Below, piece after piece: positions 1 through 64,000 of a stretch of 64,000 nucleotides of DNA (the stretch's first letter is position 1; the number at the start of each line of letters is the position of its first letter). Below the pieces are notes generated by a model. The model had not been told where the DNA came from. It saw only the letters and a list, made by a program, of their open reading frames with translations, and searched no databases. Origin of the DNA: Solimonas aquatica (lineage in GTDB: Bacteria > Pseudomonadota > Gammaproteobacteria > Nevskiales > Nevskiaceae). A program made the translations under genes and the position numbers. Location of the stretch: contig NZ_FOFS01000001.1 in the NCBI RefSeq assembly GCF_900111015.1, forward strand, positions 1 to 64,000, in the 5' to 3' direction.

Positions 1-431
1 CGCTCCTTGATGTCCGCGCGCTTGTCGTGCTCCTTCTTGCCCTTGGCCAGGCCCACTTCCAGCTTGGCGCGGCCCTTGTGCCAGTGCAGGTCCAGGGGCA
101 CCAGGGTGTAGCCGGCGCGTTCCACCTTGCCGATCAGGCTGGACAGTTCGCGCTCGTGCAGCAGCAGCTTGCGGGTGCGCGTGGAGTCGGCAATCTCGTG
201 CGTGCAGGTCTGCTTGAGCGGGGTGAAGTGCGCACCGATCAGAAACGCTTCGCCGTTTTTCAGGGTGACGTAGGCCTCGGCAATCTGCGCGCGGCCGGCG
301 CGCAGGCTCTTCACTTCCCAGCCTTGCAGCACCAGGCCGGCCTCGTAGCGGTCTTCGATGAAGTAGTCGTGCCGCGCGCGGCGGTTGACGGCGATCAGGC
401 GCTCGGGTGCTTCGTCCTCTTTCTTGCTCAT
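1..431 (-). CDS. smpB: SsrA-binding protein SmpB (3' end cut by window edge)
   Basis: SmpB binds tmRNA and brings it to stalled ribosomes for trans-translation. About 143 residues are visible from the ATG at 431-429; the family is usually near 155-160 residues, so only the basic C-terminal tail is missing to the left. The N-terminal stretch with [12 protein letters not shown] and the GWEVKSLR and [16 protein letters not shown] segments are typical of the oligonucleotide-binding barrel. The gene is divergent from the Na+-dependent transporter at 476, with only 44 bp between the start codons. A perfect -10 hexamer lies so close to the start codon that the transcript may be leaderless. Identification is firm. 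Confidence 0.95.
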
Positions 432-437
432 GCGCGG

Positions 438-466
438 ATTATAGGGACGCGCGGTGCAGCGGATAC
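438..466 (-). promoter_or_regulatory. Candidate smpB promoter with possible leaderless start
   Basis: On the minus strand a perfect TATAAT lies at 443-438. Counting seven bases downstream of the -10 puts +1 at about 431, the A of the smpB ATG. The -35 region (around 466-461) is weak. No Shine-Dalgarno sequence precedes the ATG, which agrees with a leaderless message. This is read from sequence only. Confidence 0.35.
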
Positions 467-475
467 ACTTGGCGC

Positions 476-1867
476 ATGAATATCCGTGAAAGCAGCTACG
501 GTTACTGGAGCTCCAGCCCTGCCTTCCTGTGGGTGGCGGTGGGCGCCATGATCGGCGTCGGCAATGCCGTGCGCCTGCCGTATCTGATGAGCGAATACGG
601 TGGCGTGCTGTTTCTGGGCGTGTATCTGCTGGGCCTGGCGCTGGTGGGTCTGCCGCTGCTGCTGGCGGAGTGGATGCTGGGCCGCTGGATGCGCGATGAC
701 CTCATCGCCGGTTATGCGCGCCTGGTGGAAGCGGCCAAGGCGCGGCGCGTGTGGCTGGGCATCGGCGGTCTGGCCCTGCTCACGGCGGGGCTGATTCTGT
801 CCTATTACTCGGTGATCGCCGGCTGGAGCCTGGCTTACGGTTTCCGCGCCGCCAGCGGCAGCTTTGGTCAGCTCACGCAGGAGGGTGCGCGCGCGGTGTT
901 TCTGGGCGTGGCGCAGGATCCGGAGCGCAGCCTGTCCTGGCATACGCTGTTCATGGTGGCGGTGTGCGTGATCGTCTCGCACGGCTTTCGCGAAGGCGTG
1001 GAGCGTGCGGCGCGGCGCATGGTGCCGGCGGCGCTGCTGATCGCGGTGCTCATGTGTCTTTATGCAATGCGCAACCGCGACGGCCTGGCGGCTTACGAAT
1101 ACTTCATCGCCCCGCATCCGGAAAAACTCACCTGGCGCGGCGTGATCGAAGGGCTGCATCACGGCTTCTTCACGCTGGGCCTGGGGATGGGCGTTATGAT
1201 GGGCCTGGGCAGCTATTTGCCGGTGTCGGCGCCCATCCGCCGCATCGCGGTGGCGGCGATTCTGGTGGACACCGCTTTCAGCCTGCTCGCGGGTCTGGCG
1301 GTGTACTCGGTGGTGCTGGGCGCGGGCCTGGAGCCGGGCACCGGCATCAGCCTGATGTTCGAAACCCTGCCGCGCGCGGTGGGCGGCGACTTCGGCGCCT
1401 CGCTGTTCGCCACCGCGCTGTACTTCCTGCTGTTCATCGTCACCATGACCTCGGCCACGGCGATGCTGGAGCCGGTGAGCCGTTACTTCATGGACCGTCA
1501 GCGCTGGACGCGCGTGTTCGCCGCCACCTGCGCGGCGCTGCTGATCTGGTTCGTGGGCCTGGGCACGCTGCTGTCGTTCAGCGTGATGCAGGATCTGCGC
1601 TTGTGGGGGCGCAATTTCTTCGAATGGGTGCAGCTGCTCACCGCCAGCTGGTTTGCGCCCATCGATGGGCTGCTGATCTGCGTGTTCGTGGTCAGCATCA
1701 TGCCGCGCGATCTGGTGCGCACGCTCTGGGGCGCGGAACTGCAGCCCTGGCTGTACAAGCTCTGGTTCGGCCTGCTGCGCTATCCGGCGCGCCTGGGCCT
1801 GATCGTGGTGCTGCTGTATGCGCTGGGCATCATCGACTGGCTGATTTCGCTGTGGAGCGTGGCGTGA
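476..1867 (+). CDS. Sodium-dependent transporter, NSS/SNF family
   Basis: A 463-residue integral membrane protein of the neurotransmitter:sodium symporter (LeuT-like) family, expected to import an amino acid or similar solute with Na+. The first membrane helix carries the family pattern with [15 protein letters not shown] near residues 20-35, and about eleven or twelve hydrophobic segments follow. The ATG at 476 begins the protein at [11 protein letters not shown]; a longer upstream reading would run into the divergent smpB start region. Its stop TGA overlaps the GTG start of rnfH, so the two are co-translated. In many gammaproteobacteria ratA occupies this position next to rnfH. The substrate cannot be read from the sequence. 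Confidence 0.85.
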
Positions 1868-2157
1868 ACGCGGCGCAGATCGAGGTGGAAGTGGCTTACG
1901 CACTGCCCGAGCGGCAGTGGCTCAAGCGGCTGCGCCTGCCGGCGGGCAGCACGGTGCAGATGGCGGTGGCGGCCAGCGGCGTGTGCGAGGCCTTTGCGAT
2001 CCCCAGGGACGCGCCCCTGCGCGTGGGCGTGTTCTCCAGGCCCTGCGAGCTGCACCAGGTGCTGCGCGGCGGAGACCGGGTGGAGCTGTACCGGCCGCTG
2101 GCGGTGGACCCGAAAGCCGCGCGCCGCGCGCGGGCGGCGACGCGCAGCAAGCGCTGA
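1864..2157 (+). CDS. rnfH: RnfH family protein (UPF0125)
   Basis: A 97-residue ubiquitin-like-fold protein of the RnfH family, conserved beside smpB, bamE and fur but with poorly defined function. Features typical of the family are the opening IEVEVAYALPERQ, a central VGVFSR, and a C-terminal DRVELYRPLAVDPK followed by a basic tail. The GTG start at 1864 overlaps the stop of the upstream transporter by four bases (GTGA), which decides the start. It converges on bamE with one base between the stop codons. Confidence 0.9.
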   Translation: MNAAQIEVEVAYALPERQWLKRLRLPAGSTVQMAVAASGVCEAFAIPRDAPLRVGVFSRPCELHQVLRGGDRVELYRPLAVDPKAARRARAATRSKR

Positions 2158-2158
2158 A

Positions 2159-2614
2159 TCAGGGCGGTGCGGGCTGGCCGATGTCCGGCTTGGCCGCGCC
2201 GGCGGCGGCACGGTCATTGGCTTCACGCGTGTCGGCCTTGCCCTTGGCGGCCTTGTTCTCGCCTTCCACCACGGCCTGTACGTCCGGCGTGTCGCTGGCC
2301 TTGGCCTGGCTGGCGGCCACCTGACCTTCGATGCGCTCCAGGGCATCGCCCTTGAAATACAGGCTCACCACGCGCTGCGAGGACTCACCACGCGGCGAAC
2401 GGTAATAGCTCACATAGTCCCAGCGATTCGGGCGGAAGGCACTGGAGGCCACCGGCGTGCCCATCAGATAGCTGACCTGTTCACGCGTCATGCCCGGCTT
2501 GAGCTGCTCCAGCTGCTTCTGCTCGATGACATTGCCCTGTCGGGTGGGCAGCTTGTAGACGATCTGGCAGGCCGAAAGGCCCAGCGCCACTAGGGCGAGA
2601 AAGAAGAAGCGCAT
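2159..2614 (-). CDS. bamE: Outer membrane assembly lipoprotein BamE
   Basis: BamE (SmpA/OmlA) is a small lipoprotein of the BAM complex that inserts beta-barrel proteins into the outer membrane. The 151-residue product has a lipoprotein signal peptide with lipobox LSAC and the lipidated Cys at residue 16. The BamE fold follows: QLEQLKPGMTREQVSYLMGTP and the RWDYVSYYRS strand. After about residue 100 there is an Ala/Lys-rich low-complexity tail that E. coli BamE lacks. The start at 2614 is chosen because it places the signal peptide at the N terminus. It is divergent from fur, as in many gammaproteobacteria. Confidence 0.94.
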   Translation of the reverse strand: MRFFFLALVALGLSACQIVYKLPTRQGNVIEQKQLEQLKPGMTREQVSYLMGTPVASSAFRPNRWDYVSYYRSPRGESSQRVVSLYFKGDALERIEGQVAASQAKASDTPDVQAVVEGENKAAKGKADTREANDRAAAGAAKPDIGQPAPP

Positions 2615-2640
2615 CGGGGCTCGATTGGTAAATAAATGTG

Positions 2641-2668
2641 TTGCCGCGAGATTCAGGCGGGGGATAAT
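2641..2668 (+). promoter_or_regulatory. Candidate fur promoter
   Basis: TTGCCG at 2641-2646 and GATAAT at 2663-2668 are separated by 16 bp, placing +1 near 2675 and leaving a leader of about 25 bases before the fur ATG at 2700. The region is shared with the divergent bamE gene. No confident Fur box was seen. Confidence 0.45.
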
Positions 2669-2699
2669 AACGGAAACCCCCGAGTCGAGCGCACAGGTC

Positions 2700-3128
2700 A
2701 TGGAATCCTCCGATCTACGCAACGCTGGCCTGAAGGTCACGCTGCCCCGTATCAAAATCCTGGAAATGCTGGAAAACAGCGACGCGCGCCATCTTTCCGC
2801 CGAAGACATCTACCGCCGCCTGATCGAGATGAACGAAGACGTGGGCCTGGCCACCGTCTACCGCGTGCTCACCCAGTTCGAAGCCGCCGGCCTGGTGCGC
2901 CGTCACAACTTCGAGGGCGGGCACGCGGTGTTCGAGCTGGAGCGCGGACCGCATCACGACCACATGGTGTGCTTGGACAGCGGCAAGGTCATCGAGTTCG
3001 TCAGCGAAGAGATCGAGGAAATCCAGCAGCGCATCGCCGCCAAGCACGGCTACGACGTGGAAGAGCACAGCCTGGTGCTGTACGTGCGGCCGAAGAACCG
3101 GGTGGCCGGCAAGGTGGGCAAGGGCTGA
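2700..3128 (+). CDS. fur: Ferric uptake regulator Fur
   Basis: Fur is an iron-sensing dimeric repressor. The 142-residue product begins MESSDLRNAGLKVTLPR, matching the usual Fur N terminus, which fixes the start at 2700 rather than at upstream in-frame codons. The winged helix covers roughly residues 10-85, and the metal site HHDHMVC is near residues 80-90. The second Cys of the usual CxxC is replaced by Ser (CLDS), and no C-terminal Cys pair is present, so the structural zinc site of E. coli Fur is missing. The protein resembles the Pseudomonas type in this, ending in a short VLYVRPKNR tail. Identification is firm. Confidence 0.96.
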   Translation: MESSDLRNAGLKVTLPRIKILEMLENSDARHLSAEDIYRRLIEMNEDVGLATVYRVLTQFEAAGLVRRHNFEGGHAVFELERGPHHDHMVCLDSGKVIEFVSEEIEEIQQRIAAKHGYDVEEHSLVLYVRPKNRVAGKVGKG

Positions 3129-3164
3129 GGGCGCAGAGGGGTGAGGCGAAAGAGAAGACGCTTT

Positions 3165-3251
3165 GTCATTCCCGCGCAAGCGGGAATCCAGCGATCAGGC
3201 GCTGCAGCCGCCAGACAGAGCGCACTGGATGCCCGCTTGCGCGGGCATGAC
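3165..3251. repeat. Dispersed inverted repeat (REP-like), copy 1
   Basis: Arms at 3165-3191 and 3225-3251 are inverted complements at 25 of 27 positions and begin GTCAT and end ATGAC. Each arm contains its own CCCGCGCAAGCGGG hairpin. A second, shorter copy with the same arms lies at 9752-9815. This copy sits between the convergent 3' ends of fur and recN, where it could act as a bidirectional transcription block. Confidence 0.85.
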
Positions 3252-3280
3252 ACCGGGTTTCAATAGCGAAACGCTGCATC

Positions 3281-3315
3281 GTCTGACGTCTGACGTCTGA
3301 CGTCAGATGTCTCAC
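3281..3315. repeat. Short tandem heptamer repeat at the 3' end of recN
   Basis: Three perfect GTCTGAC units (3281-3301) are followed by two degenerate units, GTCAGAT and GTCTCAC. The last unit covers the recN stop codon at 3312-3314. The array is too short to assign a role. Confidence 0.8.
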
Positions 3316-4991
3316 GCCCGCGACTTCGCCAGCAGATCCCGGGCATGCTCGCGGGTGGCCTGCGAGATTTCCACGCCGCCCTGCATGCGCGCGATCTCGT
3401 CCACGCGGGCGTCCGGGTCCAGGGCCTGCACGCGGGTGTAGGTCTGCTGCTTCACCACCTGCTTGCGGATCGCCAGATGCGCGTGGCCTTGCGCGGCCAC
3501 CTGCGCCAGATGCGTCACGCTCAGCACCTGCCGGCGCTCGCCCAGCGCGCGTAGCTGCTGGCCGACGATCTCGGCCACGCCGCCGCTGATGCCGGCGTCC
3601 ACCTCGTCGAAAATCATGGTGCCCACGCCGTGCTGCGCCAGGGCCGCGACCTGGATGGCCAGGGACACGCGCGACAGCTCACCACCGGAGGCCACCTTGG
3701 CCAGGGCGCGCGGCGGCTGGCCGGGGTTGGCGGAAAAGTCGAAGCGCAGCTGATCGGCGCCGTGCGGGCGCGGGGTCGCTTCGCTCTCGTATTCCACGGC
3801 CACCACCAGCTGCGCATGCGGCATGCCCAGACGCCGGACGATGGCGCTCACCGCCTGGCCGAAGCGTTCGCCGCTCTTGCGCCGCGCCTGACTGAGCTTC
3901 TGCGCTGCGCCTCGGAAGGCTTCCAGTGCGCGCTGCTGGCGCTGCTGGCACTCGCTGATGCGGGCATCGCGATGCGCGGCTTCCTCATGACGCGAGCGCA
4001 GGCTCTGCAGATGCTCGGGCAGCTGCGCGGGCTTCAGACGGTGCTTGCGCGCCAGATCGTGGATGGCGCCCAGGCGCGATTCGATCTCGGCCAGGCGCGC
4101 GGGGTCCAGGTCCAGGCGGTCGAGCGCGCGGCGCAGGGCGTCGGCGGCCTCGCGGGTCTGCGCCTGCGCGGCGTCCACCGCGTCCACCGCCGGCTGCAGG
4201 CTGTCCAGCAGCGGCAGCAGGCCGGAGAGCAGGCGCTGCGCCTCGCTCAGACGGTCGTAGATGCAGTCTTCGCCGCCGTAGAGCAGCTCCTGGGCCTGAC
4301 CGCCTTCGCCCAGCAGGCGGCTGCCGTGTGCCAGGCCGCGATGCTCGCGCTCCAGCTCCTCGATCTCGTGCTCGCTCAGGCCGAGCGCTTCCAGCTCGCT
4401 GATCTGGAAGCGCAGGAATTCCAGCTGCGCGGCATCGCTGCCATCACTGCTCAGCAGGCGCTCCAGCTCGCCTCTGGCGTCCTGCCACAGGGCGCAGGCC
4501 GCCGCGACCTTGTCCAGCAGCGCGCCGTGCTCGCCGTAGTCATCGAGGATGCGGCGCTGCACCTCGCTGCGCAGCAGGGTCTGGCTTTCCGACTGGCCGA
4601 AGATTTCCACCAGCTGCTCGCCCAGTTCGCGCAGCGCGCCGGCGTTCACCGGCTGGCCGTTGACGAAGGCGCGGGTGCGGCCCTCGGCGTAGACCACGCG
4701 GCGGATCAGCAGCAGGCTTTCGTCTTCGCCATCGAGCAGTTCCTGTTCGGCCAGCCAGCGCTTGGCCGTGGCGTCCCGGGCCAGTTCGAAGCTGGCGCTG
4801 ATTTCGGCTTTCTCCTGGCCGGCGCGCACCAGCGCGGCGTCGGCGCGCAGGCCGATGATCAGGCCGATGGCGTCGATCAGAATCGATTTGCCGGCGCCGG
4901 TTTCGCCGGTGAGCACGGTGAAGCCGGGCGCGAAGTCCAGGCTCAGCTCGTCGATGATCGCCAGATTCTTGATGTGCAGATGTTTGAGCAT
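3312..4991 (-). CDS. recN: DNA repair protein RecN
   Basis: RecN is an SMC-like ATPase that acts early in double-strand break repair and holds DNA ends together. The 559-residue length is normal for the family. The Walker A motif GETGAGKS lies at residues 29-36. The centre is a long coiled coil rich in Glu, Arg and Ala, and the C-terminal head carries the ABC signature ASGGELSR and the Walker B region DEVDAGISG. It follows nadK on the minus strand by 17 bp, probably in one transcript. Confidence 0.97.
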   Translation of the reverse strand: MLKHLHIKNLAIIDELSLDFAPGFTVLTGETGAGKSILIDAIGLIIGLRADAALVRAGQEKAEISASFELARDATAKRWLAEQELLDGEDESLLLIRRVVYAEGRTRAFVNGQPVNAGALRELGEQLVEIFGQSESQTLLRSEVQRRILDDYGEHGALLDKVAAACALWQDARGELERLLSSDGSDAAQLEFLRFQISELEALGLSEHEIEELEREHRGLAHGSRLLGEGGQAQELLYGGEDCIYDRLSEAQRLLSGLLPLLDSLQPAVDAVDAAQAQTREAADALRRALDRLDLDPARLAEIESRLGAIHDLARKHRLKPAQLPEHLQSLRSRHEEAAHRDARISECQQRQQRALEAFRGAAQKLSQARRKSGERFGQAVSAIVRRLGMPHAQLVVAVEYESEATPRPHGADQLRFDFSANPGQPPRALAKVASGGELSRVSLAIQVAALAQHGVGTMIFDEVDAGISGGVAEIVGQQLRALGERRQVLSVTHLAQVAAQGHAHLAIRKQVVKQQTYTRVQALDPDARVDEIARMQGGVEISQATREHARDLLAKSRA

Positions 4992-5008
4992 GCGGCGGAA
5001 GATGCGCG

Positions 5009-5908
5009 TTACAGGCTGCTGCCGTTGAGGGCCGGGCCACGGCCCCAGTGCAGCTTGTTGCGCAGCAGATTGAAGTAGGAATAGTTGCGCGGGTGCACCA
5101 GGGTCAGCGGGAAGGCCGCCTTGCGCACCTCGAAGCTCTCACCGGCGCGCAGGGTTTCGGCGGTCTGGCCGTCGCAGGTGAGCATGGCGGCCACGCCCGG
5201 CGCGCCGCGCAGGCTGATGCGCACGGTCTGTTCGCAGCCGATGATGATCGGCCGGTCGGAGAGCGTGTGCGGACAGATCGGCACCAGGGCCAGGGCCTGC
5301 AGGCCCGGATGCATCACCGGGCCGCCGCCGGACAGCGCATAAGCCGTGGAGCCGGTGGGGCTGGAGACGATGTAACCGTCGGCGCGATGCGAGGAGATGA
5401 ATTCCTCGTCCAGCCAGGTGTCGAATTCCAGCATGCGGATTGCCGCCTGGTTGCGGATCACCACATCGTTGATCGCCAGCATGTGTACATCGGGCCGGCC
5501 CTGGCGCGGCAGATGCACCTGCAGCAGCAGGCGCTCCTCGCGCAGATAGTCGCCGGCAAAGATCGCGGCGAAGGTCTCGCGCATCTCCTCGGGGCGCACA
5601 TCGACCATGAAGCCGAGCCGGCCCTGGTTGACGCCGACGATGGGCACGCCGGAAGGGGCGAGGTCGCGCGCCGCGGAGAGCAGGGTGCCGTCGCCGCCCA
5701 CCACCACCGCCAGATCGCAGGCCTTGGCCAGTTCGGCGCGCGGCAGGCGGATGATGTCGGCCGGCAGGTTCTGGCTGGTCGGGGTGCCGGCTTCCACCAG
5801 CAGCTTGCGGTCCAGCTGGCGCAGCGTGGTGCAGAGCTGCTGCAAGGTGGGCACGATCTGCAGATCGTGCCGCTTGCCGATGATGCCGACGGTCTGGAAG
5901 CTCTGCAT
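5009..5908 (-). CDS. nadK: NAD kinase
   Basis: Phosphorylates NAD to NADP in the cytoplasm. The 299-residue product has the GGDGT motif at residues 71-75 and the second conserved segment SPTGSTAYALSGGGP, both diagnostic for NadK. The ATG at 5908 starts MQSFQTVGIIGK, as expected for the first beta strand of the family. It lies just upstream of recN on the same strand, a common gammaproteobacterial arrangement, and is divergent from hrcA. Confidence 0.97.
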   Translation of the reverse strand: MQSFQTVGIIGKRHDLQIVPTLQQLCTTLRQLDRKLLVEAGTPTSQNLPADIIRLPRAELAKACDLAVVVGGDGTLLSAARDLAPSGVPIVGVNQGRLGFMVDVRPEEMRETFAAIFAGDYLREERLLLQVHLPRQGRPDVHMLAINDVVIRNQAAIRMLEFDTWLDEEFISSHRADGYIVSSPTGSTAYALSGGGPVMHPGLQALALVPICPHTLSDRPIIIGCEQTVRISLRGAPGVAAMLTCDGQTAETLRAGESFEVRKAAFPLTLVHPRNYSYFNLLRNKLHWGRGPALNGSSL

Positions 5909-5985
5909 GCGCGCGCTGGGACAAAAGGATGTGCAAAGGTAGCATGAATGCGCCGCCGGCCGATGTCGGAAGCCGTCCTCAGCCT

Positions 5986-6014
5986 ATTGAAATTGCGTCA
6001 CAAATTCGCCATGT
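5986..6014 (+). promoter_or_regulatory. Candidate sigma-32 promoter of hrcA
   Basis: ATTGAAA at 5986-5992 and CGCCATGT at 6007-6014 with a 14-bp spacer resemble the heat-shock consensus CTTGAAA / CCCCATNT. Position +1 would fall at about 6020-6022, the hrcA ATG, so the message could be leaderless; the nearest purine run, AAGG at 6016-6019, is too close to act as a ribosome binding site. Confidence 0.4.
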
Positions 6015-6021
6015 TTAAGGC

Positions 6022-7062
6022 ATGTCCCCGATTCTCGACAATCGCGCCGCCGAACTGCTGAAGCTGCTCGTCGAACGCTACATCCACGACGGCCAGCCGG
6101 TGGGCTCGCGCACGCTCTCGCGCATGGCCAATCTCGGATTGTCCTCGGCCACCATCCGCAATGTGATGGCCGATCTCGACGAGCTGGGCTTCGTGGCTTC
6201 GCCGCACACCTCGGCCGGGCGCATCCCCACCACGCGCGGCTATCGCTACTTCGTCGACAGCCTGCTGGCGCCGGAGGCCTTGTCGGAGGCCGAGCGCGAG
6301 GCCATTGCCGAAGAACTGGCGCCGCGCCAGAACGGGCCCACCGAGATGGTGCAGGCGGCGTCCCGGATGCTGTCGCAGATGTCGAAGATGGCCGGCGTGG
6401 TCACCGTGCCCCGGCGCAATCTCACGGTGCTGCGCCGCATCGAGTTCCTGCCCTTGTCCGGCAACCGCGTGCTGGCGATTCTGGTGGTGAACCAGCACGA
6501 GGTGCAGAACCGCATCATCCACACGGAACGCCCTTATGCCGCCGATGAGCTGGAGCGCTACGCCAACGCGCTCAACGAGCACTTCGCCGGCCGTGATCTG
6601 GTCAGCCTGCGTCAGGCCCTGATGCAGGAGGCCGCCGACGCGCAGGCGCGCGTGAACCTGCTGCTGCGCGAGGCGGCGGCGATGGCCGAGCAGGCCCTGC
6701 GCCCGGAGCAGCCCAGTTCCGATTACGTGGTGGCGGGCGGGCCGAACCTGATGGGCTTCCAGGAACTGGCGGACGTGGCGCGCCTGCGCGCCCTGTTCGA
6801 TGCCCTGGACACCAAGCGCGATCTGCTCAATCTCTTCGACCAGTGCCTCAACGCTGACCGCATGCAGCTGTTCATCGGCGACGAGTCCGGCTACCGGGTG
6901 CTGGACGAATGCTCAGTGGTGACCTCGCCGTACTACGTGGATGGCAAGGTCGCCGGCGTGCTGGGCGTGATCGGCCCCACGCGCATGGCCTATCACCGCA
7001 TCATTCCCATCGTGCGGGAAACCGCAAGACTGCTGTCGGCCGGCTTGAAAGGCGAGGGCTGA
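6022..7062 (+). CDS. hrcA: Heat-inducible transcription repressor HrcA
   Basis: HrcA represses heat-shock genes by binding CIRCE operators. The 346-residue product has the N-terminal winged helix with RYIHDGQPVGSRTLSR and SSATIRNVMADLDELG and the PHTSAGRIPTTRGYRYFVD segment, all diagnostic. It heads the run hrcA, grpE, dnaK and dnaJ. No CIRCE palindrome (a 9-bp inverted repeat with a 9-bp spacer) was recognised upstream of hrcA, grpE or dnaK, so its operator in this genome is not evident. Confidence 0.95.
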   Translation: MSPILDNRAAELLKLLVERYIHDGQPVGSRTLSRMANLGLSSATIRNVMADLDELGFVASPHTSAGRIPTTRGYRYFVDSLLAPEALSEAEREAIAEELAPRQNGPTEMVQAASRMLSQMSKMAGVVTVPRRNLTVLRRIEFLPLSGNRVLAILVVNQHEVQNRIIHTERPYAADELERYANALNEHFAGRDLVSLRQALMQEAADAQARVNLLLREAAAMAEQALRPEQPSSDYVVAGGPNLMGFQELADVARLRALFDALDTKRDLLNLFDQCLNADRMQLFIGDESGYRVLDECSVVTSPYYVDGKVAGVLGVIGPTRMAYHRIIPIVRETARLLSAGLKGEG

Positions 7063-7185
7063 GCCCCCAATAGGCCAACAGGCGGCGTCGTTTGGGAGAA
7101 AGCGGCCCCGCCAGCCGGACAGCTTGGCTATGATGTCGCCCCTTTTGGCTGTCCCCCTCGTCCAATTTCGAGTCTGTGAAGCGCA

Positions 7186-7713
7186 ATGACTGAACCGGTG
7201 GAACCGGCGGCCGCAGCGGCTGCCCCTGCAAACGACGAACTGGCCGTGCTCAAGGCCGCCCTGGCGGATGCCGAGGCACGCGCCCAGGCTGCCAAGGACG
7301 CGCAGCTGCGCGCCGCGGCCGATCTGGAAAACACCCGCCGCCGCCTGGAGCGCGACGCCGCCAGCTCGCTCAAGTACGCCGCCGAAAAGCTGCTCGGCGA
7401 GCTGCTCTCGGTGGCCGACAGCCTGGAGCTGGGCCTGAAGGCCGCCGCCGGCGCCGAAGGTCCGGCCAAGGCCATGGCCGAGGGCGTGGAGCTGACCTAC
7501 CGCCAGCTGATGAGCGTGCTGGAAAAGAACGGCGTCAAGCAGATCAATCCGGAAGGCCAGCCCTTCAATCCCGAATTCCACCAGGCCATGACCATGGCGC
7601 CCAGCGACCAGCTGCCGGCCAATCATGTGCTCAGCGTGATGCAGAAGGGCTACAGCCTGCACGAGCGTCTGCTGCGTCCGGCGATGGTGGTGGTGGCCAA
7701 GGCGCCGGGCTGA
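7186..7713 (+). CDS. grpE: Nucleotide exchange factor GrpE
   Basis: GrpE releases ADP from DnaK. The product is 175 residues, slightly short of E. coli GrpE. An acidic, Ala-rich N terminus leads into a long helix with LRAAADLENTRRRLERD, followed by the beta domain with NPEFHQAM near residue 125 and the terminal hydrophobic strand ending VVVAKAPG. It stands 123 bp after hrcA and 92 bp before dnaK on the same strand. Confidence 0.95.
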   Translation: MTEPVEPAAAAAAPANDELAVLKAALADAEARAQAAKDAQLRAAADLENTRRRLERDAASSLKYAAEKLLGELLSVADSLELGLKAAAGAEGPAKAMAEGVELTYRQLMSVLEKNGVKQINPEGQPFNPEFHQAMTMAPSDQLPANHVLSVMQKGYSLHERLLRPAMVVVAKAPG

Positions 7714-7744
7714 AAAACGGCTCACATTTGCTGCGGGATTCACC

Positions 7745-7773
7745 CTTGAATCGCCGCATTGCAGCACTAGATA
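7745..7773 (+). promoter_or_regulatory. Weak candidate dnaK promoter
   Basis: CTTGAA at 7745-7750 matches a sigma-32 -35 element but has no convincing CCCCAT partner. Alternatively TTGAAT (7746-7751) and TAGATA (7768-7773) with a 16-bp gap could be a sigma-70 promoter. Low certainty. Confidence 0.3.
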
Positions 7774-7805
7774 AGCGGTAGCAACGGTATTCTCGGAGTT
7801 TTCAC

Positions 7806-9743
<1,938 letters not shown>

Positions 9744-9751
9744 GGTCTCGC

Positions 9752-9815
9752 GTCATCCCCGCGCAAGCGGGGATCCAGCCCCGCAGCACTGGATGCCCGC
9801 TCACGCGGGCATGAC
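9752..9815. repeat. Dispersed inverted repeat (REP-like), copy 2
   Basis: Arms at 9752-9778 and 9789-9815 match the arms of the repeat at 3165-3251, with a much shorter centre. It lies 8 bp after the dnaK stop and 21 bp before the next gene, so it could protect the dnaK message 3' end and reduce read-through into the channel gene and dnaJ. Confidence 0.8.
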
Positions 9816-9836
9816 GTTTTTTGACGGGGGCGGGGG

Positions 9837-10424
9837 ATGGGCAAGGGCAGACTGGAAGCGTTCAGCGATGGCGTGCTGGCCATCATCATCACCATCATGG
9901 TGCTGGAGCTCAAACCCCCGCATGCGCCGACCCTGGAGGCACTGGGAGCCCTGTGGCCGGTGTTTTCCAGCTATGCCTTGAGCTTTCTCTACGTGGGCAT
10001 CTACTGGAACAACCATCATCATCTGATGCACGCGGTGCACCGCGTCAACGGCCGGCTGCTGTGGGCCAATCTGCATCTGCTGTTCTGGCTGTCCCTGGTG
10101 CCGTTCACCACCGCCTGGATGGGCGAGAACCATTTCGACACGGTGCCGGTGGCGGTCTACGGACTGTCGCTGCTGATGCCCGCTCTGGCCTGGCCCTGGC
10201 TGCAGCATGAGATCGTGCGCGAGCATGGCCGCGACTCCCTGCTGGCCAGCGCCCTGGGCCGCGATTTCAAGGGCAAGATTTCCATAGCGCTGTACCTTGC
10301 CGGCATCGCTCTTGCGTTCTACAACCGCTATCTGGCCTGCCTGATGTACCTGGCGGTGGCCTTGATCTGGTTTCTGCCGGACCGTCGCATCGAGTCGAAA
10401 ATTCAGGATTCCAAGCAAGATTGA
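9837..10424 (+). CDS. TMEM175-family (DUF1211) membrane protein, probable K+ channel
   Basis: A 195-residue protein with about six hydrophobic segments. The first helix carries the family motif with [12 protein letters not shown] near residues 9-20, which in bacterial TMEM175 proteins lines a potassium-conducting pore; a histidine cluster ([15 protein letters not shown]) follows helix 2, also typical. The start at 9837 ([12 protein letters not shown]) is the standard N terminus. The gene sits between dnaK and dnaJ, where the two chaperone genes are usually adjacent, and its stop is two bases before the dnaJ ATG, so it is probably co-transcribed with dnaJ. Channel activity is inferred from the family. 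Confidence 0.8.
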
Positions 10425-10426
10425 TC

Positions 10427-11566
10427 ATGAGCAAGCGCGACTACTACGAAGTGCTCGGCGTGGCCAAGCAGGCCGGCGACGATGAGTTGAAGAAGGCCTA
10501 TCGCAAGCTGGCGATGAAGTTTCACCCGGACCGCAACCCGGGCGACAAGGCTGCCGAGGAGCAGTTCAAGGAAGTCAGCGAAGCCTATGAGGTGCTGTCC
10601 GACGAGAACAAGCGCGCGGTCTACGACCAGTACGGGCACGAGGGCCTGAATCGCGGTGGTGGCGGTGGCGGCTTCGGCGGCGCCGGCGGCTTCGCCGACA
10701 TCTTCGGCGATGTCTTCGCCGACATCTTCGGTGGCAATGGCGGCGGTGGCGGCGGACGCAGCGCCGGCCCGCGCCGCGGCGCAGACCTGCGCTACATGAT
10801 GGAGCTGAGCCTGGAGCAGGCGGTGTTCGGCGCCACCGAAAGCATCCGCATCCCGACCTGGAGCGAATGCGAGAGCTGCAACGGTCACGGCACCGCCGAC
10901 GGCAAGAAGCCGGGCGCCTGCGGCACCTGCCGTGGCAGCGGACAGGTGCGTGTGCAGCAGGGCTTCTTCGTGCTGCAGCAGACCTGCCCGCAATGCCGTG
11001 GTCGCGGCAGCCTGGTGACCGACCCCTGCAAGAGCTGTCGCGGCGCCGGCAAGATCCGTCGCGAAAAGACCCTGGAAGTGAAGATTCCGGCCGGCGTCGA
11101 TACCGGCGATCGCATCCGCCTCACCGGCGAGGGCGAGCCGGGTGATCGCGGCGCTTCCAGCGGCGATCTCTACGTGCAGATCACGGTCAAGCCGCACGAG
11201 ATCTTCGAGCGCGACGGCAATGATCTGCATTGCTCGGTGCCGATCTCGGTGGTCACCGCGGCGCTGGGCGGCAAGCTCAAGGTGCCGACCCTGGACGGCG
11301 AGGTGGAGATCGACATCACCGAGGGCGTGCAGAGCGGCAAGCAGTTCCGTCTGCGCGGTCGCGGCGTGCGTTCGATCCGCACCTCCGGGCCGGGCGATCT
11401 GTACTGCACGGTGTTCGTGGAGACCCCGGTGCACCTGACCAAGCAGCAGAAGGAACTGCTGCGTCAGCTGGGCGAGACCCTCGACAAGAGCGGCGGCAAG
11501 CACCATCCGGAAGCCTCCAGCTGGCTGGGCAAGGCCAAGCGCTTCTTCGATGATCTGACGCAGTGA
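10427..11566 (+). CDS. dnaJ: Chaperone protein DnaJ (Hsp40)
   Basis: Co-chaperone that stimulates DnaK ATPase and presents substrates. The 379-residue product has the J domain with HPD at residues 33-35, a Gly/Phe-rich linker at about 75-115, four zinc-finger repeats of CxxCxGxG type ([32 protein letters not shown]), and the C-terminal substrate-binding domain. The ATG at 10427 gives the standard [11 protein letters not shown] start; a TTG two codons upstream is less likely. A strong hairpin follows the stop codon. Confidence 0.98.
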
Positions 11567-11572
11567 GCGCCG

Positions 11573-11599
11573 CGCCTTCCGGCTTCAGGCCGGAAGGCG
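11573..11599 (+). terminator. Hairpin after dnaJ
   Basis: An 11-bp perfect stem (11573-11583 with 11589-11599) and a 5-base loop lie six bases after the dnaJ stop. There is no T-run, so it may stabilise the 3' end or act with Rho rather than terminate alone. Confidence 0.55.
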
Positions 11600-11670
11600 A
11601 AAGCCCTGGCCTCAGCGCTTGAAGCGCATTGCCGGGGCGGGCATCGGCCCCGCCCTGGGCTTCACGCGGT

Positions 11671-12120
11671 TCAGACGCCCTGCGCCTGATTCCAGCGCAG
11701 CTGTCGCTCCTGCGCGGCGAGGTACAGGCCCATCGCGAAGCCGAAGCTGGTGAACAGGCTCAGCACGAAATAGATCCAGCAGTGCTTCAGGCCGCGACGC
11801 GGACCATCGATCATGGTCCACAGCGGGAACAGGAAGGTGTTGGTGACGATCAGATCCTGCGAGCCGGAACCGGCGGCGGGATTGGTGAACAGCATCTTGG
11901 TGAAATGCACCCAGCCGGCCTGCTCGCCGTAGGTTTCCACATATTGCGTGTTGAAATACCAGCCGGTGCACACCGAGCCCACCGCCAGCAGATAACACAG
12001 CCGCTCGTTCCAGCTCGGGCCCGCCCCGGACCAGCCGCCGCGATACAGATGCCGGTTGAAGCGCAGGAACAGCATGAAGCAGAGCACGCCGAGGCCGGCG
12101 TGAATCAGCAGCGATGTCAT
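11671..12120 (-). CDS. DUF2834-type integral membrane protein
   Basis: A 149-residue protein with four hydrophobic segments. The segment with LFTNPAAGSGSQDLIVTNTFLFPLW, followed by a basic loop (DGPRRGLKHCW) and a last helix, matches the pattern of DUF2834 membrane proteins, whose role is unknown. A GGAG precedes the ATG at 12120 on the minus strand. It converges with dnaJ and is separated from the downstream ParA gene by about 240 bp with no other gene visible. Confidence 0.6.
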   Translation of the reverse strand: MTSLLIHAGLGVLCFMLFLRFNRHLYRGGWSGAGPSWNERLCYLLAVGSVCTGWYFNTQYVETYGEQAGWVHFTKMLFTNPAAGSGSQDLIVTNTFLFPLWTMIDGPRRGLKHCWIYFVLSLFTSFGFAMGLYLAAQERQLRWNQAQGV

Positions 12121-12357
12121 GATTTCTCCTCCCCGCCTGTCGTTTGCAGCCTTGTCTTTTTAGCGCGGCGCCGGCAGCAACTCCTCACGCATTTGTGCGA
12201 TGTGCTGAATCTGTGTCTTCAGCGGCGCCCGCCCTTGCGGGGCATCGGTGCTCAGGCAGACGGGCCGGGCACCGCATGGCGACGGCAACGGACGGCCACA
12301 GCGCCTTGCGCGCCGATTGCCAGGGCCTGTTCAAGCGTCGTCGGCAGACCCCAGGGT

Positions 12358-13128
12358 TCAGCCGTGCTGGAGCGCCTGGTAGAGGCTCAGGTATTCCTGC
12401 GTCACGCGGTGCGAGCGGTCGAGGTTGATCAGTGGTTTGTGCAGCTCGTGCGACTCCTTGACCTTCACCGAGGACGAGAGCATCTGCGCCAGCACCGGTT
12501 TGCCCTCGGCGCGCAGCTCATCGACGATGCGCTGCGGTTGCTTGGAACGCGCCTGGAACTGGTTGACGATGATGCCTTCCACGCGCAGTTCCTCGTTGTG
12601 GTCGGCGCGGATTTCCTCGATGTTGGCGAGCAGGGTGTACAGGGCCTGGCGCGCGAACTCGTCGCAGTCGAAGGGAATCAGCACGCTGTCGGCGGCGATC
12701 AGCGCGGCGCGCGAGTAGAAATTCAGCGTCGGCGGCGTGTCGATGAAGATCGCGTCATAGCCCTTGAGCTTGCGCAGGGCGTCGCGGAACTTGTAGATCT
12801 TCTGCTTGGCCTCCAGCTTGATCGCCAGTTCCTCCAGGCGCGGATCGGAGGCCACCAGGTCCAGATTCTCGAAGGGCGTGCCGCTGACGTAGGTGACGAA
12901 GGGCGCCGGTGCCAGCGAGAAGGACAGCGTGGATTCGAAGAAGTCACCGATGCTGCGGTCCACCTGTGTGGCGCGGGCGCCGAGCAGGTACTGTGTGGCA
13001 TTGCCCTGCGTGTCCAGATCGATGACCAGGGTGCGCAGGCCTTCGGCAGCGGCGATGGCCGCCAGATTGCAGACGATGGTGGTCTTGCCCACGCCACCCT
13101 TCTGATTGAATACCACCCGCTTGGTCAC
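12358..13128 (-). CDS. ParA/Soj-type ATPase, orphan
   Basis: A 256-residue deviant-Walker P-loop ATPase. The N terminus carries NQKGGVGKTT (residues about 8-17), then DLDTQGNAT and the Walker B segment IFIDTPPTLN, all typical of the ParA/MinD group that positions DNA or protein complexes. A GTG at 13128 is used as start because KGGVGK should be near the N terminus, and AAGGG precedes it by ten bases. No ParB-like gene or parS-like site was recognised nearby, so a role in chromosome partition is not supported; positioning of another cargo is possible. Confidence 0.85.
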   Translation of the reverse strand: MTKRVVFNQKGGVGKTTIVCNLAAIAAAEGLRTLVIDLDTQGNATQYLLGARATQVDRSIGDFFESTLSFSLAPAPFVTYVSGTPFENLDLVASDPRLEELAIKLEAKQKIYKFRDALRKLKGYDAIFIDTPPTLNFYSRAALIAADSVLIPFDCDEFARQALYTLLANIEEIRADHNEELRVEGIIVNQFQARSKQPQRIVDELRAEGKPVLAQMLSSSVKVKESHELHKPLINLDRSHRVTQEYLSLYQALQHG

Positions 13129-13299
13129 GGTAGTTTCACCCTTGGTTTGGATTGGCTCGCGGCCACTATGCCTTGCACGCAGCATGCCGGCCTTGATGAC
13201 CGCCATGGTAGCGAAACCCTCATGCGCAAAGACTGGCTGACAAGCCAGAATACCCGGCCTGTGTGAACACTCTCCAATCAGCGTAAGGATGACCAGCAG

Positions 13300-14052
13300 A
13301 TGATGACGGTATGGGTTACCGGGGCCACTTCCGGTTTCGGTGCGGCGATCACCCGGCAGTTCGTGCGCGAGGGCCATCGCGTGATCGCCAGCGGCCGCCG
13401 CGCGGAGCGCCTGCAGGCGCTGGTGCAGGAACTGGGTGAGGAGCGGGTGCTGCCGCTGGAGCTGGACGTGCGCGAGCAGCCAGCGGTGCAGGCGGCGGTG
13501 GACGGCCTGCCGGCCGGCTGGGCGGCGGTGGAGGTGCTGGTCAACAACGCCGGCCTGGCGCTGGGCCTGCAGCCGGCGCATGAGGCCGAGCTGTCCGACT
13601 GGGAGCGGATGATCGACACCAACATCAAAGGCCTGGTCTACATGACCCGCGCCCTGACACCGGGCATGGTCGCGCGCGGTCGCGGGCATGTCATCAACAT
13701 CGGCTCGGTGGCCGGCGAATGGCCGTATCCGGGCGGCAATGTCTATGGCGGCACCAAGGCCTTCGTACGGCAGTTCTCGCTCAATCTGCGCGCCGATCTG
13801 GTGGGGCGCGGCGTGCGCGTCACCAATATCGAGCCGGGCATGTCGCATACCGAGTTCTCGCTGGTGCGCTACCACGGCGATGTGGCGCGGGCCGAGGCCA
13901 TCTATGCGGGCTTGCAGCCGCTGACGCCCGAGGATGTGGCGGACACCGTGTACTGGGTGGCCACGCGTCCGGCGCATGTGAACATCAACACCCTGTCGCT
14001 GATGCCCGAGTGTCAGGCATTTTCCCCGTTCAACGTCAAACGCAAGACTTGA
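13300..14052 (+). CDS. ydfG: Short-chain dehydrogenase, YdfG-like NADP-dependent 3-hydroxy acid dehydrogenase
   Basis: A 250-residue classical SDR. The cofactor motif GATSGFG lies at residues 8-14, NNAG at 82-85, and the catalytic Ser136, Tyr149 and Lys153 are in place. The order of segments (GLALGLQPAHEAE, MIDTNIKGLVYMTRA, GGNVYGGTKAFVRQFSLNLR, ending with PAHVNINTL) follows E. coli YdfG closely. That enzyme oxidises serine, allo-threonine and 3-hydroxy acids and reduces malonic semialdehyde. It is divergent from the ParA gene. Confidence 0.88.
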   Translation: MMTVWVTGATSGFGAAITRQFVREGHRVIASGRRAERLQALVQELGEERVLPLELDVREQPAVQAAVDGLPAGWAAVEVLVNNAGLALGLQPAHEAELSDWERMIDTNIKGLVYMTRALTPGMVARGRGHVINIGSVAGEWPYPGGNVYGGTKAFVRQFSLNLRADLVGRGVRVTNIEPGMSHTEFSLVRYHGDVARAEAIYAGLQPLTPEDVADTVYWVATRPAHVNINTLSLMPECQAFSPFNVKRKT

Positions 14053-14065
14053 GCTCTGTTCGCCA

Positions 14066-14085
14066 TCACTTTGCGTGCAAAGTGA
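14066..14085. repeat. 20-bp near-palindrome after ydfG
   Basis: TCACTTTGC and GCAAAGTGA flank a GT centre, 14 bp after the ydfG stop. It may be part of the ydfG terminator or an operator for the next gene; nothing decides between these. Confidence 0.5.
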
Positions 14086-14150
14086 CTGTGGACAGGCCCC
14101 AGGACCGCGACAGTCAATTTTGCCGCTGACGGGCGGCCGGTGCCCTGCTA

Positions 14151-14180
14151 GCTTCCCCCTTGCTCTGCCAAGGGGGAAGC
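14151..14180 (+). promoter_or_regulatory. Hairpin that buries the ribosome binding site of the esterase gene
   Basis: A perfect 12-bp stem (14151-14162 paired with 14169-14180) has a 6-base loop and ends one base before the ATG at 14182. The purine-rich Shine-Dalgarno sequence AAGGGGGAAG is entirely within the 3' arm. Translation should therefore need melting of the stem or a helper. The structure is read directly; the regulatory role is inference. Confidence 0.7.
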
Positions 14181-14181
14181 C

Positions 14182-15084
14182 ATGCGCAAGAGAGCCCGCT
14201 GCGGTCTGCTGCTGATACTGGCAAGCGTCTGGGCCGGTCCGCTGCCGGCGGCGGTGACGCCCGCTGAAAACGTGCTGGCGTTCTCCCGCGACCTCCGCGA
14301 CCAGACCAAGCTGCGGCATGTGCTCTATCTGCGGCCCCGCGCCGACAGCGTGGCGCCCCGGGCCGCCTATGTGCTGCTGCCATATCGCGGCGGCGAGTCC
14401 GACAACATGGCCGATCTGGTCGGCGCCGCGCAGCTGGTCCGCGATCACGACATCTGGGTGATCATTCCCGAAGCGGTCAACGGCTACTGGAACTACAAGA
14501 TGCTGCTGGGCGCCGCCTCGGTGCCCGACGATGTGAAGTTTCTCAGTCGCGTGATCGACGAGGCGGTGGCCGCCTACGGTCTGGACGCCAGGCGCATCTA
14601 CATGGGCGGCTATTCGGGCGGCGCGATGATGACCATCCGCTACGCCTGCGAAAGACCCGAGAAAATCGCCGGCGCGGCGCTGGTCGGCGGCCAGCTGATC
14701 CGCACCCTGGCGCCCCGCTGCAGCACCGCGGCGCCGGTGCCCATGGCCTTCGTCAACGGCGAGCTCGATCCGGTGGGCGCCTACAACGGCGATGCCACGC
14801 TGATGTCCTCGCCGGACTCCGCCGCGTTCTGGGCGCAGCTCAATGGCTGCGATGCCCTGCCGGTGCACGAGCAGTTGCCGGACACGGTGAACGACGGCAC
14901 CCGCATCGAGCTGGACCGTTACGGCGGCTGCCGGCAGGGCCAGGCGGTGCGTCTCTACACCGTGCGCCAGGGTGGTCACACCTGGCCCGGCGCCGTGGAC
15001 TTCTCGCCTTCGCTGGGTCGCACCAGCCAGGACCTGAACGCCAGCGAAGCCTTCATCCGCTTTCTGCTGTCCTTCTCACGCTGA
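14182..15084 (+). CDS. Secreted alpha/beta-hydrolase, PHB-depolymerase/LpqC-like esterase
   Basis: A 300-residue product with a signal peptide (basic MRKRARCG, hydrophobic core, likely cleavage near residues 23-25). The nucleophile elbow GGYSGGAM places Ser145, with Asp196 (NGELDPVGAY) and His266 (GGHTWPG) completing the triad seen in the poly(3-hydroxybutyrate) depolymerase/feruloyl esterase family. It would act in the periplasm or outside the cell on an ester or polyester. The substrate cannot be told from sequence. Its ribosome binding site lies inside a strong hairpin. A second secreted protein gene follows after 19 bp and is probably co-transcribed. Confidence 0.75.
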   Translation: MRKRARCGLLLILASVWAGPLPAAVTPAENVLAFSRDLRDQTKLRHVLYLRPRADSVAPRAAYVLLPYRGGESDNMADLVGAAQLVRDHDIWVIIPEAVNGYWNYKMLLGAASVPDDVKFLSRVIDEAVAAYGLDARRIYMGGYSGGAMMTIRYACERPEKIAGAALVGGQLIRTLAPRCSTAAPVPMAFVNGELDPVGAYNGDATLMSSPDSAAFWAQLNGCDALPVHEQLPDTVNDGTRIELDRYGGCRQGQAVRLYTVRQGGHTWPGAVDFSPSLGRTSQDLNASEAFIRFLLSFSR

Positions 15085-15103
15085 GCATCCGGGAGCCGGC
15101 ACC

Positions 15104-16297
15104 ATGCAACGCACACTTGCCTTGCTGCTGGGCTGTCTCTGCACGCTGAGCGCGACGGCGGCGCCGCTTGCGCAGGGCCAGGCCTTCCAGGTGAATCAGT
15201 ACAGCAGCGGTGATCAGCAGCGCCCGGCGCTGGCGCGCAGCCCCGGCGGCGGCTTCGTGCTGGCCTGGGACAGCGATGGCCAGGACGGCAGCCAGAACGG
15301 CGTCTACGCGCGGCGCTATTCCGCGCAGGGCTTGCCGCTGGGCAATGAATTCCAGGTCAACGAGCACCGCGACAACCGCCAGTTTGCGCCGCGCATCGCC
15401 GCCGACGCCGTCGGCGCCTTCGTGGTGGTCTGGCTCAGCAACAGCCAGGACAAGATCGGCATCCAGCTCTACGCGCGCCTGTTCGATGCCGCCGGCAATC
15501 CGCGCGGCGGCGAGTTCCGTGTCGACACCGACCAGCATCCGGTCTACACGCAGTTCGATGTGGCGATGGCGGCCGATGGCCGCGTCGTGATCACCTGGAT
15601 CGAGCGCGACAATCTGCTGGGCAGCGCCACGGTGCAGAACAAGACGCTGTACGCGCGCCGCTATGGCGCCAGCGGCGCCGCGCAGGGCGAACTCATCACC
15701 GTGTATCAGACGCCGCTGTATCTGCTGCGCGTGCCGACGGTGGCCATGGATGGCAGCGGCAATTTCGTGCTGGCCTGGTTTGTCGGCGCCGACAGCATCT
15801 GGGCGCGTCGCTACGACGCCGCCGGCAAGGCACGCGGCGGCAGCTTCCGGGTCAGTCCTGCCGATGCCAGCCTGATCGTCGACCGGCCGCGGATCGCCGC
15901 CGACTTCGCCGGCAACTTCGCCCTGGCCTGGGAAACCGGTGCGGCCGGCGATGGCAGCGACAGCGGCGTGTACCTGCGCAGCTACGATGCCGGCGGCAGG
16001 GCCTTGATGAAGGCCACGCGCCTGGATTCCGCGCTGCTGCGCAATCCTGAAATCGCGCTGGGCGGTGCTGGCATCGTGGTGGCGGCGCACAGCAGCGGCG
16101 TTTACGCGCAGTGCTATGGCCTGAACGGCGCGGCGCTGGATCAGGCCTTCCGTGCCGACACGGCGGCGCAGCCCGGCACTTCGCTGTTTGCCGATGTCGC
16201 GGCGGATGCCAGCGGCAATCTGGTATTTGCCTGGCAGAACTTCGGCGACGACGGCAGCGGTCGCGGTGTGTTCGCGCGCTTGTTCTCGGCCTGCTGA
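15104..16297 (+). CDS. Secreted repeat protein, probable beta-propeller, unknown function
   Basis: A 397-residue product with a signal peptide ending near ATAAP (residue 21). The mature part consists of degenerate repeats of about 45-60 residues carrying variants of GGFVLAWDSDGQDGS followed by GVYARRYSAQG, about six to seven times. Such alternating W- and Y-containing beta strands suggest a propeller. No catalytic motif is visible. It immediately follows the secreted esterase, so a joint extracellular role is possible but not shown. Confidence 0.6.
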   Translation: MQRTLALLLGCLCTLSATAAPLAQGQAFQVNQYSSGDQQRPALARSPGGGFVLAWDSDGQDGSQNGVYARRYSAQGLPLGNEFQVNEHRDNRQFAPRIAADAVGAFVVVWLSNSQDKIGIQLYARLFDAAGNPRGGEFRVDTDQHPVYTQFDVAMAADGRVVITWIERDNLLGSATVQNKTLYARRYGASGAAQGELITVYQTPLYLLRVPTVAMDGSGNFVLAWFVGADSIWARRYDAAGKARGGSFRVSPADASLIVDRPRIAADFAGNFALAWETGAAGDGSDSGVYLRSYDAGGRALMKATRLDSALLRNPEIALGGAGIVVAAHSSGVYAQCYGLNGAALDQAFRADTAAQPGTSLFADVAADASGNLVFAWQNFGDDGSGRGVFARLFSAC

Positions 16298-16340
16298 GCG
16301 GCCCCGCGACCCGCGTTCACCCGGTCGCTACAATGTCGGC

Positions 16341-17171
16341 ATGGACGCCGTGCGCCGACAACGCTATCTGAAACTGCTGGGCATCGAGGCCTGGCGTCCG
16401 CGCACGGCCGGGTCTGCGCAGACCGAGCCGGCCTCGTGCGCAGCGCCCGTGGCCGAGGCGCCGCCTGCGCGCGCGCTGCCGTCCGTTCCCGATTCCGCGC
16501 GAGCCTTCAGCATGCCCAGAGCCAAGCCCAAGCCCGAGGCGCCAGCGGCGCCCGCCAAGACCGCGCCGGTACGGCCGCAAGCGCTCGAGGTGCCGGCCGA
16601 CTGGACGGGCTTGCGGGCGGTGGTGAAGGACTGCCAGGCCTGCAAGCTCTGCGAGACGCGCACCCACACCGTGTTCGGTGTCGGGCATGAGCAGGCGCCG
16701 CTGATGATCGTCGGCGAGGGGCCCGGCGCCGACGAGGATGCGCAGGGCGAACCTTTCGTGGGCCGCGCCGGCAAGCTGCTCGACGAGATGCTCAAGGCCA
16801 TCGGCCGCAGCCGCGCCGAACAGAATCCGCAGCGCGCGGTGTTCATCGCCAATGTCGTGAAGTGCCGGCCGCCCGGCAACCGTGATCCGGAGCCGGACGA
16901 GGTGGAGGCCTGCCGGCGTTATCTGGATCGCCAGATCGAGCTGGTGAAGCCCAGGCTGATCGTGGCCCTGGGCCGCATCGCCGCGCAGCGTCTGCTGGAA
17001 AGCGACGAGCCGCTCTCGCGTCTGCGCGGGCCGCTGCACCGCTACGGCGCCAGCGGCACGCCGGTGCTGGTCACCTATCATCCGGCCTATCTGCTGCGCA
17101 GCCCGCGCGAGAAGGCCAAGAGCTGGGAAGACCTGAAGAAGATCCATCGCCAGCTGCAGGGGCAGGCTTGA
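16341..17171 (+). CDS. Type-4 (iron-sulfur) uracil-DNA glycosylase
   Basis: Removes uracil from DNA in base excision repair. The 276-residue product has a Pro/Ala-rich N-terminal extension (about residues 20-85), then the family-4 core: Fe-S cysteines at 98, 101 and/or 104 (CQACKLC) and at 175 and 191, the motif GEGPGADED at 125-133, and HPAYLLRSP near the C terminus. The ATG at 16341 gives the frequent opening RRQRYLKLLGI. The stop overlaps the TTG start of rimI by four bases, a pairing known in related bacteria. Confidence 0.9.
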   Translation: MDAVRRQRYLKLLGIEAWRPRTAGSAQTEPASCAAPVAEAPPARALPSVPDSARAFSMPRAKPKPEAPAAPAKTAPVRPQALEVPADWTGLRAVVKDCQACKLCETRTHTVFGVGHEQAPLMIVGEGPGADEDAQGEPFVGRAGKLLDEMLKAIGRSRAEQNPQRAVFIANVVKCRPPGNRDPEPDEVEACRRYLDRQIELVKPRLIVALGRIAAQRLLESDEPLSRLRGPLHRYGASGTPVLVTYHPAYLLRSPREKAKSWEDLKKIHRQLQGQA

Positions 17172-17632
17172 GCGCGCAGCCGCAGGCGCTGTGGCAGCTC
17201 TGGCCGATGCAGCCGCAGCATCTGGATCAGGTGATGCCGATCGAGGATGCCAGTTACACGCATCCCTGGACGCGCGGCATCTTCGAGGACTGTCTGCGCG
17301 TCGGCTACAGCGCCTGGGTGGTCTGCGATGCGCAAGGGCAGGTGCTGGCCTACGCGCTGATGACCATGGCGGCGGGCGAGGCGCATGTGCTCAATATCTG
17401 CGTGGCGCCCGGGCAGCGTCGTCATGGTCTCGCGGCGTTTCTGCTGCGCCATCTGATCATGATCGCGCGCGCTGCCAGCGTGACGCTGATGCTGCTGGAG
17501 GTGCGCGTGTCCAACCTCGGCGCACAACAGCTCTATGCCGGTTTCGGCTTCAATCAGATCGGCCGGCGGCGCGGCTACTATCCAGCCACGGACGGGCGCG
17601 AGGATGCGCTGGTGCTGGCCCTGGAACTTTAG
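17168..17632 (+). CDS. rimI: Ribosomal protein S18 alanine N-acetyltransferase RimI
   Basis: A GNAT-family acetyltransferase of 154 residues that acetylates the N-terminal alanine of ribosomal protein S18. Diagnostic parts are IEDASYTHPWTRGIFEDCL, the acetyl-CoA loop with GQRRHGLAAFLL, and the C-terminal LEVRVSN...AQQLYAGFGF. The TTG at 17168 overlaps the upstream stop; an internal ATG at 17207 would remove the beginning of the first strand. Confidence 0.88.
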   Translation: MSAQPQALWQLWPMQPQHLDQVMPIEDASYTHPWTRGIFEDCLRVGYSAWVVCDAQGQVLAYALMTMAAGEAHVLNICVAPGQRRHGLAAFLLRHLIMIARAASVTLMLLEVRVSNLGAQQLYAGFGFNQIGRRRGYYPATDGREDALVLALEL

Positions 17633-17661
17633 AAGTTCTGCTCTCTTTTTGATCCTTGCTC

Positions 17662-18894
17662 ATGAATGACAAGCGCGCACGCTGGTCCTGGGCGTTCTAC
17701 GACTGGGCGAATTCGTCCTTCGCCACCACCGTGATGGCGGGCTTCTTTCCGCTGTTCTTCGCCGCTTACTGGGCCAGGGATCTGGCGCAGGGCGAGCGCA
17801 CCTTCTGGCTGGGCGTGGCCAGTTCGCTGGCCAGCGTGGTGGTGATGCTGATGGCGCCGCTATTGGGCGGCATCGCCGATCGTCACGGTTACAAGAAGCG
17901 CTTTCTGTTTCTCAGCACCTTGCTGGGCGCGCTGAGCACGGCGGCGATGTTTGCGGTGGCGCAGGGCAACTGGCCGCTGGCGCTGACGCTGTTCACCCTG
18001 GGCTCCATCGGCTTTTTCGCCGGCACCTCGTTCTACGACTCGCTGATCGTCAGCGTCGCGCCGCCAGAGCAGCTGGACCGTCTTTCCGCACTCGGTTACG
18101 GCCTGGGCTATCTGGGCGGCGGTCTGCTGTTCGCGCTCAATGTCTTCATGTACCAGAAGCCGCAGTTCTTCGGCCTGGCCAGCGGCGCCGAGGCGATTCT
18201 CTGGTCCTTCCTGATGGTGGGCGTCTGGTGGCTGCTGTTTTCGCTGCCGCTGTTCGCCTGCGTGCGGGAGCGGCCGGCGCCGCACGAGAACGGCCGCAGC
18301 GACTGGCAGGCCCTCATGCACACCTTCCGGCAGATTCTCGGCATGCGGCCGGTGCTGCTGTTTCTCTGCGCCTACTGGCTGTACATCGACGCCGTGGACA
18401 CCATCATCCGCATGGCGGTGGATTACGGCGTGAAGCTGGGCTTTGCGCCGGGCTCGCTGATTCTGGCGCTGCTGATGGTGCAGTTCATCGGCTTTCCGGC
18501 GGCGGTGCTGTTCGGCGTGCTCGCCGAGCGCGTCGGCACCAAGACCATGATCTATGTCGCGCTGCTGGTGTATGCCGGCGTCACCTGCGGCTCGTATTTC
18601 CTGCTGAGCGAAACGCAGTTCTTCCTGATGGCGGCGGCCATCGGTCTGGTGCAGGGCGGCATCCAGTCGCTGTCGCGCTCGTATTACGCACGCCTGATTC
18701 CGGCCGATCAGGCCGGACAGTTCTTCGGCTTCTACAACATGCTCGGCAAGTTCGCCGCGGTGCTCGGCCCCTTCGTGGTCGGTCAGACCGCGCTGCTGGT
18801 GGACAACCAGCGTCTGCCGATTCTCAGCCTGCTGCCGTTTTTCATCATCGGCGGCCTGCTGCTCACGCGCGTGCGCGCACCGCTCATTCGGTAG
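17662..18894 (+). CDS. MFS transporter, UMF1/Atg22-like
   Basis: A 410-residue membrane protein with about twelve hydrophobic helices. The N terminus WAFYDWANSSFATTV and the loop GGIADRHGYKKR after helix 2 are typical of the UMF1 family, related to yeast Atg22 and annotated as amino-acid or general solute exporters. An in-frame TTG two codons before the ATG at 17662 is less likely. Its 3' end overlaps by 11 bp with the convergent acyltransferase gene. Substrate unknown. Confidence 0.8.
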   Translation: MNDKRARWSWAFYDWANSSFATTVMAGFFPLFFAAYWARDLAQGERTFWLGVASSLASVVVMLMAPLLGGIADRHGYKKRFLFLSTLLGALSTAAMFAVAQGNWPLALTLFTLGSIGFFAGTSFYDSLIVSVAPPEQLDRLSALGYGLGYLGGGLLFALNVFMYQKPQFFGLASGAEAILWSFLMVGVWWLLFSLPLFACVRERPAPHENGRSDWQALMHTFRQILGMRPVLLFLCAYWLYIDAVDTIIRMAVDYGVKLGFAPGSLILALLMVQFIGFPAAVLFGVLAERVGTKTMIYVALLVYAGVTCGSYFLLSETQFFLMAAAIGLVQGGIQSLSRSYYARLIPADQAGQFFGFYNMLGKFAAVLGPFVVGQTALLVDNQRLPILSLLPFFIIGGLLLTRVRAPLIR

Positions 18895-19483
18895 CGAACA
18901 AGGCCGGGCGCTTGGCGGTGACGCCGCGATAGAAGGCGAAGATCTCGCGCATGTCCGCATCCCAGTCGCCCGTCGGACGCATCAGGGGCCCGGTGCCGAT
19001 GCACTTGCGGCGATAGTCGATGTAGGCCACCAGCACCGGTACCTGCGCTTCGCGGGCGATGTGGTAGAAACCGCGCTTCCATTTTTCCACGCGTGAGCGC
19101 GTGCCCTCCGGCGCCAGACCGATCAGCAGCTGCTGCTTGCGGGTGAAGGCGGCGGCGCTCTGCGCCACCACGCCGCTGCCGCTGCTGCGGTCGATGGCAA
19201 TGCCGCCGAGTTTGCGCATCAGCGCGCCGAACGGCGGCGCGAACAGCGTGTGCTTGCCAAACCAGTGCACCGGCAGTTCAAGACGCAGCAAGGCCGCCAT
19301 GCCGAACACGAAATCCCAGTTGGAGGTGTGCGGCGCCAGAATCACCAGCAGCCTGGGCTCGTCGGGAATCGCAATGTCCAGACGCCAGCCGGCCAGGCGC
19401 AGGATCACGCGACCCAGGCCGGCGAGCAGGGCACTGCGACGACGCGGCACCGCCGCGCCGATCTCGATACGTTCGGCTTGCAA
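18884..19483 (-). CDS. PlsC-type 1-acyl-glycerol-3-phosphate acyltransferase family protein
   Basis: A 199-residue acyltransferase homologue. The HX4D catalytic motif is HTSNWD (His52, Asp57), the substrate-binding motif EGTRS lies at 126-130, and VLVAYIDY follows. It is shorter than PlsC and resembles the small glycerol acyltransferase group that may act on other acceptors. It converges with the MFS gene with an 11-bp overlap. Confidence 0.82.
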   Translation of the reverse strand: MQAERIEIGAAVPRRRSALLAGLGRVILRLAGWRLDIAIPDEPRLLVILAPHTSNWDFVFGMAALLRLELPVHWFGKHTLFAPPFGALMRKLGGIAIDRSSGSGVVAQSAAAFTRKQQLLIGLAPEGTRSRVEKWKRGFYHIAREAQVPVLVAYIDYRRKCIGTGPLMRPTGDWDADMREIFAFYRGVTAKRPALFATE

Positions 19484-19696
19484 AACCGTTTCCTCCGCTA
19501 TGGTCCATGGCGATGCGGTGACGGGCGCCGGACCTTGGGTTTTCTCGATTCCCGCCGCAAACCGCCGCCGTCACGACCAGCGGCGCAGTTTGCGGCCGTC
19601 AACGTATTATGGCGCATCGCTCTTGCGGCCGATGCAGGATGCGAGGGCTTCCACGTAGGGGAATCCCGTAGTGTCCCGGTGTGAATTTATGGCTTG

Positions 19697-21253
19697 ATGT
19701 ACCGGGCGCTCTTCTTCACCATGGCCGCCAGCCAAATTTGGAGTGCGTCAGTGGATGCACGTGATCGTGAATTGATGCGCGTCATGCAGCACGCGAAGGA
19801 CTACGCCACCTGGCGTGAGGCCGCCGCGGCGCTGGACAAGCGTGAAGGCTGGGACGAGTGGCGCGAGGATGAAACCTCGCACGACTACGACTGGCGGCTG
19901 ATCCGCTCGCGCCTGCGGCAGATCCGCCAGTACCGTGAAGATGGCGCGGTGGCCAAGCTGATTCATCATCTGCGGCAGGGCCTGCACTGGAACCTGGGCA
20001 ATCTCGGCAACCCGCAGCTCTACGCCCATGCGCGCGTCGGCAGCAAGAAGCTGATCAGCGAATACGCCGGTGAAGTGTCCGCCGCGCTGCGCTGGCTCTG
20101 CGAGCAGGATCTGCCGGAGCTCCCGCATGCCGCCAAGCTGAAATTCTTCGAGGAAACCGAGCTGAGCTACGGCCGCTCGGCGCTGATGCTGTCCGGCGGC
20201 GCCACGCTGGGCCTGTTTCATGTGGGCGTGGTCAAGGCCTTGTACCGCGAGAACGTGGTGCCGCAGATCATGTCGGGCTCCAGCGCCGGTTCGGTGGTCT
20301 GCGCCACGGTCGGCTCGCGCGCACCGCACGAGCTGGAGTCGCTGCTCGATCCGGAAGCCGCCTACTACCATTTCTGGCGCCTGCTGCCGATGCGCGAGAT
20401 CATGCGTCATCGCGCGCTGATGGATCAGGACCAGCTGCGCAAGGCCATTGCCGCCAATGTCCGTGATCTGACGTTTGAAGAGGCCGAGCGCATCTCCGGC
20501 CGCGTCACCAACATCACGGTCTCGCCGGCGGGCGTGAACCAGCAGCCGCGCCTGCTCAACTATCTGACCTTCCCGTATCTCTACGTGCGCGAGGCGGTGC
20601 TGGCTTCCTGTGCGGTGCCGCTGCTGTTTCCGCCGGTGATGCTGATGACGCAGGACGAACACGGCGAGCGTGTGCCCTACATGCCGCTGCTGCGCTGGAA
20701 CGACGGCTCGCTGAAATCGGACCTGCCGATTCTGCGCATGCGTCGCCTGCACAACGTCAATCATTTCATCGTCAGCCAGACCAATCCGCACGTGCTGCCC
20801 TTCGTCGGCGGCAGCGAGCCCGGCGGCAAGGGCCTGCGCACCACGGCGCGCGACTACCTCTATTCCACGCTGCGCGGGCAGAGCAAGAGCATCGTCGATC
20901 TGGTGCGCCAGAACCTGCCGATCGGTGGCGTGCGTCGCACCCTGGACGTGGCGTCTTCGATTCTCGATCAGGAATACCGCGGCAACATCAACATCGTGCC
21001 GGAGGTGAGCCTCTGGCGTTATGCCAATGTCACCAGCAATCCGAGCATGGAGGCGATCAAGCGCTTCATGCTGGAAGGCGAACGCGCCACCTGGCCGCGC
21101 ATCGAGATGATCCGCAACCAGACCCAGATCAGCCAGACGCTCGATGCCTGTGTGCGCCAGTTGCGCGCCCAGCCGCCGCTGCCGGGCAGTGGCGAGCGTG
21201 GCGCGCGCAAGCCGGAACTCAAGGTGGTGCGGGATCGCGGCAACGCGAGCTGA
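19697..21253 (+). CDS. Patatin-like phospholipase/triacylglycerol lipase with DUF3336 N terminus
   Basis: A 518-residue cytoplasmic lipid hydrolase. The N-terminal 150 residues (AKDYATWREAAAALDKREG, WNLGNLGNPQLYAHARVGSKKLI) match DUF3336, as in yeast Tgl3/4/5. The patatin domain follows, with the oxyanion loop SGGATLGLFHVG at about 166-177, the nucleophile Ser196 in GSSAG and the catalytic Asp336 in NDG. ATG at 19697 was preferred over the adjacent TTG. Likely acts on triacylglycerol or phospholipid. Confidence 0.87.
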   Translation: MYRALFFTMAASQIWSASVDARDRELMRVMQHAKDYATWREAAAALDKREGWDEWREDETSHDYDWRLIRSRLRQIRQYREDGAVAKLIHHLRQGLHWNLGNLGNPQLYAHARVGSKKLISEYAGEVSAALRWLCEQDLPELPHAAKLKFFEETELSYGRSALMLSGGATLGLFHVGVVKALYRENVVPQIMSGSSAGSVVCATVGSRAPHELESLLDPEAAYYHFWRLLPMREIMRHRALMDQDQLRKAIAANVRDLTFEEAERISGRVTNITVSPAGVNQQPRLLNYLTFPYLYVREAVLASCAVPLLFPPVMLMTQDEHGERVPYMPLLRWNDGSLKSDLPILRMRRLHNVNHFIVSQTNPHVLPFVGGSEPGGKGLRTTARDYLYSTLRGQSKSIVDLVRQNLPIGGVRRTLDVASSILDQEYRGNINIVPEVSLWRYANVTSNPSMEAIKRFMLEGERATWPRIEMIRNQTQISQTLDACVRQLRAQPPLPGSGERGARKPELKVVRDRGNAS

Positions 21254-21382
21254 GCGCAGCAGGCAAGGCAGGACGGCGCCGGCGCGGTGATCCGCGCCCT
21301 GGTTTCGATCGTGGCGGCGGCTCCGGCGCCGCGCTGTGCGGCGGGCGCAGGCGGCGCTGCGCGGGACACTCACAAAGCCCGC

Positions 21383-21396
21383 CGTCTTGCAAGACG
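21383..21396. repeat. 14-bp perfect palindrome upstream of parC
   Basis: CGTCTTGCAAGACG at 21383-21396 is a perfect palindrome about 64 bp before the parC ATG. A TAAAAT at 21418-21423 could be a -10 element, so the palindrome would lie near the -35 region, as an operator might. No matching regulator is known to me. Confidence 0.5.
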
Positions 21397-21459
21397 TGAT
21401 TCCCTGCGCTCATTGCGTAAAATCCGTCTCATCCGCAGTCCTTCCGACCCCAATCTCCC

Positions 21460-23697
21460 ATGAGCCAAGACGCCGCCGATTCCGGCTTCGATACCGAGCG
21501 CCTGCCGCTGCGCGTGTTCGCCGAGAAGGCCTATCTCGACTATTCGATGTACGTGGTGCTGGACCGCGCGCTGCCGCATATCGCCGATGGTCTGAAGCCG
21601 GTGCAGCGGCGCATCGTCTATGCGATGAGCGAGCTGGGGCTGTCTTCGACCTCCAAGCACAAGAAGTCGGCCCGCACCGTCGGCGATGTGATCGGCAAGT
21701 TCCATCCGCACGGTGACTCGGCCTGTTACGAGGCCATGGTCACTATGGCCCAGCCCTTCAATTACCGCTATCCGCTGATCGACGGCCAGGGCAACTGGGG
21801 TGCGCCGGATGATCCGAAGTCCTTCGCGGCCATGCGCTACACCGAGTCGCGCCTGGCAGCCTACGCGCAGACCCTGCTCGCGGAGCTGGGACAGGGCACG
21901 GTGGACTGGCAGCCGAACTTCGACGGCACGCTGGACGAGCCGCGCCTGCTGCCCGCGCGCCTGCCCAACATCCTGGTCAATGGCACCACGGGCATCGCCG
22001 TGGGCATGGCCACCGACATCCCGCCGCACAATCTGCGCGAACTGGTGCGCGCCTGCCTGCACCTGCTCAAGCATCCCAATGCGCAGGTGGAGACGCTCTG
22101 CGGTTTCGTGCAGGGCCCGGATTTCCCCACCGCCTGCGAAATCGTCTCCGAGCCGCATGATCTGCTGAAGCTCTATCAGACCGGCAACGGCCAGATCCGC
22201 GCCCGCGCGCGCTGGGAGCGCGACGAGGACGGCAACATCATCATCACCAATCTGCCCTTCCAGGTTTCGCCGTCCAAGGTGCTGGAGCAGATCGCCGAGC
22301 AGATGCGCGCCAAGAAGCTGCCGCTGGTGGAAGACCTGCGCGACGAGTCGGATCATGAAAACCCCACGCGCCTGGTGATCGTGCCGCGCTCCAACCGCGT
22401 GGATACCGACACCCTGATGGCGCATCTGTTCGCGACCACGGATCTGGAACGCAGCTACCGCGCCAATCTCAACATGATCGGCCTGGACGGCCGGCCCAAG
22501 GTCAAGAACCTGCGCGACATCCTCAGCGAGTGGCTGGAGTACCGCTTCGCCACCGTCACGCGCCGCCTCAACCACCGCCTGGGCAAGGTCAACGAGCGCC
22601 TGCACATCCTCGAAGGCTTGCTGATCGCCTATCTCAATATCGACGAGGTGATCCGCATCATCCGCTTCGAGGATGATCCCAAGGCCAAGCTGATGAGCAC
22701 CTTCGCGCTCTCCGATGCGCAGGCCGAATGGATTCTCGACCTCAAGCTGCGTCACTTGCAGAAGCTGGAGGAGATGAAGATCAAGGGCGAGCAGGCCGAA
22801 CTGGCCGCCGAACGGGATCGCCTCGAAGCCCTGCTCGGCGACGACGAAAAGCTCAAAGACCTGATCGCCGACGAACTGAAGGAAGACGCCAAGAAGTACG
22901 GCGACGAGCGCCGCTGCCCGATCAACGCGCGGCCGCCGGCCGCCGCCCTGGAAGCCACGGAAATCCTGCCGGCCGAGCCGGTCACCGTGGTGCTGTCCAA
23001 GGCCGGCTGGATCCGCGCCGGCAAGGGCCATGAGCTGGACGCCACCGCGCTCAGCTACAAGGCCGGCGACGAGTTCGCCTTCGCGGCGCAGGGCAAGACC
23101 AATCAGCTGCTGGTGCTGCTGGACCACAAGGGCCGCTGCTACACGCTCAATCCGCGCGAGCTGCCCTCGGCGCGCTCGCAGGGCGAACCCATCACCACCA
23201 AGCTCGACATCCAGGACGGTGGCCGCATCATGGGCCTGATGATGGGCGAGGGCAGCGAGAAGCTGGTGCTGGGCAGCGACGAGGGTTACGGCTTCATCGC
23301 CAAGCTGGGCGATCTGGAGTCGCGCCTGAAGGCCGGCAAGGCGGTGGTGAACGTGTCCGACAGCGCTGCGGTGCTCACGCCGGCGCGCGTCGCCGATCCG
23401 ACCCGCGACAGCTACGCCCTGGCCACCGCCGAGGGCCGCCTGCTGGTGTTCCCGCTGAGCGAGCTGCCGGAACTGGCCAAGGGCAAGGGCAACAAGCTGG
23501 TGACGCTCAAGGGCGAGGACCGCATCCTGGCTTCCTGCGTGCTGCCGGCCGGAGCGGCCCTGACCCTGGTCTGCGGCAAGCGCACCCTGACCCTGAAACC
23601 CTCGGACCTGGCGCACTACAGCGGGGCGCGGGCCAGCCGCGGCAGCCATCTGCCGCGCGGCTTCCAGCGCGTGGAGCGCATGGAGCCGGAGGCATGA
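21460..23697 (+). CDS. parC: DNA topoisomerase IV subunit A
   Basis: ParC forms topoisomerase IV with ParE and unlinks daughter chromosomes. The 745-residue length and the C-terminal beta-pinwheel without a GyrA box favour ParC over GyrA. The catalytic Tyr127 lies in [10 protein letters not shown]. In the quinolone-resistance region [13 protein letters not shown], Ser87 and Glu91 (E. coli Ser80 and Glu84) are the sensitive-type residues. The N terminus [20 protein letters not shown] is typical. parE is not in the window. Confidence 0.96.
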
Positions 23698-23745
23698 GCC
23701 GGCAGGTGCGGCGGGTCTTGTCCCAAGCTTTCAGGAAACTTTCAT

Positions 23746-23773
23746 CTTGAAATCCGGGTCCAAGCCCCCAGTG
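23746..23773 (+). promoter_or_regulatory. Sigma-32-like promoter of htpX
   Basis: CTTGAAA at 23746-23752 and CCCCAGTG at 23766-23773 with a 13-bp spacer fit the heat-shock consensus well; E. coli htpX is a known sigma-32 target. Position +1 would be near 23780, giving a leader of about 110 bases that contains a large hairpin. Confidence 0.6.
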
Positions 23774-23802
23774 AGGCATCTGTGAGAACGCGGGTTGCTT
23801 AA

Positions 23803-23844
23803 CAGTTGCCTTTGTCGGCCCGCCGGGCCCTGCGAAGGCAACTG
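23803..23844 (+). promoter_or_regulatory. Stem-loop in the htpX leader
   Basis: CAGTTGCCTT (23803-23812) pairs perfectly with AAGGCAACTG (23835-23844), and inside it GGCCC (23817-23821) pairs with GGGCC (23825-23829). It lies in the predicted 5' leader, 46 bases before the htpX ATG. It could stabilise the message, sense temperature, or terminate transcription from parC; there is no T-run. Confidence 0.55.
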
Positions 23845-23890
23845 ACAATCGACCCTGTCTCACCGACTGAACAAAGGCAGTCTTCACACC

Positions 23891-24778
23891 ATGAAACGCA
23901 TATTCCTGTTCCTGGCCACCAACCTGGCCATCGTGCTGGTGCTCAGCCTCGTGACCTCGCTGCTGGGCGTGAACCGCTGGCTGACGGCCAACGGCCTGAA
24001 CTACCAGGCCCTGCTCGGCTTCTGCCTGGTGTTCGGCTTCGGTGGCGCCTTCATCTCCCTGGCCATGTCCAAGATGATCGCCAAGTGGAGCACCGGCGCG
24101 CAGGTGCTCACCGAGCCGCGCAGCTCACAGGAAATGTGGCTGCTGCAGACCGTGGAGCGTCAGGCCCGCGCCGCCGGCATCGGCATGCCGGAAGTGGCCA
24201 TCTTCGACGCCCCGGAGCCCAATGCCTTCGCCACCGGCATGAGCAGGAACAGCTCGCTGGTCGCGGTGTCCACGGGCCTGCTGCGCAACATGACCCAGGA
24301 AGAAGTGGAGGCCGTGCTCGGCCATGAGATCAGCCACGTCGCCAACGGCGATATGGTGACGCTCACCCTGATCCAGGGCGTGGTCAACACTTTCGTGATG
24401 TTCCTGGCGCGCGTGGTCGGTTATGTCATCGATCAGGCGGTGTTCCGTCGCGGTTCGGACGAGCGCGGCCCCGGCATCGGCTACATGTTCACGGTGATGA
24501 TTCTGGAAATGCTGTTCGGCATCCTGGCCAGCATGATCGTGGCCTGGTTCTCGCGTCAGCGCGAGTTCCGCGCCGACGCCGGCGGCGCGCATCTGGCCGG
24601 CAAGCGCAAGATGATTGCCGCCCTGCAGCGCCTCAAGGCCGCGCACGAGCCGGTGTCCTCGCTGCCGGCGAACATGGTGGCGCAGGGTTTCAGCGGTGGT
24701 CAGCTGGCCAAGCTGTTCTCCACGCATCCGCCGCTGGACGAGCGCATCGCCGCGCTGCAGAAGGCGACGGTGGTCTGA
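23891..24778 (+). CDS. htpX: Membrane zinc metalloprotease HtpX
   Basis: HtpX degrades misfolded inner membrane proteins together with FtsH. The 295-residue product has two N-terminal membrane helices, the zinc motif HEISH at 145-149, two more helices around 160-230, and the conserved [15 protein letters not shown], which supplies the third ligand. The tail [15 protein letters not shown] is typical. A heat-shock-type promoter precedes it and a strong terminator follows. Confidence 0.96.
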
Positions 24779-24799
24779 AAACAGGTGTCGGTGTTCCGG

Positions 24800-24829
24800 A
24801 AAAGCGGCCCGCGTGGCCGCTTTTCTTTT
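24800..24829 (+). terminator. Rho-independent terminator of htpX
   Basis: AAAAGCGGCC (24800-24809) pairs with GGCCGCTTTT (24815-24824) around a 5-base loop, and TTTTCTTTT follows on the plus strand. It separates htpX from the convergent epmB gene. Confidence 0.9.
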
Positions 24830-24840
24830 GCGCGCCGTTC

Positions 24841-25866
24841 CTACCAGGGCACCGGCGTCTTGGCCGGTTCGCCGGCAAGCTCGCGGACCAGACGCGGCAC
24901 CAGATAGCCCGGCAGCCGCGCCGAGAGCGCGCGCATCAGCGCCTGCGCCTCGGGCTCGGACACTTCGAAATGCGCCGCGCCCTGCACGCGGTCGAGCAGG
25001 TGCAGGTAATAGGGCAGCACGCCGCATTCCAGCAGGCGCTCGGACAGCGCCGCCAGGGTGTCGGCGTCGTCGTTGACGCCGCGCAGCAGCACGCTCTGGT
25101 TGAGCAGGCTGATGCCGCGCTCGCGCAGGGGCCTCAGCGCCTGCGCCACCTTGTCATCCAGCTCGCGGGCATGATTGGCGTGCAGCACGAACACGGTGGC
25201 CAGGCGCGTGGCGTCCAGCCAGCCCAGCAGGCGTTCGTCGATGCGCGAGGGCAGCACGATGGGCTGACGGGTGTGGAGGCGCAGGCGCCGTACATGCGCG
25301 ATGCCGTCCAGGGCCTGCACCAGCTCGGCGAGCTTGTCATCGGCCAGCGACAGCGGATCGCCGCCGGAGAGAATCACCTCGCTGATGCTGGTATCCGCCG
25401 CAATCTCGTCCAGCGCCGTCTGCCAGTGCGCGCGCACCGCCAGCTGCCCGGAATAGGGGAAGTGGCGGCGAAAGCAGTAACGGCAGTGCACCGCGCAGGC
25501 GCCGGTGGCGATCAGCAGCACGCGGCCCTGGTATTTATGAATCAGGCCGCCGCCGCGCGCACGCTTGAGGTCGCCCACCGCATCGCTGACGAAGCCCGGC
25601 ACCTGCCGCGCTTCCTCCGTCGCCGGCCAGACCTGGCGCAGCAGCGGGTCGTGAACATCGCCCTTGGCCATGCGCTCGGCATAGGCGCGCGGCACGCGCA
25701 GGGGAAAATCGCGCATCAGGCCGGCGGCGAGCTGCGGTGTCGCCGGGTCCAGTCCCAGATACGCCAGCAGCTCCGCCGGACGGCTAAAAGCCTGACGCAG
25801 CTCGTGTTGCCAGGCCGGTGCGCGCGCGGTCTCGCTCTGGTTGTTTTGGGGGTGGGACGGTATCAT
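24841..25866 (-). CDS. epmB: EF-P lysine 2,3-aminomutase EpmB
   Basis: A radical SAM enzyme that converts alpha-lysine to (R)-beta-lysine for modification of EF-P. The 341-residue length equals E. coli EpmB. The 4Fe-4S motif CX3CX2C is at Cys124, Cys128 and Cys131, followed by [16 protein letters not shown] and the PLP-binding [11 protein letters not shown]-type segment (here [15 protein letters not shown]) are present. The ATG at 25866 starts 75 bp from the divergent efp ATG. With efp and epmA next to it, the whole beta-lysylation pathway except the EpmC hydroxylase is in one place. Confidence 0.95.
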
Positions 25867-25941
25867 GCCCGCCGATTTTCGCCGCCCGGCACCCGGCGCG
25901 GCAAATCGCCCATCCGAATTTGTCATCGCAGCGAGAGTCTT

Positions 25942-26511
25942 ATGGCGTCCGTCAGCACCAATGAAATGAAGGCCGGTACCAAGGTTCTGATCGATGGAGA
26001 TCCGTACTCCGTCATCGAAAACGAGTACCGCAAGCCGGGCAAGGGTCAGGCGACCAACACGCTGAAGATCCGCAACCTCAAGACCGGCCGCGTGCTGGAA
26101 AAGACCCTGAAGTCCGGCGACAGCTGGGAAGCCGCCGACGTCGAAGACAAGGACATGCAGTACCTGTACAACGACGGCCAGTTCTGGACCCTGATGGACC
26201 CGGTCAGCTACGAGCAGATCCAGGCCGGTGAAGCCGCGATGGCCGATGCCGCCAAGTGGCTCAAGGGCGAGGAGACCGTGCGCGTGACGCTGTGGAATGA
26301 AGCGCCGCTGGTCGTCTACGCGCCCAACACCGTGGAACTGGTGGTGGCCGAGACCGATCCGGGTCTGCGTGGCGACACCGCCACCGGCGGCACCAAGCCG
26401 GCCAAGCTGGAAACCGGCGCCGTGGTCCGCGTGCCCCTGTTCGTCAACGAGGGCGAGAAGATCAAGGTCGACACCCGCACCGGCGAGTATCTGAGCCGCG
26501 TCGGCAAGTAA
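25942..26511 (+). CDS. efp: Elongation factor P
   Basis: EF-P relieves ribosome stalling at polyproline stretches. The 189-residue product has the KOW-like N domain with the modified-lysine loop KPGKGQ, where Lys34 is the expected beta-lysylation site, and the two OB domains with [13 protein letters not shown] and a C terminus [16 protein letters not shown]. Divergent from epmB and 21 bp upstream of epmA, the two enzymes that act on Lys34. Confidence 0.97.
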
Positions 26512-26532
26512 TCGACATCCGAGGGGCGCGGC

Positions 26533-27498
26533 GTGAGGCCTGAGGCGCTTTGGCGGCCCAGCGCCAGCATCGCAATCCTGAAAGCGCGGGCGCAGCTGCT
26601 GGCTGCGATCCGCGCTTTTTTTATGCAGCACGGTCTGCTGGAAGTGCAGACGCCGATTCTCTCGGCGCACGCCACGGTGGACCGTCACATCGACAGCTTT
26701 GCCACCCGCGATGGGCGCTGGCTGCAGACCTCGCCGGAGTTTGCGATGAAGCGCCTGATCGCCGCCGGCAGCGGGCCGATCTGGCAGCTGGCGCCGGTGT
26801 TCCGCGTCGATGAGCAGGGCCGGCATCACAATCCCGAATTCACCATGCTGGAGTGGTATCAGCCCGGCTACGACCATCTGCGGCTGATGGATGAGGTGGA
26901 GGCGCTGCTGCGGCATTGCGGCGCGCCGGACTGCCGCTATGAGCGCCTGAGCTATCGCGAGGCCTTTGTGCGCCACGCCGGCTTCGATCCTTTTGTCCTG
27001 AGTGCACAGCAGCTGCGGGCGCAGCTGGGGCCCGCCGGGATCGCCGAGCCCGAACAGCTGGATGCGGCGGATCTGGCGGATCGCGATTTCTGGCTGGATC
27101 TCTGGATGAGCCAGCACATCAGCCCGCGCCTGGGCCAGGATGCGCCGCAGTTTCTCTACGACTTTCCCGCCTCGCAGGCGGCGCTGGCGCGCGTGCGTGA
27201 CGGTGAGCCGCCGCTGGCCGAACGCTTCGAGCTGTTCTGGCGCGGCATCGAGCTGGCCAATGGTTTTCACGAGTTGTCCGATGCCCAGGAGCAGCGGCGC
27301 CGCTTCCTTGCGGATCAGGCCTGGCGCGCACAGCAGAAGCGCATGGTGCCGCCGTATGACGCGCATCTGGTCGAAGCGCTGGCGGCCGGCTTTCCGGATT
27401 GCGCCGGTGTGGCACTGGGTGTGGACCGTCTGCTGATGCTGCTGACCGGCTGCGCGCGACTGGAAGAGGTGCTGGCCTTCGCAGCGGACCGGGCCTGA
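26533..27498 (+). CDS. epmA: EF-P (R)-beta-lysine ligase EpmA
   Basis: A truncated class II lysyl-tRNA synthetase paralogue (PoxA/GenX/YjeA) that attaches beta-lysine to EF-P. The 321 residues contain only the catalytic domain without the anticodon-binding domain. Motif 2 (FRVDEQGRHHNPEFTMLEWY) and motif 3 (GVALGVDRLLML) are intact. The GTG at 26533 gives the standard opening WRPSASIAILKARAQLL. It is in operon with efp. Confidence 0.95.
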   Translation: MRPEALWRPSASIAILKARAQLLAAIRAFFMQHGLLEVQTPILSAHATVDRHIDSFATRDGRWLQTSPEFAMKRLIAAGSGPIWQLAPVFRVDEQGRHHNPEFTMLEWYQPGYDHLRLMDEVEALLRHCGAPDCRYERLSYREAFVRHAGFDPFVLSAQQLRAQLGPAGIAEPEQLDAADLADRDFWLDLWMSQHISPRLGQDAPQFLYDFPASQAALARVRDGEPPLAERFELFWRGIELANGFHELSDAQEQRRRFLADQAWRAQQKRMVPPYDAHLVEALAAGFPDCAGVALGVDRLLMLLTGCARLEEVLAFAADRA

Positions 27499-27504
27499 GC
27501 GCGC

Positions 27505-28524
27505 TCAGTTTGGCGCCAGCGCCGCCAGCAATGCCGCTGCGCTCAGATACACCGGCGGCGCCTGGCCGCGCCTTGCTTCCACCAGCTCGCAGAGGCGGCG
27601 ATTGGCCGGCGCATCGCGGCCGAGCTGCTGCGCCAGCTGCACGATGGCGCCGTTGAGTTCGCGCACTTCGGTGTCGCGGCCCTGCGCCAGGTCCGCCACC
27701 ATCGAGGGGTAGGCACCCGCACGCAGGCCATTGCGCAGCCGCGCGAACCACCAGGGCAGGGGACTGCGTCCCGCGAGCAGGCGGCGATAGAGCGAAAACG
27801 GCAGCGGCATGGGCAGCGCGTAGGCCGTTCCGCTGGCCTCCAGCACCGCCACCGCCTCATCCAGAACCTGCACATAGGCGCGACGCAGCTCGCGCTGCGT
27901 CAGCAGTTCGGCGAAGCCGGTATGCGTGAGCGCGCCGATGGCATTGGCGAGATTGATCAGCAGCTTGCCCCACAGCGAGGGCTCGCCGTGGCTGCGGCCC
28001 ACGCGCATGGCGCTGCCGGCGAAGGCGCGACGCAGCGCGGTTTCCTCGCGCGCGATCAGCACGCGTGGCGTGGTGCTCAGCTGTGCGTGCAAGGGGGCCA
28101 GCAGCTGCGCGTTGAACATCACCGGCATCGCCAGCAGGCGCTGGCCGGGCCGGCGTGCGCGGATGCGCGCCAGCGCCGCCGGACCGTTGAGGGTGGAAAC
28201 CAGGGTGCAGTGCGCCGGCAGGGGCGGAAGCGCATCCAGCGCCGCGTCGAGCTGCGTCTGCTTCACGCACAGCAGCAGATAATCCATCTGGGCCAGCTCG
28301 CCGGCCGTGCACAAGCGGGGCCTGGGCTGCGCGCGTTCACCGGCGGCGGTGCGCAGGCGCAGCTGCGGCAGCGTCTGCCACCGGGCGGCGTCACGCTCGC
28401 GGGCCAGCAGCGAGAGCTGGCAGCGGCCACTCTCCGCCAGATGCAGGGCCAGCACGCAGCCCACCGCGCCGGCGCCGATCAGGCCGATGCGCGGTGTCTG
28501 GTCGGAGTCAAGTGCGGCCATCAT
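27505..28524 (-). CDS. Ketopantoate reductase family protein (2-dehydropantoate 2-reductase)
   Basis: A 339-residue NAD(P)H-dependent reductase homologue. The Rossmann motif GLIGAGAVG lies at about residues 13-21, CVKQTQLDAAL near 90, LNGP near 115, and the helical domain has WGKLLINLANAIGALT with the catalytic Lys. PanE reduces ketopantoate to pantoate in coenzyme A synthesis, but several paralogues of other specificity exist, so panE itself is not claimed. Two adjacent ATG codons at 28524 and 28521 are possible starts. Confidence 0.8.
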   Translation of the reverse strand: MMAALDSDQTPRIGLIGAGAVGCVLALHLAESGRCQLSLLARERDAARWQTLPQLRLRTAAGERAQPRPRLCTAGELAQMDYLLLCVKQTQLDAALDALPPLPAHCTLVSTLNGPAALARIRARRPGQRLLAMPVMFNAQLLAPLHAQLSTTPRVLIAREETALRRAFAGSAMRVGRSHGEPSLWGKLLINLANAIGALTHTGFAELLTQRELRRAYVQVLDEAVAVLEASGTAYALPMPLPFSLYRRLLAGRSPLPWWFARLRNGLRAGAYPSMVADLAQGRDTEVRELNGAIVQLAQQLGRDAPANRRLCELVEARRGQAPPVYLSAAALLAALAPN

Positions 28525-28609
28525 GCCAGCACTATAGGGCGGTGCGGGCAAGACGGGAATTTTGCGGCGATGCCACAATGCCGCGCGGCACGAGCCAAGG
28601 GAGCGGGGT

Positions 28610-29401
28610 ATGCGGACTGCAGTGAAGCTGGGGGCGAGGGTGGCACTGTTGCTGGTGCCAGCGCTGTCGGCTGCCGAGGCGCCCACGGCGCAAAGCGTGC
28701 TGCAGTGCATGCGCGCCAACGTGCCGCAGACGCTGCAGGTCAAGCAGGTGGAACTCAGCGCGGTCGATGGCAATGGTGGCAGCCGGCAGCTGCGTGGCCG
28801 CCTGTACGCGCGCCGCGAGAACGAGTTGCTGCAGGCGATGATGCGGATCGAGTCGCCGGCCGACATGAACGGCGCCGCCTACCTGCTGCGGCAGAAGGAC
28901 GGCGCCGTACGCGATGAGATGTACGTGTATCTGCCCTCGCTGGCCAAGGTGCGCCGCATCAACGGCGCGGCCATGGACGGTTCGCTGTGGGGCACCGACA
29001 TCACCTATGGCGACTTGCGCCAGATCACCGGCGCCTTTGCCGGCAGCGATGCCAGGCTGGAAGGCAGCGAGACGCTCAATCAGCGCAGCGTCTACGTGCT
29101 CAGCGTGAATCCACCGGCGGCGAACGATGGCTCGCAGATCCAGCAGCTGCGTGCCTGGGTGGATGCCAAGACCTGCGTGGCCCTGCGCGTGGATTTCAGC
29201 GACGGCAAGATGGTGCGCCGCCGGCTGGAAGTGGCGCCGGCCGAGCTGCGCCAGGATGGCCGCTTCTGGTACGCCGGCAATGCCGTGATGCGCGACCTGC
29301 AGGCCGGCTCGCAGACCCAGCTCAAGGTGCTGGGCGTGAGCGCGGATCAGGATCTGCTGGGACGCTATTTCAATCCGGCCAGTTTCTTCGTGGGTGGTTA
29401 G
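28610..29401 (+). CDS. Outer membrane lipoprotein-sorting (LolA-like) protein, RND partner
   Basis: A 263-residue periplasmic protein with a signal peptide cleaved near SAAEA (residues 19-24). The remainder is a beta-rich LolA-like fold, with YLPSLAKVRRI, GSLWGTDITYGDL and a C-terminal DLLGRYFNPASF, typical of the family annotated as outer membrane lipoprotein-sorting protein. Such genes usually lie directly before an MMPL/RND transporter, as here, suggesting joint transport of a lipid. The stop TAG is made from the TA target site plus the first base of the MITE-like element that follows. AAGGGAG precedes the start. Confidence 0.8.
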   Translation: MRTAVKLGARVALLLVPALSAAEAPTAQSVLQCMRANVPQTLQVKQVELSAVDGNGGSRQLRGRLYARRENELLQAMMRIESPADMNGAAYLLRQKDGAVRDEMYVYLPSLAKVRRINGAAMDGSLWGTDITYGDLRQITGAFAGSDARLEGSETLNQRSVYVLSVNPPAANDGSQIQQLRAWVDAKTCVALRVDFSDGKMVRRRLEVAPAELRQDGRFWYAGNAVMRDLQAGSQTQLKVLGVSADQDLLGRYFNPASFFVGG

Positions 29402-29679
29402 GGCCTGTCAACGCTATGGACGATCGCTTCGTTGCTGCCGGAAATGGCGCCCGGCAAGGCGCGGGACGCAGGCCCTGGTGGTTCCAAGGCCAAGTCCCGC
29501 AACGTCGCTGGGTGCCATTTCCGGCGCAAGCCGGATGGCACGGGGCCCCACGTGGACGACTGGAGCCGAAGGGCGGCATTGGCAGCCGCCGGCCTGGAAT
29601 CACCAGGCGGCGCGTCTGCCGCCTTGCCCTGCGGCAAAACGGCCTCCGTCGCAGCCATTGCCATGGCGTTGACAGGCCC
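29401..29679. mobile_element. MITE-like element with 19-bp terminal inverted repeats
   Basis: The ends GGGCCTGTCAACGCTATGG (29401-29419) and its complement at 29661-29679 match at 18 of 19 positions, and both are flanked outside by TA (29399-29400 and 29680-29681), a likely target-site duplication. No transposase fits in 279 bp. An 89-base nested hairpin (29437-29525) fills the first half: outer arms match 15 of 16, with GCGGGAC/GTCCCGC inside and GGCC..TGG/CCA..GGCC at the tip. Removing the element and one TA restores a TAG stop for the upstream gene, so the insertion was neutral for that protein. Confidence 0.75.
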
Positions 29680-29685
29680 TAGCCC

Positions 29686-32424
29686 GTGTTTTCCATGCAG
29701 GCTTTGGTGAACTGGATCGCCGGCCGCCCCTGGACGGTGGTGCTGCTCAATCTGCTGCTGGGGCTGGCGGCGGCCTGGGTGGTCGTCGATCCGCAGCACG
29801 CCAGCCTGCGCGTGCGCATCGATCCTTCCATCGAAAGCCTGCTGCCGCCGGACAGCCCCGAGCGCGCCATCGATCAGCGCGTGCGGCGCGCCTTCGGCGA
29901 GAGCGAAACCATCATCGTCGCGGTGCAGCCTCAGGCGATTTTCACGCCGGAGGGCATGGCGCTGGCGCAGCGGCTCACGCAGCGCTATCAGCAGCTGCCG
30001 GAAGTCACGGGCGTGCTGTCGCTGGCCACGGCGCCGAACATGGTGTCGCACGAAGACGAGCTGGACGTGCGCAGCTTCACGCAGCAGGCGCAGGACGACC
30101 CCGCGCTCGTCGCCGGCTTTGCCGAGGCCATCGCCGCGCATCCGCTGTATCGCAACACCCTGGTGTCCAGCGATGGCCGCAAGCTCGCCTTCGCCTTGCT
30201 GGTGCCGGCCTTGAGCGAGCAGCGTTTCCTGGAGCTGGGCTTTGATCGCCTGCTGCGCGAGGCCACGCGCGAGGTGGCCGGCGATGTGCCGGTGTACATC
30301 ACCGGCACGGTGGTGGGCCGCGCTGCCACCGCGCGCGCCCTGCTCGATGCCCTGAAGTTCACGGTGCCGGCGGTGTTCGTGATTGTGCTGGCACTGCTCC
30401 TGCTCGCGTTCCGCAATCTGCGTGCAACCCTGGCCGCCGCCCTGACCGTGGCGCTGACGCTGCTGTGGACGGCCGCCACCGCCGTGCTGCTCAAGGTGCC
30501 GGTGAATCTGGTCACGGCGATCGTGCCGGCGCTGGTGCTGACCCTGGCGCTGTCCTTCACCATCTATCTGCTGGCGGCGCATTTCGATGCGCAGAGTCAT
30601 CCGCGCCTGGGCGATCGTGGCACGCGCACGCGCTGGGTGCTCAACCGCGCCGGCCTGGGCCTCACGCTGTCGGCGGGCACCACGGCGGCGAGCTTTCTGG
30701 CGCTCACGCTCAACGATCTGCCGGCGATCCGTCACTTCGCCGTGCTGGCCAGTCTCGGTTCGGCCTATGGCGTGTGGCTGAGCCTGAGTTTCCTGCCGTC
30801 CTTGCTGGCGCTGCTGAATTGCGGGCGGCCCAGCCGTCCGCCACCGGCCAGTCTGTGGTTCGAGCGTCTTGGCGATGCGCTGGCGCGCTTCGATCAGAAA
30901 TGGCGCACGGCCATCATCGCCGTGGCCCTGATCGCCATTCCGGTCAACAGCATCTTCGCCTCGCGCGTGCAGGCCGGCGCCGAGTTCAGTCGCAGCTTCG
31001 CCAAGAGCAGCGAGGTGCGCCGCGACTTCGAAACCATCAACCGCGATTTCGACGGCGCCAATCTGCTCTCGATTCTGATCGAGACGCATGTCAACGACGC
31101 GCTCACCGATCCCGCCAGCGTGCGCCGGATCGACGAGCTGCAGAACTGGCTGCGCGCGCAGCCTGAAGTGGGCGCGGTGGTCTCGTACGTGGATCATCTG
31201 AAGCTGATCAACCGCGCGTTTGGCGACGCCAGCGAAGACGCCGCGCGCATTCCCGACACCGCCGCCGCCATCAAGCAGCTGCTGGTGTTCGGCGGCAGCG
31301 ATGCGATCCGGCATCTGATCGATCCACGCTTCCGCTCGGCGCTGATCACCCTGCGCGTGAAAGTGGACAGCTCCGCCGAGATCGAGGCGCTGGTGGCGCG
31401 CATCGACCAGCGTCTGGCGGCGATGCCGCAGCCCCTGGACGGCGTGGTCAGCGGCAGCCCGCTGGTGGCATCGCGCATGGTGCGGCAGATCGCCTCCGGG
31501 CAGTTCGAATCCATCGCCCTGGCCACGGTACTGATCTGGATGCTGCTGGCGCTGATGTTCACCTCGGCGCGTGCCGGTCTGGTGGCGCTGCTGCCCACGG
31601 TGGTGCCGGTGGCGATCTACTTCGGCACGCTCGGCCTGCTCGACATTCCTCTGAGCCCGACCACGGCGCTGGTGGCCTGCATCGTGATCGGCATCGCCGT
31701 GGACGACACCATCCAGTTCATGGCGCGCTTCAATCTCGACGCACGCGCCAGAGGCGACGAGGCACCGGCGGTGGGCAGCGCGCTGCGCGCCATCCTGCGG
31801 CCGGTGACGCTGAGCACCGTGGCGCTGTGCTCGGGCTTTCTGGTGTTCGCCGGCAGCTCGCTGAACTCGCAGGTGCAGTTCGGCCTGCTCTCGGCCTTCA
31901 CGCTGTTTCTGGCCTGGGTGATGAACATCACGCTCACCCCGGCGCTGAGTTCCAAGCTGCGCATCGTCACCTGGTGGGACATCCTGCGCCTGGATCTGGG
32001 CGAGGCGCCGCAGCTGACCATTCCGCTGCTGGCGGGCCTGAGCCTGCGTCAGGCGCGGGTGTTCGCGCTGATGTCCAAGCTGGAGAAATATCCGGCCGGC
32101 GCGCTGGTGATCCGCGAGGGCGATGTCGCGCGCGATATCTATGTGGTGGTGGACGGCCAGCTCGAAGCCTGGGTGCAACGCCAGGGCGAGCATCGCCGCC
32201 TGTCCACCATGGGACGCGGCGCGGTGATGGGCGAGGCCGGCTACTTCGGCCAGCGCCGCACCGCCAATGTCCAGGCCCTGAGCGCGGTGCGCGTGCTGCG
32301 CTTCGATCACGAAGACCTCGAACGTCTGCGCGAGCGTTATCCGCGCATCGCGGCGCTGGTGCTGCGCAATCTCAATCGTGCGCAGGCCGAACGCCTGGCG
32401 CGGGCCACGGCGATGCTGGAGTAA
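29686..32424 (+). CDS. RND/MMPL-family transporter with C-terminal cyclic-nucleotide-binding domain
   Basis: A 912-residue inner membrane transporter. Two RND halves are visible: helix 1 near residues 15-35, a periplasmic porter domain, a five-helix bundle from about 220 to 380, then a second helix and domain, and a second bundle near 605-770. After about residue 785 comes a cNMP-binding/CAP_ED domain (YPAGALVIREGD, YVVVDGQLEAW, GAVMGEAGYFGQRRTANVQAL). The GEAG and RTAN motifs fit a phosphate-binding cassette. It probably moves lipid together with the LolA-like protein upstream, gated by a cyclic nucleotide. GTG at 29686 or ATG at 29695 may be the start. Confidence 0.85.
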   Translation: MFSMQALVNWIAGRPWTVVLLNLLLGLAAAWVVVDPQHASLRVRIDPSIESLLPPDSPERAIDQRVRRAFGESETIIVAVQPQAIFTPEGMALAQRLTQRYQQLPEVTGVLSLATAPNMVSHEDELDVRSFTQQAQDDPALVAGFAEAIAAHPLYRNTLVSSDGRKLAFALLVPALSEQRFLELGFDRLLREATREVAGDVPVYITGTVVGRAATARALLDALKFTVPAVFVIVLALLLLAFRNLRATLAAALTVALTLLWTAATAVLLKVPVNLVTAIVPALVLTLALSFTIYLLAAHFDAQSHPRLGDRGTRTRWVLNRAGLGLTLSAGTTAASFLALTLNDLPAIRHFAVLASLGSAYGVWLSLSFLPSLLALLNCGRPSRPPPASLWFERLGDALARFDQKWRTAIIAVALIAIPVNSIFASRVQAGAEFSRSFAKSSEVRRDFETINRDFDGANLLSILIETHVNDALTDPASVRRIDELQNWLRAQPEVGAVVSYVDHLKLINRAFGDASEDAARIPDTAAAIKQLLVFGGSDAIRHLIDPRFRSALITLRVKVDSSAEIEALVARIDQRLAAMPQPLDGVVSGSPLVASRMVRQIASGQFESIALATVLIWMLLALMFTSARAGLVALLPTVVPVAIYFGTLGLLDIPLSPTTALVACIVIGIAVDDTIQFMARFNLDARARGDEAPAVGSALRAILRPVTLSTVALCSGFLVFAGSSLNSQVQFGLLSAFTLFLAWVMNITLTPALSSKLRIVTWWDILRLDLGEAPQLTIPLLAGLSLRQARVFALMSKLEKYPAGALVIREGDVARDIYVVVDGQLEAWVQRQGEHRRLSTMGRGAVMGEAGYFGQRRTANVQALSAVRVLRFDHEDLERLRERYPRIAALVLRNLNRAQAERLARATAMLE

Positions 32425-32504
32425 GCGCCGCGTGCTGCGCGTGCCGGTGGTTTTCGGGCGCGTCTATCATCGGGCAATCAGCGGTCAATACCAAGGAGGC
32501 GGCC

Positions 32505-33353
32505 ATGTCACTCAAGGACAAAACCCTGTTCATCACCGGCGGCTCGCGCGGCATCGGCCTGGCCATCGCCGTGCGCGCGGCGCAGGACGGCGCCAATGTC
32601 GCCATCGCCGCCAAGACCGCAGAGCCGCACGCCAAGCTCGAAGGCACCATCTACTCCGCCGCCGAGGCCATCGAAAAAGCCGGCGGCAAGGCCCTGCCGC
32701 TGCTCTGCGATCTGCGTGACGAAAGCCAGCTCGCCGCCGCCGTGGAACAGACCGTGAGCCGCTTCGGTGGCATCGACATCCTGGTGAACAATGCCAGCGC
32801 CATCTCGCTGACCGGCACCCTGGCCACCGACATGAAGCGCTACGATCTGATGAACAGCATCAACACGCGCGGCACCTACATGGCTGGCCGCCACTGCATC
32901 CCGCATCTGAAGAAGGCCGCCAACCCGCACATCCTCACGCTGTCGCCGCCGCTGGACATGCGCGCGAAATGGTTTGCGCCGCACGTGGCCTATTCCATCG
33001 CCAAGTACGGCATGAGCCTCTGCACCCTGGGCTGGGCGCAGGAATTCGCGCGCGAGGGCATCGCCGCCAACTCGCTGTGGCCGCGCACCGCCATCGCCAC
33101 CGCCGCGATCCGCCTGATCGGCGGTGATGCCCTGATGAAGAAATCCCGCAAGCCGGAAATCATGGCCGATGCCGCGCACGCCATCCTGTGCAAGCCGGCG
33201 CGCGAATTCACCGGTCATTTCTGCATCGATGATGTGGTGCTCTGGGAAAGCGGCATGCGTGATTTCTCCGGCTACGCCGCCGTGCCCGGCACGCCCGAGT
33301 CGGAGCTGATGGAAGACTTCTTCGTGCCGGCGGACACGCCCAAGCTGGGCTGA
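32505..33353 (+). CDS. HSDL2-like short-chain dehydrogenase
   Basis: A 282-residue SDR whose sequence follows human HSDL2 closely: TGGSRGIG at 11-18, AAKTAEPHAKLEGTIY, NNAS at 95-98, NTRGTYMAGRHCIPHLKKA, and Ser147, Tyr163, Lys167 in SPPL and YSIAKYG. HSDL2 and its bacterial homologues are thought to act in fatty-acid or sterol metabolism, but the substrate is not established. A strong AAGGAGG lies 5-11 bases before the ATG at 32505. No SCP2 domain follows, unlike in the animal protein. Confidence 0.85.
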   Translation: MSLKDKTLFITGGSRGIGLAIAVRAAQDGANVAIAAKTAEPHAKLEGTIYSAAEAIEKAGGKALPLLCDLRDESQLAAAVEQTVSRFGGIDILVNNASAISLTGTLATDMKRYDLMNSINTRGTYMAGRHCIPHLKKAANPHILTLSPPLDMRAKWFAPHVAYSIAKYGMSLCTLGWAQEFAREGIAANSLWPRTAIATAAIRLIGGDALMKKSRKPEIMADAAHAILCKPAREFTGHFCIDDVVLWESGMRDFSGYAAVPGTPESELMEDFFVPADTPKLG

Positions 33354-33388
33354 CGCGGCGGTCCTGCAATCACTGACGAACGAGCACG

Positions 33389-33889
33389 ATGTCCCGCTGG
33401 CGCCCGCCTTCCGAAAAATCCTCGCCCTACATCACCGCTGAAGGCCACGCGCGTCTGAAAGCCGAGTTCGAGCAACTCTGGCGTGTGCGCCGGCCGGAGG
33501 TGGTGCGCGCGCTGTCTGCCGCCGCTGCCGAAGGCGACCGCAGCGAAAACGCCGAGTACCAGTACCGCAAGAAAGAGCTGCGCGAAATCGACGCGCGCCT
33601 CAAATACCTCACCACGCGGCTGTCGGACGTCAAAGTCGTCGAGCCCAATCCGAAGCAGACCGACCGCGCCTACTTCGGTGCCTGGCTGGAAGTCGCCGAT
33701 GAAGAGGGCGAGTCGCGCCACTACCGCATCGTCGGTGCCGATGAGACCGACAGCGGCAGGGGCTGGATCAGCGTGGACTCGCCCGTGGCCCGCGCGCTGC
33801 TGGGCAAGGCCGTGGGCGAGCTGGTGAAGATCCGTCTGCCGGCGGGCGAGGTGGAGTATGAGTTGCTGGCGGTGCGCTACGAGCGCTGA
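33389..33889 (+). CDS. greB: Transcript cleavage factor GreB
   Basis: Rescues backtracked RNA polymerase by stimulating transcript cleavage. The 166-residue product has the N-terminal coiled coil with the acidic tip [24 protein letters not shown], and the C-terminal FKBP-like domain ([23 protein letters not shown]). The opening [18 protein letters not shown] is typical for GreB rather than GreA. Confidence 0.93.
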
Positions 33890-33943
33890 GCTGAATCCGC
33901 CGGAAGCGCTCTTTGTGCCGGGCGGGCGCTGCGGTTCCTGAGC

Positions 33944-33985
33944 AAAAAAGGCGCGGCTTACGCTTGCCGCGTGAGCCGCGCCTTT
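33944..33985 (-). terminator. Terminator between greB and the monooxygenase fusion gene
   Basis: AAAGGCGCGGCT (33947-33958) pairs perfectly with 33974-33985 around a 15-base loop. On the minus strand the stem is followed by six T residues (complement of 33949-33944), a good rho-independent terminator for the gene ending at 34015; it may also stop greB transcription. Confidence 0.85.
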
Positions 33986-34014
33986 GTCGGTGGCTTCGGG
34001 ACGACGCGGCTTTT

Positions 34015-36435
34015 CTAGGTGTCCGAAGCGGTGACACGGCGCGCGAAGGCGGCGATCCCCGCAATCGCGTCCACCGCCGAGCGCAGGTAGAAGGCCTGCA
34101 GGTGAAACACATGCCAGCGGGCCTCGTGCAGCTCGCAGCGCACCTCGACACCGGCTGCGCGCGCCCGCTCGCTCAGACGCAGCGAGTCGGACAGCAGGAT
34201 CTCCTGCGAGCCCACCTGAATCAGCATCGGCGGCAGGCCGCGGAAGTCCTGGTCGATCAGCGCCGGACGCGCGCCGCCGCGACCCAGATACCAGTCCAGA
34301 CCCTGGCGCAGCCAGCCGATGCGCAGCATCGGGTCTTCGCCGGCGTGCGTGGCCAGGGTCTCACCGCGCAGCTGGGCATCGGTGACCGGCGAGATCATGG
34401 CCAGACCCGCCGGGCGCTGGCCGGCGTCGCGCAGCCGCAGCGCCACCTCCAGGGTCAGCGCGCCACCGGCTGAATCACCGGCAATGACGATGCGCTCGCA
34501 GGGAAAGCCTTGCTCGTTCATCGCCTGCACGCAGGCCAGGGCGTCTTCGACGGCGGCGGGGCAGGGATGCTCGGGGGCGAGACGGTAGTCGGGCACCCAG
34601 ACCGCCATGCCGGATTCGGCGGCCAGATGCGTGGTGATGCTGCGATGGGTGCGCGGACTGCCCAGGCAGAAGGCACCGCCGTGCAGGTACAGAATCGCCT
34701 GCCTGGGCGCGGTGCCGGGCGCCTGCAGGATTTCCACCGGTCGGCCCGCCACGCTGCGCTGGCTGATCTGCGCGCCGCTGCGGCCGGGCATGGCCAGCAC
34801 CAGGGCATCGACCACGGCGCGCTGCACACGCGGCGCGAAAGGCGGTCCGATCAGCGGCCGGAACACGCTGCGCAGGATGCCGCGCATCAGCGCAGCGCTG
34901 GCCCTCTCCAGCACGTTCTGCGGCGCGGCCACGCGCAGGCTGCCTGCCTGACGGGCATCGATGCTGCTGAAGCGATACGGGCGCAGGCTGCCGTGGCGCG
35001 TGAGCCAGCGGTAGCTGAGCGTGAAGCCGGGCCAGTTGGTGCTGTTGTGGCCATTGGCATCCACGTACCAGCTCTTGCAGCCGTTCCAGACCGTGCCGGC
35101 CAGACGCTTCTGGATGTGCGCGTTGTAATGGCGATACGTGGCGGCCTGGGTGTCGATGGCGCTGGCCGAGACTTCACGCATGCGGCGGATGCAGCGCAGC
35201 ACATGCGCGATCTGGCTCTCCAGCATGTAGACGATGGAGTTGTGGCCCAGATTGGTGTTGGGCCCGTAGAGCATGAAGAAGTTGGGGAAGCCCGGCACCG
35301 TGAGGCCCAGATACGCCATCGCGCCCTGGCGCCAGACGGTGTTGAGATCCTGGCCGTCGCGGCCGCTGATCGACATCGGCGCCAGAAACTCGGTGGCGGC
35401 AAAGCCGGTGCCGTAGACGATGGCGTCCACTTCATGCACCTGGCCGTCCGTGGTCTCCACGCCCTGTGGGGTGAGACGGCGTATGCCTTGCGTGAGCAGC
35501 TGGACATTGGCGCGCGTCATGGTCTCCAGATAATTGTCGGAGAGCAGCAGGCGCTTGCAGCCGATGGGATAGTCCGGCAGCAGCTTTTCACGCAGTACCG
35601 GATCGGCGATCTCGCGCTTGAGCGTGGCGCGGTAGGGAATCTCCACCACCAGCTTCATCAGGCTCTTGAAGCGGGTGAAGGCCAGGGCGCGCGACTCGTA
35701 GCGCAGGTAGATGCCCAGGCGGTACAGACGCATCAACCAGGGCCACTGCCGGAAGCGGCGCTTTTCGCCCTCGCTGTAGGCGCGGTCATGGCGCGGCATC
35801 ATCCAGGCCGGCGAGCGCTGGAAGATTTTCAGCTGCTTGGCTTGCCTGGCGATCTCGGGAATGAACTGGATGGCCGAGGCGCCGGTGCCGATCACCGCCA
35901 CGCGCTTGCCTTCCAGCGGGTAATGCTCGTCCCACTGCGCGGAATGGAAGCTGCGGCCGGCAAAGCTGTCGATGCCCTCGATCCTGGGCAGTGCCGGGCG
36001 GCTGAGCTGGCCCACGCCACTGATCAGCAGACGTGACTGCAGCACCGAACCGTCGCTCAGGCTGACCTGCCACAGATCCTGCGCTTCGTCGTAGCGCGCG
36101 CTCTGCACCGCCGTGCCGAAGCGGATATGCGGCAGCAGCTGGTACTTGCGCGCGCAGAGCTGCAGGTAGGCGGCAATCTCCGGCTGCGCCGAGAACACAT
36201 GCGACCAGTCCGGATTCGGCTCGAAGGAGAAGGAATACAGGTGCGAGGGCACATCACAGGCCGCGCCGGGATAGCGGTTGTCACGCCACACGCCGCCCAC
36301 GTCCTGCGCGCGCTCGACGATCAAAAAATCCTGCAGGCCCTCGCGACGCAGGGCGATGCCCATGCCGATGCCGGCGAAGCCGGCGCCGATGATCACTGCG
36401 CCCAGTGGTTTGGCTTCGCGCGCTTCAGCGGACAT
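34015..36435 (-). CDS. Fusion of a type I Baeyer-Villiger monooxygenase and an HSL-family esterase
   Basis: A single 806-residue polypeptide. Residues 1 to about 500 form an FAD/NADPH monooxygenase: first dinucleotide motif GAGFAG near 17-22, the Baeyer-Villiger fingerprint FxGxxxHxxxWD at 158-169 (FAGRSFHSAQWD), and the second Rossmann motif GTGASA near 183-188. From about 560 to the end is an alpha/beta-hydrolase with the oxyanion motif HGGAF near 584 and the nucleophile GDSAGG near 652; the usual acid position reads SQEILLSDS and His is in RWHVF. The pair could oxidise a ketone to an ester and then hydrolyse it. GGAG precedes the ATG at 36435. Divergent from an AraC-type regulator. Confidence 0.88.
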   Translation of the reverse strand: MSAEAREAKPLGAVIIGAGFAGIGMGIALRREGLQDFLIVERAQDVGGVWRDNRYPGAACDVPSHLYSFSFEPNPDWSHVFSAQPEIAAYLQLCARKYQLLPHIRFGTAVQSARYDEAQDLWQVSLSDGSVLQSRLLISGVGQLSRPALPRIEGIDSFAGRSFHSAQWDEHYPLEGKRVAVIGTGASAIQFIPEIARQAKQLKIFQRSPAWMMPRHDRAYSEGEKRRFRQWPWLMRLYRLGIYLRYESRALAFTRFKSLMKLVVEIPYRATLKREIADPVLREKLLPDYPIGCKRLLLSDNYLETMTRANVQLLTQGIRRLTPQGVETTDGQVHEVDAIVYGTGFAATEFLAPMSISGRDGQDLNTVWRQGAMAYLGLTVPGFPNFFMLYGPNTNLGHNSIVYMLESQIAHVLRCIRRMREVSASAIDTQAATYRHYNAHIQKRLAGTVWNGCKSWYVDANGHNSTNWPGFTLSYRWLTRHGSLRPYRFSSIDARQAGSLRVAAPQNVLERASAALMRGILRSVFRPLIGPPFAPRVQRAVVDALVLAMPGRSGAQISQRSVAGRPVEILQAPGTAPRQAILYLHGGAFCLGSPRTHRSITTHLAAESGMAVWVPDYRLAPEHPCPAAVEDALACVQAMNEQGFPCERIVIAGDSAGGALTLEVALRLRDAGQRPAGLAMISPVTDAQLRGETLATHAGEDPMLRIGWLRQGLDWYLGRGGARPALIDQDFRGLPPMLIQVGSQEILLSDSLRLSERARAAGVEVRCELHEARWHVFHLQAFYLRSAVDAIAGIAAFARRVTASDT

Positions 36436-36600
36436 GACAAGACTCCGCGCAGCGCGGATACAGGACGGCGATGGTCCGGAACATATGGTTTCTCCTGGCG
36501 CCGCCTTGGCGGCCCGGTGATTTTTTGTAGGCACCCGAAAGTGCCGCCTATGTTCCTTTCCCGGGCCAGGTCCGGCCAGACCGTAACGGGTCAAGTTTTT

Positions 36601-36606
36601 TATAAT
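36601..36606 (+). promoter_or_regulatory. Candidate -10 element of the AraC-type regulator gene
   Basis: A perfect TATAAT lies 27 bp before the ATG at 36633; the -35 region has no good match, which would suit an activator-dependent promoter. A 5-bp inverted repeat GGCAC/GTGCC lies upstream near 36531-36546, within the divergent region shared with the monooxygenase gene. Confidence 0.45.
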
Positions 36607-36632
36607 ACGGGCCAAATTCTTGCCGGTTTGCC

Positions 36633-37634
36633 ATGCGCTTCTGGGACTTCAAGCGGGGTTTGGGCAGCGTGGCGCTGCTGGTGGATTGCGGCCGCGAGCG
36701 CGGCCTGTCCGAGGCCGCGCTGCTGCGCGGCAGCGGCATCTCGCCGGCGCAGCTCGGCGATCCGAACGTGGAGATCGACGCCGCGCAGGAACTCAAGGTG
36801 ATCGCCAGCTTCCTGCGCCTGAGCGGGGCGCCGCCCGGCATCGGCATCAGCGTGGGTTCGCGCTTCCGCTTCAGCACCTATGGGCTCTGGGGCTACGGCC
36901 TGGTCAGCAGCGCCAGCGCGCTGGATGCGCTGCAGCTGGCGCTGCGCTATCTGCCGCTGACCTATCTGTTCACGCAGCTGCAGTTCCGCCGTGAAGCCGC
37001 GCTGGCCGTGCTGCAGTTCGAAGAACCCGACTTCACCCCGGAGCTGCGCCGCTTCGTGGTGGAACGGGACATGAGCGCGGCGGCTTCGCTGATGCGCGAG
37101 CTGGTGGGTGAGGACTTTGCGCTGCAGCGCTTCCAGCTGCGGCTGGGCAGACCGCCGGCCTCGGCCGGGCCGGCGCGCCTGTTCGGCGCGACGCTGCTGC
37201 ACGGTGCGCGCAGCAATCAGCTCGCCTTCGAAGCCGCGCTGCTGGAGCGCCGTCTGCCCGATGCCAATCCGATCACGGCCGCGATGTGCGAGCAGCTGTG
37301 CGCGGAGCTGGTCCGTCGTCGCAGCCTGCAGACCAGCACCACCGCTGCGGTGCGCCAGTATCTGGAAGCGCCGGGCATGAAGCTGCCGGATCTGGCGCAG
37401 ATGGCGCGGCATCTCAATACCAGCGAGCGCAGTCTCAAGCGCCGCCTGCAGGCGGAAGGCAGCTCCTTCCGCCAGCTGCTGGAACAGCGCCGCCGCGCCC
37501 TGGCGCGCGAGCTGCTGCGCGAACGGCGCCTGAGCCTTGCGGCGATTGCCGAGCGTCTGGGCTATGCCGATCTGTCCAGCTTCTCGCAGGCACACAAGCG
37601 CTGGCACGGCGTCTCACCGCGCGCCAGGCGCTGA
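36633..37634 (+). CDS. AraC-family transcriptional regulator
   Basis: A 333-residue regulator with an N-terminal ligand-binding domain of the arabinose-binding-like type seen in OruR/ArgR-like AraC proteins (residues about 15-200) and a C-terminal double helix-turn-helix, with LPDLAQMARHLNTSERSLKRRLQAEG and LSLAAIAERLGYADLSSFSQAHKRWHG. It is transcribed away from the monooxygenase-esterase fusion, sharing a 197-bp intergenic region, and most likely controls it in response to a substrate. Confidence 0.9.
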   Translation: MRFWDFKRGLGSVALLVDCGRERGLSEAALLRGSGISPAQLGDPNVEIDAAQELKVIASFLRLSGAPPGIGISVGSRFRFSTYGLWGYGLVSSASALDALQLALRYLPLTYLFTQLQFRREAALAVLQFEEPDFTPELRRFVVERDMSAAASLMRELVGEDFALQRFQLRLGRPPASAGPARLFGATLLHGARSNQLAFEAALLERRLPDANPITAAMCEQLCAELVRRRSLQTSTTAAVRQYLEAPGMKLPDLAQMARHLNTSERSLKRRLQAEGSSFRQLLEQRRRALARELLRERRLSLAAIAERLGYADLSSFSQAHKRWHGVSPRARR

Positions 37635-37659
37635 AGCGTTCAGGCACTTCCTTTTCGTC

Positions 37660-40600
37660 TCACGCACGCGTGCCGCTGCCCTGCTCGGTATGCGCGCTGC
37701 CGTTGTCATTGAGCAGTGAGGCCAGGGTCTCGGCATTGAGCGAGGGCACCTGGAAGCGCACGCGTTCGGGGTCGAAGACCACGCCGCGACTGTCGCTGTA
37801 GTAGTCCACCGGCACGTTGAGACCCAGCGCGAGATTGCTGCCCACCTCGCGCTGCGCCAGCTGCCAGTCCTTGCGCCAGAGTTCCCAGTTCACGCCCAGC
37901 GCACCGGCGATGACGCGCGCATAACCGTGCACGTCGAACTTGAGCTTGGGCGAGAGCGAGGCATTGAGATCGGCATGCAGATGCAGGCCGCTGCTCGCGG
38001 TCCAGTCCAGATCCACGCCGGTGCGCGCGCGCGTTTCCACCGCCACGCCGGCACTCACGCCCAGGCCTGCCTCCAGGGAAATCACCGCGCCGGCGGCCAG
38101 GCCCGCATCCATGCGCGCGTCCACGCCGGCAGCGGCCGGCACTTCGAAATTGGCATGACCGGTGATGTGCAGGCTCTCGGGCTGCGCGGGATTGAAGTCC
38201 ACCACGTTCACTTCCGCCGTGGTCAGCTGGCCCGGACCGATGTGCGCATAACCGTCCACGCCGCCGCTGATGTTGAGCGTCACGCCCATGCCCGGCGCGC
38301 CCACCAGCGGAATCGACAGCGTGGGCATGGAGAACAGGCGGCGGCGGTCGCGCGGCGCGGCCGGATACTGATCGAACACGGTCACCGCCGCCGGCGTGCC
38401 GATGCGGCCGCTGATCAGCAGGCTGCCATTGGGCCGCACGCGGATGCCTACACCGCCCTGCAGCCATTCGGTGACACGCGCATTGAGCGTGCCGCTGCCG
38501 TAGAGGCGCAGCTGATCACCGGGCTGATCGCCGGACAGCTCGCCGTTGTCGCTCACCGCGCGATTGGTGAGGCCCACGTTGACGTTGCCCGAGAAGATGC
38601 TGCGCGCGTAGCTGGCGCGGATCTCGCCGTCGAACAGGCCGTTGTTGTAACGCAGGTGGATATTGGGGTTCAGGCCCGGCAGATTGGGCTGGATATCGCC
38701 TTCGGCCGAGACCTGCCAGGCCTCGTCGCGCTGCTGCAGCTGTGCGTGCACGCGGCCGCCGCTGAGGCCTGGAATGCCGGCGGCCAGATTCAGATCGCCG
38801 GCAATCAGCAGCGAGTTGCCGCCGCTTTCGTCCGGGCCGTAACGCACCGCCAGCCCCGCGCTTTGCACGCCGGGGATGTTGGGCTGCACGCTGCCTTCGG
38901 CATTGAACACGCCCTGGTCGTAGCGCGCCGTCACCTGCGCGCTGCGGATGCCGCGGATCTTGTTGGGATTGGTGATGCCCAGGGTGCCGCTGGCGCCGAA
39001 GCCGCCGGTGGAGCGATACCAGACATTGAGATCGGCGCGGTCGAACAGACGCGGATCGGCACGAAAGCCGCCTTCCAGCTGGAACTGTCCGGCGCTGTCC
39101 ACGCCGGCCTGCAGCGAGCCCTGACCGAAGTTGCGGATGGTGAATTCCGCACCGCCCGCGACACTGAAATTGCTGCCGTCATAGCCGAGCGTGATGCTGG
39201 CGCTGTCCACCGACAGCCCCGGCACGCGCACGCGCTCGGCCAGCGCGCTGGCGTCCACCGTGTAGTAGAGACCCAGACGGCCGTCGCGGATTTCCGCCGG
39301 CAGGCGCAGGCCGGCGAGCGCCGGATGACTGGGCGAGATGAAGGAACGCGCATACACGCCGCGACCCACGCGCAGCTCCTCGATGGCCATCGGGCTCAGC
39401 GGCGTGAACTGCGCGGGAATACTGTTGGGTGGCGGGGCTGCCGCGCCACTGCCGGCAGCCGCCGTCGCGCCGCCGGTGGCGGTGGCCGGCGGCACCGGCG
39501 TGGCGGCGATGCGCACCGCGAAGTTCTCGCGTGCCTTGACGATGGGCAGACGGTGGCGCATGCCGGCCGGGAAGGTGACGGCGGGGCCGAGATTGAGCGT
39601 GCCCTCCAGCTGACCCACCGCCGCGCCTGCGGGCGGCGTGGTGGTGGCCAGAGAGGCGATGGTGATGCCCGGATCGAGCGTGGCGGCGTCGATGCTGTAG
39701 CCGGCAATCGCGCCGGCCTGCGCGCCGCCCACCGTCAGCGTGTTGCCGCTGACCGCGAAGCGGCCGATCACCATCGCCCCGGTGGGCGACTGCAGCGCGA
39801 TCTGCGAGGCCGTGCCGGCGAGATTGCCGCTGCTGCCCGGCAACAGGCGCGTCACATGTTCCAGCTGATTGATCGCACCCTGACTCCAGAAGCTGGAGCC
39901 TTCCTCGCGCCGCGCCGACTCGCGGCCGCGGATCTGCACGCTGGTGAACACGACATCGTAGTTGTCCTTCACGAAGTCGGCGGTGGGCGTGGCGGGGATG
40001 CTCAGGCCCGGCGAGGCGGGCGGCGGTGTGCTGACCAGGCTGGCGCGGATCGCGCGATTGATTTCGTAATTGAAGGACGAACCGACGCTGCCGTTATGCG
40101 TCTGATTGAGCAGTTCCAGATTCGTGATGTCGTCCTGGCCGCCCAGCTGGAACTCGATCATGTGGTCGACCTGATAGTTCTCGCTCGCGCCGGTGATGCT
40201 CCAGTCGGGAATCTTCAGCGTGCGGATCAGCTCGGCATCGGTGGTGGCGCTGAGCGTGCGCACGGTGGCGCCGCCGGCGGCCTGCAGCGGAAGGCTCCAG
40301 GGATTGCCCGGCGCCGGACGATAGGGCGTCAGCGCGGCGTTGTTGAGCGGTGTGCCGGTGAGCACGCCATTGAGCCAGTTGCTGACCTGCGCGGTGGCGC
40401 GCGTGGCGGCGTTGTAGCCGCGTGGGCGGCGCAGGGTGCTGGGCGTGGTGCCGGCCTTGGCGGCATAGGTGGGCGAGTGCCGCGCCTTGATCGGCGGAAT
40501 CTGCAGGGCCACGCTCACGCGATACTCGGGCGCACCCGGCGTGGCCGCGCCGCCGCTGCCCGCGCCACCGGCGGGTGCGCCGCTGCCGGCGGCGGGCGCC

Positions 40601-43600
40601 GCCACGGTGGCGACGCTGGCGCTGCTCGGCGGCGGACTCGTGCTGCTGCCGCCGGGCGGCGTGGTGATGCGCATGATGCTGCGCGACACGCCGTTTTCCT
40701 GCTGCACGACATGGGTCAGCTCATGCGCGAGCAGACGCTTGCCTTCGCGGCTCTGCGGGTCGTACTGCCCGGCGGCAAACACCAGATGCTGGCCGCGCGT
40801 GAAGGCACGCGCCTGCAGCGCACGCGCGGCGGCGTCGGCGGCGCCGTCGGTGTGGATGCGCACCGCGCTGAACTCATGCTGCAGCTGCGGCTCGAATTCG
40901 CTGCGCACCTCGGCGGGCAGGGCTTCGCCGGGACCGAGTCGTGACAGCGGATCGTCGTGGCCGGCGCCGGCCTGTGCGGCACCGGCGGGCTTCTGGCCTT
41001 GCGCCTTGCTGCCGGCCTTGTTGCCGGCGTTCTGCGCGGCGGCCGGCGGACGCTGCGTCGTCACCGCGGCGGTGTGCATGGGCGCTGCCTTGGGCGCCGC
41101 GGCTTGCTGCATGGCGGTGGCGGCGGCCGGCGTGGCGCCGGCGGCGCGGGCGCTCTGCGCCGGCGGGGCACCGGCATGGGCATCGGCCTTGCGCGCCACC
41201 GGCTCGCTATCCTTCTTTTCGCGGGTCTCGGTCTTCTCCGATCCCGCACCGCCGCCCAGCACCTTGCCCATCAGCGCCGAGGTATCGAGCTTGGGCAGCG
41301 AAAACTCCGGCGGACTGAGGCTGGCCTTGTCGGTCTTGCTGTTGTAGCCGGCCTTGATCTTTGCATCGAGCGAGATGCCGGGATCGAGTTCCACCTTCGG
41401 ACCGTTGAACTGCTTTTCCCAGAGCGTGATGGTGTTGACCAGCAGATTGGCCTCGGCATACAGCTTGCCGTTGAGGCCCAGCGAGAGCACGGGCTTCAGG
41501 CTCACGCCGACATCGCCTTTCACGTCCAGGCCATCTCCCAGGCTCCAGGTGAAATCGGCATTGGCCTCGATCTGCGGCTTGACGCCCACTTCCGCCGTCA
41601 TGCCGACGCTGCCGCCGAAATTGGCGATGGCCGCGCTCACCGCCAGACGCGCATCGATGCCGGCGGTGAGACCCACATAGCCGGGCACGATGAACTTGCC
41701 GCCGCCCTTGAAGTGCAGCTGTTCCAGGGTCACTGCCTGCGGATCGAATTCGGCGATCTCGATGTGCACGCCGCTGAGCGTGCCGGGTCCGACCCAGGCA
41801 TCGCTGTACAAGCCGCCCTTGATCGACACGTTCACGCCGACGGCGACGCTGCCGACGGTGATGCCCAGGCCCGGGACCGGCACCGGCGGCGAGGTCATGT
41901 CGAACAAGGTTTTCTTCGACTCGTTCTCCGGCGGATAACGCTTGAACAGATCGGTGCTGGCCAGTTCCAGACGGCCCTTGATGCGCGTGCTGCCATCGGG
42001 CAGCAGGCGCACGCCGGCCTTGCCCTTGAGCTTTTCGGTGAGCTTGGCGTCGATCTCGGCATTGCCGAAGGCCTTGTAGCTCTTGCCGCCTTTCTTGCCG
42101 ACCAGCTGGCCCTTGTCGTCCACCTCGCCATTGGTGACACCGGCGGTGACCTTGCCGGAGAACACGCCGCCGTTGTCGAAGCCCAGCTCGCCCTGGATCA
42201 GCACCAGGCCATCGTCGTAACTGCCCTTGAGATTGCCGGACAGACCCTTGAGGCCGGGCAGCTTGGGCGTGATGTCGCCGCTGCCGGAGAGCTTGTACTC
42301 GCCGCCGCGATCCTCCAGCTTGAGCGTGAGCTTGGCGGCGTCCACGCCGGGCAGCTTGCCCAGATCGGCCTCGCCGCTGATGGTGGTGCCTTCGGGCTTC
42401 ACCTCCAGTCCCAGCTTCACGCTCTTCACGCCGGGGATGTCCACCTCGGCGCTGCCATCGGCCTTGAAGGCGCCGGCATCGTACTTGGCGCTCACATGCG
42501 CGGACTTCAGGCCCTTGATCTTGCCGGGCTTGGTGATGGCCAGATCACCGCTGGCGCCGAAGCCGCCCTGTTCGCGCCACCAGGCCTTGATGGTGGCGGT
42601 GTCGAACATATCGGTGTCGGGCATCAGCGTGCCTTCCACGCTCACGCCCTGCGCCTCGCTCCAGCCGGCACGCAGCTGGCCGCCGCCGAATTTCTTGATG
42701 GTGAAGTACACCGAGCCGTCGACACCGAAGCCATTGCTCAGCGAATAGCTGACTCCGACTTCGGCTTCGTTGATGTCGATGCCCGGCGCCTTGAGCTCCA
42801 GGTTGTCGCTGCCGTAGGACATGCGGAAGCGCACATCCTTGCCGTACAGGCCGACCTCGATGGGCGTCTTGAACAGGGAGATCGAAGGCTGCAGCGAACC
42901 ATCGGCGCGCAGCTGGCCGTCCTCCACGCCCACCGAGCCGAACTTCACCGGACTCAGGTGCTTGAATTCCAGATCCGCCGCGCCGAGCTTGCCGGGATAG
43001 CCGCGATACTTGCCGTTGCCGGCGAGTTCGATGGTCTGCTGGGGATCGGCGGGCTTCCACTTCTCCGCCAGATTCCATTCGCCCTTGATCGTGCCCTGTC
43101 CGGCCAGCGCATTGCTGAACTTGATGCTGTGCATCGAAAAGCCGGCGATGGCGCTCTTGGCCACGCCGTCGATGTTGTATTCGCCCTGCTTGGGATCGGT
43201 CTTGATGCGCTGGATCACCGCGCCGCCGGGCGCGGCCAGCAGCAGGAATTCCTGATCGGTGCCTTCGCGATCATCGGGCGGTGAGGGCTTGATCTCCTCC
43301 ACCGGCAGCGCGTCGATGATTTCATCGCGATACCACCAGGACGAGGCGGCGGCGCCACCGGCCAGGGTCGCTTCCACGCTTTCGAAGAACAGCGTGTGCT
43401 GCTCCAGGAAGTCGCTCTTGCTCGGCACCGGGTCGAAGGTCTTGAGCCAGGCCTCGACCTTGTTGTGGATGCTGTTGCTGATGATGGGGCCGGAGCTGCC
43501 GTTGCTGGGCTGATCCAGCAGCTCCATGTTCTTCAGATCGTTGCCGGTGCCGGTGCCATTCTCGCCGGAGACCTGCAGTTCGACGATGTGGTCCACCTGA

Positions 43601-44892
43601 TAGCCGGTGCCGATGGCCTTGCCATCGCGGCTCCAGGTGGGAATCTGCAGCTTGGTCTTCAGGGCATCGATGGTGATGTCCTGCTTCACGCCATTGCCCA
43701 GCTGCAGCGGAAAGGGGCTGTCATTGGTGGTCGGCGGCGTGATGCCGCGCCCCTGGAGGCGTGCGCGCAGGCGGGCCTCGTCCACCTGCACGCCGGACTT
43801 CCATTTCGCGGCCTGCCCGGGACTGCCGCGCTTGTAGTCGCCCTTGCGCGCCAGCGTGCCGAGCATCTGCTGGTAGTAGGGCAGGTGCCGCGCCTTCACC
43901 GCCGGAATCTCCAGAGTCAGCATCTTCTTCTGGGCGGCGGCGGTGGCAGCGGCGTCCTTGGACTTGAAGCTGGTCGGCGCGGCGGGATCGATGTGCCGCG
44001 CGATGCCCATCGGCGAGCGCTGGTGCTGCACCACGTGCGTCAGCTCATGCGCGAGCAGGGCGCGGCCGCTGCCGCTGTTCGGGTTGTAGCTGCCGCTGGC
44101 GAAGAACACATCGTTGCCGCTGGTGAAGGCCAGCGCGCCCAGGCCCTTGCACAGCTCATGCGACTGCGCATCGTGATGGATGCGCACCTGCGCGAAGTCC
44201 TGCCCGAACTGCTGCTCCAGGCGCGCGCGCAGATCCGGTTCCAGGGCCTGGCCACGTCCCAGCTGATTCTTGATGCGCTGCTGGATCTGCTCGCTGTCCA
44301 GCGCCGGCGGTCTGGCGTCCTGGGCATCGCGCTTGGTCTTCACGTCCAGCGCATCGGGGGCGTGCTGCTGCGCCGGCGCCACCGCGCGCGCCACCGGGGT
44401 TTCGGCGTTCTTCTGTGCCGCTGCGGCCGGCGCCGGCGTGGCCGGCTTGCTGTCCTTTTTCTGCTGCGTGTCCGGTGCCGCGGCATTGGCGTCGAGCTTG
44501 CGCGCGACGCGATCGGCCACCGCATCGGCCTCGCGTTCCACGGCATCGCCGGGCTGGCTCACTTCCAGCTTGGCGCGCACCGCCATGCGATCCGCGCGCT
44601 GCGCATGGCCGGCGGGCGCCTGTGCCGCACCGGCCTTGCCGCCGCCATCGGCGGCTTTCTTCTGGCCCTCGCCGGGACCGGATTTCTGCCCGGCCTTCTG
44701 CGGCTCGCTCTTCGGTGCCTTGGGCGCTTTGTCCTGAGTCTTGTCCTTGGCCTTGTCGCCGCCGGGGTCCGCCGCCTTGCCGGCGGCTTCGGCAGCGCCC
44801 TTGGCCTGCTTGCCCGCAGCCGGCGCGGCGCCCGCCGCCGGCGCAGGACCGGCGGGTTTTTTCTTCTGCTCAGGCGCAGCGGGCGCGGCCAT
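37660..44892 (-). CDS. Giant eCIS-associated protein with two DUF4157 (eCIS core) modules
   Basis: A 2410-residue protein, last gene of the injection-system array. It is built twice. Half 1: Lys/Pro/Ala-rich disordered region (1-100), the segment KLEVSQPGDAVEREADAVADRV at 109-130 that precedes DUF4157 in many eCIS proteins, DUF4157 with HELTH at 282-286, an HNH-like motif around Asp434-His435 and Asn455, then beta-rich repeats to about 1240. Half 2: linker, DUF4157 with HELTH at 1390-1394, DH at 1576-1577, and a matching beta-rich part; GFGASG occurs near 776 and 1963. DUF4157 marks eCIS-linked cargo. The ATG at 44892 is 13 bases after the upstream stop. Function unknown; cargo or tail-tip component is inferred. 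Confidence 0.8.
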   Translation of the reverse strand: MAAPAAPEQKKKPAGPAPAAGAAPAAGKQAKGAAEAAGKAADPGGDKAKDKTQDKAPKAPKSEPQKAGQKSGPGEGQKKAADGGGKAGAAQAPAGHAQRADRMAVRAKLEVSQPGDAVEREADAVADRVARKLDANAAAPDTQQKKDSKPATPAPAAAAQKNAETPVARAVAPAQQHAPDALDVKTKRDAQDARPPALDSEQIQQRIKNQLGRGQALEPDLRARLEQQFGQDFAQVRIHHDAQSHELCKGLGALAFTSGNDVFFASGSYNPNSGSGRALLAHELTHVVQHQRSPMGIARHIDPAAPTSFKSKDAAATAAAQKKMLTLEIPAVKARHLPYYQQMLGTLARKGDYKRGSPGQAAKWKSGVQVDEARLRARLQGRGITPPTTNDSPFPLQLGNGVKQDITIDALKTKLQIPTWSRDGKAIGTGYQVDHIVELQVSGENGTGTGNDLKNMELLDQPSNGSSGPIISNSIHNKVEAWLKTFDPVPSKSDFLEQHTLFFESVEATLAGGAAASSWWYRDEIIDALPVEEIKPSPPDDREGTDQEFLLLAAPGGAVIQRIKTDPKQGEYNIDGVAKSAIAGFSMHSIKFSNALAGQGTIKGEWNLAEKWKPADPQQTIELAGNGKYRGYPGKLGAADLEFKHLSPVKFGSVGVEDGQLRADGSLQPSISLFKTPIEVGLYGKDVRFRMSYGSDNLELKAPGIDINEAEVGVSYSLSNGFGVDGSVYFTIKKFGGGQLRAGWSEAQGVSVEGTLMPDTDMFDTATIKAWWREQGGFGASGDLAITKPGKIKGLKSAHVSAKYDAGAFKADGSAEVDIPGVKSVKLGLEVKPEGTTISGEADLGKLPGVDAAKLTLKLEDRGGEYKLSGSGDITPKLPGLKGLSGNLKGSYDDGLVLIQGELGFDNGGVFSGKVTAGVTNGEVDDKGQLVGKKGGKSYKAFGNAEIDAKLTEKLKGKAGVRLLPDGSTRIKGRLELASTDLFKRYPPENESKKTLFDMTSPPVPVPGLGITVGSVAVGVNVSIKGGLYSDAWVGPGTLSGVHIEIAEFDPQAVTLEQLHFKGGGKFIVPGYVGLTAGIDARLAVSAAIANFGGSVGMTAEVGVKPQIEANADFTWSLGDGLDVKGDVGVSLKPVLSLGLNGKLYAEANLLVNTITLWEKQFNGPKVELDPGISLDAKIKAGYNSKTDKASLSPPEFSLPKLDTSALMGKVLGGGAGSEKTETREKKDSEPVARKADAHAGAPPAQSARAAGATPAAATAMQQAAAPKAAPMHTAAVTTQRPPAAAQNAGNKAGSKAQGQKPAGAAQAGAGHDDPLSRLGPGEALPAEVRSEFEPQLQHEFSAVRIHTDGAADAAARALQARAFTRGQHLVFAAGQYDPQSREGKRLLAHELTHVVQQENGVSRSIMRITTPPGGSSTSPPPSSASVATVAAPAAGSGAPAGGAGSGGAATPGAPEYRVSVALQIPPIKARHSPTYAAKAGTTPSTLRRPRGYNAATRATAQVSNWLNGVLTGTPLNNAALTPYRPAPGNPWSLPLQAAGGATVRTLSATTDAELIRTLKIPDWSITGASENYQVDHMIEFQLGGQDDITNLELLNQTHNGSVGSSFNYEINRAIRASLVSTPPPASPGLSIPATPTADFVKDNYDVVFTSVQIRGRESARREEGSSFWSQGAINQLEHVTRLLPGSSGNLAGTASQIALQSPTGAMVIGRFAVSGNTLTVGGAQAGAIAGYSIDAATLDPGITIASLATTTPPAGAAVGQLEGTLNLGPAVTFPAGMRHRLPIVKARENFAVRIAATPVPPATATGGATAAAGSGAAAPPPNSIPAQFTPLSPMAIEELRVGRGVYARSFISPSHPALAGLRLPAEIRDGRLGLYYTVDASALAERVRVPGLSVDSASITLGYDGSNFSVAGGAEFTIRNFGQGSLQAGVDSAGQFQLEGGFRADPRLFDRADLNVWYRSTGGFGASGTLGITNPNKIRGIRSAQVTARYDQGVFNAEGSVQPNIPGVQSAGLAVRYGPDESGGNSLLIAGDLNLAAGIPGLSGGRVHAQLQQRDEAWQVSAEGDIQPNLPGLNPNIHLRYNNGLFDGEIRASYARSIFSGNVNVGLTNRAVSDNGELSGDQPGDQLRLYGSGTLNARVTEWLQGGVGIRVRPNGSLLISGRIGTPAAVTVFDQYPAAPRDRRRLFSMPTLSIPLVGAPGMGVTLNISGGVDGYAHIGPGQLTTAEVNVVDFNPAQPESLHITGHANFEVPAAAGVDARMDAGLAAGAVISLEAGLGVSAGVAVETRARTGVDLDWTASSGLHLHADLNASLSPKLKFDVHGYARVIAGALGVNWELWRKDWQLAQREVGSNLALGLNVPVDYYSDSRGVVFDPERVRFQVPSLNAETLASLLNDNGSAHTEQGSGTRA

Positions 44893-44905
44893 GGCGGGCC
44901 TTTGT

Positions 44906-47900
44906 TCAGCGCTTGCGCGCGCTGGGCTTGCGGATGGTCTTGGGCGCCGCCGGGCCGCTGGCGCCTGCGGCTGCCGCTGCGGCGACGGCATCGGCGACGG
45001 GCACCGCATCGCTGCTGACTTTGTTGTCGGTGGGCGGCGCTTCATCGCAGCTGACCAGCAGGAAGCCGCCGTCGAAGTCACGCTGTGCAAACCACGGCGC
45101 TTCGGGCAGCGACTTCACGCTGCGCGCACCGCGCGACTCGATCAGGGGCTGCAAGAGCTGCAGCAGGCGTTTGGCGCGCTCATGGTTCTGCCAGTTCTGG
45201 CCGGTGACGGGCGCGCGTTCCCAGAGCAGCACGCCGGCCAGATAGTCGGCGGGCTGCGCCTGTTTCCAGTCGCTGAGAATCTCGTTCTGGCTTTCCGTGG
45301 GCGAGCTGGCGGCATCGTGGTAATGCAGCACATCCACGCGCTGCGGTGTCGGCAGACTGGTGCCGGGCGCCTCGCCGAGGCTGAGCATCTTGAGAATCTT
45401 CAGCGCTTCCTCGCGCGACTTGGCGCGGTAATGCCAGGTCTGGAAGGCGTCGATGCTGCTGGCCTGCGGGCAGCCGCAGTCGCTGTCGCAGCGCAGCGGC
45501 GCGCGGCGGCGGAAGGCCAGCCAGTCGCGCGTGGCGCGCACGCGCAGCACACCGTCGGCCGGCGCGCTGTCGGGGAACAGGCGACGGCGTGCGCGCGCCA
45601 GGAAGGCATCGTCCTGCGCGGCATCGGCGATCTGCGCCAGGGTGTTGAGCGCGTTCAGGCGCAGCGGGCTTTCCGGCTGCGGCGCCGCGCCCAGCTCCTG
45701 CAGACGCACATAGGGATCGATGTCGGGCGCGGACTGTTGCGCGTAGCTCAGCTTCCTGACTTTCTCATGCAGCATGTCCTGCTTGTACACGGTGCCGCTG
45801 AAGGCGTCCTGATAGGGGCCGAACACCGCCTCGCGCGGCTGCTCGCCCCAGCTCGCGCCCAGTCCGGCGTCGCTGTCGCCGGCGGCGGCCAGCAGCGTGC
45901 CGCTGCGCGCATCGCCCTGGCGCATCAGGCGCAGGGGCAGGGTGTAGCTGCCGTTCTTGGTGGTCTCATCGTCCGGTGTCTTCTCGGTCATGGCGAGCTG
46001 CATGCGGATGCTCACCTCGGCGCCCTGGATGCGCGCGCTGACCTTGTACAGCGCGCCGACCGTGAGCCGGCCTTCGCCGAAGAAGCTTTGCAGCTGCGTC
46101 TGCGGCTGGCCGCTACCATCGTCGAGCGTGGTGAGCAGGCGCAGCTCCAGACTCAGGGGCAGCTCCTCGCCTTCGGCCTGCGTGAACGGGTCTTCGGCAA
46201 TGCTCAGGTCCACATACAGGGCGCTGAGCGTGCGCTTGCGGTAGGCCATGGCGCCCTGCGCATCGCTCTGCTGCTTTTCCATCTCGGACTTGAGCTGCCG
46301 CGCATAGAACAGCTTGCCGGCATCCGGCTGGCAGACCAGGCTCAGGCGCGCGCCACCGGTTTCCAGCGGCATGCTGCGCGCCAGCCCGGCGAAGTCGCTG
46401 CTCTCGACATCGTCCTCGGTGTCGATCTGGTAGGACTCCATCCGGATGCTGTCGTCGCTCTTCTGCTTTTTCTGAATGAAGTCCTGCTGCAGGTCCTGCT
46501 TGCTGTTCACCATCAGCAGCTCGGGCAGCAGGCGCATCAGCTCGCGGGCGCGCAGCGCCACCTGCCAGTAGCGGCCGGTGTCGGTGGACACCGCGTCGAG
46601 CAGCTGGCCGTCGGGAACCAGAATCTCCACGTCCTCCTTGTTGCCCGGATCATCCAGGCCGCGCGTGAGGCTGATGCGGTCCAGATGCTGGGCGTCTTGA
46701 ACCGCGCCGGCGATGGCGTCGGGCCGGCAGGTGCAGAAGTACAGGTTCACGCCTTCGCCGAACAGGCGCTGCATCTGCTCGTTGATCGCCTGCTGGCTGA
46801 GCTGCACCGGCAGATAGCCGGCCGGCGGCAGTTCCACGAAACCGCTGCTGAGCAGCAGGCGGTTGGGCGTGTAGGTCTTCATCGCGCCCTGCGCATCGAC
46901 CAGCTTGCCGGCCAGCTTGTGGATGCGTTGATAAGGCTGCTCCAGCATCTGGATCATCTCGCCGGCCTGCTCCTTGCCGCCGAGCAGTTCCATGATCTTG
47001 CGATTGCCGGCCTCGTACTTGGCGCGCGCGGCCTCCAGCTCGCGCGCCGAATCGATCAGCAGCTGGCGCAGCTTGTCGCAGTCGCTGTCCAGGGGCGTGA
47101 ACGCCGTGCTGCCGGCCTCGAAGGCGCCGGAGAGCTGACACTGGAACTGCAGGATCTGCGCGATGAACACGTTCCAGGGCCGCATGCGCATGCGGCCCTG
47201 CCAGTAGCCGCGCGCCTGCGCGTCCATGCGTTCGCGTCGCGCGCTCCAGGCATCGATGAACAGCGTGCTGCCGCCCTGGCGCGCGAGCAGGCCGATGGGA
47301 ACCTCGTCGCGCGTGTACAGCGCGGCCGGCTGACACCAGACCTCGCAGTTCAGGCCCTGCGCGTTGAGCAGCGACTTGCTGAGCCAGGGTTCGCTGGCGA
47401 AGTAGGCGCTGGCCATGCGGTTGCGCAGATGCGTGGCGCCCAGGCTCACCGCGCTGCTGTCGGGCAGGCTCAGGCTGATGGGTCGCAGGCGCAGCATCAG
47501 GCCTTCCTTGAAGTAGGGCTGCTGCGAATCCGTGACGCAGGCGTCCTCGCAGAGCTTGCCGTACACCTCTTCCTGTCCGCACAAGGCCTGCACGGGCCCC
47601 ACGGTGATTTCGTACCAGTCGCTGACCACGCTGGCCACGCCGGAGCCCTCATCCTTTTTCTTCTTGCACTCGCAATCGCCGAAGGCCTGATTGCCGGCCA
47701 CGCTGTCGGGATTGGGCGGCGAGGGCTGCGCGCGCTTGATCAGTTCGCCGAGGCTGGCGCTGAGCTCGTGCTGCAGCAGCACGGTGCTGCCAGCCGGCGT
47801 GATCGCCAGGCCTGAGCTGAGTTTCAGCGTGTCGCCGGACAAGCCCAGGCCCAGGCCATGCACCACGCCCCAGCCGCCGGCGAGATTGCTCAGGCGCACC

Positions 47901-48046
47901 AGCTGACGGTGATAGTCCTGTTCCAGGGTGAGGGCATCGGCACGCAGATACTTGCCGTCGAAGTAGTGCAGGCGGGTGAGGCTGGCATCGCTCTCGATGC
48001 TCGCCAGGCCGTCCTGCACCGCGCTCGTGGTGGTGGTGTCGCCCAT
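44906..48046 (-). CDS. eCIS-array protein with HG-x-GVVHG N-terminal domain (large paralogue)
   Basis: A 1046-residue protein of unknown function. Residues about 22-95 form a domain (LHYFDGKYLRADALTLEQDYHRQ, GGWGVVHGLGLG, LSSGLAITPAG) that is also present in the next protein upstream. Cys clusters occur at CECKKKK, CGQEEVYGKLC and CDSDCGC. A Gln/Glu-rich helical middle and an Ala-rich basic tail follow. The ATG at 48046 lies two bases after the upstream stop, and the stop is 13 bases before the giant DUF4157 gene, so it belongs to the eCIS operon. A structural decoration or receptor-contact role is conceivable but not shown. Confidence 0.6.
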   Translation of the reverse strand: MGDTTTTSAVQDGLASIESDASLTRLHYFDGKYLRADALTLEQDYHRQLVRLSNLAGGWGVVHGLGLGLSGDTLKLSSGLAITPAGSTVLLQHELSASLGELIKRAQPSPPNPDSVAGNQAFGDCECKKKKDEGSGVASVVSDWYEITVGPVQALCGQEEVYGKLCEDACVTDSQQPYFKEGLMLRLRPISLSLPDSSAVSLGATHLRNRMASAYFASEPWLSKSLLNAQGLNCEVWCQPAALYTRDEVPIGLLARQGGSTLFIDAWSARRERMDAQARGYWQGRMRMRPWNVFIAQILQFQCQLSGAFEAGSTAFTPLDSDCDKLRQLLIDSARELEAARAKYEAGNRKIMELLGGKEQAGEMIQMLEQPYQRIHKLAGKLVDAQGAMKTYTPNRLLLSSGFVELPPAGYLPVQLSQQAINEQMQRLFGEGVNLYFCTCRPDAIAGAVQDAQHLDRISLTRGLDDPGNKEDVEILVPDGQLLDAVSTDTGRYWQVALRARELMRLLPELLMVNSKQDLQQDFIQKKQKSDDSIRMESYQIDTEDDVESSDFAGLARSMPLETGGARLSLVCQPDAGKLFYARQLKSEMEKQQSDAQGAMAYRKRTLSALYVDLSIAEDPFTQAEGEELPLSLELRLLTTLDDGSGQPQTQLQSFFGEGRLTVGALYKVSARIQGAEVSIRMQLAMTEKTPDDETTKNGSYTLPLRLMRQGDARSGTLLAAAGDSDAGLGASWGEQPREAVFGPYQDAFSGTVYKQDMLHEKVRKLSYAQQSAPDIDPYVRLQELGAAPQPESPLRLNALNTLAQIADAAQDDAFLARARRRLFPDSAPADGVLRVRATRDWLAFRRRAPLRCDSDCGCPQASSIDAFQTWHYRAKSREEALKILKMLSLGEAPGTSLPTPQRVDVLHYHDAASSPTESQNEILSDWKQAQPADYLAGVLLWERAPVTGQNWQNHERAKRLLQLLQPLIESRGARSVKSLPEAPWFAQRDFDGGFLLVSCDEAPPTDNKVSSDAVPVADAVAAAAAAGASGPAAPKTIRKPSARKR

Positions 48047-48048
48047 GA

Positions 48049-49404
48049 TCAGACTCCGGAAACGGGGAAGAAGAAATCGCTGCCCTGGCCATCGGGCATC
48101 TGGATGCCGGCGGCGCTGCCATCGCTGCCGCGCAGGGCGGCGGCACCGCTGCCGCGGATACCGACGCGCAGCGCGCGGCCGGCGGCGGGCGCGTGATCCA
48201 GCGTCAGGCTCACGCGCTGCTGCGCGTTGTCGTAGGCCGCTGCGCTGAGCGTGAAGTCCTGCCACTGCCCGGCCGCATCCTGCTGGCTGCACACGAAGGC
48301 GCCGGACTGCACGCTGGCGGCATCCAGCGCGCGGTCGAGGCGCAGCGTCAGCTGCGTGCCGGAGACTTGTGCGCCGCCGCTCTTCAGCAGCGGGCCGGTG
48401 GCGGGCAGCACATCGCTGCCGGAGAAGACCGGCAGCTGCTGCAGCAGCTGCGCGGGCAGCAGGGTCTGGCGGCCGTCGATATCGATGCCGCCGACCTCGG
48501 CCTGCAGGACATCGCCGTTCTTGTGCAGATGCACGCCGGACAGCCGTGCCAGCACCAGGCAGTCGGCGGTGGCCCTGCCGCTGCCATCGCCGGCATCGTC
48601 CGGTGGGGGCCAGCTCGCCTGCGGCAGCGGGTCCGTGGTGGCCGCGGCGGCGCGTGCGCTCGCCGCCTGCCAGAGCTTGGCGCGCGCGGCCGGCAGCTGC
48701 GCCTTCGCGAGCATGGCGATGGCGGCGAGCTGTGCGGCGAGCCAGACGTCATCGCTCAGCGTGCAGCCCTGCGCATCACGCGCCGGCGCGTCCAGGCCGC
48801 CGAGCAGGCGCAGCAGGTGATAGGGCGCGAGGGGCGCCTCGCTGGCCGCGCCGCTCTTGCGCCGCACCAGCAGCAGCTGCGGCGCCTCGCAGATGCGCGA
48901 GTAGGCGAGATTGGCGCTGCCCGGCGCGCAGGCATCGGCTATCGCCGGCACCGCGCGGGACAGGCAGTTGCGATAGCAGAGCAGGATTTCGGCGTCGAAG
49001 CTGGCATCGTCCTTGTCGGCGATGTCGGCAAAGGCCTCATCCTCGCGATGCAGCTGCCACCAGGCGGCGAGGTCCAGGCATTGCGCCTCGGCCAGCTGCA
49101 GATCGCGGCCGAGGCGGTCGAGCGCATAGCCGGCGCCGACTTTCAGCTGCCGCTGCGCGGCATCGAAGCTCACCGCATAGCCATGCACCACGCCAAAGCC
49201 GTGCAGCGCGCGCTGATGACGGCGCAGGCGGCCGACATGAAAGCCCTGCTCGGTGCGGAAGTCATCGACGCCCAGCAGCATGCCGTAGTGATAGTGGATC
49301 GCGCAGTCGGGGCTGTCCGGCAGCGCATCGCCGCAGGGCCCTTTGCTGCTGCTCTGCGTGCCGCCGCAGCCGCAGCCCGTGCCGGGATTTTCCAGTGCGC
49401 CCAT
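48049..49404 (-). CDS. eCIS-array protein with HG-x-GVVHG N-terminal domain (small paralogue)
   Basis: A 451-residue protein. After a Cys/Gly-rich start (GCGCGG) it has the same domain as its neighbour: HYHYGMLLGVDDFRTEQGFH, RALHGFGVVHGYAV, VGAGYALDRLGRDLQL. The second half contains beta-rich, Ig-like stretches (TLRLDRALDAASVQSGAF, SLTLDHAPAAGRALRV) and ends FFFPVSGV. Such proteins are known to me only as hypothetical proteins near tail-like loci. It lies between the large paralogue and a coiled-coil protein in the same operon. Confidence 0.6.
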   Translation of the reverse strand: MGALENPGTGCGCGGTQSSSKGPCGDALPDSPDCAIHYHYGMLLGVDDFRTEQGFHVGRLRRHQRALHGFGVVHGYAVSFDAAQRQLKVGAGYALDRLGRDLQLAEAQCLDLAAWWQLHREDEAFADIADKDDASFDAEILLCYRNCLSRAVPAIADACAPGSANLAYSRICEAPQLLLVRRKSGAASEAPLAPYHLLRLLGGLDAPARDAQGCTLSDDVWLAAQLAAIAMLAKAQLPAARAKLWQAASARAAAATTDPLPQASWPPPDDAGDGSGRATADCLVLARLSGVHLHKNGDVLQAEVGGIDIDGRQTLLPAQLLQQLPVFSGSDVLPATGPLLKSGGAQVSGTQLTLRLDRALDAASVQSGAFVCSQQDAAGQWQDFTLSAAAYDNAQQRVSLTLDHAPAAGRALRVGIRGSGAAALRGSDGSAAGIQMPDGQGSDFFFPVSGV

Positions 49405-49433
49405 GTCTTGTACTCCTTAGTGCGGGCCTGCGC

Positions 49434-50834
49434 TCAAACGGCGGCGACGAAGCGCGCGATGCTGCCCGCGCGGCGCGTGCTCAGCTCGGTTTCACGGCGC
49501 AGGGCGTCGGCGCTTTCGCCCAGGCCCTGCGTCAGCAGATCCAGGCCGCGCTGCTCGGCCGAGACTGCATCCAGATTGCCGGCCAGCGCCGCTTCGGCCG
49601 CGCTCAGATTGCTGATCAGCGTGGCCGGCACCAGCTTCTTGAACGCGTCCAGCTCATCCAGCGCGGCATCGAGCGTGTCGAGCGGATCCCAGAGCGCATC
49701 GCTGGCGGCGGCGAACCAGCTGCGCAGCAGCGCGAGCTTGGGCGCCAGCGCGGTGACCGCGTTGTTCAGGGTGGTCTGCGCCGGATCGATCTTGTCGTGC
49801 AGGGTCTTGAGCGCGGCATCGGCGGCGATCAGCGCCGCTTCGCTGGCATCGGGCTTGGCGATCTGCGCCGCGCGCAGGGCGCGTCCATAAGCGCTCTGCG
49901 CATCCAGCAGCGCGGCCTGCGCCTCGTCGCGATCCTTGAGCAGCTTCAGCGCCGCCTCGCGTTCGCCGCGCAGGGCGGCATCGCCGTCGGCCTTGAACAG
50001 CTTGGCCTGCGCGGCGGTCAATGGCGAGGTGCTGCGCGCGGCCAGCGCCGTCAGCACTTCCTCGTCGCGCGCCAGGCGCGGCGGTGCCAGCGCCAGGTTC
50101 TGCAAGGCGGCGACGGCCTGCTCGAAGGCCAGCTTGAGGCCGGCGGTCTTGTCGCTGTCGCGACCGCAGGCCTCGGCTTTCAGACGCTGCTGGCGCTGCG
50201 CCTCGCTGGTGTCATCGCGGCTGAGCGTCAGCAGCTTGGCGCCGAGCTGGCGGCGTGCGCGCACCCGCGTCAGCAGATCGAACTTGGGATCGGCATTGCC
50301 GGGGAAGTCGGCTTCGATCTTCGCCTTGGCGGCGGCGCCGACGCCGGCGATCAGGGCTGCGGCCTGCGCCGGCACGTCCTTGAGCGCGCCGCTGCCGGCC
50401 GAGCTGATCCAGTCCTGACGCTGCGCGCGCGCCTTGTCCTCGGCGTCACGCGCGGCCTGCGCGGCGCTGCGCCGCGCCTGCAGCGCGTCCAGGCGCGCGC
50501 CCAGACGCAGGCACAGCGCCTGCGCATCACGCAGCGCGGTCTCGCGCTGCACGTACAGCGCGGCCTGCACGCGCGCCTGCAGCACCGCGTCGCGCATCTG
50601 CTGCAGCAGCGGATCGCTGTCGGCAGGCATGGCGATGCCGCCCAGGGCCTTGCGCGCGGCGTCCACCGCCTTGCGCGCCGCGTCCAGGGCATCGCCGGTC
50701 TGCGTGTAATCGTTCTGCGCGCTCTGCTGCGTGGCCTGGGCATTGGCCAGCGCCGCGCGCTGCGCCAGCAAGGCGGCATCCAGACGCGCCAGCTCGGCGC
50801 TCCAGTAGGCACTCAAGGTCGTGGGGGCTGGCAT
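49434..50834 (-). CDS. Ala-rich coiled-coil protein of the eCIS array
   Basis: A 466-residue, almost wholly helical protein rich in Ala, Leu, Arg, Gln and Asp, with heptad-like runs over residues 10-130 and 210-330. No membrane segment, enzyme motif or known domain was recognised. It starts nine bases after the AAA+ ATPase gene, so it is co-expressed with it. It could be a scaffold or assembly factor; alternatively a second length-determining protein. Function unknown. Confidence 0.55.
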   Translation of the reverse strand: MPAPTTLSAYWSAELARLDAALLAQRAALANAQATQQSAQNDYTQTGDALDAARKAVDAARKALGGIAMPADSDPLLQQMRDAVLQARVQAALYVQRETALRDAQALCLRLGARLDALQARRSAAQAARDAEDKARAQRQDWISSAGSGALKDVPAQAAALIAGVGAAAKAKIEADFPGNADPKFDLLTRVRARRQLGAKLLTLSRDDTSEAQRQQRLKAEACGRDSDKTAGLKLAFEQAVAALQNLALAPPRLARDEEVLTALAARSTSPLTAAQAKLFKADGDAALRGEREAALKLLKDRDEAQAALLDAQSAYGRALRAAQIAKPDASEAALIAADAALKTLHDKIDPAQTTLNNAVTALAPKLALLRSWFAAASDALWDPLDTLDAALDELDAFKKLVPATLISNLSAAEAALAGNLDAVSAEQRGLDLLTQGLGESADALRRETELSTRRAGSIARFVAAV

Positions 50835-50843
50835 GTGCTGCTC

Positions 50844-52943
50844 CTATTGCCGCAGATGAGTCGTGGGGGAGGCATCGGGCCGCGTACGCGGCGGCAGGCC
50901 GGGAAAGGCCTTGCCGGCTTTTTCGTACTCGCGCTCGATGGCACTTAAAAAATGCGTCTGACGGATCGCCGGACGCTCGCCGCCGCGCTGGGCGGCGGCG
51001 AGAAAGGCCGCCGCCAGCGCCGCGTTGCGGATCTGCGCGCCGGAGAGCGCATACCAGTCGGCGAGTTCGGCGAGGTCGGTGTCGCTGTGCAGCGGCGCTT
51101 CGGCCGGCAGATGCAGACGCCAGAGCTGTTCGCGCGTGGCCTGATCGGGTTCCGGGAATTCGACGATGAACTCGAAGCGGCGCATGAACGCCTGATCCAG
51201 GCTCGCGCGCAGATTGGTGGCGAGGATCGCCACGCCCTCGTAGCGCTCCAGACGCTGCAGCAGGAAGGCGGTTTCCAGATTGGCGTAGCGGTCGTGCGCG
51301 TCGCCGCCTTCGCTGCGCCGTCCGAACAGGGCATCGGCCTCGTCGAACAGCAGCAGCGCGCGCGAGCGCTCGGCCAGATCGAAGACCGCCGCGAGATTCT
51401 TCTCGGTCTCGCCCAGCCATTTCGACACCAGGCTGGAGAGATCCACGGCCAGCAGATCCACGCCCAGGCTGCGCGCCATGGCTTCGGCGGCCAGGGTCTT
51501 GCCGGTGCCGGGCGGCCCGAAGAACAGCATGCGCAGGCCACGACGGTTCTGGCAGCCCTGCTCGAAGCCCCAGTCGTCGAGCACGGTGAGCTGCTGCTGC
51601 ACGCGCAGCACCGCCTCGGAGAGCTGCTGCGCGGCGCGCTGCGGCAGCAGCAGATCGCGCCACTGCGCGCGCGGCAGGATGCGCCGCACGCCGGGCCGCG
51701 CGCGCCAGCTGCTGCGCGCGCGCAGACAGTCGCCGATGTCGTCGAAGTCCAGGCGCGCGTCCTCGCGCTCGGCGGTGCGCTGACGCAGCGCCAGATCGCC
51801 GAGCAGGCCGCGCGCCTCATCGGGTTCGATGGGATAACGCGCCGCGAGCAGGCCGGCCTGTTCGCCCAGCTGCGGCAGCAGGCTGCGCCACATGCTGCGC
51901 CGCGCGCTCGCCGGCAGGGCCTCGATGCGCAGGCACAGCAGCGGCAGGTTCAGTTCCGGCAGGCTGCTCTCCTGCGTCGCGCCCAGCAGCAGTGGCCCGG
52001 GCCAGGGCAGCTGCGCCGGCAGCGACCAGCGCAGGCCACCCTGATCGGGGCTTTCCTCGTCGAGGTCCAGCCAGGGACAGGCCTGCAGCGCGAAGGCCGC
52101 GCAGCAGGCTTCCAGCGCCAGACTGCGCTTGGCGGCCTCGCTGCCATCCGGCGGCAGGCGCACGCGCACCGCGGCGCGCGGCAGCTGGCCCAGCAACAGG
52201 CGCGCGCGCGTGGCGCGCATCGCCGCGCTGCCGCCGAGCAGCACGATCGCGCAGGGCTCGCCTTCGCGCAGGGCGCGCAGCGCATGCTGCACCTCGCTCT
52301 GCGCCAGCCAGCTGTCCAGGCCGGGCACGCTGGCAAAGCCGGGCAGCAGTTCGCTGCGCGGCAGCTGCGGCGCGCGCGCCTGCAGCGCTGCCCAGACGCC
52401 GGGACCGAGCAGGAGATTGCGGCTGTGCCAGGGGCCTTCGCCTTCCAGCTGCAGCAGGCCCAGCGTGGCCAGCGGCGTATGCACCAGCAGTTCTTCCACG
52501 GCCTCGCGTGTCGCCTGCACGGCCGCTTCATCGTCACCGCATTCATGTTCCAGCCAGTGCAGGGCCAGACTCACGCTGGCACAGCTTTCACCGCGCGCAT
52601 GCAGCAGGCGGCAGAGCGTGGCGTAACCCTCGTGCAGCTCGGGCAGGGCGGCGAGCAGCAGCAGATCGGCAAACAGCTGTGCGTGGGCCGCTTCTTCGAG
52701 CATCGCCGTGAGCCGCTGCAGCGGATGATCCGGCGGCAGTTGCGCCAGCGCCGCGCCCGCCGCGCTGCGCTGCGCGTAATCGCGCGCGAAGCGCAGCGCG
52801 GCGCCCAGTTCGGTGTCCTGGCCGCCGGCATCGGCGCTGCCGAAGCGCGCCTGCAAGGCTTCGGCCAGACGCAGGCCGGTCCGTGCCAGCGCAAGGCGCG
52901 TGTGCTCGCGGGTGAGCGCTGCCAGTTCCAGGGTCTCAGTCAT
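50844..52943 (-). CDS. AAA+ ATPase of the contractile injection system (Afp15-like)
   Basis: A 699-residue protein with a helical N-terminal half of unclear function and a classic AAA+ module at about 440-650: Walker A GPPGTGKT near 475-482, Walker B LLLFDEADALF near 528-538, and the sensor segment AILATNLRASLDQAFMRRF. An ATPase of this type is a constant member of eCIS loci (Afp15 in Serratia) and is needed for particle assembly. The ATG at 52943 overlaps the upstream stop by eight bases; an in-frame TTG two codons earlier is less likely. Confidence 0.88.
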   Translation of the reverse strand: MTETLELAALTREHTRLALARTGLRLAEALQARFGSADAGGQDTELGAALRFARDYAQRSAAGAALAQLPPDHPLQRLTAMLEEAAHAQLFADLLLLAALPELHEGYATLCRLLHARGESCASVSLALHWLEHECGDDEAAVQATREAVEELLVHTPLATLGLLQLEGEGPWHSRNLLLGPGVWAALQARAPQLPRSELLPGFASVPGLDSWLAQSEVQHALRALREGEPCAIVLLGGSAAMRATRARLLLGQLPRAAVRVRLPPDGSEAAKRSLALEACCAAFALQACPWLDLDEESPDQGGLRWSLPAQLPWPGPLLLGATQESSLPELNLPLLCLRIEALPASARRSMWRSLLPQLGEQAGLLAARYPIEPDEARGLLGDLALRQRTAEREDARLDFDDIGDCLRARSSWRARPGVRRILPRAQWRDLLLPQRAAQQLSEAVLRVQQQLTVLDDWGFEQGCQNRRGLRMLFFGPPGTGKTLAAEAMARSLGVDLLAVDLSSLVSKWLGETEKNLAAVFDLAERSRALLLFDEADALFGRRSEGGDAHDRYANLETAFLLQRLERYEGVAILATNLRASLDQAFMRRFEFIVEFPEPDQATREQLWRLHLPAEAPLHSDTDLAELADWYALSGAQIRNAALAAAFLAAAQRGGERPAIRQTHFLSAIEREYEKAGKAFPGLPPRTRPDASPTTHLRQ

Positions 52944-54393
52944 AGACAAACCTCATCACGCAGCCCAGCCAGGGCAGGTAGCCGGGGTCCAGATCCAGGG
53001 CGGCGCGACGGATGCGGACATCGGCCTCGCGCGCGGCCATGTGCAGCTCGATCCAGCCCGGCTCGAACACGATCCCGGCGCGGCGATGCAGCAGCCAGGG
53101 CAGCAGCGGGGGTTCCTGAGCCTGCCAGTCGAGGCGCTTCTGCAACAGCAGCAGCAGGCGTTCCTGCAGTGACTGCAGTTCGGCCTGCTGCGCCTCGGAC
53201 AGCGGCGCGGCATCCTCGTCCGCCGAGGCCGGAGACCAGCCGCCGCAGAAGGCGCGCAGCGCCGGGTCGCGGGCATCGATCTGCAGCGGGCCGAGGGCCA
53301 GACGACGCAGCAGCTGTGGCGCGCTCAGCGCGCCGCTGCGCAGGCTCGCGCCGTCCAGCAGACCGGCTGCCGGCAGCAGGTTCAGCAGGAACAGCAGGCC
53401 GGCCTGCGCGCTGCTCTGCGATTCGGCAGCCTGCGGCAGCTCGGGCGGCGTGCGCGGCGCAGAAGCTTCATCGTCCGTGCCTGCGCGCGCCGGCGCAGGC
53501 TTTGCGGTGCCCGCTTCGGCAGTGCCTGCGGCGGCCTGGAGCTGGCGGCGTGCGCTCAGGCGCGCCGCGGTCGCCGGCACCGGCGGCGTCATCGCGCGCA
53601 GCTGCGCGGCGGCAGCCTGCAGCGTGTGCTGGCGCGCGGCATCGCCTGCTGCGGCCGGTTGCGCGCAGGCGGCGAGCAGAACCAGCAGGGCCTCGCGGCG
53701 TTGCGCAATCAGCTGCGGCTGTTCGCGCAGCAGCGGCAGCAGCAGCGCCAGCTCGGCGCTGTGCGGCAGCGGCGCCGGCGTGGCCGCATCCGCTGCCGGC
53801 GGCTGCAGGTAAGCGCGGCTTTGCGGACAGGCCTGCAGCAGCTGTCGCCACTGCGCCGGCGTGTAGGCGCGCAGCAGCAGCGCGAAAGCGCCGTTCTGCG
53901 GCTGCGCCTGCAGCAGGCGCATCAGCACCGGCCAGATCAGTTCGGTTTCGCGGACCAGGCTCTGCACGGCGGACTCGCGCAGCTCGGCGATGCTGCTGCT
54001 TTCGGCCCAGGCCGGCAGCAGGCGCAGCTGCTGCCAGGCCCAGAGCCGCTCGCGATCATTGGCGGCGAGGCGGTAGAGCAGATCGGCCAGCGCTGCGCGC
54101 CGCTGCGGATAACGCAGCACATGCCGTTCCGCGCTGCTGCCATGCAAGGCGGCGTCGAGGGCTTCCTGCAGTGCGGCGCGGAACATGACCAGGGCCTGGG
54201 CGCTGCCATCCTCGGCCTGCAGGCGGCCGCGCAGCTGCAGGCTGCGCACGCAGATCAGCTCTTCGCTGTCGTGGACGGGATCGGGCGCTTCGCGCAGCTC
54301 GTCGAGACCTTCATGCCAGGCGCGCAGCTGCTGCGCGCTCAGGGCCTGCGGGCTGTGGAAGCGGTTGCGCCAGCGCGCGATGCTCAGGCTCAT
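52936..54393 (-). CDS. Probable eCIS tape-measure-like protein
   Basis: A 485-residue protein directly upstream of the AAA+ ATPase, where the CIS tape-measure gene commonly lies. It is helical and Leu/Ala/Gln-rich, with AGLLFLLNLLPAAGLLDG near residue 330, then QERLLLLLQKRLDWQ, and a C-terminal strand region ending RRAALDLDPGYLPWLGCVMRFVYD, in short pieces similar to the ends of CIS-associated proteins. The ATG at 54393 overlaps the upstream stop (ATGA). The tape-measure assignment rests on position and general pattern, not on a full match. Confidence 0.5.
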   Translation of the reverse strand: MSLSIARWRNRFHSPQALSAQQLRAWHEGLDELREAPDPVHDSEELICVRSLQLRGRLQAEDGSAQALVMFRAALQEALDAALHGSSAERHVLRYPQRRAALADLLYRLAANDRERLWAWQQLRLLPAWAESSSIAELRESAVQSLVRETELIWPVLMRLLQAQPQNGAFALLLRAYTPAQWRQLLQACPQSRAYLQPPAADAATPAPLPHSAELALLLPLLREQPQLIAQRREALLVLLAACAQPAAAGDAARQHTLQAAAAQLRAMTPPVPATAARLSARRQLQAAAGTAEAGTAKPAPARAGTDDEASAPRTPPELPQAAESQSSAQAGLLFLLNLLPAAGLLDGASLRSGALSAPQLLRRLALGPLQIDARDPALRAFCGGWSPASADEDAAPLSEAQQAELQSLQERLLLLLQKRLDWQAQEPPLLPWLLHRRAGIVFEPGWIELHMAAREADVRIRRAALDLDPGYLPWLGCVMRFVYD

Positions 54394-56624
54394 GTTGCGT
54401 CTCCCTGGCGCTGCCACTGTCCCGGCGCGGCGGCATCAGGCGCGCTCTGCGGCGCCGGACGGCCGAGACGGTAGCCGCGACCGAGCACGGCCTCATCGAG
54501 AATCAGCGGCGAGAAGCCCGAGCTGTGGCCGATCACCGCCGCCAGATCGCTGTGCAGACCCAGACCCACGCGCGCGCCGGTGGCGGCGGTGCACAGATCG
54601 AACATCGTGTGCGCGGGCTTGTGGGTTTCGATCAGCTTGCGCAGCGCGCGCAGCTGCTCGTCGGAAAGATCCGCCACCACAGTGATGCTGAAGCGGTGCG
54701 CGAACTCGGCGAAGTCCCCGGCGCTGGCCTGCGCATCGATGCCGGCCGGCGCCTCGCTGGCCAGGCTGCCGCCGACGCGAAAGCCGGCGCCGAGCACCGC
54801 GCCGGCGCTGCGCGCCTGCGCATTGCCGTAGACGCCGCCCTGGCGCAGGCGGAACTTTTCGATGATCAGCACTTCGCCGCCGCTGAAGATTTCCACCATG
54901 CGCTGCAGCGCCGCCGGCGTGCCGCGAATCGCGAACAGCGCGCTGGCCTCGCGCAGCATCCGGCGCTTGGCGCGTTCCGGCCAGCAGGGATCCATGACCA
55001 GGCCGAGCAGGCTGCCCAGCCAGTCCAGGGCCTCGGGCGGCGCGATGCGCGGATCGAGCAGGCGATGACGCTGCGCCGAGACCTCGCCCCAGTCCTGCAG
55101 CATCGCCGCCGAGGGCATCAGATACCGCGCGAGAAAATCCGCGGCCTGCGGTTCGCGCCAGAGCGTGCGCGGCAGCTGGCGCAGCAGCTGATGACGCGGG
55201 TATTCGATGCGGGCGCTGCGCAGCCGCGGCGTCTGGCTCAGGCTGCCTTGCAGCTCGAACATCAGCCACAGATAGCGGCCGGGCGGCGCCATGATCGGCG
55301 CGTCGTACCAGGCGAAGCCGGCGGCGGGCTGCAGGCGCAGCGGCTGCGGCGTGGCGGCCGCAAAGAGTTCCTGCGCGGCGCCGGCCAGCTGCCAGTCGAG
55401 CCTGGAGACCAGCGGCGTCTGCGCCTCGAGCTCGATGGCGCTGAGCGTTTCGCCGGCCGGCGGCTTGCGGCTCAGCGCATCGTGGTAATCCAGATCATCG
55501 CGGCTGAGCGCGTAGAAGCGGATGCGCGTGCCGGCCGGCATGCAGGCCTCGATGCGCAGACGGCCCCATTCGTTCTGCTCATGGCCGCAGTCCAGCGCAA
55601 AGCCATAGACGCGGCCGCTTTCCAGATAACGCGCGCGTGCCGGCGCGGCGTGGCGCAGGCCGCGCGCGCTCCAGTAGGCGACGCGGCCATCCGGCGAGCG
55701 GGCGATGCCGCGACCATCGTAGTTCGGTGCCTGCAGCGCCGGCAGCGGGCTGAGCTGGCGCTGCTGCAGACGCCAGCAGAGAAAGTCCTCGCCGGGACGG
55801 CGGGCGCTGATCAGACGCCAGCCGTAGCGTGCATCAAAGCCGTCGAGCAGCAGATCGCCGGCATAGGGCAGGGGCAGCTTGAGCAGGGCGTCGGCCTGCG
55901 CGATCAGATAGGCATCGGCCCGTCCGGCGCGGCACAGGGCCAGCAGCAGCGGCGCGGCGTTCTCGCGCAGCGCCACTTCCAGGCGCTGCGCCTCGGCCAG
56001 CGCCGGCCAGTGCAGGCGCTGCGGCGCGGCGCAGGCGCTGAAGGTCCAGACCGACTGCGCGCCGCTGGCATCGGCATCGAGCAGGGCGTAGACCAGGCCA
56101 TCGGCGTAGCAGAGATCCAGCACCTTGGCCGGCAGCTCGCAGCGCTGCACCACTTCGTGCTGCCAGCTGTCGATGCGCCACAGCGCGTAGAAGCTGCGGC
56201 CGTCCACGCTCTGCGGCTGATCGTCGCTTAAATACAGATAGTCGCTGTCATCGCAGACCAGGGCCTGCGGTGCCTGGGGCAGCGCGCCGGCACCGGCGAA
56301 ATCGCCGGCGGTGCTTGCCGAGGATTGCAGGCGGTAGGCCTGCGGCTTGTCGCCGTGCACGTTCAGCGCCGTGCGCTTGCCCCAGAGCAGAACCTCCAGC
56401 GTCCTGGCCTCGCGCTGCACGTGATACAGGCGGCAATGACGGTCGAAGGCCAGGCCCGCGTAGCCATCCAGGTAGGGTGCGGGATCGGCGCTGCTCAGCG
56501 CCGCCTGCGTCTGCGGCGCGAGCGTGACGATGTCCTCGCTCAGCGCGGCATCGTCGAAGCCGCAGCGCAGCCACTGCACGCGTTCGCGCATCAGGAGTTC
56601 GCCGGCGGCTGGCGTCAGGCGCAT
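54390..56624 (-). CDS. Phage-tail-protein-I-like baseplate protein (Afp12-like)
   Basis: A 744-residue protein. Residues 1 to about 450 are beta-rich with repeated YLYLSDD, SPDGRVAYW and WRLQQ-type strands, suggesting a propeller. The C-terminal 250 residues contain the tail-protein signature: LARYLMPSAAMLQDWGEVSAQRHRLLDPRIAPPEALDWL in pieces, then MDPCWPERAKRRMLREASALFAIRGTP and the phage_tail segment with FSITVVADLSDEQLRALRKLIETHKPAH. It is the wedge partner of the gpJ-like protein encoded upstream. It is separated from that gene by 204 bp containing a palindrome. Confidence 0.8.
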   Translation of the reverse strand: MRLTPAAGELLMRERVQWLRCGFDDAALSEDIVTLAPQTQAALSSADPAPYLDGYAGLAFDRHCRLYHVQREARTLEVLLWGKRTALNVHGDKPQAYRLQSSASTAGDFAGAGALPQAPQALVCDDSDYLYLSDDQPQSVDGRSFYALWRIDSWQHEVVQRCELPAKVLDLCYADGLVYALLDADASGAQSVWTFSACAAPQRLHWPALAEAQRLEVALRENAAPLLLALCRAGRADAYLIAQADALLKLPLPYAGDLLLDGFDARYGWRLISARRPGEDFLCWRLQQRQLSPLPALQAPNYDGRGIARSPDGRVAYWSARGLRHAAPARARYLESGRVYGFALDCGHEQNEWGRLRIEACMPAGTRIRFYALSRDDLDYHDALSRKPPAGETLSAIELEAQTPLVSRLDWQLAGAAQELFAAATPQPLRLQPAAGFAWYDAPIMAPPGRYLWLMFELQGSLSQTPRLRSARIEYPRHQLLRQLPRTLWREPQAADFLARYLMPSAAMLQDWGEVSAQRHRLLDPRIAPPEALDWLGSLLGLVMDPCWPERAKRRMLREASALFAIRGTPAALQRMVEIFSGGEVLIIEKFRLRQGGVYGNAQARSAGAVLGAGFRVGGSLASEAPAGIDAQASAGDFAEFAHRFSITVVADLSDEQLRALRKLIETHKPAHTMFDLCTAATGARVGLGLHSDLAAVIGHSSGFSPLILDEAVLGRGYRLGRPAPQSAPDAAAPGQWQRQGDAT

Positions 56625-56660
56625 GGGCGGTTTGCTCCCGTCGCGCTCCAGCGTAGCTGC

Positions 56661-56743
56661 GTAGGGCGGGTTAGCGCGTAGCGCGTAACCCGCCTGCGGC
56701 GCGGCAAATGGCGGGTTACGCGCTGCGCGCTAACCCGCCCTAC
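56661..56743. repeat. Large REP-type palindrome inside the eCIS operon
   Basis: Positions 56661-56694 (starting GTAGGGCGGGTTAGCGCG) are mirrored by 56710-56743 (ending CTAACCCGCCCTAC) with a 15-base centre; each arm also folds on itself through GGGTTA/TAACCC. It is the only long non-coding break in the array. In an mRNA it would form a very stable stem that could stall exonucleases or polymerase between the baseplate gene and the downstream genes. Confidence 0.85.
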
Positions 56744-56828
56744 GAGACTCGCTGCCATCGCTACGCGACGCGGGAGAGGGAAGCGGGAAGTTGTGTTCGT
56801 GGTGATGGCCATGGCCGCGCTCATGCGC

Positions 56829-59045
56829 TCAGCACGCCTCGCGCAGCACAGGGATCGGCACGGCCGGATCGCTGTCGGGCGGCGGCAGATCGGCGCCCGG
56901 TTCCGGCAGCGCCGTGTTGTCATCGACGATGCTCACCGCCGCCAGCTCCGGCACTTCCCAGCTCTGCAGCTCGACGCTGCTCCGGGTCTGCCAGAGGCCT
57001 TGTGCGTCCTGCGCGGCGAGGCGCAGCTCGCTGACGTATTCCACGCCTTCGACCTGCATCGCCGCGCCTTCGAGTTCGCGGTCGAACACGCGCCGGCCCA
57101 GCGGCCAGCCGCGACCATCGGGGCCGTAAGGCGGCAGCGGCGCCAGATACTGGCGCAGCAGCAGCTCGGTCCAGTCGCGCACCGCGTCCAGGCCGTAGCC
57201 GTCCTTGACCTTCAGCGCCAGCGATACCGCGATGCGCCGGTACGTGGGCGGAATCACGTACAGCTCGGTGGTGACCAGACGCTTGCTGTCCAGCCACTGG
57301 CAGACCTGCTTGAGCTGATAGGCATCGGGCTGCGGGGCATTGGCATGCAGCGCGTCCTGCGCCGGCCAGATCACCACGCTGACCACGCCGGCGCGCGGCG
57401 AGACCTGCTGCGGGGCGTAGAACAGCGGCAGGCATTCGGCGCGGCCCAGCTGCACGCCGGGCGTCATCATCGCCAGTTCGGAAAAATCATCGCGCGTCAC
57501 CGCGCGGCTGCGACGGCGCAGCTCGCCGGGAATGCGCAGCAGGCCTTCGGCGATGCTCTCGCTGTCGGCGCCGCCCTGCGCGGCAAAGGGATTGGCCAGG
57601 GTGAAATTGCCGCTGGCGGCGCGCTGCATCGGCGCCGGCGGCGGGGCGATGGCCGCCAGCGCCGTGGCGAACTTGTTGATGGCCTGCGCCGGCACATTGC
57701 CGGCGCTGCCGCCGCCGTAGCGATAGCCCAGCACGCGCACCCGCTCGCCCAGCTGCGGGAAGCGTTCGCCGAACATCACCGTGCCGGCTTCGGCATCGAT
57801 CATGAAGTGACGATCATCCGCGCCGCTGGCGTCGAGATCGTCCTGCTGCTGCCAGTCGGTCCAGACCTTGTTCTCTTCCACCTGCAGCTGCACGGGATGC
57901 AGTGCGTCGCTGAGCAGCGGCGTGTTGGCGAGCTGGAAGCCCTGTCGCGGCTGACCGTTGCCGCTGCCCAGCAGCTCGGCGCTGGCCGGCGTCACCGCGC
58001 TGAACTGACGGCATTGCACGGCGTTGACGCAGATCAGCCGCGTGGCGCCGATGCGGCTTTCATCGCTGCGCCAGACGCGCAGCCAGAACCACAGCTGCTT
58101 GGCGCGGGCCTCGTCCAGCTGCGGCGGGAATTCGCCGCTGCCGGCCAGCGCCGGATCGTCGGCCTGCGGCACGCCCAGCAGCGTCAGATCCTCCGGCAGC
58201 TCCACGCGCACCACGCCCTCCTGCGTGAAGCCGGCACTGGAATCACCGGACACGCGCAGGTTCAGATAGCGTGGCTGCTGCTGCGCGTCGAGCGCCGCCA
58301 GCGAGGCGCGCCATTGCAGGCCCGGACCGCGCGCCGATGGGCCATCGCAGGCGCTGATCTGCGCCAGCGTCGGCGTGACGGCCGCCGGTGAATAACCGAT
58401 GTTGAGCCGCACCGCGCGGCCCTGCGGCGGCGTGAGCGTCAGCGCCGGGTCCTTGAGCACCGCGATCCACACGCAGCCATCGACGCTGGCGGAGAAGTCC
58501 AGCGCCGGCGAGCTGCCGTCGGCTTCCAGCAGCACATTGCGGTAGGCCGCCACCTTCTTGAGCTGCGCATCGCGCTGTGCCAGCGCATCGATGCTGGCCT
58601 GCACGGCCGCGTGCAGCTCCGGCTCGCTGGCCTCGTCGGGCAGGGTGTCGGCCTGACGCGAGACGCTCACGCAATCCACCGGCCAGATCTGCGTTTCGGT
58701 CTCGACGGTGAAGGGCAGCTTGCCGGCCTTGAGCTGATCGCCCACGGCCAGCGCCACGCCGCCGGGCAGCTTGCCCGTGCAGCGCAGCAGGGCGCTGGCG
58801 GCCTGCGCCGGACGCAGCGGCAGGTTCAGCAGCTTGAGGAAGGCCAGCTGCGTGGCTTCGGGAATCTGGTTGAAACGGAACTGCAGGCCCTCGCCGAGAT
58901 AGGCATACAACTCCAGCAGCGTGATCGCGGGATCACTGCGGTTGTAGTCAGTCCACTCGGGGTTGTAGACGCGGATGCGATCCACCAGCTCCTGGCGGAG
59001 CTGATCGAAGCTGCGGTCATCGAGGACTGGGGCGATCAGCGGCAT
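56829..59045 (-). CDS. Baseplate assembly protein J-like (Afp11-like)
   Basis: A 738-residue baseplate wedge protein of the putative-baseplate-assembly family. The N terminus PLIAPVLDDRSFDQLRQEL with NPEWTDYNRSDPAITLLELYAYLGE is diagnostic, followed by the membrane-free beta domain and the gpJ signature in the second half: VTRDDFSELAMMTPGV, RAECLPLFY and LKQVCQWLDSKRLVTTELYV. The ATG at 59045 is seven bases after the gp25 stop. In the particle it would form the wedge ring with the tail-protein-I-like product. Confidence 0.85.
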   Translation of the reverse strand: MPLIAPVLDDRSFDQLRQELVDRIRVYNPEWTDYNRSDPAITLLELYAYLGEGLQFRFNQIPEATQLAFLKLLNLPLRPAQAASALLRCTGKLPGGVALAVGDQLKAGKLPFTVETETQIWPVDCVSVSRQADTLPDEASEPELHAAVQASIDALAQRDAQLKKVAAYRNVLLEADGSSPALDFSASVDGCVWIAVLKDPALTLTPPQGRAVRLNIGYSPAAVTPTLAQISACDGPSARGPGLQWRASLAALDAQQQPRYLNLRVSGDSSAGFTQEGVVRVELPEDLTLLGVPQADDPALAGSGEFPPQLDEARAKQLWFWLRVWRSDESRIGATRLICVNAVQCRQFSAVTPASAELLGSGNGQPRQGFQLANTPLLSDALHPVQLQVEENKVWTDWQQQDDLDASGADDRHFMIDAEAGTVMFGERFPQLGERVRVLGYRYGGGSAGNVPAQAINKFATALAAIAPPPAPMQRAASGNFTLANPFAAQGGADSESIAEGLLRIPGELRRRSRAVTRDDFSELAMMTPGVQLGRAECLPLFYAPQQVSPRAGVVSVVIWPAQDALHANAPQPDAYQLKQVCQWLDSKRLVTTELYVIPPTYRRIAVSLALKVKDGYGLDAVRDWTELLLRQYLAPLPPYGPDGRGWPLGRRVFDRELEGAAMQVEGVEYVSELRLAAQDAQGLWQTRSSVELQSWEVPELAAVSIVDDNTALPEPGADLPPPDSDPAVPIPVLREAC

Positions 59046-59052
59046 GGGCGCA

Positions 59053-59448
59053 TCACTCCAGGTAGAAGGGGTAAACCAGGGAATCGCGACGGCCGCTGTA
59101 GACGTGCAGGTACTGCACATCGATCTGGATCAGCGCGGCATCCGCGCCGGGCAGCACGTCCACCTGCTCCAGCTGGATGCGCGGCTCCCAGCGCTGCAGG
59201 GCCAGACGCACCTCGCGCTCGATCTGCGCGCGCGTGGCGCCGTTGTTGGGCTGCATCAGGAAGCGGCGCAGGCCGCAGCCGAACTCCGGCAGCATCACGC
59301 GCTCGCCGGGCTCGGTGTCGAGAATGATGAAGATGGACTGGCGCACCTTCTCCGGTCCTTCCACGCGCGCCATGCGCCCGCCTTCCAGCGGAAACAGCGG
59401 CAGGCCCTGGCCGCGGCCGAGCAGTTCCAGACGATCCCCGGCGCTCAT
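59053..59448 (-). CDS. gp25-like baseplate wedge protein (Afp9-like)
   Basis: A 131-residue member of the GPW/gp25 family, the baseplate protein that starts sheath polymerisation. Typical pieces are VRQSIFIILDTEPGERVMLPEFGCGLRRF and REVRLALQRWEPRI, with the EPGER motif near residues 51-55. The ATG at 59448 overlaps the upstream stop (ATGA), which decides the start. Confidence 0.92.
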   Translation of the reverse strand: MSAGDRLELLGRGQGLPLFPLEGGRMARVEGPEKVRQSIFIILDTEPGERVMLPEFGCGLRRFLMQPNNGATRAQIEREVRLALQRWEPRIQLEQVDVLPGADAALIQIDVQYLHVYSGRRDSLVYPFYLE

Positions 59449-61334
59449 CCGCGGCCTCCCGGGTTCAGCTGCCACTGCGCGATGCGCGTCGGCTCGTAGA
59501 TCAGCGGCTCAGGCGTGCCCAGGCTCGCCGGCGCTTCTTCCGGCGCAGCGGGCAGACGCGCGGCATCGTCATAGCTCTGTGCCAGCGCCGCCAGCTGCGC
59601 GTTGTCCACGCTGTCCAGGCCGCTGCCGGCTTCGGCGCCGGGAAAGCCTTCGGCGATCAGCTGCAGCTTGAGATCGTCCTTGAGCTGCGCATGCAGATCG
59701 GCGGCGCCGACCATCACGCCATTGATCTCCACGCCGAGCGCGGCATTGAAGTCCACGCCCGGCGGCTGCGCGGCGATGTCGGCGCTGATGCCGCCGCCCA
59801 CCTCGATCTGCGGCGGGATGCAGAAGCGCAGCGCCAGCAGGAACCAGAGATTGAAGATCAGCACCACGATGGGCAGAAACAGATTCAGCACGAACATCGC
59901 AATCAGGGTGATCAGCGGAATCGAGAAGAAGCAGATCGCCGCGCCGCCCATCATGCCGCCGCTGGCGGTGCCGGCTTTGACGGAGGGCGACAGGTGCTGT
60001 GGCTGCAGGAATTTCACCGGCGAGAACTTGCCGCGCGGCCGCGAGGCCACCTGCGCCGCCAGCTCGCGCAGATCCGGCATCTGGATACTGATCGGCCGCT
60101 GCGAGCTGCCGATCAGATCGAAGGGCGGGGCCAGGCGATACGGCTCGCTGGGCAGGCTCCAGGTGACGCTGCCGCAGCAGTCCGGCACCCCCTTGCGCAG
60201 GCGCGTGACATCGTGACGGCGCACGAAGCAGCGGATCTCGTAGGTGCTGTGCGAATCGAAGCAGGCCTGGCCATCGGGGTCGTGCTCGGCCAGCACCGTG
60301 GGCACCACGCCGAAGTAGATCGTGCGGCCGGCCGCATCGTGCGCGGCATCACGCGGGTCGGGCACCAGCGGCAGCAGCGGATAGAAGCGCTCGCCCAGAT
60401 GGTGCGTGCTGTCGGCGTGGATCTGCTCGGGCGAAAGGGTCTGCCAGCGCATGCCGCCATGCTCGGCATCGGGCAGCCAGGCCTGCAGCTGCGCATCGAG
60501 CTTCTGTTCGATGAACCATTGCTGCAGCTCCTCGCGCTGCTGCGCCAGGCTGGCGCGCTGTGCCTCCAGATACTCGCGCCAGTCCTGCGCGCCAGCCAGC
60601 GCGCGGCGCCTGGCTTCGCGATTGGCTTCTTCACTCGCGCGCTGCGCGACACTCGCGGCATAGCGCGCGGCATCGCTTTGCGCCGGCACCGGCGGCAGCG
60701 TCTCGTCCAGCGCTTCCAGATCGGCGAGCGCGGCCTCGGCCTGGATCAATGCCTCGTTCTTCGCTTGCGCCTGCGCCTGCAGCGCGGCGGGTATCGGCAG
60801 CAGGCGGCGGCGGATCACGAAGCCGGCCTGACAGACTTTCTGTCTGGGCACGCTGGGAAAGCCGGCGCTTTCGCAGTGCAGCTCGCAGACGATCAGGTAA
60901 TGCCGGTCGTGCGCGGGCAGGAACAGCTTGCGCAGCGCACTCGGCGCCAGGCGTGCGGCCGCGATTTCGGCCTTGGCCTGCGCCTGCGCCGCCGCGTCCT
61001 GTGCGGCCTTGCCCGGCGCCGCTGCAGCCGGCACGGCGGCCGGCAGGCCCAGCACTTTCTGCAGGGGCAGGGCGAAGCGCAGCTTGCTGGCCAGGCGGCT
61101 GGCCCAGCGCGTGGCATTGCCGGCGGCGTCCAGGCGCGAGACCACATCGGTCTGCGCATCGAAGACCAGGGAATGCTGCGGCCGCGCCAGGAAGCTTTCG
61201 ATGAAATCGGTGCCGGCGAATTTCTGCAGCACCGGCGCGCTGCAGCGTCCGTCGCCGGGCAGCGCGGCACGCGTCCAGCGATACCAGGGCGCGACCAGCT
61301 GCCAGCGATGGCTCTGCGTGAGGGGCGCGTTCAC
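59445..61334 (-). CDS. eCIS baseplate-operon protein with a C-terminal membrane segment
   Basis: A 629-residue protein without a recognised family. It has a soluble N-terminal part, an Ala/Gln/Glu-rich helical middle (about 220-300), a Cys-containing segment (RRHDVTRLRKGVPDCCGS), then near residues 460-510 a long hydrophobic stretch (CFFSIPLITLIAMFVLNLF and LPIVVLIFNLWFLLAL), enough for two membrane passes, followed by an acidic end. The GTG at 61334 overlaps the spike gene stop (GTGA). It occupies the place where a PAAR tip (Afp10) would sit in the Afp order, but no PAAR repeat was seen. Membrane anchoring of the particle, as for CisA in Streptomyces, is a possible role. Confidence 0.6.
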   Translation of the reverse strand: MNAPLTQSHRWQLVAPWYRWTRAALPGDGRCSAPVLQKFAGTDFIESFLARPQHSLVFDAQTDVVSRLDAAGNATRWASRLASKLRFALPLQKVLGLPAAVPAAAAPGKAAQDAAAQAQAKAEIAAARLAPSALRKLFLPAHDRHYLIVCELHCESAGFPSVPRQKVCQAGFVIRRRLLPIPAALQAQAQAKNEALIQAEAALADLEALDETLPPVPAQSDAARYAASVAQRASEEANREARRRALAGAQDWREYLEAQRASLAQQREELQQWFIEQKLDAQLQAWLPDAEHGGMRWQTLSPEQIHADSTHHLGERFYPLLPLVPDPRDAAHDAAGRTIYFGVVPTVLAEHDPDGQACFDSHSTYEIRCFVRRHDVTRLRKGVPDCCGSVTWSLPSEPYRLAPPFDLIGSSQRPISIQMPDLRELAAQVASRPRGKFSPVKFLQPQHLSPSVKAGTASGGMMGGAAICFFSIPLITLIAMFVLNLFLPIVVLIFNLWFLLALRFCIPPQIEVGGGISADIAAQPPGVDFNAALGVEINGVMVGAADLHAQLKDDLKLQLIAEGFPGAEAGSGLDSVDNAQLAALAQSYDDAARLPAAPEEAPASLGTPEPLIYEPTRIAQWQLNPGGRG

Positions 61335-61987
61335 CAGATGTTCCCCGCGCCCGGCGTGTAGCTGGAGGACACCACCGAGTTGGCGATCAGGGTGCTGCAC
61401 TGAACCACGCTGTCGGCCTTCACCATCGGCGACTTGAGATTGATCAGCGGCGCGGTGACATCCACCGAGACATTGGCATTGAGCGTGACCTGGCCGGCGG
61501 CATTCATCTTCAGGATGCAGCCATTGCTGTGCGTGAAGGTCACCTCCTGCGCGGCATCGTCCAGCACCAGCTGATGCCCGCTCTGCATCGACAGGGTGAT
61601 CCTGGCCGCGCCCTCGGTATCGTCGAATTCCAGCTGGCTGCCGCTGCGGGTCTTGAGCGTGCGCTTGTTGTTGGCGGCCTCGGCGTTCTGCGGCAGCGTG
61701 GCCTGGCCGTTCCAGCAGGCGCCGACGATGTAGGGCCGCATCGGATCGCCGGCCTCAAAGGCGATCACCACCTGGCTGTCCACCTCGGGAAGAATCTGCA
61801 GGCCCTGATCCTGATCGGCATAGGGCGTGAGCAGCGTGGCCCAGGCGAACACTTCCGCGCCGGCCTCGCCGAAGCCGGGGAAGCGCACCTTGATGCGGCC
61901 ACGGCCATCCGGATCGACCAGATCGGCGACCAGTGCCGGATACAGGCCGAACCAGCGCTTGCGTTCCACGGCCAGCGGCGCATTCAT
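61331..61987 (-). CDS. Baseplate spike protein, gpV/gp5-like (C-terminal half of Afp8/VgrG)
   Basis: A 218-residue spike protein. The OB fold has WFGLYPALVADLVDPDGRGRIKVRFPG and VDSQVVIAFEAGDPMRPYIVG, and the end forms a short beta-helix (ITLSMQSGHQLVLDD, LKMNAAGQVTLNANVSVDV) as in VgrG and gp5 needles. The ATG at 61987 overlaps the hub gene stop (ATGA). Hub and spike are two genes here, whereas they form one protein in VgrG and Afp8. Confidence 0.9.
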   Translation of the reverse strand: MNAPLAVERKRWFGLYPALVADLVDPDGRGRIKVRFPGFGEAGAEVFAWATLLTPYADQDQGLQILPEVDSQVVIAFEAGDPMRPYIVGACWNGQATLPQNAEAANNKRTLKTRSGSQLEFDDTEGAARITLSMQSGHQLVLDDAAQEVTFTHSNGCILKMNAAGQVTLNANVSVDVTAPLINLKSPMVKADSVVQCSTLIANSVVSSSYTPGAGNIW

Positions 61988-63084
61988 GTCGCGTTCCCCA
62001 GATAGCAGCGCTCGGCGCAGAACTGCGTGCGAAAGCCGCTGCTGGTGTCGTACTGATGGCGCAGCTGGGTGACGATGTAATCGCCGCCTTCGAACAGCGC
62101 GCCGACGCGCTGCAGTTCGAGCGTCGCGCCCACGGTCATGGTCGGAGAGCCCGTGGTGATGCCGCGCACCTGCACGAAGCTGCGTGCGCGCGCCTGCAGC
62201 GCGGCGCGTGCCCAGCTCTGCGCCTGCTCGCCGGCGAAGGGCACGTCGTTCACGCGGTAGCTGTCGCGCGTGCCGAAGGCGCGCTCCAGCACCTCGATGC
62301 CATGACGATGACCCGCCGCCTCGCCGGCGATGTCGCTGGCCTGTGCCGACTCGTCGATCTGCGCCTTGGCGATCTCGTCGTAACCGCTGGCATGCACGCT
62401 GCTGCGCTGATGCGCGAGGTCGGCGCTGATCTCCAGGGCCAGCAGCTCGTTGCCCTGCACCAGGGTCAGGCGCGGTGCGCTGGCGGCGCGCTGCGTGCGC
62501 GAGGAGAAGTGCAGGGTGCCGTCGTCGATCCAGAGCTGCGCGCCGATGCGCTGCGCGCGCTCGCGCAGAAAGGCCAGGTCGGTCTGGTTCCACTGCTGCA
62601 CCAGCGCGTGCGTGGGGCCTTCGGCATCGGCGGCCGCGCGCAGGCCGTGCTCGCTGGCCAGCTGTTCGGCGATTTCGGCATCGCGCAGGTTTTCGTAGGT
62701 CTTGAAGCGCCGGGTCATGCGAAAGTCCATCAGCGCGTCCTCGGCGCAGATGCGCACTTCCGGCACGCTGCCCTGCGTGGCGCTGAGCGCCAGACTGCTG
62801 AGCCGGCCCTTGAACACGGTGCGCGATTGCGCGTGCGGGCCCATGGACACCTGAATCTCGGTGCCGTAGTCGAGAATGCGGCCATCGAGATAGAGCAGGG
62901 TTTCATCCGGCACACCGCGCTGCGGGCCGATGGCGCCCAGCGACAGGCGCAGGCGCTTCAGGCCGCAGCCGTCCTCTTCGATCTCCAGGCTCTGCGCATC
63001 GCGGGCAAGCTCCTCATGCTCGCGGCCGGCGATGAAGAACTGCGGACGGGTACTGTCGTAGAGCGGGCTGCTGGCGTCGGCCAT
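61984..63084 (-). CDS. Phage late control D/hub protein, gp27-like (N-terminal half of Afp8/VgrG)
   Basis: A 366-residue central hub protein. Features of the phage late-control-gene-D family are LRLSLGAIGP near residue 47, YLDGRILDYGTEIQVSMG, VFKGRLSSL, and QQWNQTDLAFLRERAQRIGAQLWIDDGTLHF. It trimerises to join the tube to the spike encoded directly downstream. The gene follows the small DUF5908-like gene after three bases. Confidence 0.9.
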   Translation of the reverse strand: MADASSPLYDSTRPQFFIAGREHEELARDAQSLEIEEDGCGLKRLRLSLGAIGPQRGVPDETLLYLDGRILDYGTEIQVSMGPHAQSRTVFKGRLSSLALSATQGSVPEVRICAEDALMDFRMTRRFKTYENLRDAEIAEQLASEHGLRAAADAEGPTHALVQQWNQTDLAFLRERAQRIGAQLWIDDGTLHFSSRTQRAASAPRLTLVQGNELLALEISADLAHQRSSVHASGYDEIAKAQIDESAQASDIAGEAAGHRHGIEVLERAFGTRDSYRVNDVPFAGEQAQSWARAALQARARSFVQVRGITTGSPTMTVGATLELQRVGALFEGGDYIVTQLRHQYDTSSGFRTQFCAERCYLGNAT

Positions 63085-63087
63085 GGC

Positions 63088-63273
63088 TCAATCGTCCTGA
63101 TCGTGGTCGGCGTAGCGCGCCTGCAGCTGCCGGCGCAGCTCCCGCAGCAGCTGCGCGCGCTGCTGCTCGCTGAGCGCCGGCAGCGGCGCGGCCGCCGCGC
63201 CGCCCGCCGCACCATCACCGCGCGGCGCCTCCACGCTGATGTCTGAATTCACCTCACCGATATGCACGGGCAT
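63088..63273 (-). CDS. Small DUF5908-like eCIS protein
   Basis: A 61-residue protein opening MPVHIGEVNSDISVEA, with a Gly/Ala linker and a charged helix (SEQQRAQLLRELRRQLQARY). Small proteins of this design lie between the LysM protein and the hub gene in many eCIS loci (DUF5908); their role is unknown, probably in assembly. Spacing to both neighbours is under 16 bases. Confidence 0.65.
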   Translation of the reverse strand: MPVHIGEVNSDISVEAPRGDGAAGGAAAAPLPALSEQQRAQLLRELRRQLQARYADHDQDD

Positions 63274-63288
63274 GGTCAGCGGCTCCGT

Positions 63289-64000
63289 TCAGCGCTTGGG
63301 CTTGTCGCTGCAGCGGCAGCGGCAGTTGTCGCGCGGTTTGCTGCTGCCGGGCGCGCGCACGGGGCTGCTGCGGCGCGGCGGCAGGGCTTGCCAGGACGGC
63401 ACGCTGGGATCACTGCTGCTCGGTGCGCTGCTGCCGGCGGCGCCGCGTGTGGCGCGCAGCGGCACGCCGCTGCCATAGGGACGCAGATTGGCGCCGGCAT
63501 CGGGATCGCTGGCGGGCGCGCTCTGCGCGATGCCGAAAGCCTGGAAGCTGGCGCCCACCGCGCGGGTCTGTGCGGCGCCCCGGACCTGCGCGATGCTGGC
63601 GTTCACACCGCCCTGACGCGCGAGGCTCTGCGCGCTGCCCAGGGCATCGCTGCTTTTCCGGCTCAGCGGGGCATTGCCGGCGTCGGGCAGGGCCGCGCTC
63701 TGCACCAGGGGCAGACCGGCGCTGGGATCGGGCCGCGCCGCGGCGCTGTTGCTTCTGGCCACGCCGCTGCTGCCGCGCAGTGCGCCGGGCAAGGCCACTT
63801 CCACACCGTCTGCGAGCGACAGCGGATTGGCGATGCCATCGGCCAGCGCGCGCCAGGCATTGGGGTCCAGGCCCTTGCGCGCGGCGAGCTGCTGCAGGCT
63901 TTCGCCGGGCAGGGCCGGCACCACCTGCGAGGGCGTGGGGGCGCCGCCGCGCGTGCCGGGCGCGCCGGGTGGCGAGTCCCTGGGCCCGGGCGGTGGCTGC
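63289..64000 (-). CDS. LysM-domain eCIS tube-initiator-like protein (5' end beyond window)
   Basis: Partial: the frame stays open to the right edge, so at least 236 residues are visible and the N-terminal part is missing. A LysM-like unit is seen near the edge (SQVVPALPGESLQQLAARKG, WRALADGIANPLSL and VEVALPG), preceded by a Pro/Gly linker. The rest is Ser/Ala/Pro-rich and low in complexity, ending in a Cys/Arg-rich tail (NCRCRCSDKPKR). In Afp-type loci the LysM protein (Afp7) joins tube and hub and precedes the spike genes, as here. The long disordered tail is unusual. Confidence 0.7.
   Translation of the reverse strand, partial: QPPPGPRDSPPGAPGTRGGAPTPSQVVPALPGESLQQLAARKGLDPNAWRALADGIANPLSLADGVEVALPGALRGSSGVARSNSAAARPDPSAGLPLVQSAALPDAGNAPLSRKSSDALGSAQSLARQGGVNASIAQVRGAAQTRAVGASFQAFGIAQSAPASDPDAGANLRPYGSGVPLRATRGAAGSSAPSSSDPSVPSWQALPPRRSSPVRAPGSSKPRDNCRCRCSDKPKR

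Follow-up and report, generated by a model that had tools for sequence, protein, structure and literature searches.

What does a single protein with two DUF4157 modules do at the end of an eCIS operon: is it a two-headed cargo, or a dimer joined in one chain? The question arises from the product of 2410 residues encoded by a gene of Solimonas aquatica, located in the window analyzed here, the first 64,000 nucleotides of contig NZ_FOFS01000001.1. The initial annotation left both answers open, and we favor the two-headed cargo over the dimer, since both halves of the protein conserve the HNH residues and since three relatives carry, after their second core, a part that does not match the unit.

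The gene is complete and lies on the minus strand, from 44892 to 37660. The frame opens upstream at 45090, and translation from this first TTG to 37660 would give 2476 aa. We prefer the ATG at 44892 (2410 aa), since it comes after the stop of the upstream gene (44908-44906), since AAAGG stands six bases 5' of it and since the resulting N-terminus resembles the beginnings of the relatives (MPA...KKPA); residue numbers on this scale are those of the 2476-aa frame minus 66. In the 2410-aa numbering, HELTH occurs at residues 282 and 1390, DH at 434 and 1576 and GFGASG at 777 and 1964, all within one residue of the positions first read from the sequence. The order eCIS_core (DUF4157), HNH-like domain, beta-rich region is found twice. 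Pfam recognizes two eCIS_core domains (E = 2.5e-58 for the whole protein), the scores of both copies (112.2 and 105.5 bits) are over the curated cut-off of 22, and the HExxH motif (HELTH) is present in both. The chain is organized as follows.

37660..44892, minus strand: two-unit DUF4157 (eCIS_core)/HNH-like/beta-rich protein, 2410 aa, complete gene
44293..44892, minus strand: low-complexity N-terminal leader (Ala/Pro/Lys), from the sequence
44491..44586, minus strand: conserved leader segment PGDAVEREADAVADRV, the sole copy detected in the chain (leader profile, 48.5 bits)
44014..44244, minus strand: first eCIS_core (PF13699), HELTH intact (105.5 bits)
43291..43938, minus strand: first HNH-like domain, in which D-H, E, Q, N, E-L, N and G are conserved; no library match listed
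41221..43275, minus strand: first beta-rich region, first-position clade (beta tree, nearest-neighbour check)
40969..41220, minus strand: Ala/Pro-rich inter-unit linker, leader segment not detected (leader profile)
40690..40923, minus strand: second eCIS_core (PF13699), HELTH intact (112.2 bits)
39856..40539, minus strand: second HNH-like domain (Pfam HNH match at 40099-40182; two PHROG HNH families)
37681..39843, minus strand: second beta-rich region, second-position clade (beta tree)

The placement of the gene at the end of an eCIS operon was confirmed by the neighboring Pvc16, sheath, tube, baseplate and AAA genes. It is the last gene of a minus-strand operon that enters from the neighboring 20 kb, where the operon starts with Pvc16, sheath, tube, second sheath, tube and CIS_tube; GPD, gp25, baseplate J, Tail_P2_I, the AAA ATPase and several proteins without assignment come after CIS_tube. 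In L003 (500-5440), at the operon start, two sheath genes and two T4-gp19-like tube genes are found, and a CIS_tube gene adjoins them. The genes of the operon assigned within the window, together with the three between the ATPase and the cargo gene, are the following.

61984..63084, minus strand: GPD / VgrG-like spike hub
59053..59475, minus strand: gp25-like baseplate wedge / sheath initiator
56829..59120, minus strand: baseplate J-like protein (TIGR02243)
54390..56624, minus strand: CIS12-like / Tail_P2_I baseplate protein
50844..52949, minus strand: AAA ATPase (Pfam AAA, 7.5e-27)
49434..50834, minus strand: 466-aa operon protein, without family match
48049..49404, minus strand: second gene with a weak CIS13-like N-terminus
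44906..48046, minus strand: P0002, the directly upstream gene, with a weak CIS13-like N-terminus

We take the ATPase to be of the Pvc15/Afp15 type, by its position. The two adjoining, weakly CIS13-like proteins (44906-48046 and 48049-49404) possibly result from an old duplication of a tail-associated protein, and a relative of P0002 lies upstream of the cargo gene in 7 of the 43 loci described below. No immunity gene stands directly behind the cargo gene; a convergent AraC-like regulator (36633-37634), 25 bases downstream, occupies this place instead.

The 2410-aa protein accounts for every eCIS_core match in the genome. Within the order, the HNH/beta unit was detected in 2 of 85 genomes, this one and another with a weak partial match (E=7.9e-4), and in 0 of 10 congeners. 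The locus therefore appears to have been acquired; going by record names, the closest relatives belong to Betaproteobacteria. The initial annotation held a double DUF4157 module to be unusual, and the class sample bears this out: 73 eCIS_core matches were obtained in 35 of 369 genomes, and two in one frame, as judged by frame length with at most 14 candidates scored per genome, only in this genome.

When residues 1-1330 of the 2476-aa frame were compared with residues 1331-2476 by BLASTP, a single alignment spanning 1111 columns resulted (30% identity, 393 bits, E=9e-121), a long half-to-half match of the kind that the proposed duplication predicts. Taken part by part, the halves are 40% identical over the core (96 columns), 31% over the HNH-like part (203 columns) and 29% over the beta part (666 columns). 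The DNA of the halves shares scattered patches only (about 69-83% identity, the longest of 200 bases), so that we reject a recent duplication or an assembly repeat as the explanation; the two-core chains present in the assemblies of other species speak against it as well.

The core, the HNH-like domain and the beta region are thus repeated; the leader, which the initial annotation had included in the repeated order, is not, since its conserved segment, PGDxxEREADxVA, occurs once, before the first core. On the Ala/Pro-rich linker that precedes the second core, the leader profile found nothing. Among core-bearing frames, 41 of 54 contain the segment at E<=1e-8 (leaving out repeats L046 and L053, the same records as L016 and L018), and among the remaining 13 are a clade in which the segment is degenerate and frames truncated at an end. 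A single leader, ahead of the first core only, characterizes all five two-core chains, including that of G1057, in which a second match of -0.8 bits is meaningless. As the profile derives from these same proteins, finding the segment in them is partly circular, which does not apply to its absence before the second cores. The idea that the leader is absent in the second genes of the tandem pairs of Thauera, Aromatoleum and Cupriavidus was rejected, as a degenerate leader, EREAE, was found there.

The residues D-H, E, Q, N, E-L, N and G of the HNH-like domain are invariant in 25 of 25 aligned units, both halves of the 2410-aa protein included, and all 25 contain the D-H...N...N pattern of HNH endonucleases, in which these residues have catalytic roles. 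The second copy matched Pfam HNH with 20.5 bits in a protein search, just below the cut-off of 21.4, and with 23.3 bits, above it, in a genome search; it also matched two PHROG HNH families (E=9.9e-5 and 5.7e-3), and these library matches fall on the invariant HNH residues. No library match was listed for the first copy, and Pfam HNH reached E<0.1 in only 4 of the 25 units. A profile of the HNH part matched nothing in the PDB, and that of the whole unit returned two chains, at E=0.65 and E=0.66, including a piece of Cas9 HNH whose alignment lies at the motif. A profile comparison with an HNH set scored 16.2, above all 30 column shuffles (top 13.2), but with a probability of 2%, the set being narrow: 24 motif-picked sequences, nearly all of the CxxC type, and including L116, evidently in a wrong frame. 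We consider the domain a likely nuclease.

Each HNH-like domain precedes about 690-720 residues with a beta pattern. In the first of these regions, hydrophobicity alternates with a beta period (z of 8.4-9.5 at 160-180 degrees, and -3.6 at 100 degrees), and the family profile of the region aligns to itself with an offset of about 56 residues; no known fold was matched. A long helical, tape-measure-like region was not found, the first beta region showing the beta period, and there was no tape-measure match among PHROGs. In L062, with eCIS genes adjoining, the HNH part stands near one end of a frame that is truncated at the opposite one, and this position suggests that some settings do not require the beta part.

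How do the two units of the chain relate to those of other proteins? When a collection that represents each species by one genome was scanned, 43 loci with the unit were found, in records from Pseudomonadota, Bacteroidota, Acidobacteriota, Thermodesulfobacteriota and Cloacimonadota. By domain counting, 36 of the 43 have one core and one unit in a single frame, 7 of these frames being cut at a sequence end (L025, L026, L027, L036, L057, L058 and L061). Two cores in one chain occur in three loci: L047, of Pseudoduganella namucuonensis, encodes two full units (2357 aa), and L041 and L049, of Accumulibacter, encode one unit and then a second core, which is followed by a different part. In L029 and L055 the unit's gene is divided between two frames, and L062 and L063 show the HNH part alone. 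In these last two, which are Thermodesulfobacteria records, the visible, cut frame has no eCIS_core, and Pvc16, sheath and tube genes adjoin. A search of 249 genomes of one family gave 15 matches, some of them weak, and added a fourth two-core relative, G1057 (L092), with a 2218-aa chain of two cores and one unit; in 392 genomes of the family of Pseudoduganella, only that genome and one weak match were obtained. The eCIS proteins of the Solimonas operon match inside 30 of the 43 loci, 13 of these by the AAA match alone (the ATPase matches in 26), and in none of the other 13, several of which are cut short. Pattern matches in viral contigs (35) and in a first scan of genome contigs with a two-row alignment (46) were never confirmed, and searches of NCBIfam, PADLOC and PDB sequences with the 2410-aa protein gave nothing useful.

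Several of these loci have neighbors of their own. In L022, L031, L039 and L040, which are 4 of 18 loci inspected, the single-unit cargo gene is followed, at a distance of 2-11 bases, by the gene of a protein of about 290-320 aa. This protein, related among the four and, by eye, TPR-like, is a candidate partner or immunity protein; it is absent behind the 2410-aa gene. L023, L024 and L028 have two consecutive DUF4157 genes (about 6400-9270 and onwards), of which, judged by eye, the HNH/beta gene seems to overlap the end of the upstream one, its ATG lying about 20 bases ahead of that gene's stop, and the upstream DUF4157 gene of L024 contains an OmpA domain. L061 (2644-7236) encodes a further DUF4157 protein of 1531 aa, with a C-terminal match to GH-E HNH/Endo VII that falls just short of the cut-off (23.8 of 25 bits); the HNH/beta unit is present next to it in two copies, both cut by sequence ends.

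That the two halves of the 2410-aa protein are each other's closest relatives was rejected for the whole unit (p-AU 7e-61), for the HNH part (p-AU 1e-40) and for the beta part (p-AU 4e-76). These AU tests used 22 of 43 rows, and the beta tree 20 with L092a and L093; the unit set had 43 rows, 41 of them with an HNH/beta unit (without L029, L055, L058, L062, L063 and the repeat L046), the 39-row tree lacked L041b, L049b, L036 and L061c, and all trees were quick maximum-likelihood trees with SH-aLRT as the only support. In the beta tree, the first-position regions of the 2410-aa protein, Accumulibacter, Pseudoduganella and G1057 form one clade (SH-aLRT 100), and the second-position regions of the 2410-aa protein and Pseudoduganella form another with the single-unit proteins L043, L044 and L093 (SH-aLRT 98). 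The two clades are sisters (SH-aLRT 99 for the joint clade), and the split is therefore older than the divergence of this chain from those of Pseudoduganella and Accumulibacter. No first-position beta region was seen outside two-core chains (5 of 5, L041 and L049 being near copies), and second-position ones were seen in two two-core chains and four single-unit proteins (L044 and L045 being near copies). A nearest-neighbor check agreed with the tree for 11 of 11 regions whose position labels had been assigned by hand in advance and for 32 of 32 others. The tree of the HNH part places the Pseudoduganella first unit with the second type, which points to exchange inside or between chains. The trees thus support one old split, probably followed by exchange and, in some relatives, by the retention of a single unit; the initial annotation was right about the ancient split between unit types, which is not private to this protein.

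The second halves tell of exchange as well. In L041, L049 and L092, the second core precedes a part of about 800 residues, 81-91% identical among the three, which has no meaningful match to the units of the 2410-aa protein (best E=2.0) and, in L041, no Pfam match; by eye, it may be caspase-like (LDAC) and SH3-like. Between L049 and L092, this part is 91% identical and the first beta regions are 32% identical, so second halves move between chains. The first beta region of L092 is 60% identical to that of Pseudoduganella (L047), whose second half is an HNH/beta unit, and the first beta region of the 2410-aa protein is 47-48% identical to the Accumulibacter ones; the first-unit identities thus cross the types of second half, and two first-unit subclades (SH-aLRT 100 each) occur with both kinds. 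We tentatively suggest that some eCIS particles may carry modular, multi-warhead chains, in which the leader-bearing first unit would act as a carrier and the second DUF4157 unit as an exchangeable slot. With the same reserve, such a slot might hold either a second nuclease unit or another effector.

A two-unit cargo could also have arisen without in-frame tandem duplication, if two cargo genes that had evolved separately became fused. The halves are not sisters, their GC contents differ (65.0% versus 69.9%), second halves move between chains, and in several relatives separate DUF4157 genes adjoin the gene of the unit, some with a brief overlap. However, the sister relationship of the two position clades of beta regions (SH-aLRT 99) is consistent with a single duplication at the root of this operon type, and the first-position unit was not met as a separate gene among the regions compared. 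We consider a fusion possible, but somewhat less likely than not.

The Solimonas protein is probably a two-unit cargo (effector) of the eCIS, a two-headed nuclease loaded once per chain, as far as can be judged from sequence comparison. A single loaded chain with two effector units is the simplest account of a protein that has one leader but two cores and two HNH-like domains, both conserved. The N-terminus, of low complexity and with the sole leader segment, would bring the chain to the particle, the AAA ATPase of the operon probably helping with loading, and the DUF4157 (eCIS_core) domains would serve as packing or docking domains. Each unit would then comprise an HNH-type metal nuclease followed by the beta-rich, internally repeated region, and contraction would deliver both nucleases to the target in a fixed 1:1 ratio. 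In evolutionary terms, the chain goes back to an old split into a first- and a second-position unit; later, some chains exchanged the second for a different part, and the second type also occurs in single-unit proteins. The comparison itself shows the order of the domains, the conserved residues, the operon context, the single leader, the phylogeny and the exchange of second halves, and from these features we infer nuclease activity, the loading route, DUF4157 docking and the delivery of both units. Points against this reading are the weak library support for HNH, the absence of an immunity gene behind the cargo gene and the 13 loci in which the eCIS proteins of the Solimonas operon had no match.

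Two other readings of the chain have to be weighed against this one. If the units fold together into a pseudo-dimer, for instance a rod or plug in the tube with a structural second unit, the two beta regions would be expected to pair, and their sister clades with fixed positions, the strand alternation of the first region and the self-offset of the family profile by about 56 residues all agree with this. Yet most relatives use one unit (36 of 43, 7 of them cut), both halves keep the HNH residues and, in three of the two-core chains, what follows the second core does not match the unit; since second halves were swapped, the second unit appears to be an effector slot rather than an obligate half of a dimer, and we consider the pseudo-dimer unlikely. 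Alternatively, a polyprotein could be loaded whole and then cut in the linker at 40969-41220, perhaps by a DUF4157 metallopeptidase site, freeing two effectors. The linker is long and of low complexity, both cores have an intact HExxH, and the C-terminal domain of VgrG2b, which belongs to a family often annotated as DUF4157, has a zinc-metallopeptidase structure (PMC6899460). Nevertheless, cleavage by an eCIS DUF4157 domain was not found in the accessible portions of the literature, the growth inhibition by AlgoCIS Cgo1 is reported there to be independent of its metalloprotease motifs (PMC8894135), and direct substrate cleavage was not found for VgrG2b in the accessible portion of its description (PMC6899460). 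We regard such a cut as quite improbable.

Chains of this kind offer two experimental openings. With two cores and one leader per chain, they separate both elements and provide a test of whether a DUF4157 core is carried without a leader of its own, and they allow a test of whether one particle delivers two effectors from one chain. An exchangeable second slot, if true, would be one route by which eCIS arsenals diversify.

These points bear on DUF4157, which, in the portions of the literature available to us, widely marks eCIS cargo and is said to have an unknown role (PMC8213781, PMC11297309). According to the same sources, many eCIS toxins have DUF4157 at their N-terminus. Partial accounts also place the DUF4157 proteins Cgo1 and Cgo2 in the lumen of the AlgoCIS tube (PMC8894135), describe the coelution of a DUF4157 effector with baseplate proteins in Streptomyces davawensis (PMC11126660), propose that a DUF4157 protein of S. 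lividans links to the baseplate core (PMC13277306) and report AAA-aided loading in PVC (PMC11495950). A double-core DUF4157 chain was not found in the literature by a search that was thin on subscription journals; the phrase "two DUF4157" referred only to two separate proteins, no DUF4157-HNH fusion appeared in the accessible texts, and a query for Accumulibacter, HNH and fusion returned nothing to the point.

As far as the accessible parts of these reports go, the Solimonas protein shares features with the DUF4157 toxins of eCIS and with Cgo1 and Cgo2, which likewise have DUF4157 near the N-terminus and an effector part at the C-terminus, and are likewise encoded at the 3' end of eCIS operons, sometimes with very long linkers (PMC8213781, PMC11297309, PMC8894135); these proteins have one DUF4157 each, whereas the 2410-aa chain has two full HNH-like/beta units. 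Tme of the Streptomyces CIS, as described in part, is also a long DUF4157 protein with a nuclease part and is associated with baseplate proteins (PMC11126660). It has tape-measure-like and transmembrane regions and an EndA-like nuclease at its C-terminus, unlike the 2410-aa protein, in which the long region is of the beta type and the nuclease-like domain stands ahead of it, twice. The VgrG2b metallopeptidase effectors share the HExxH core of the DUF4157 kind, but there, in the accessible account, the metallopeptidase is the toxin (PMC6899460), whereas in the 2410-aa protein the core precedes a candidate effector domain and may serve packing. The BaCT DNase domains and the HNH/Endo VII polymorphic toxins are likewise nucleases fused to a delivery domain, and BaCT stands behind DUF4157; BaCT has, in the portion of the report available, a (D/E)xK motif, not HNH (PMC7073777). 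The 2410-aa protein differs from it in having an HNH-like domain that is marginal to Pfam HNH and is followed by a beta region of about 690-720 aa.
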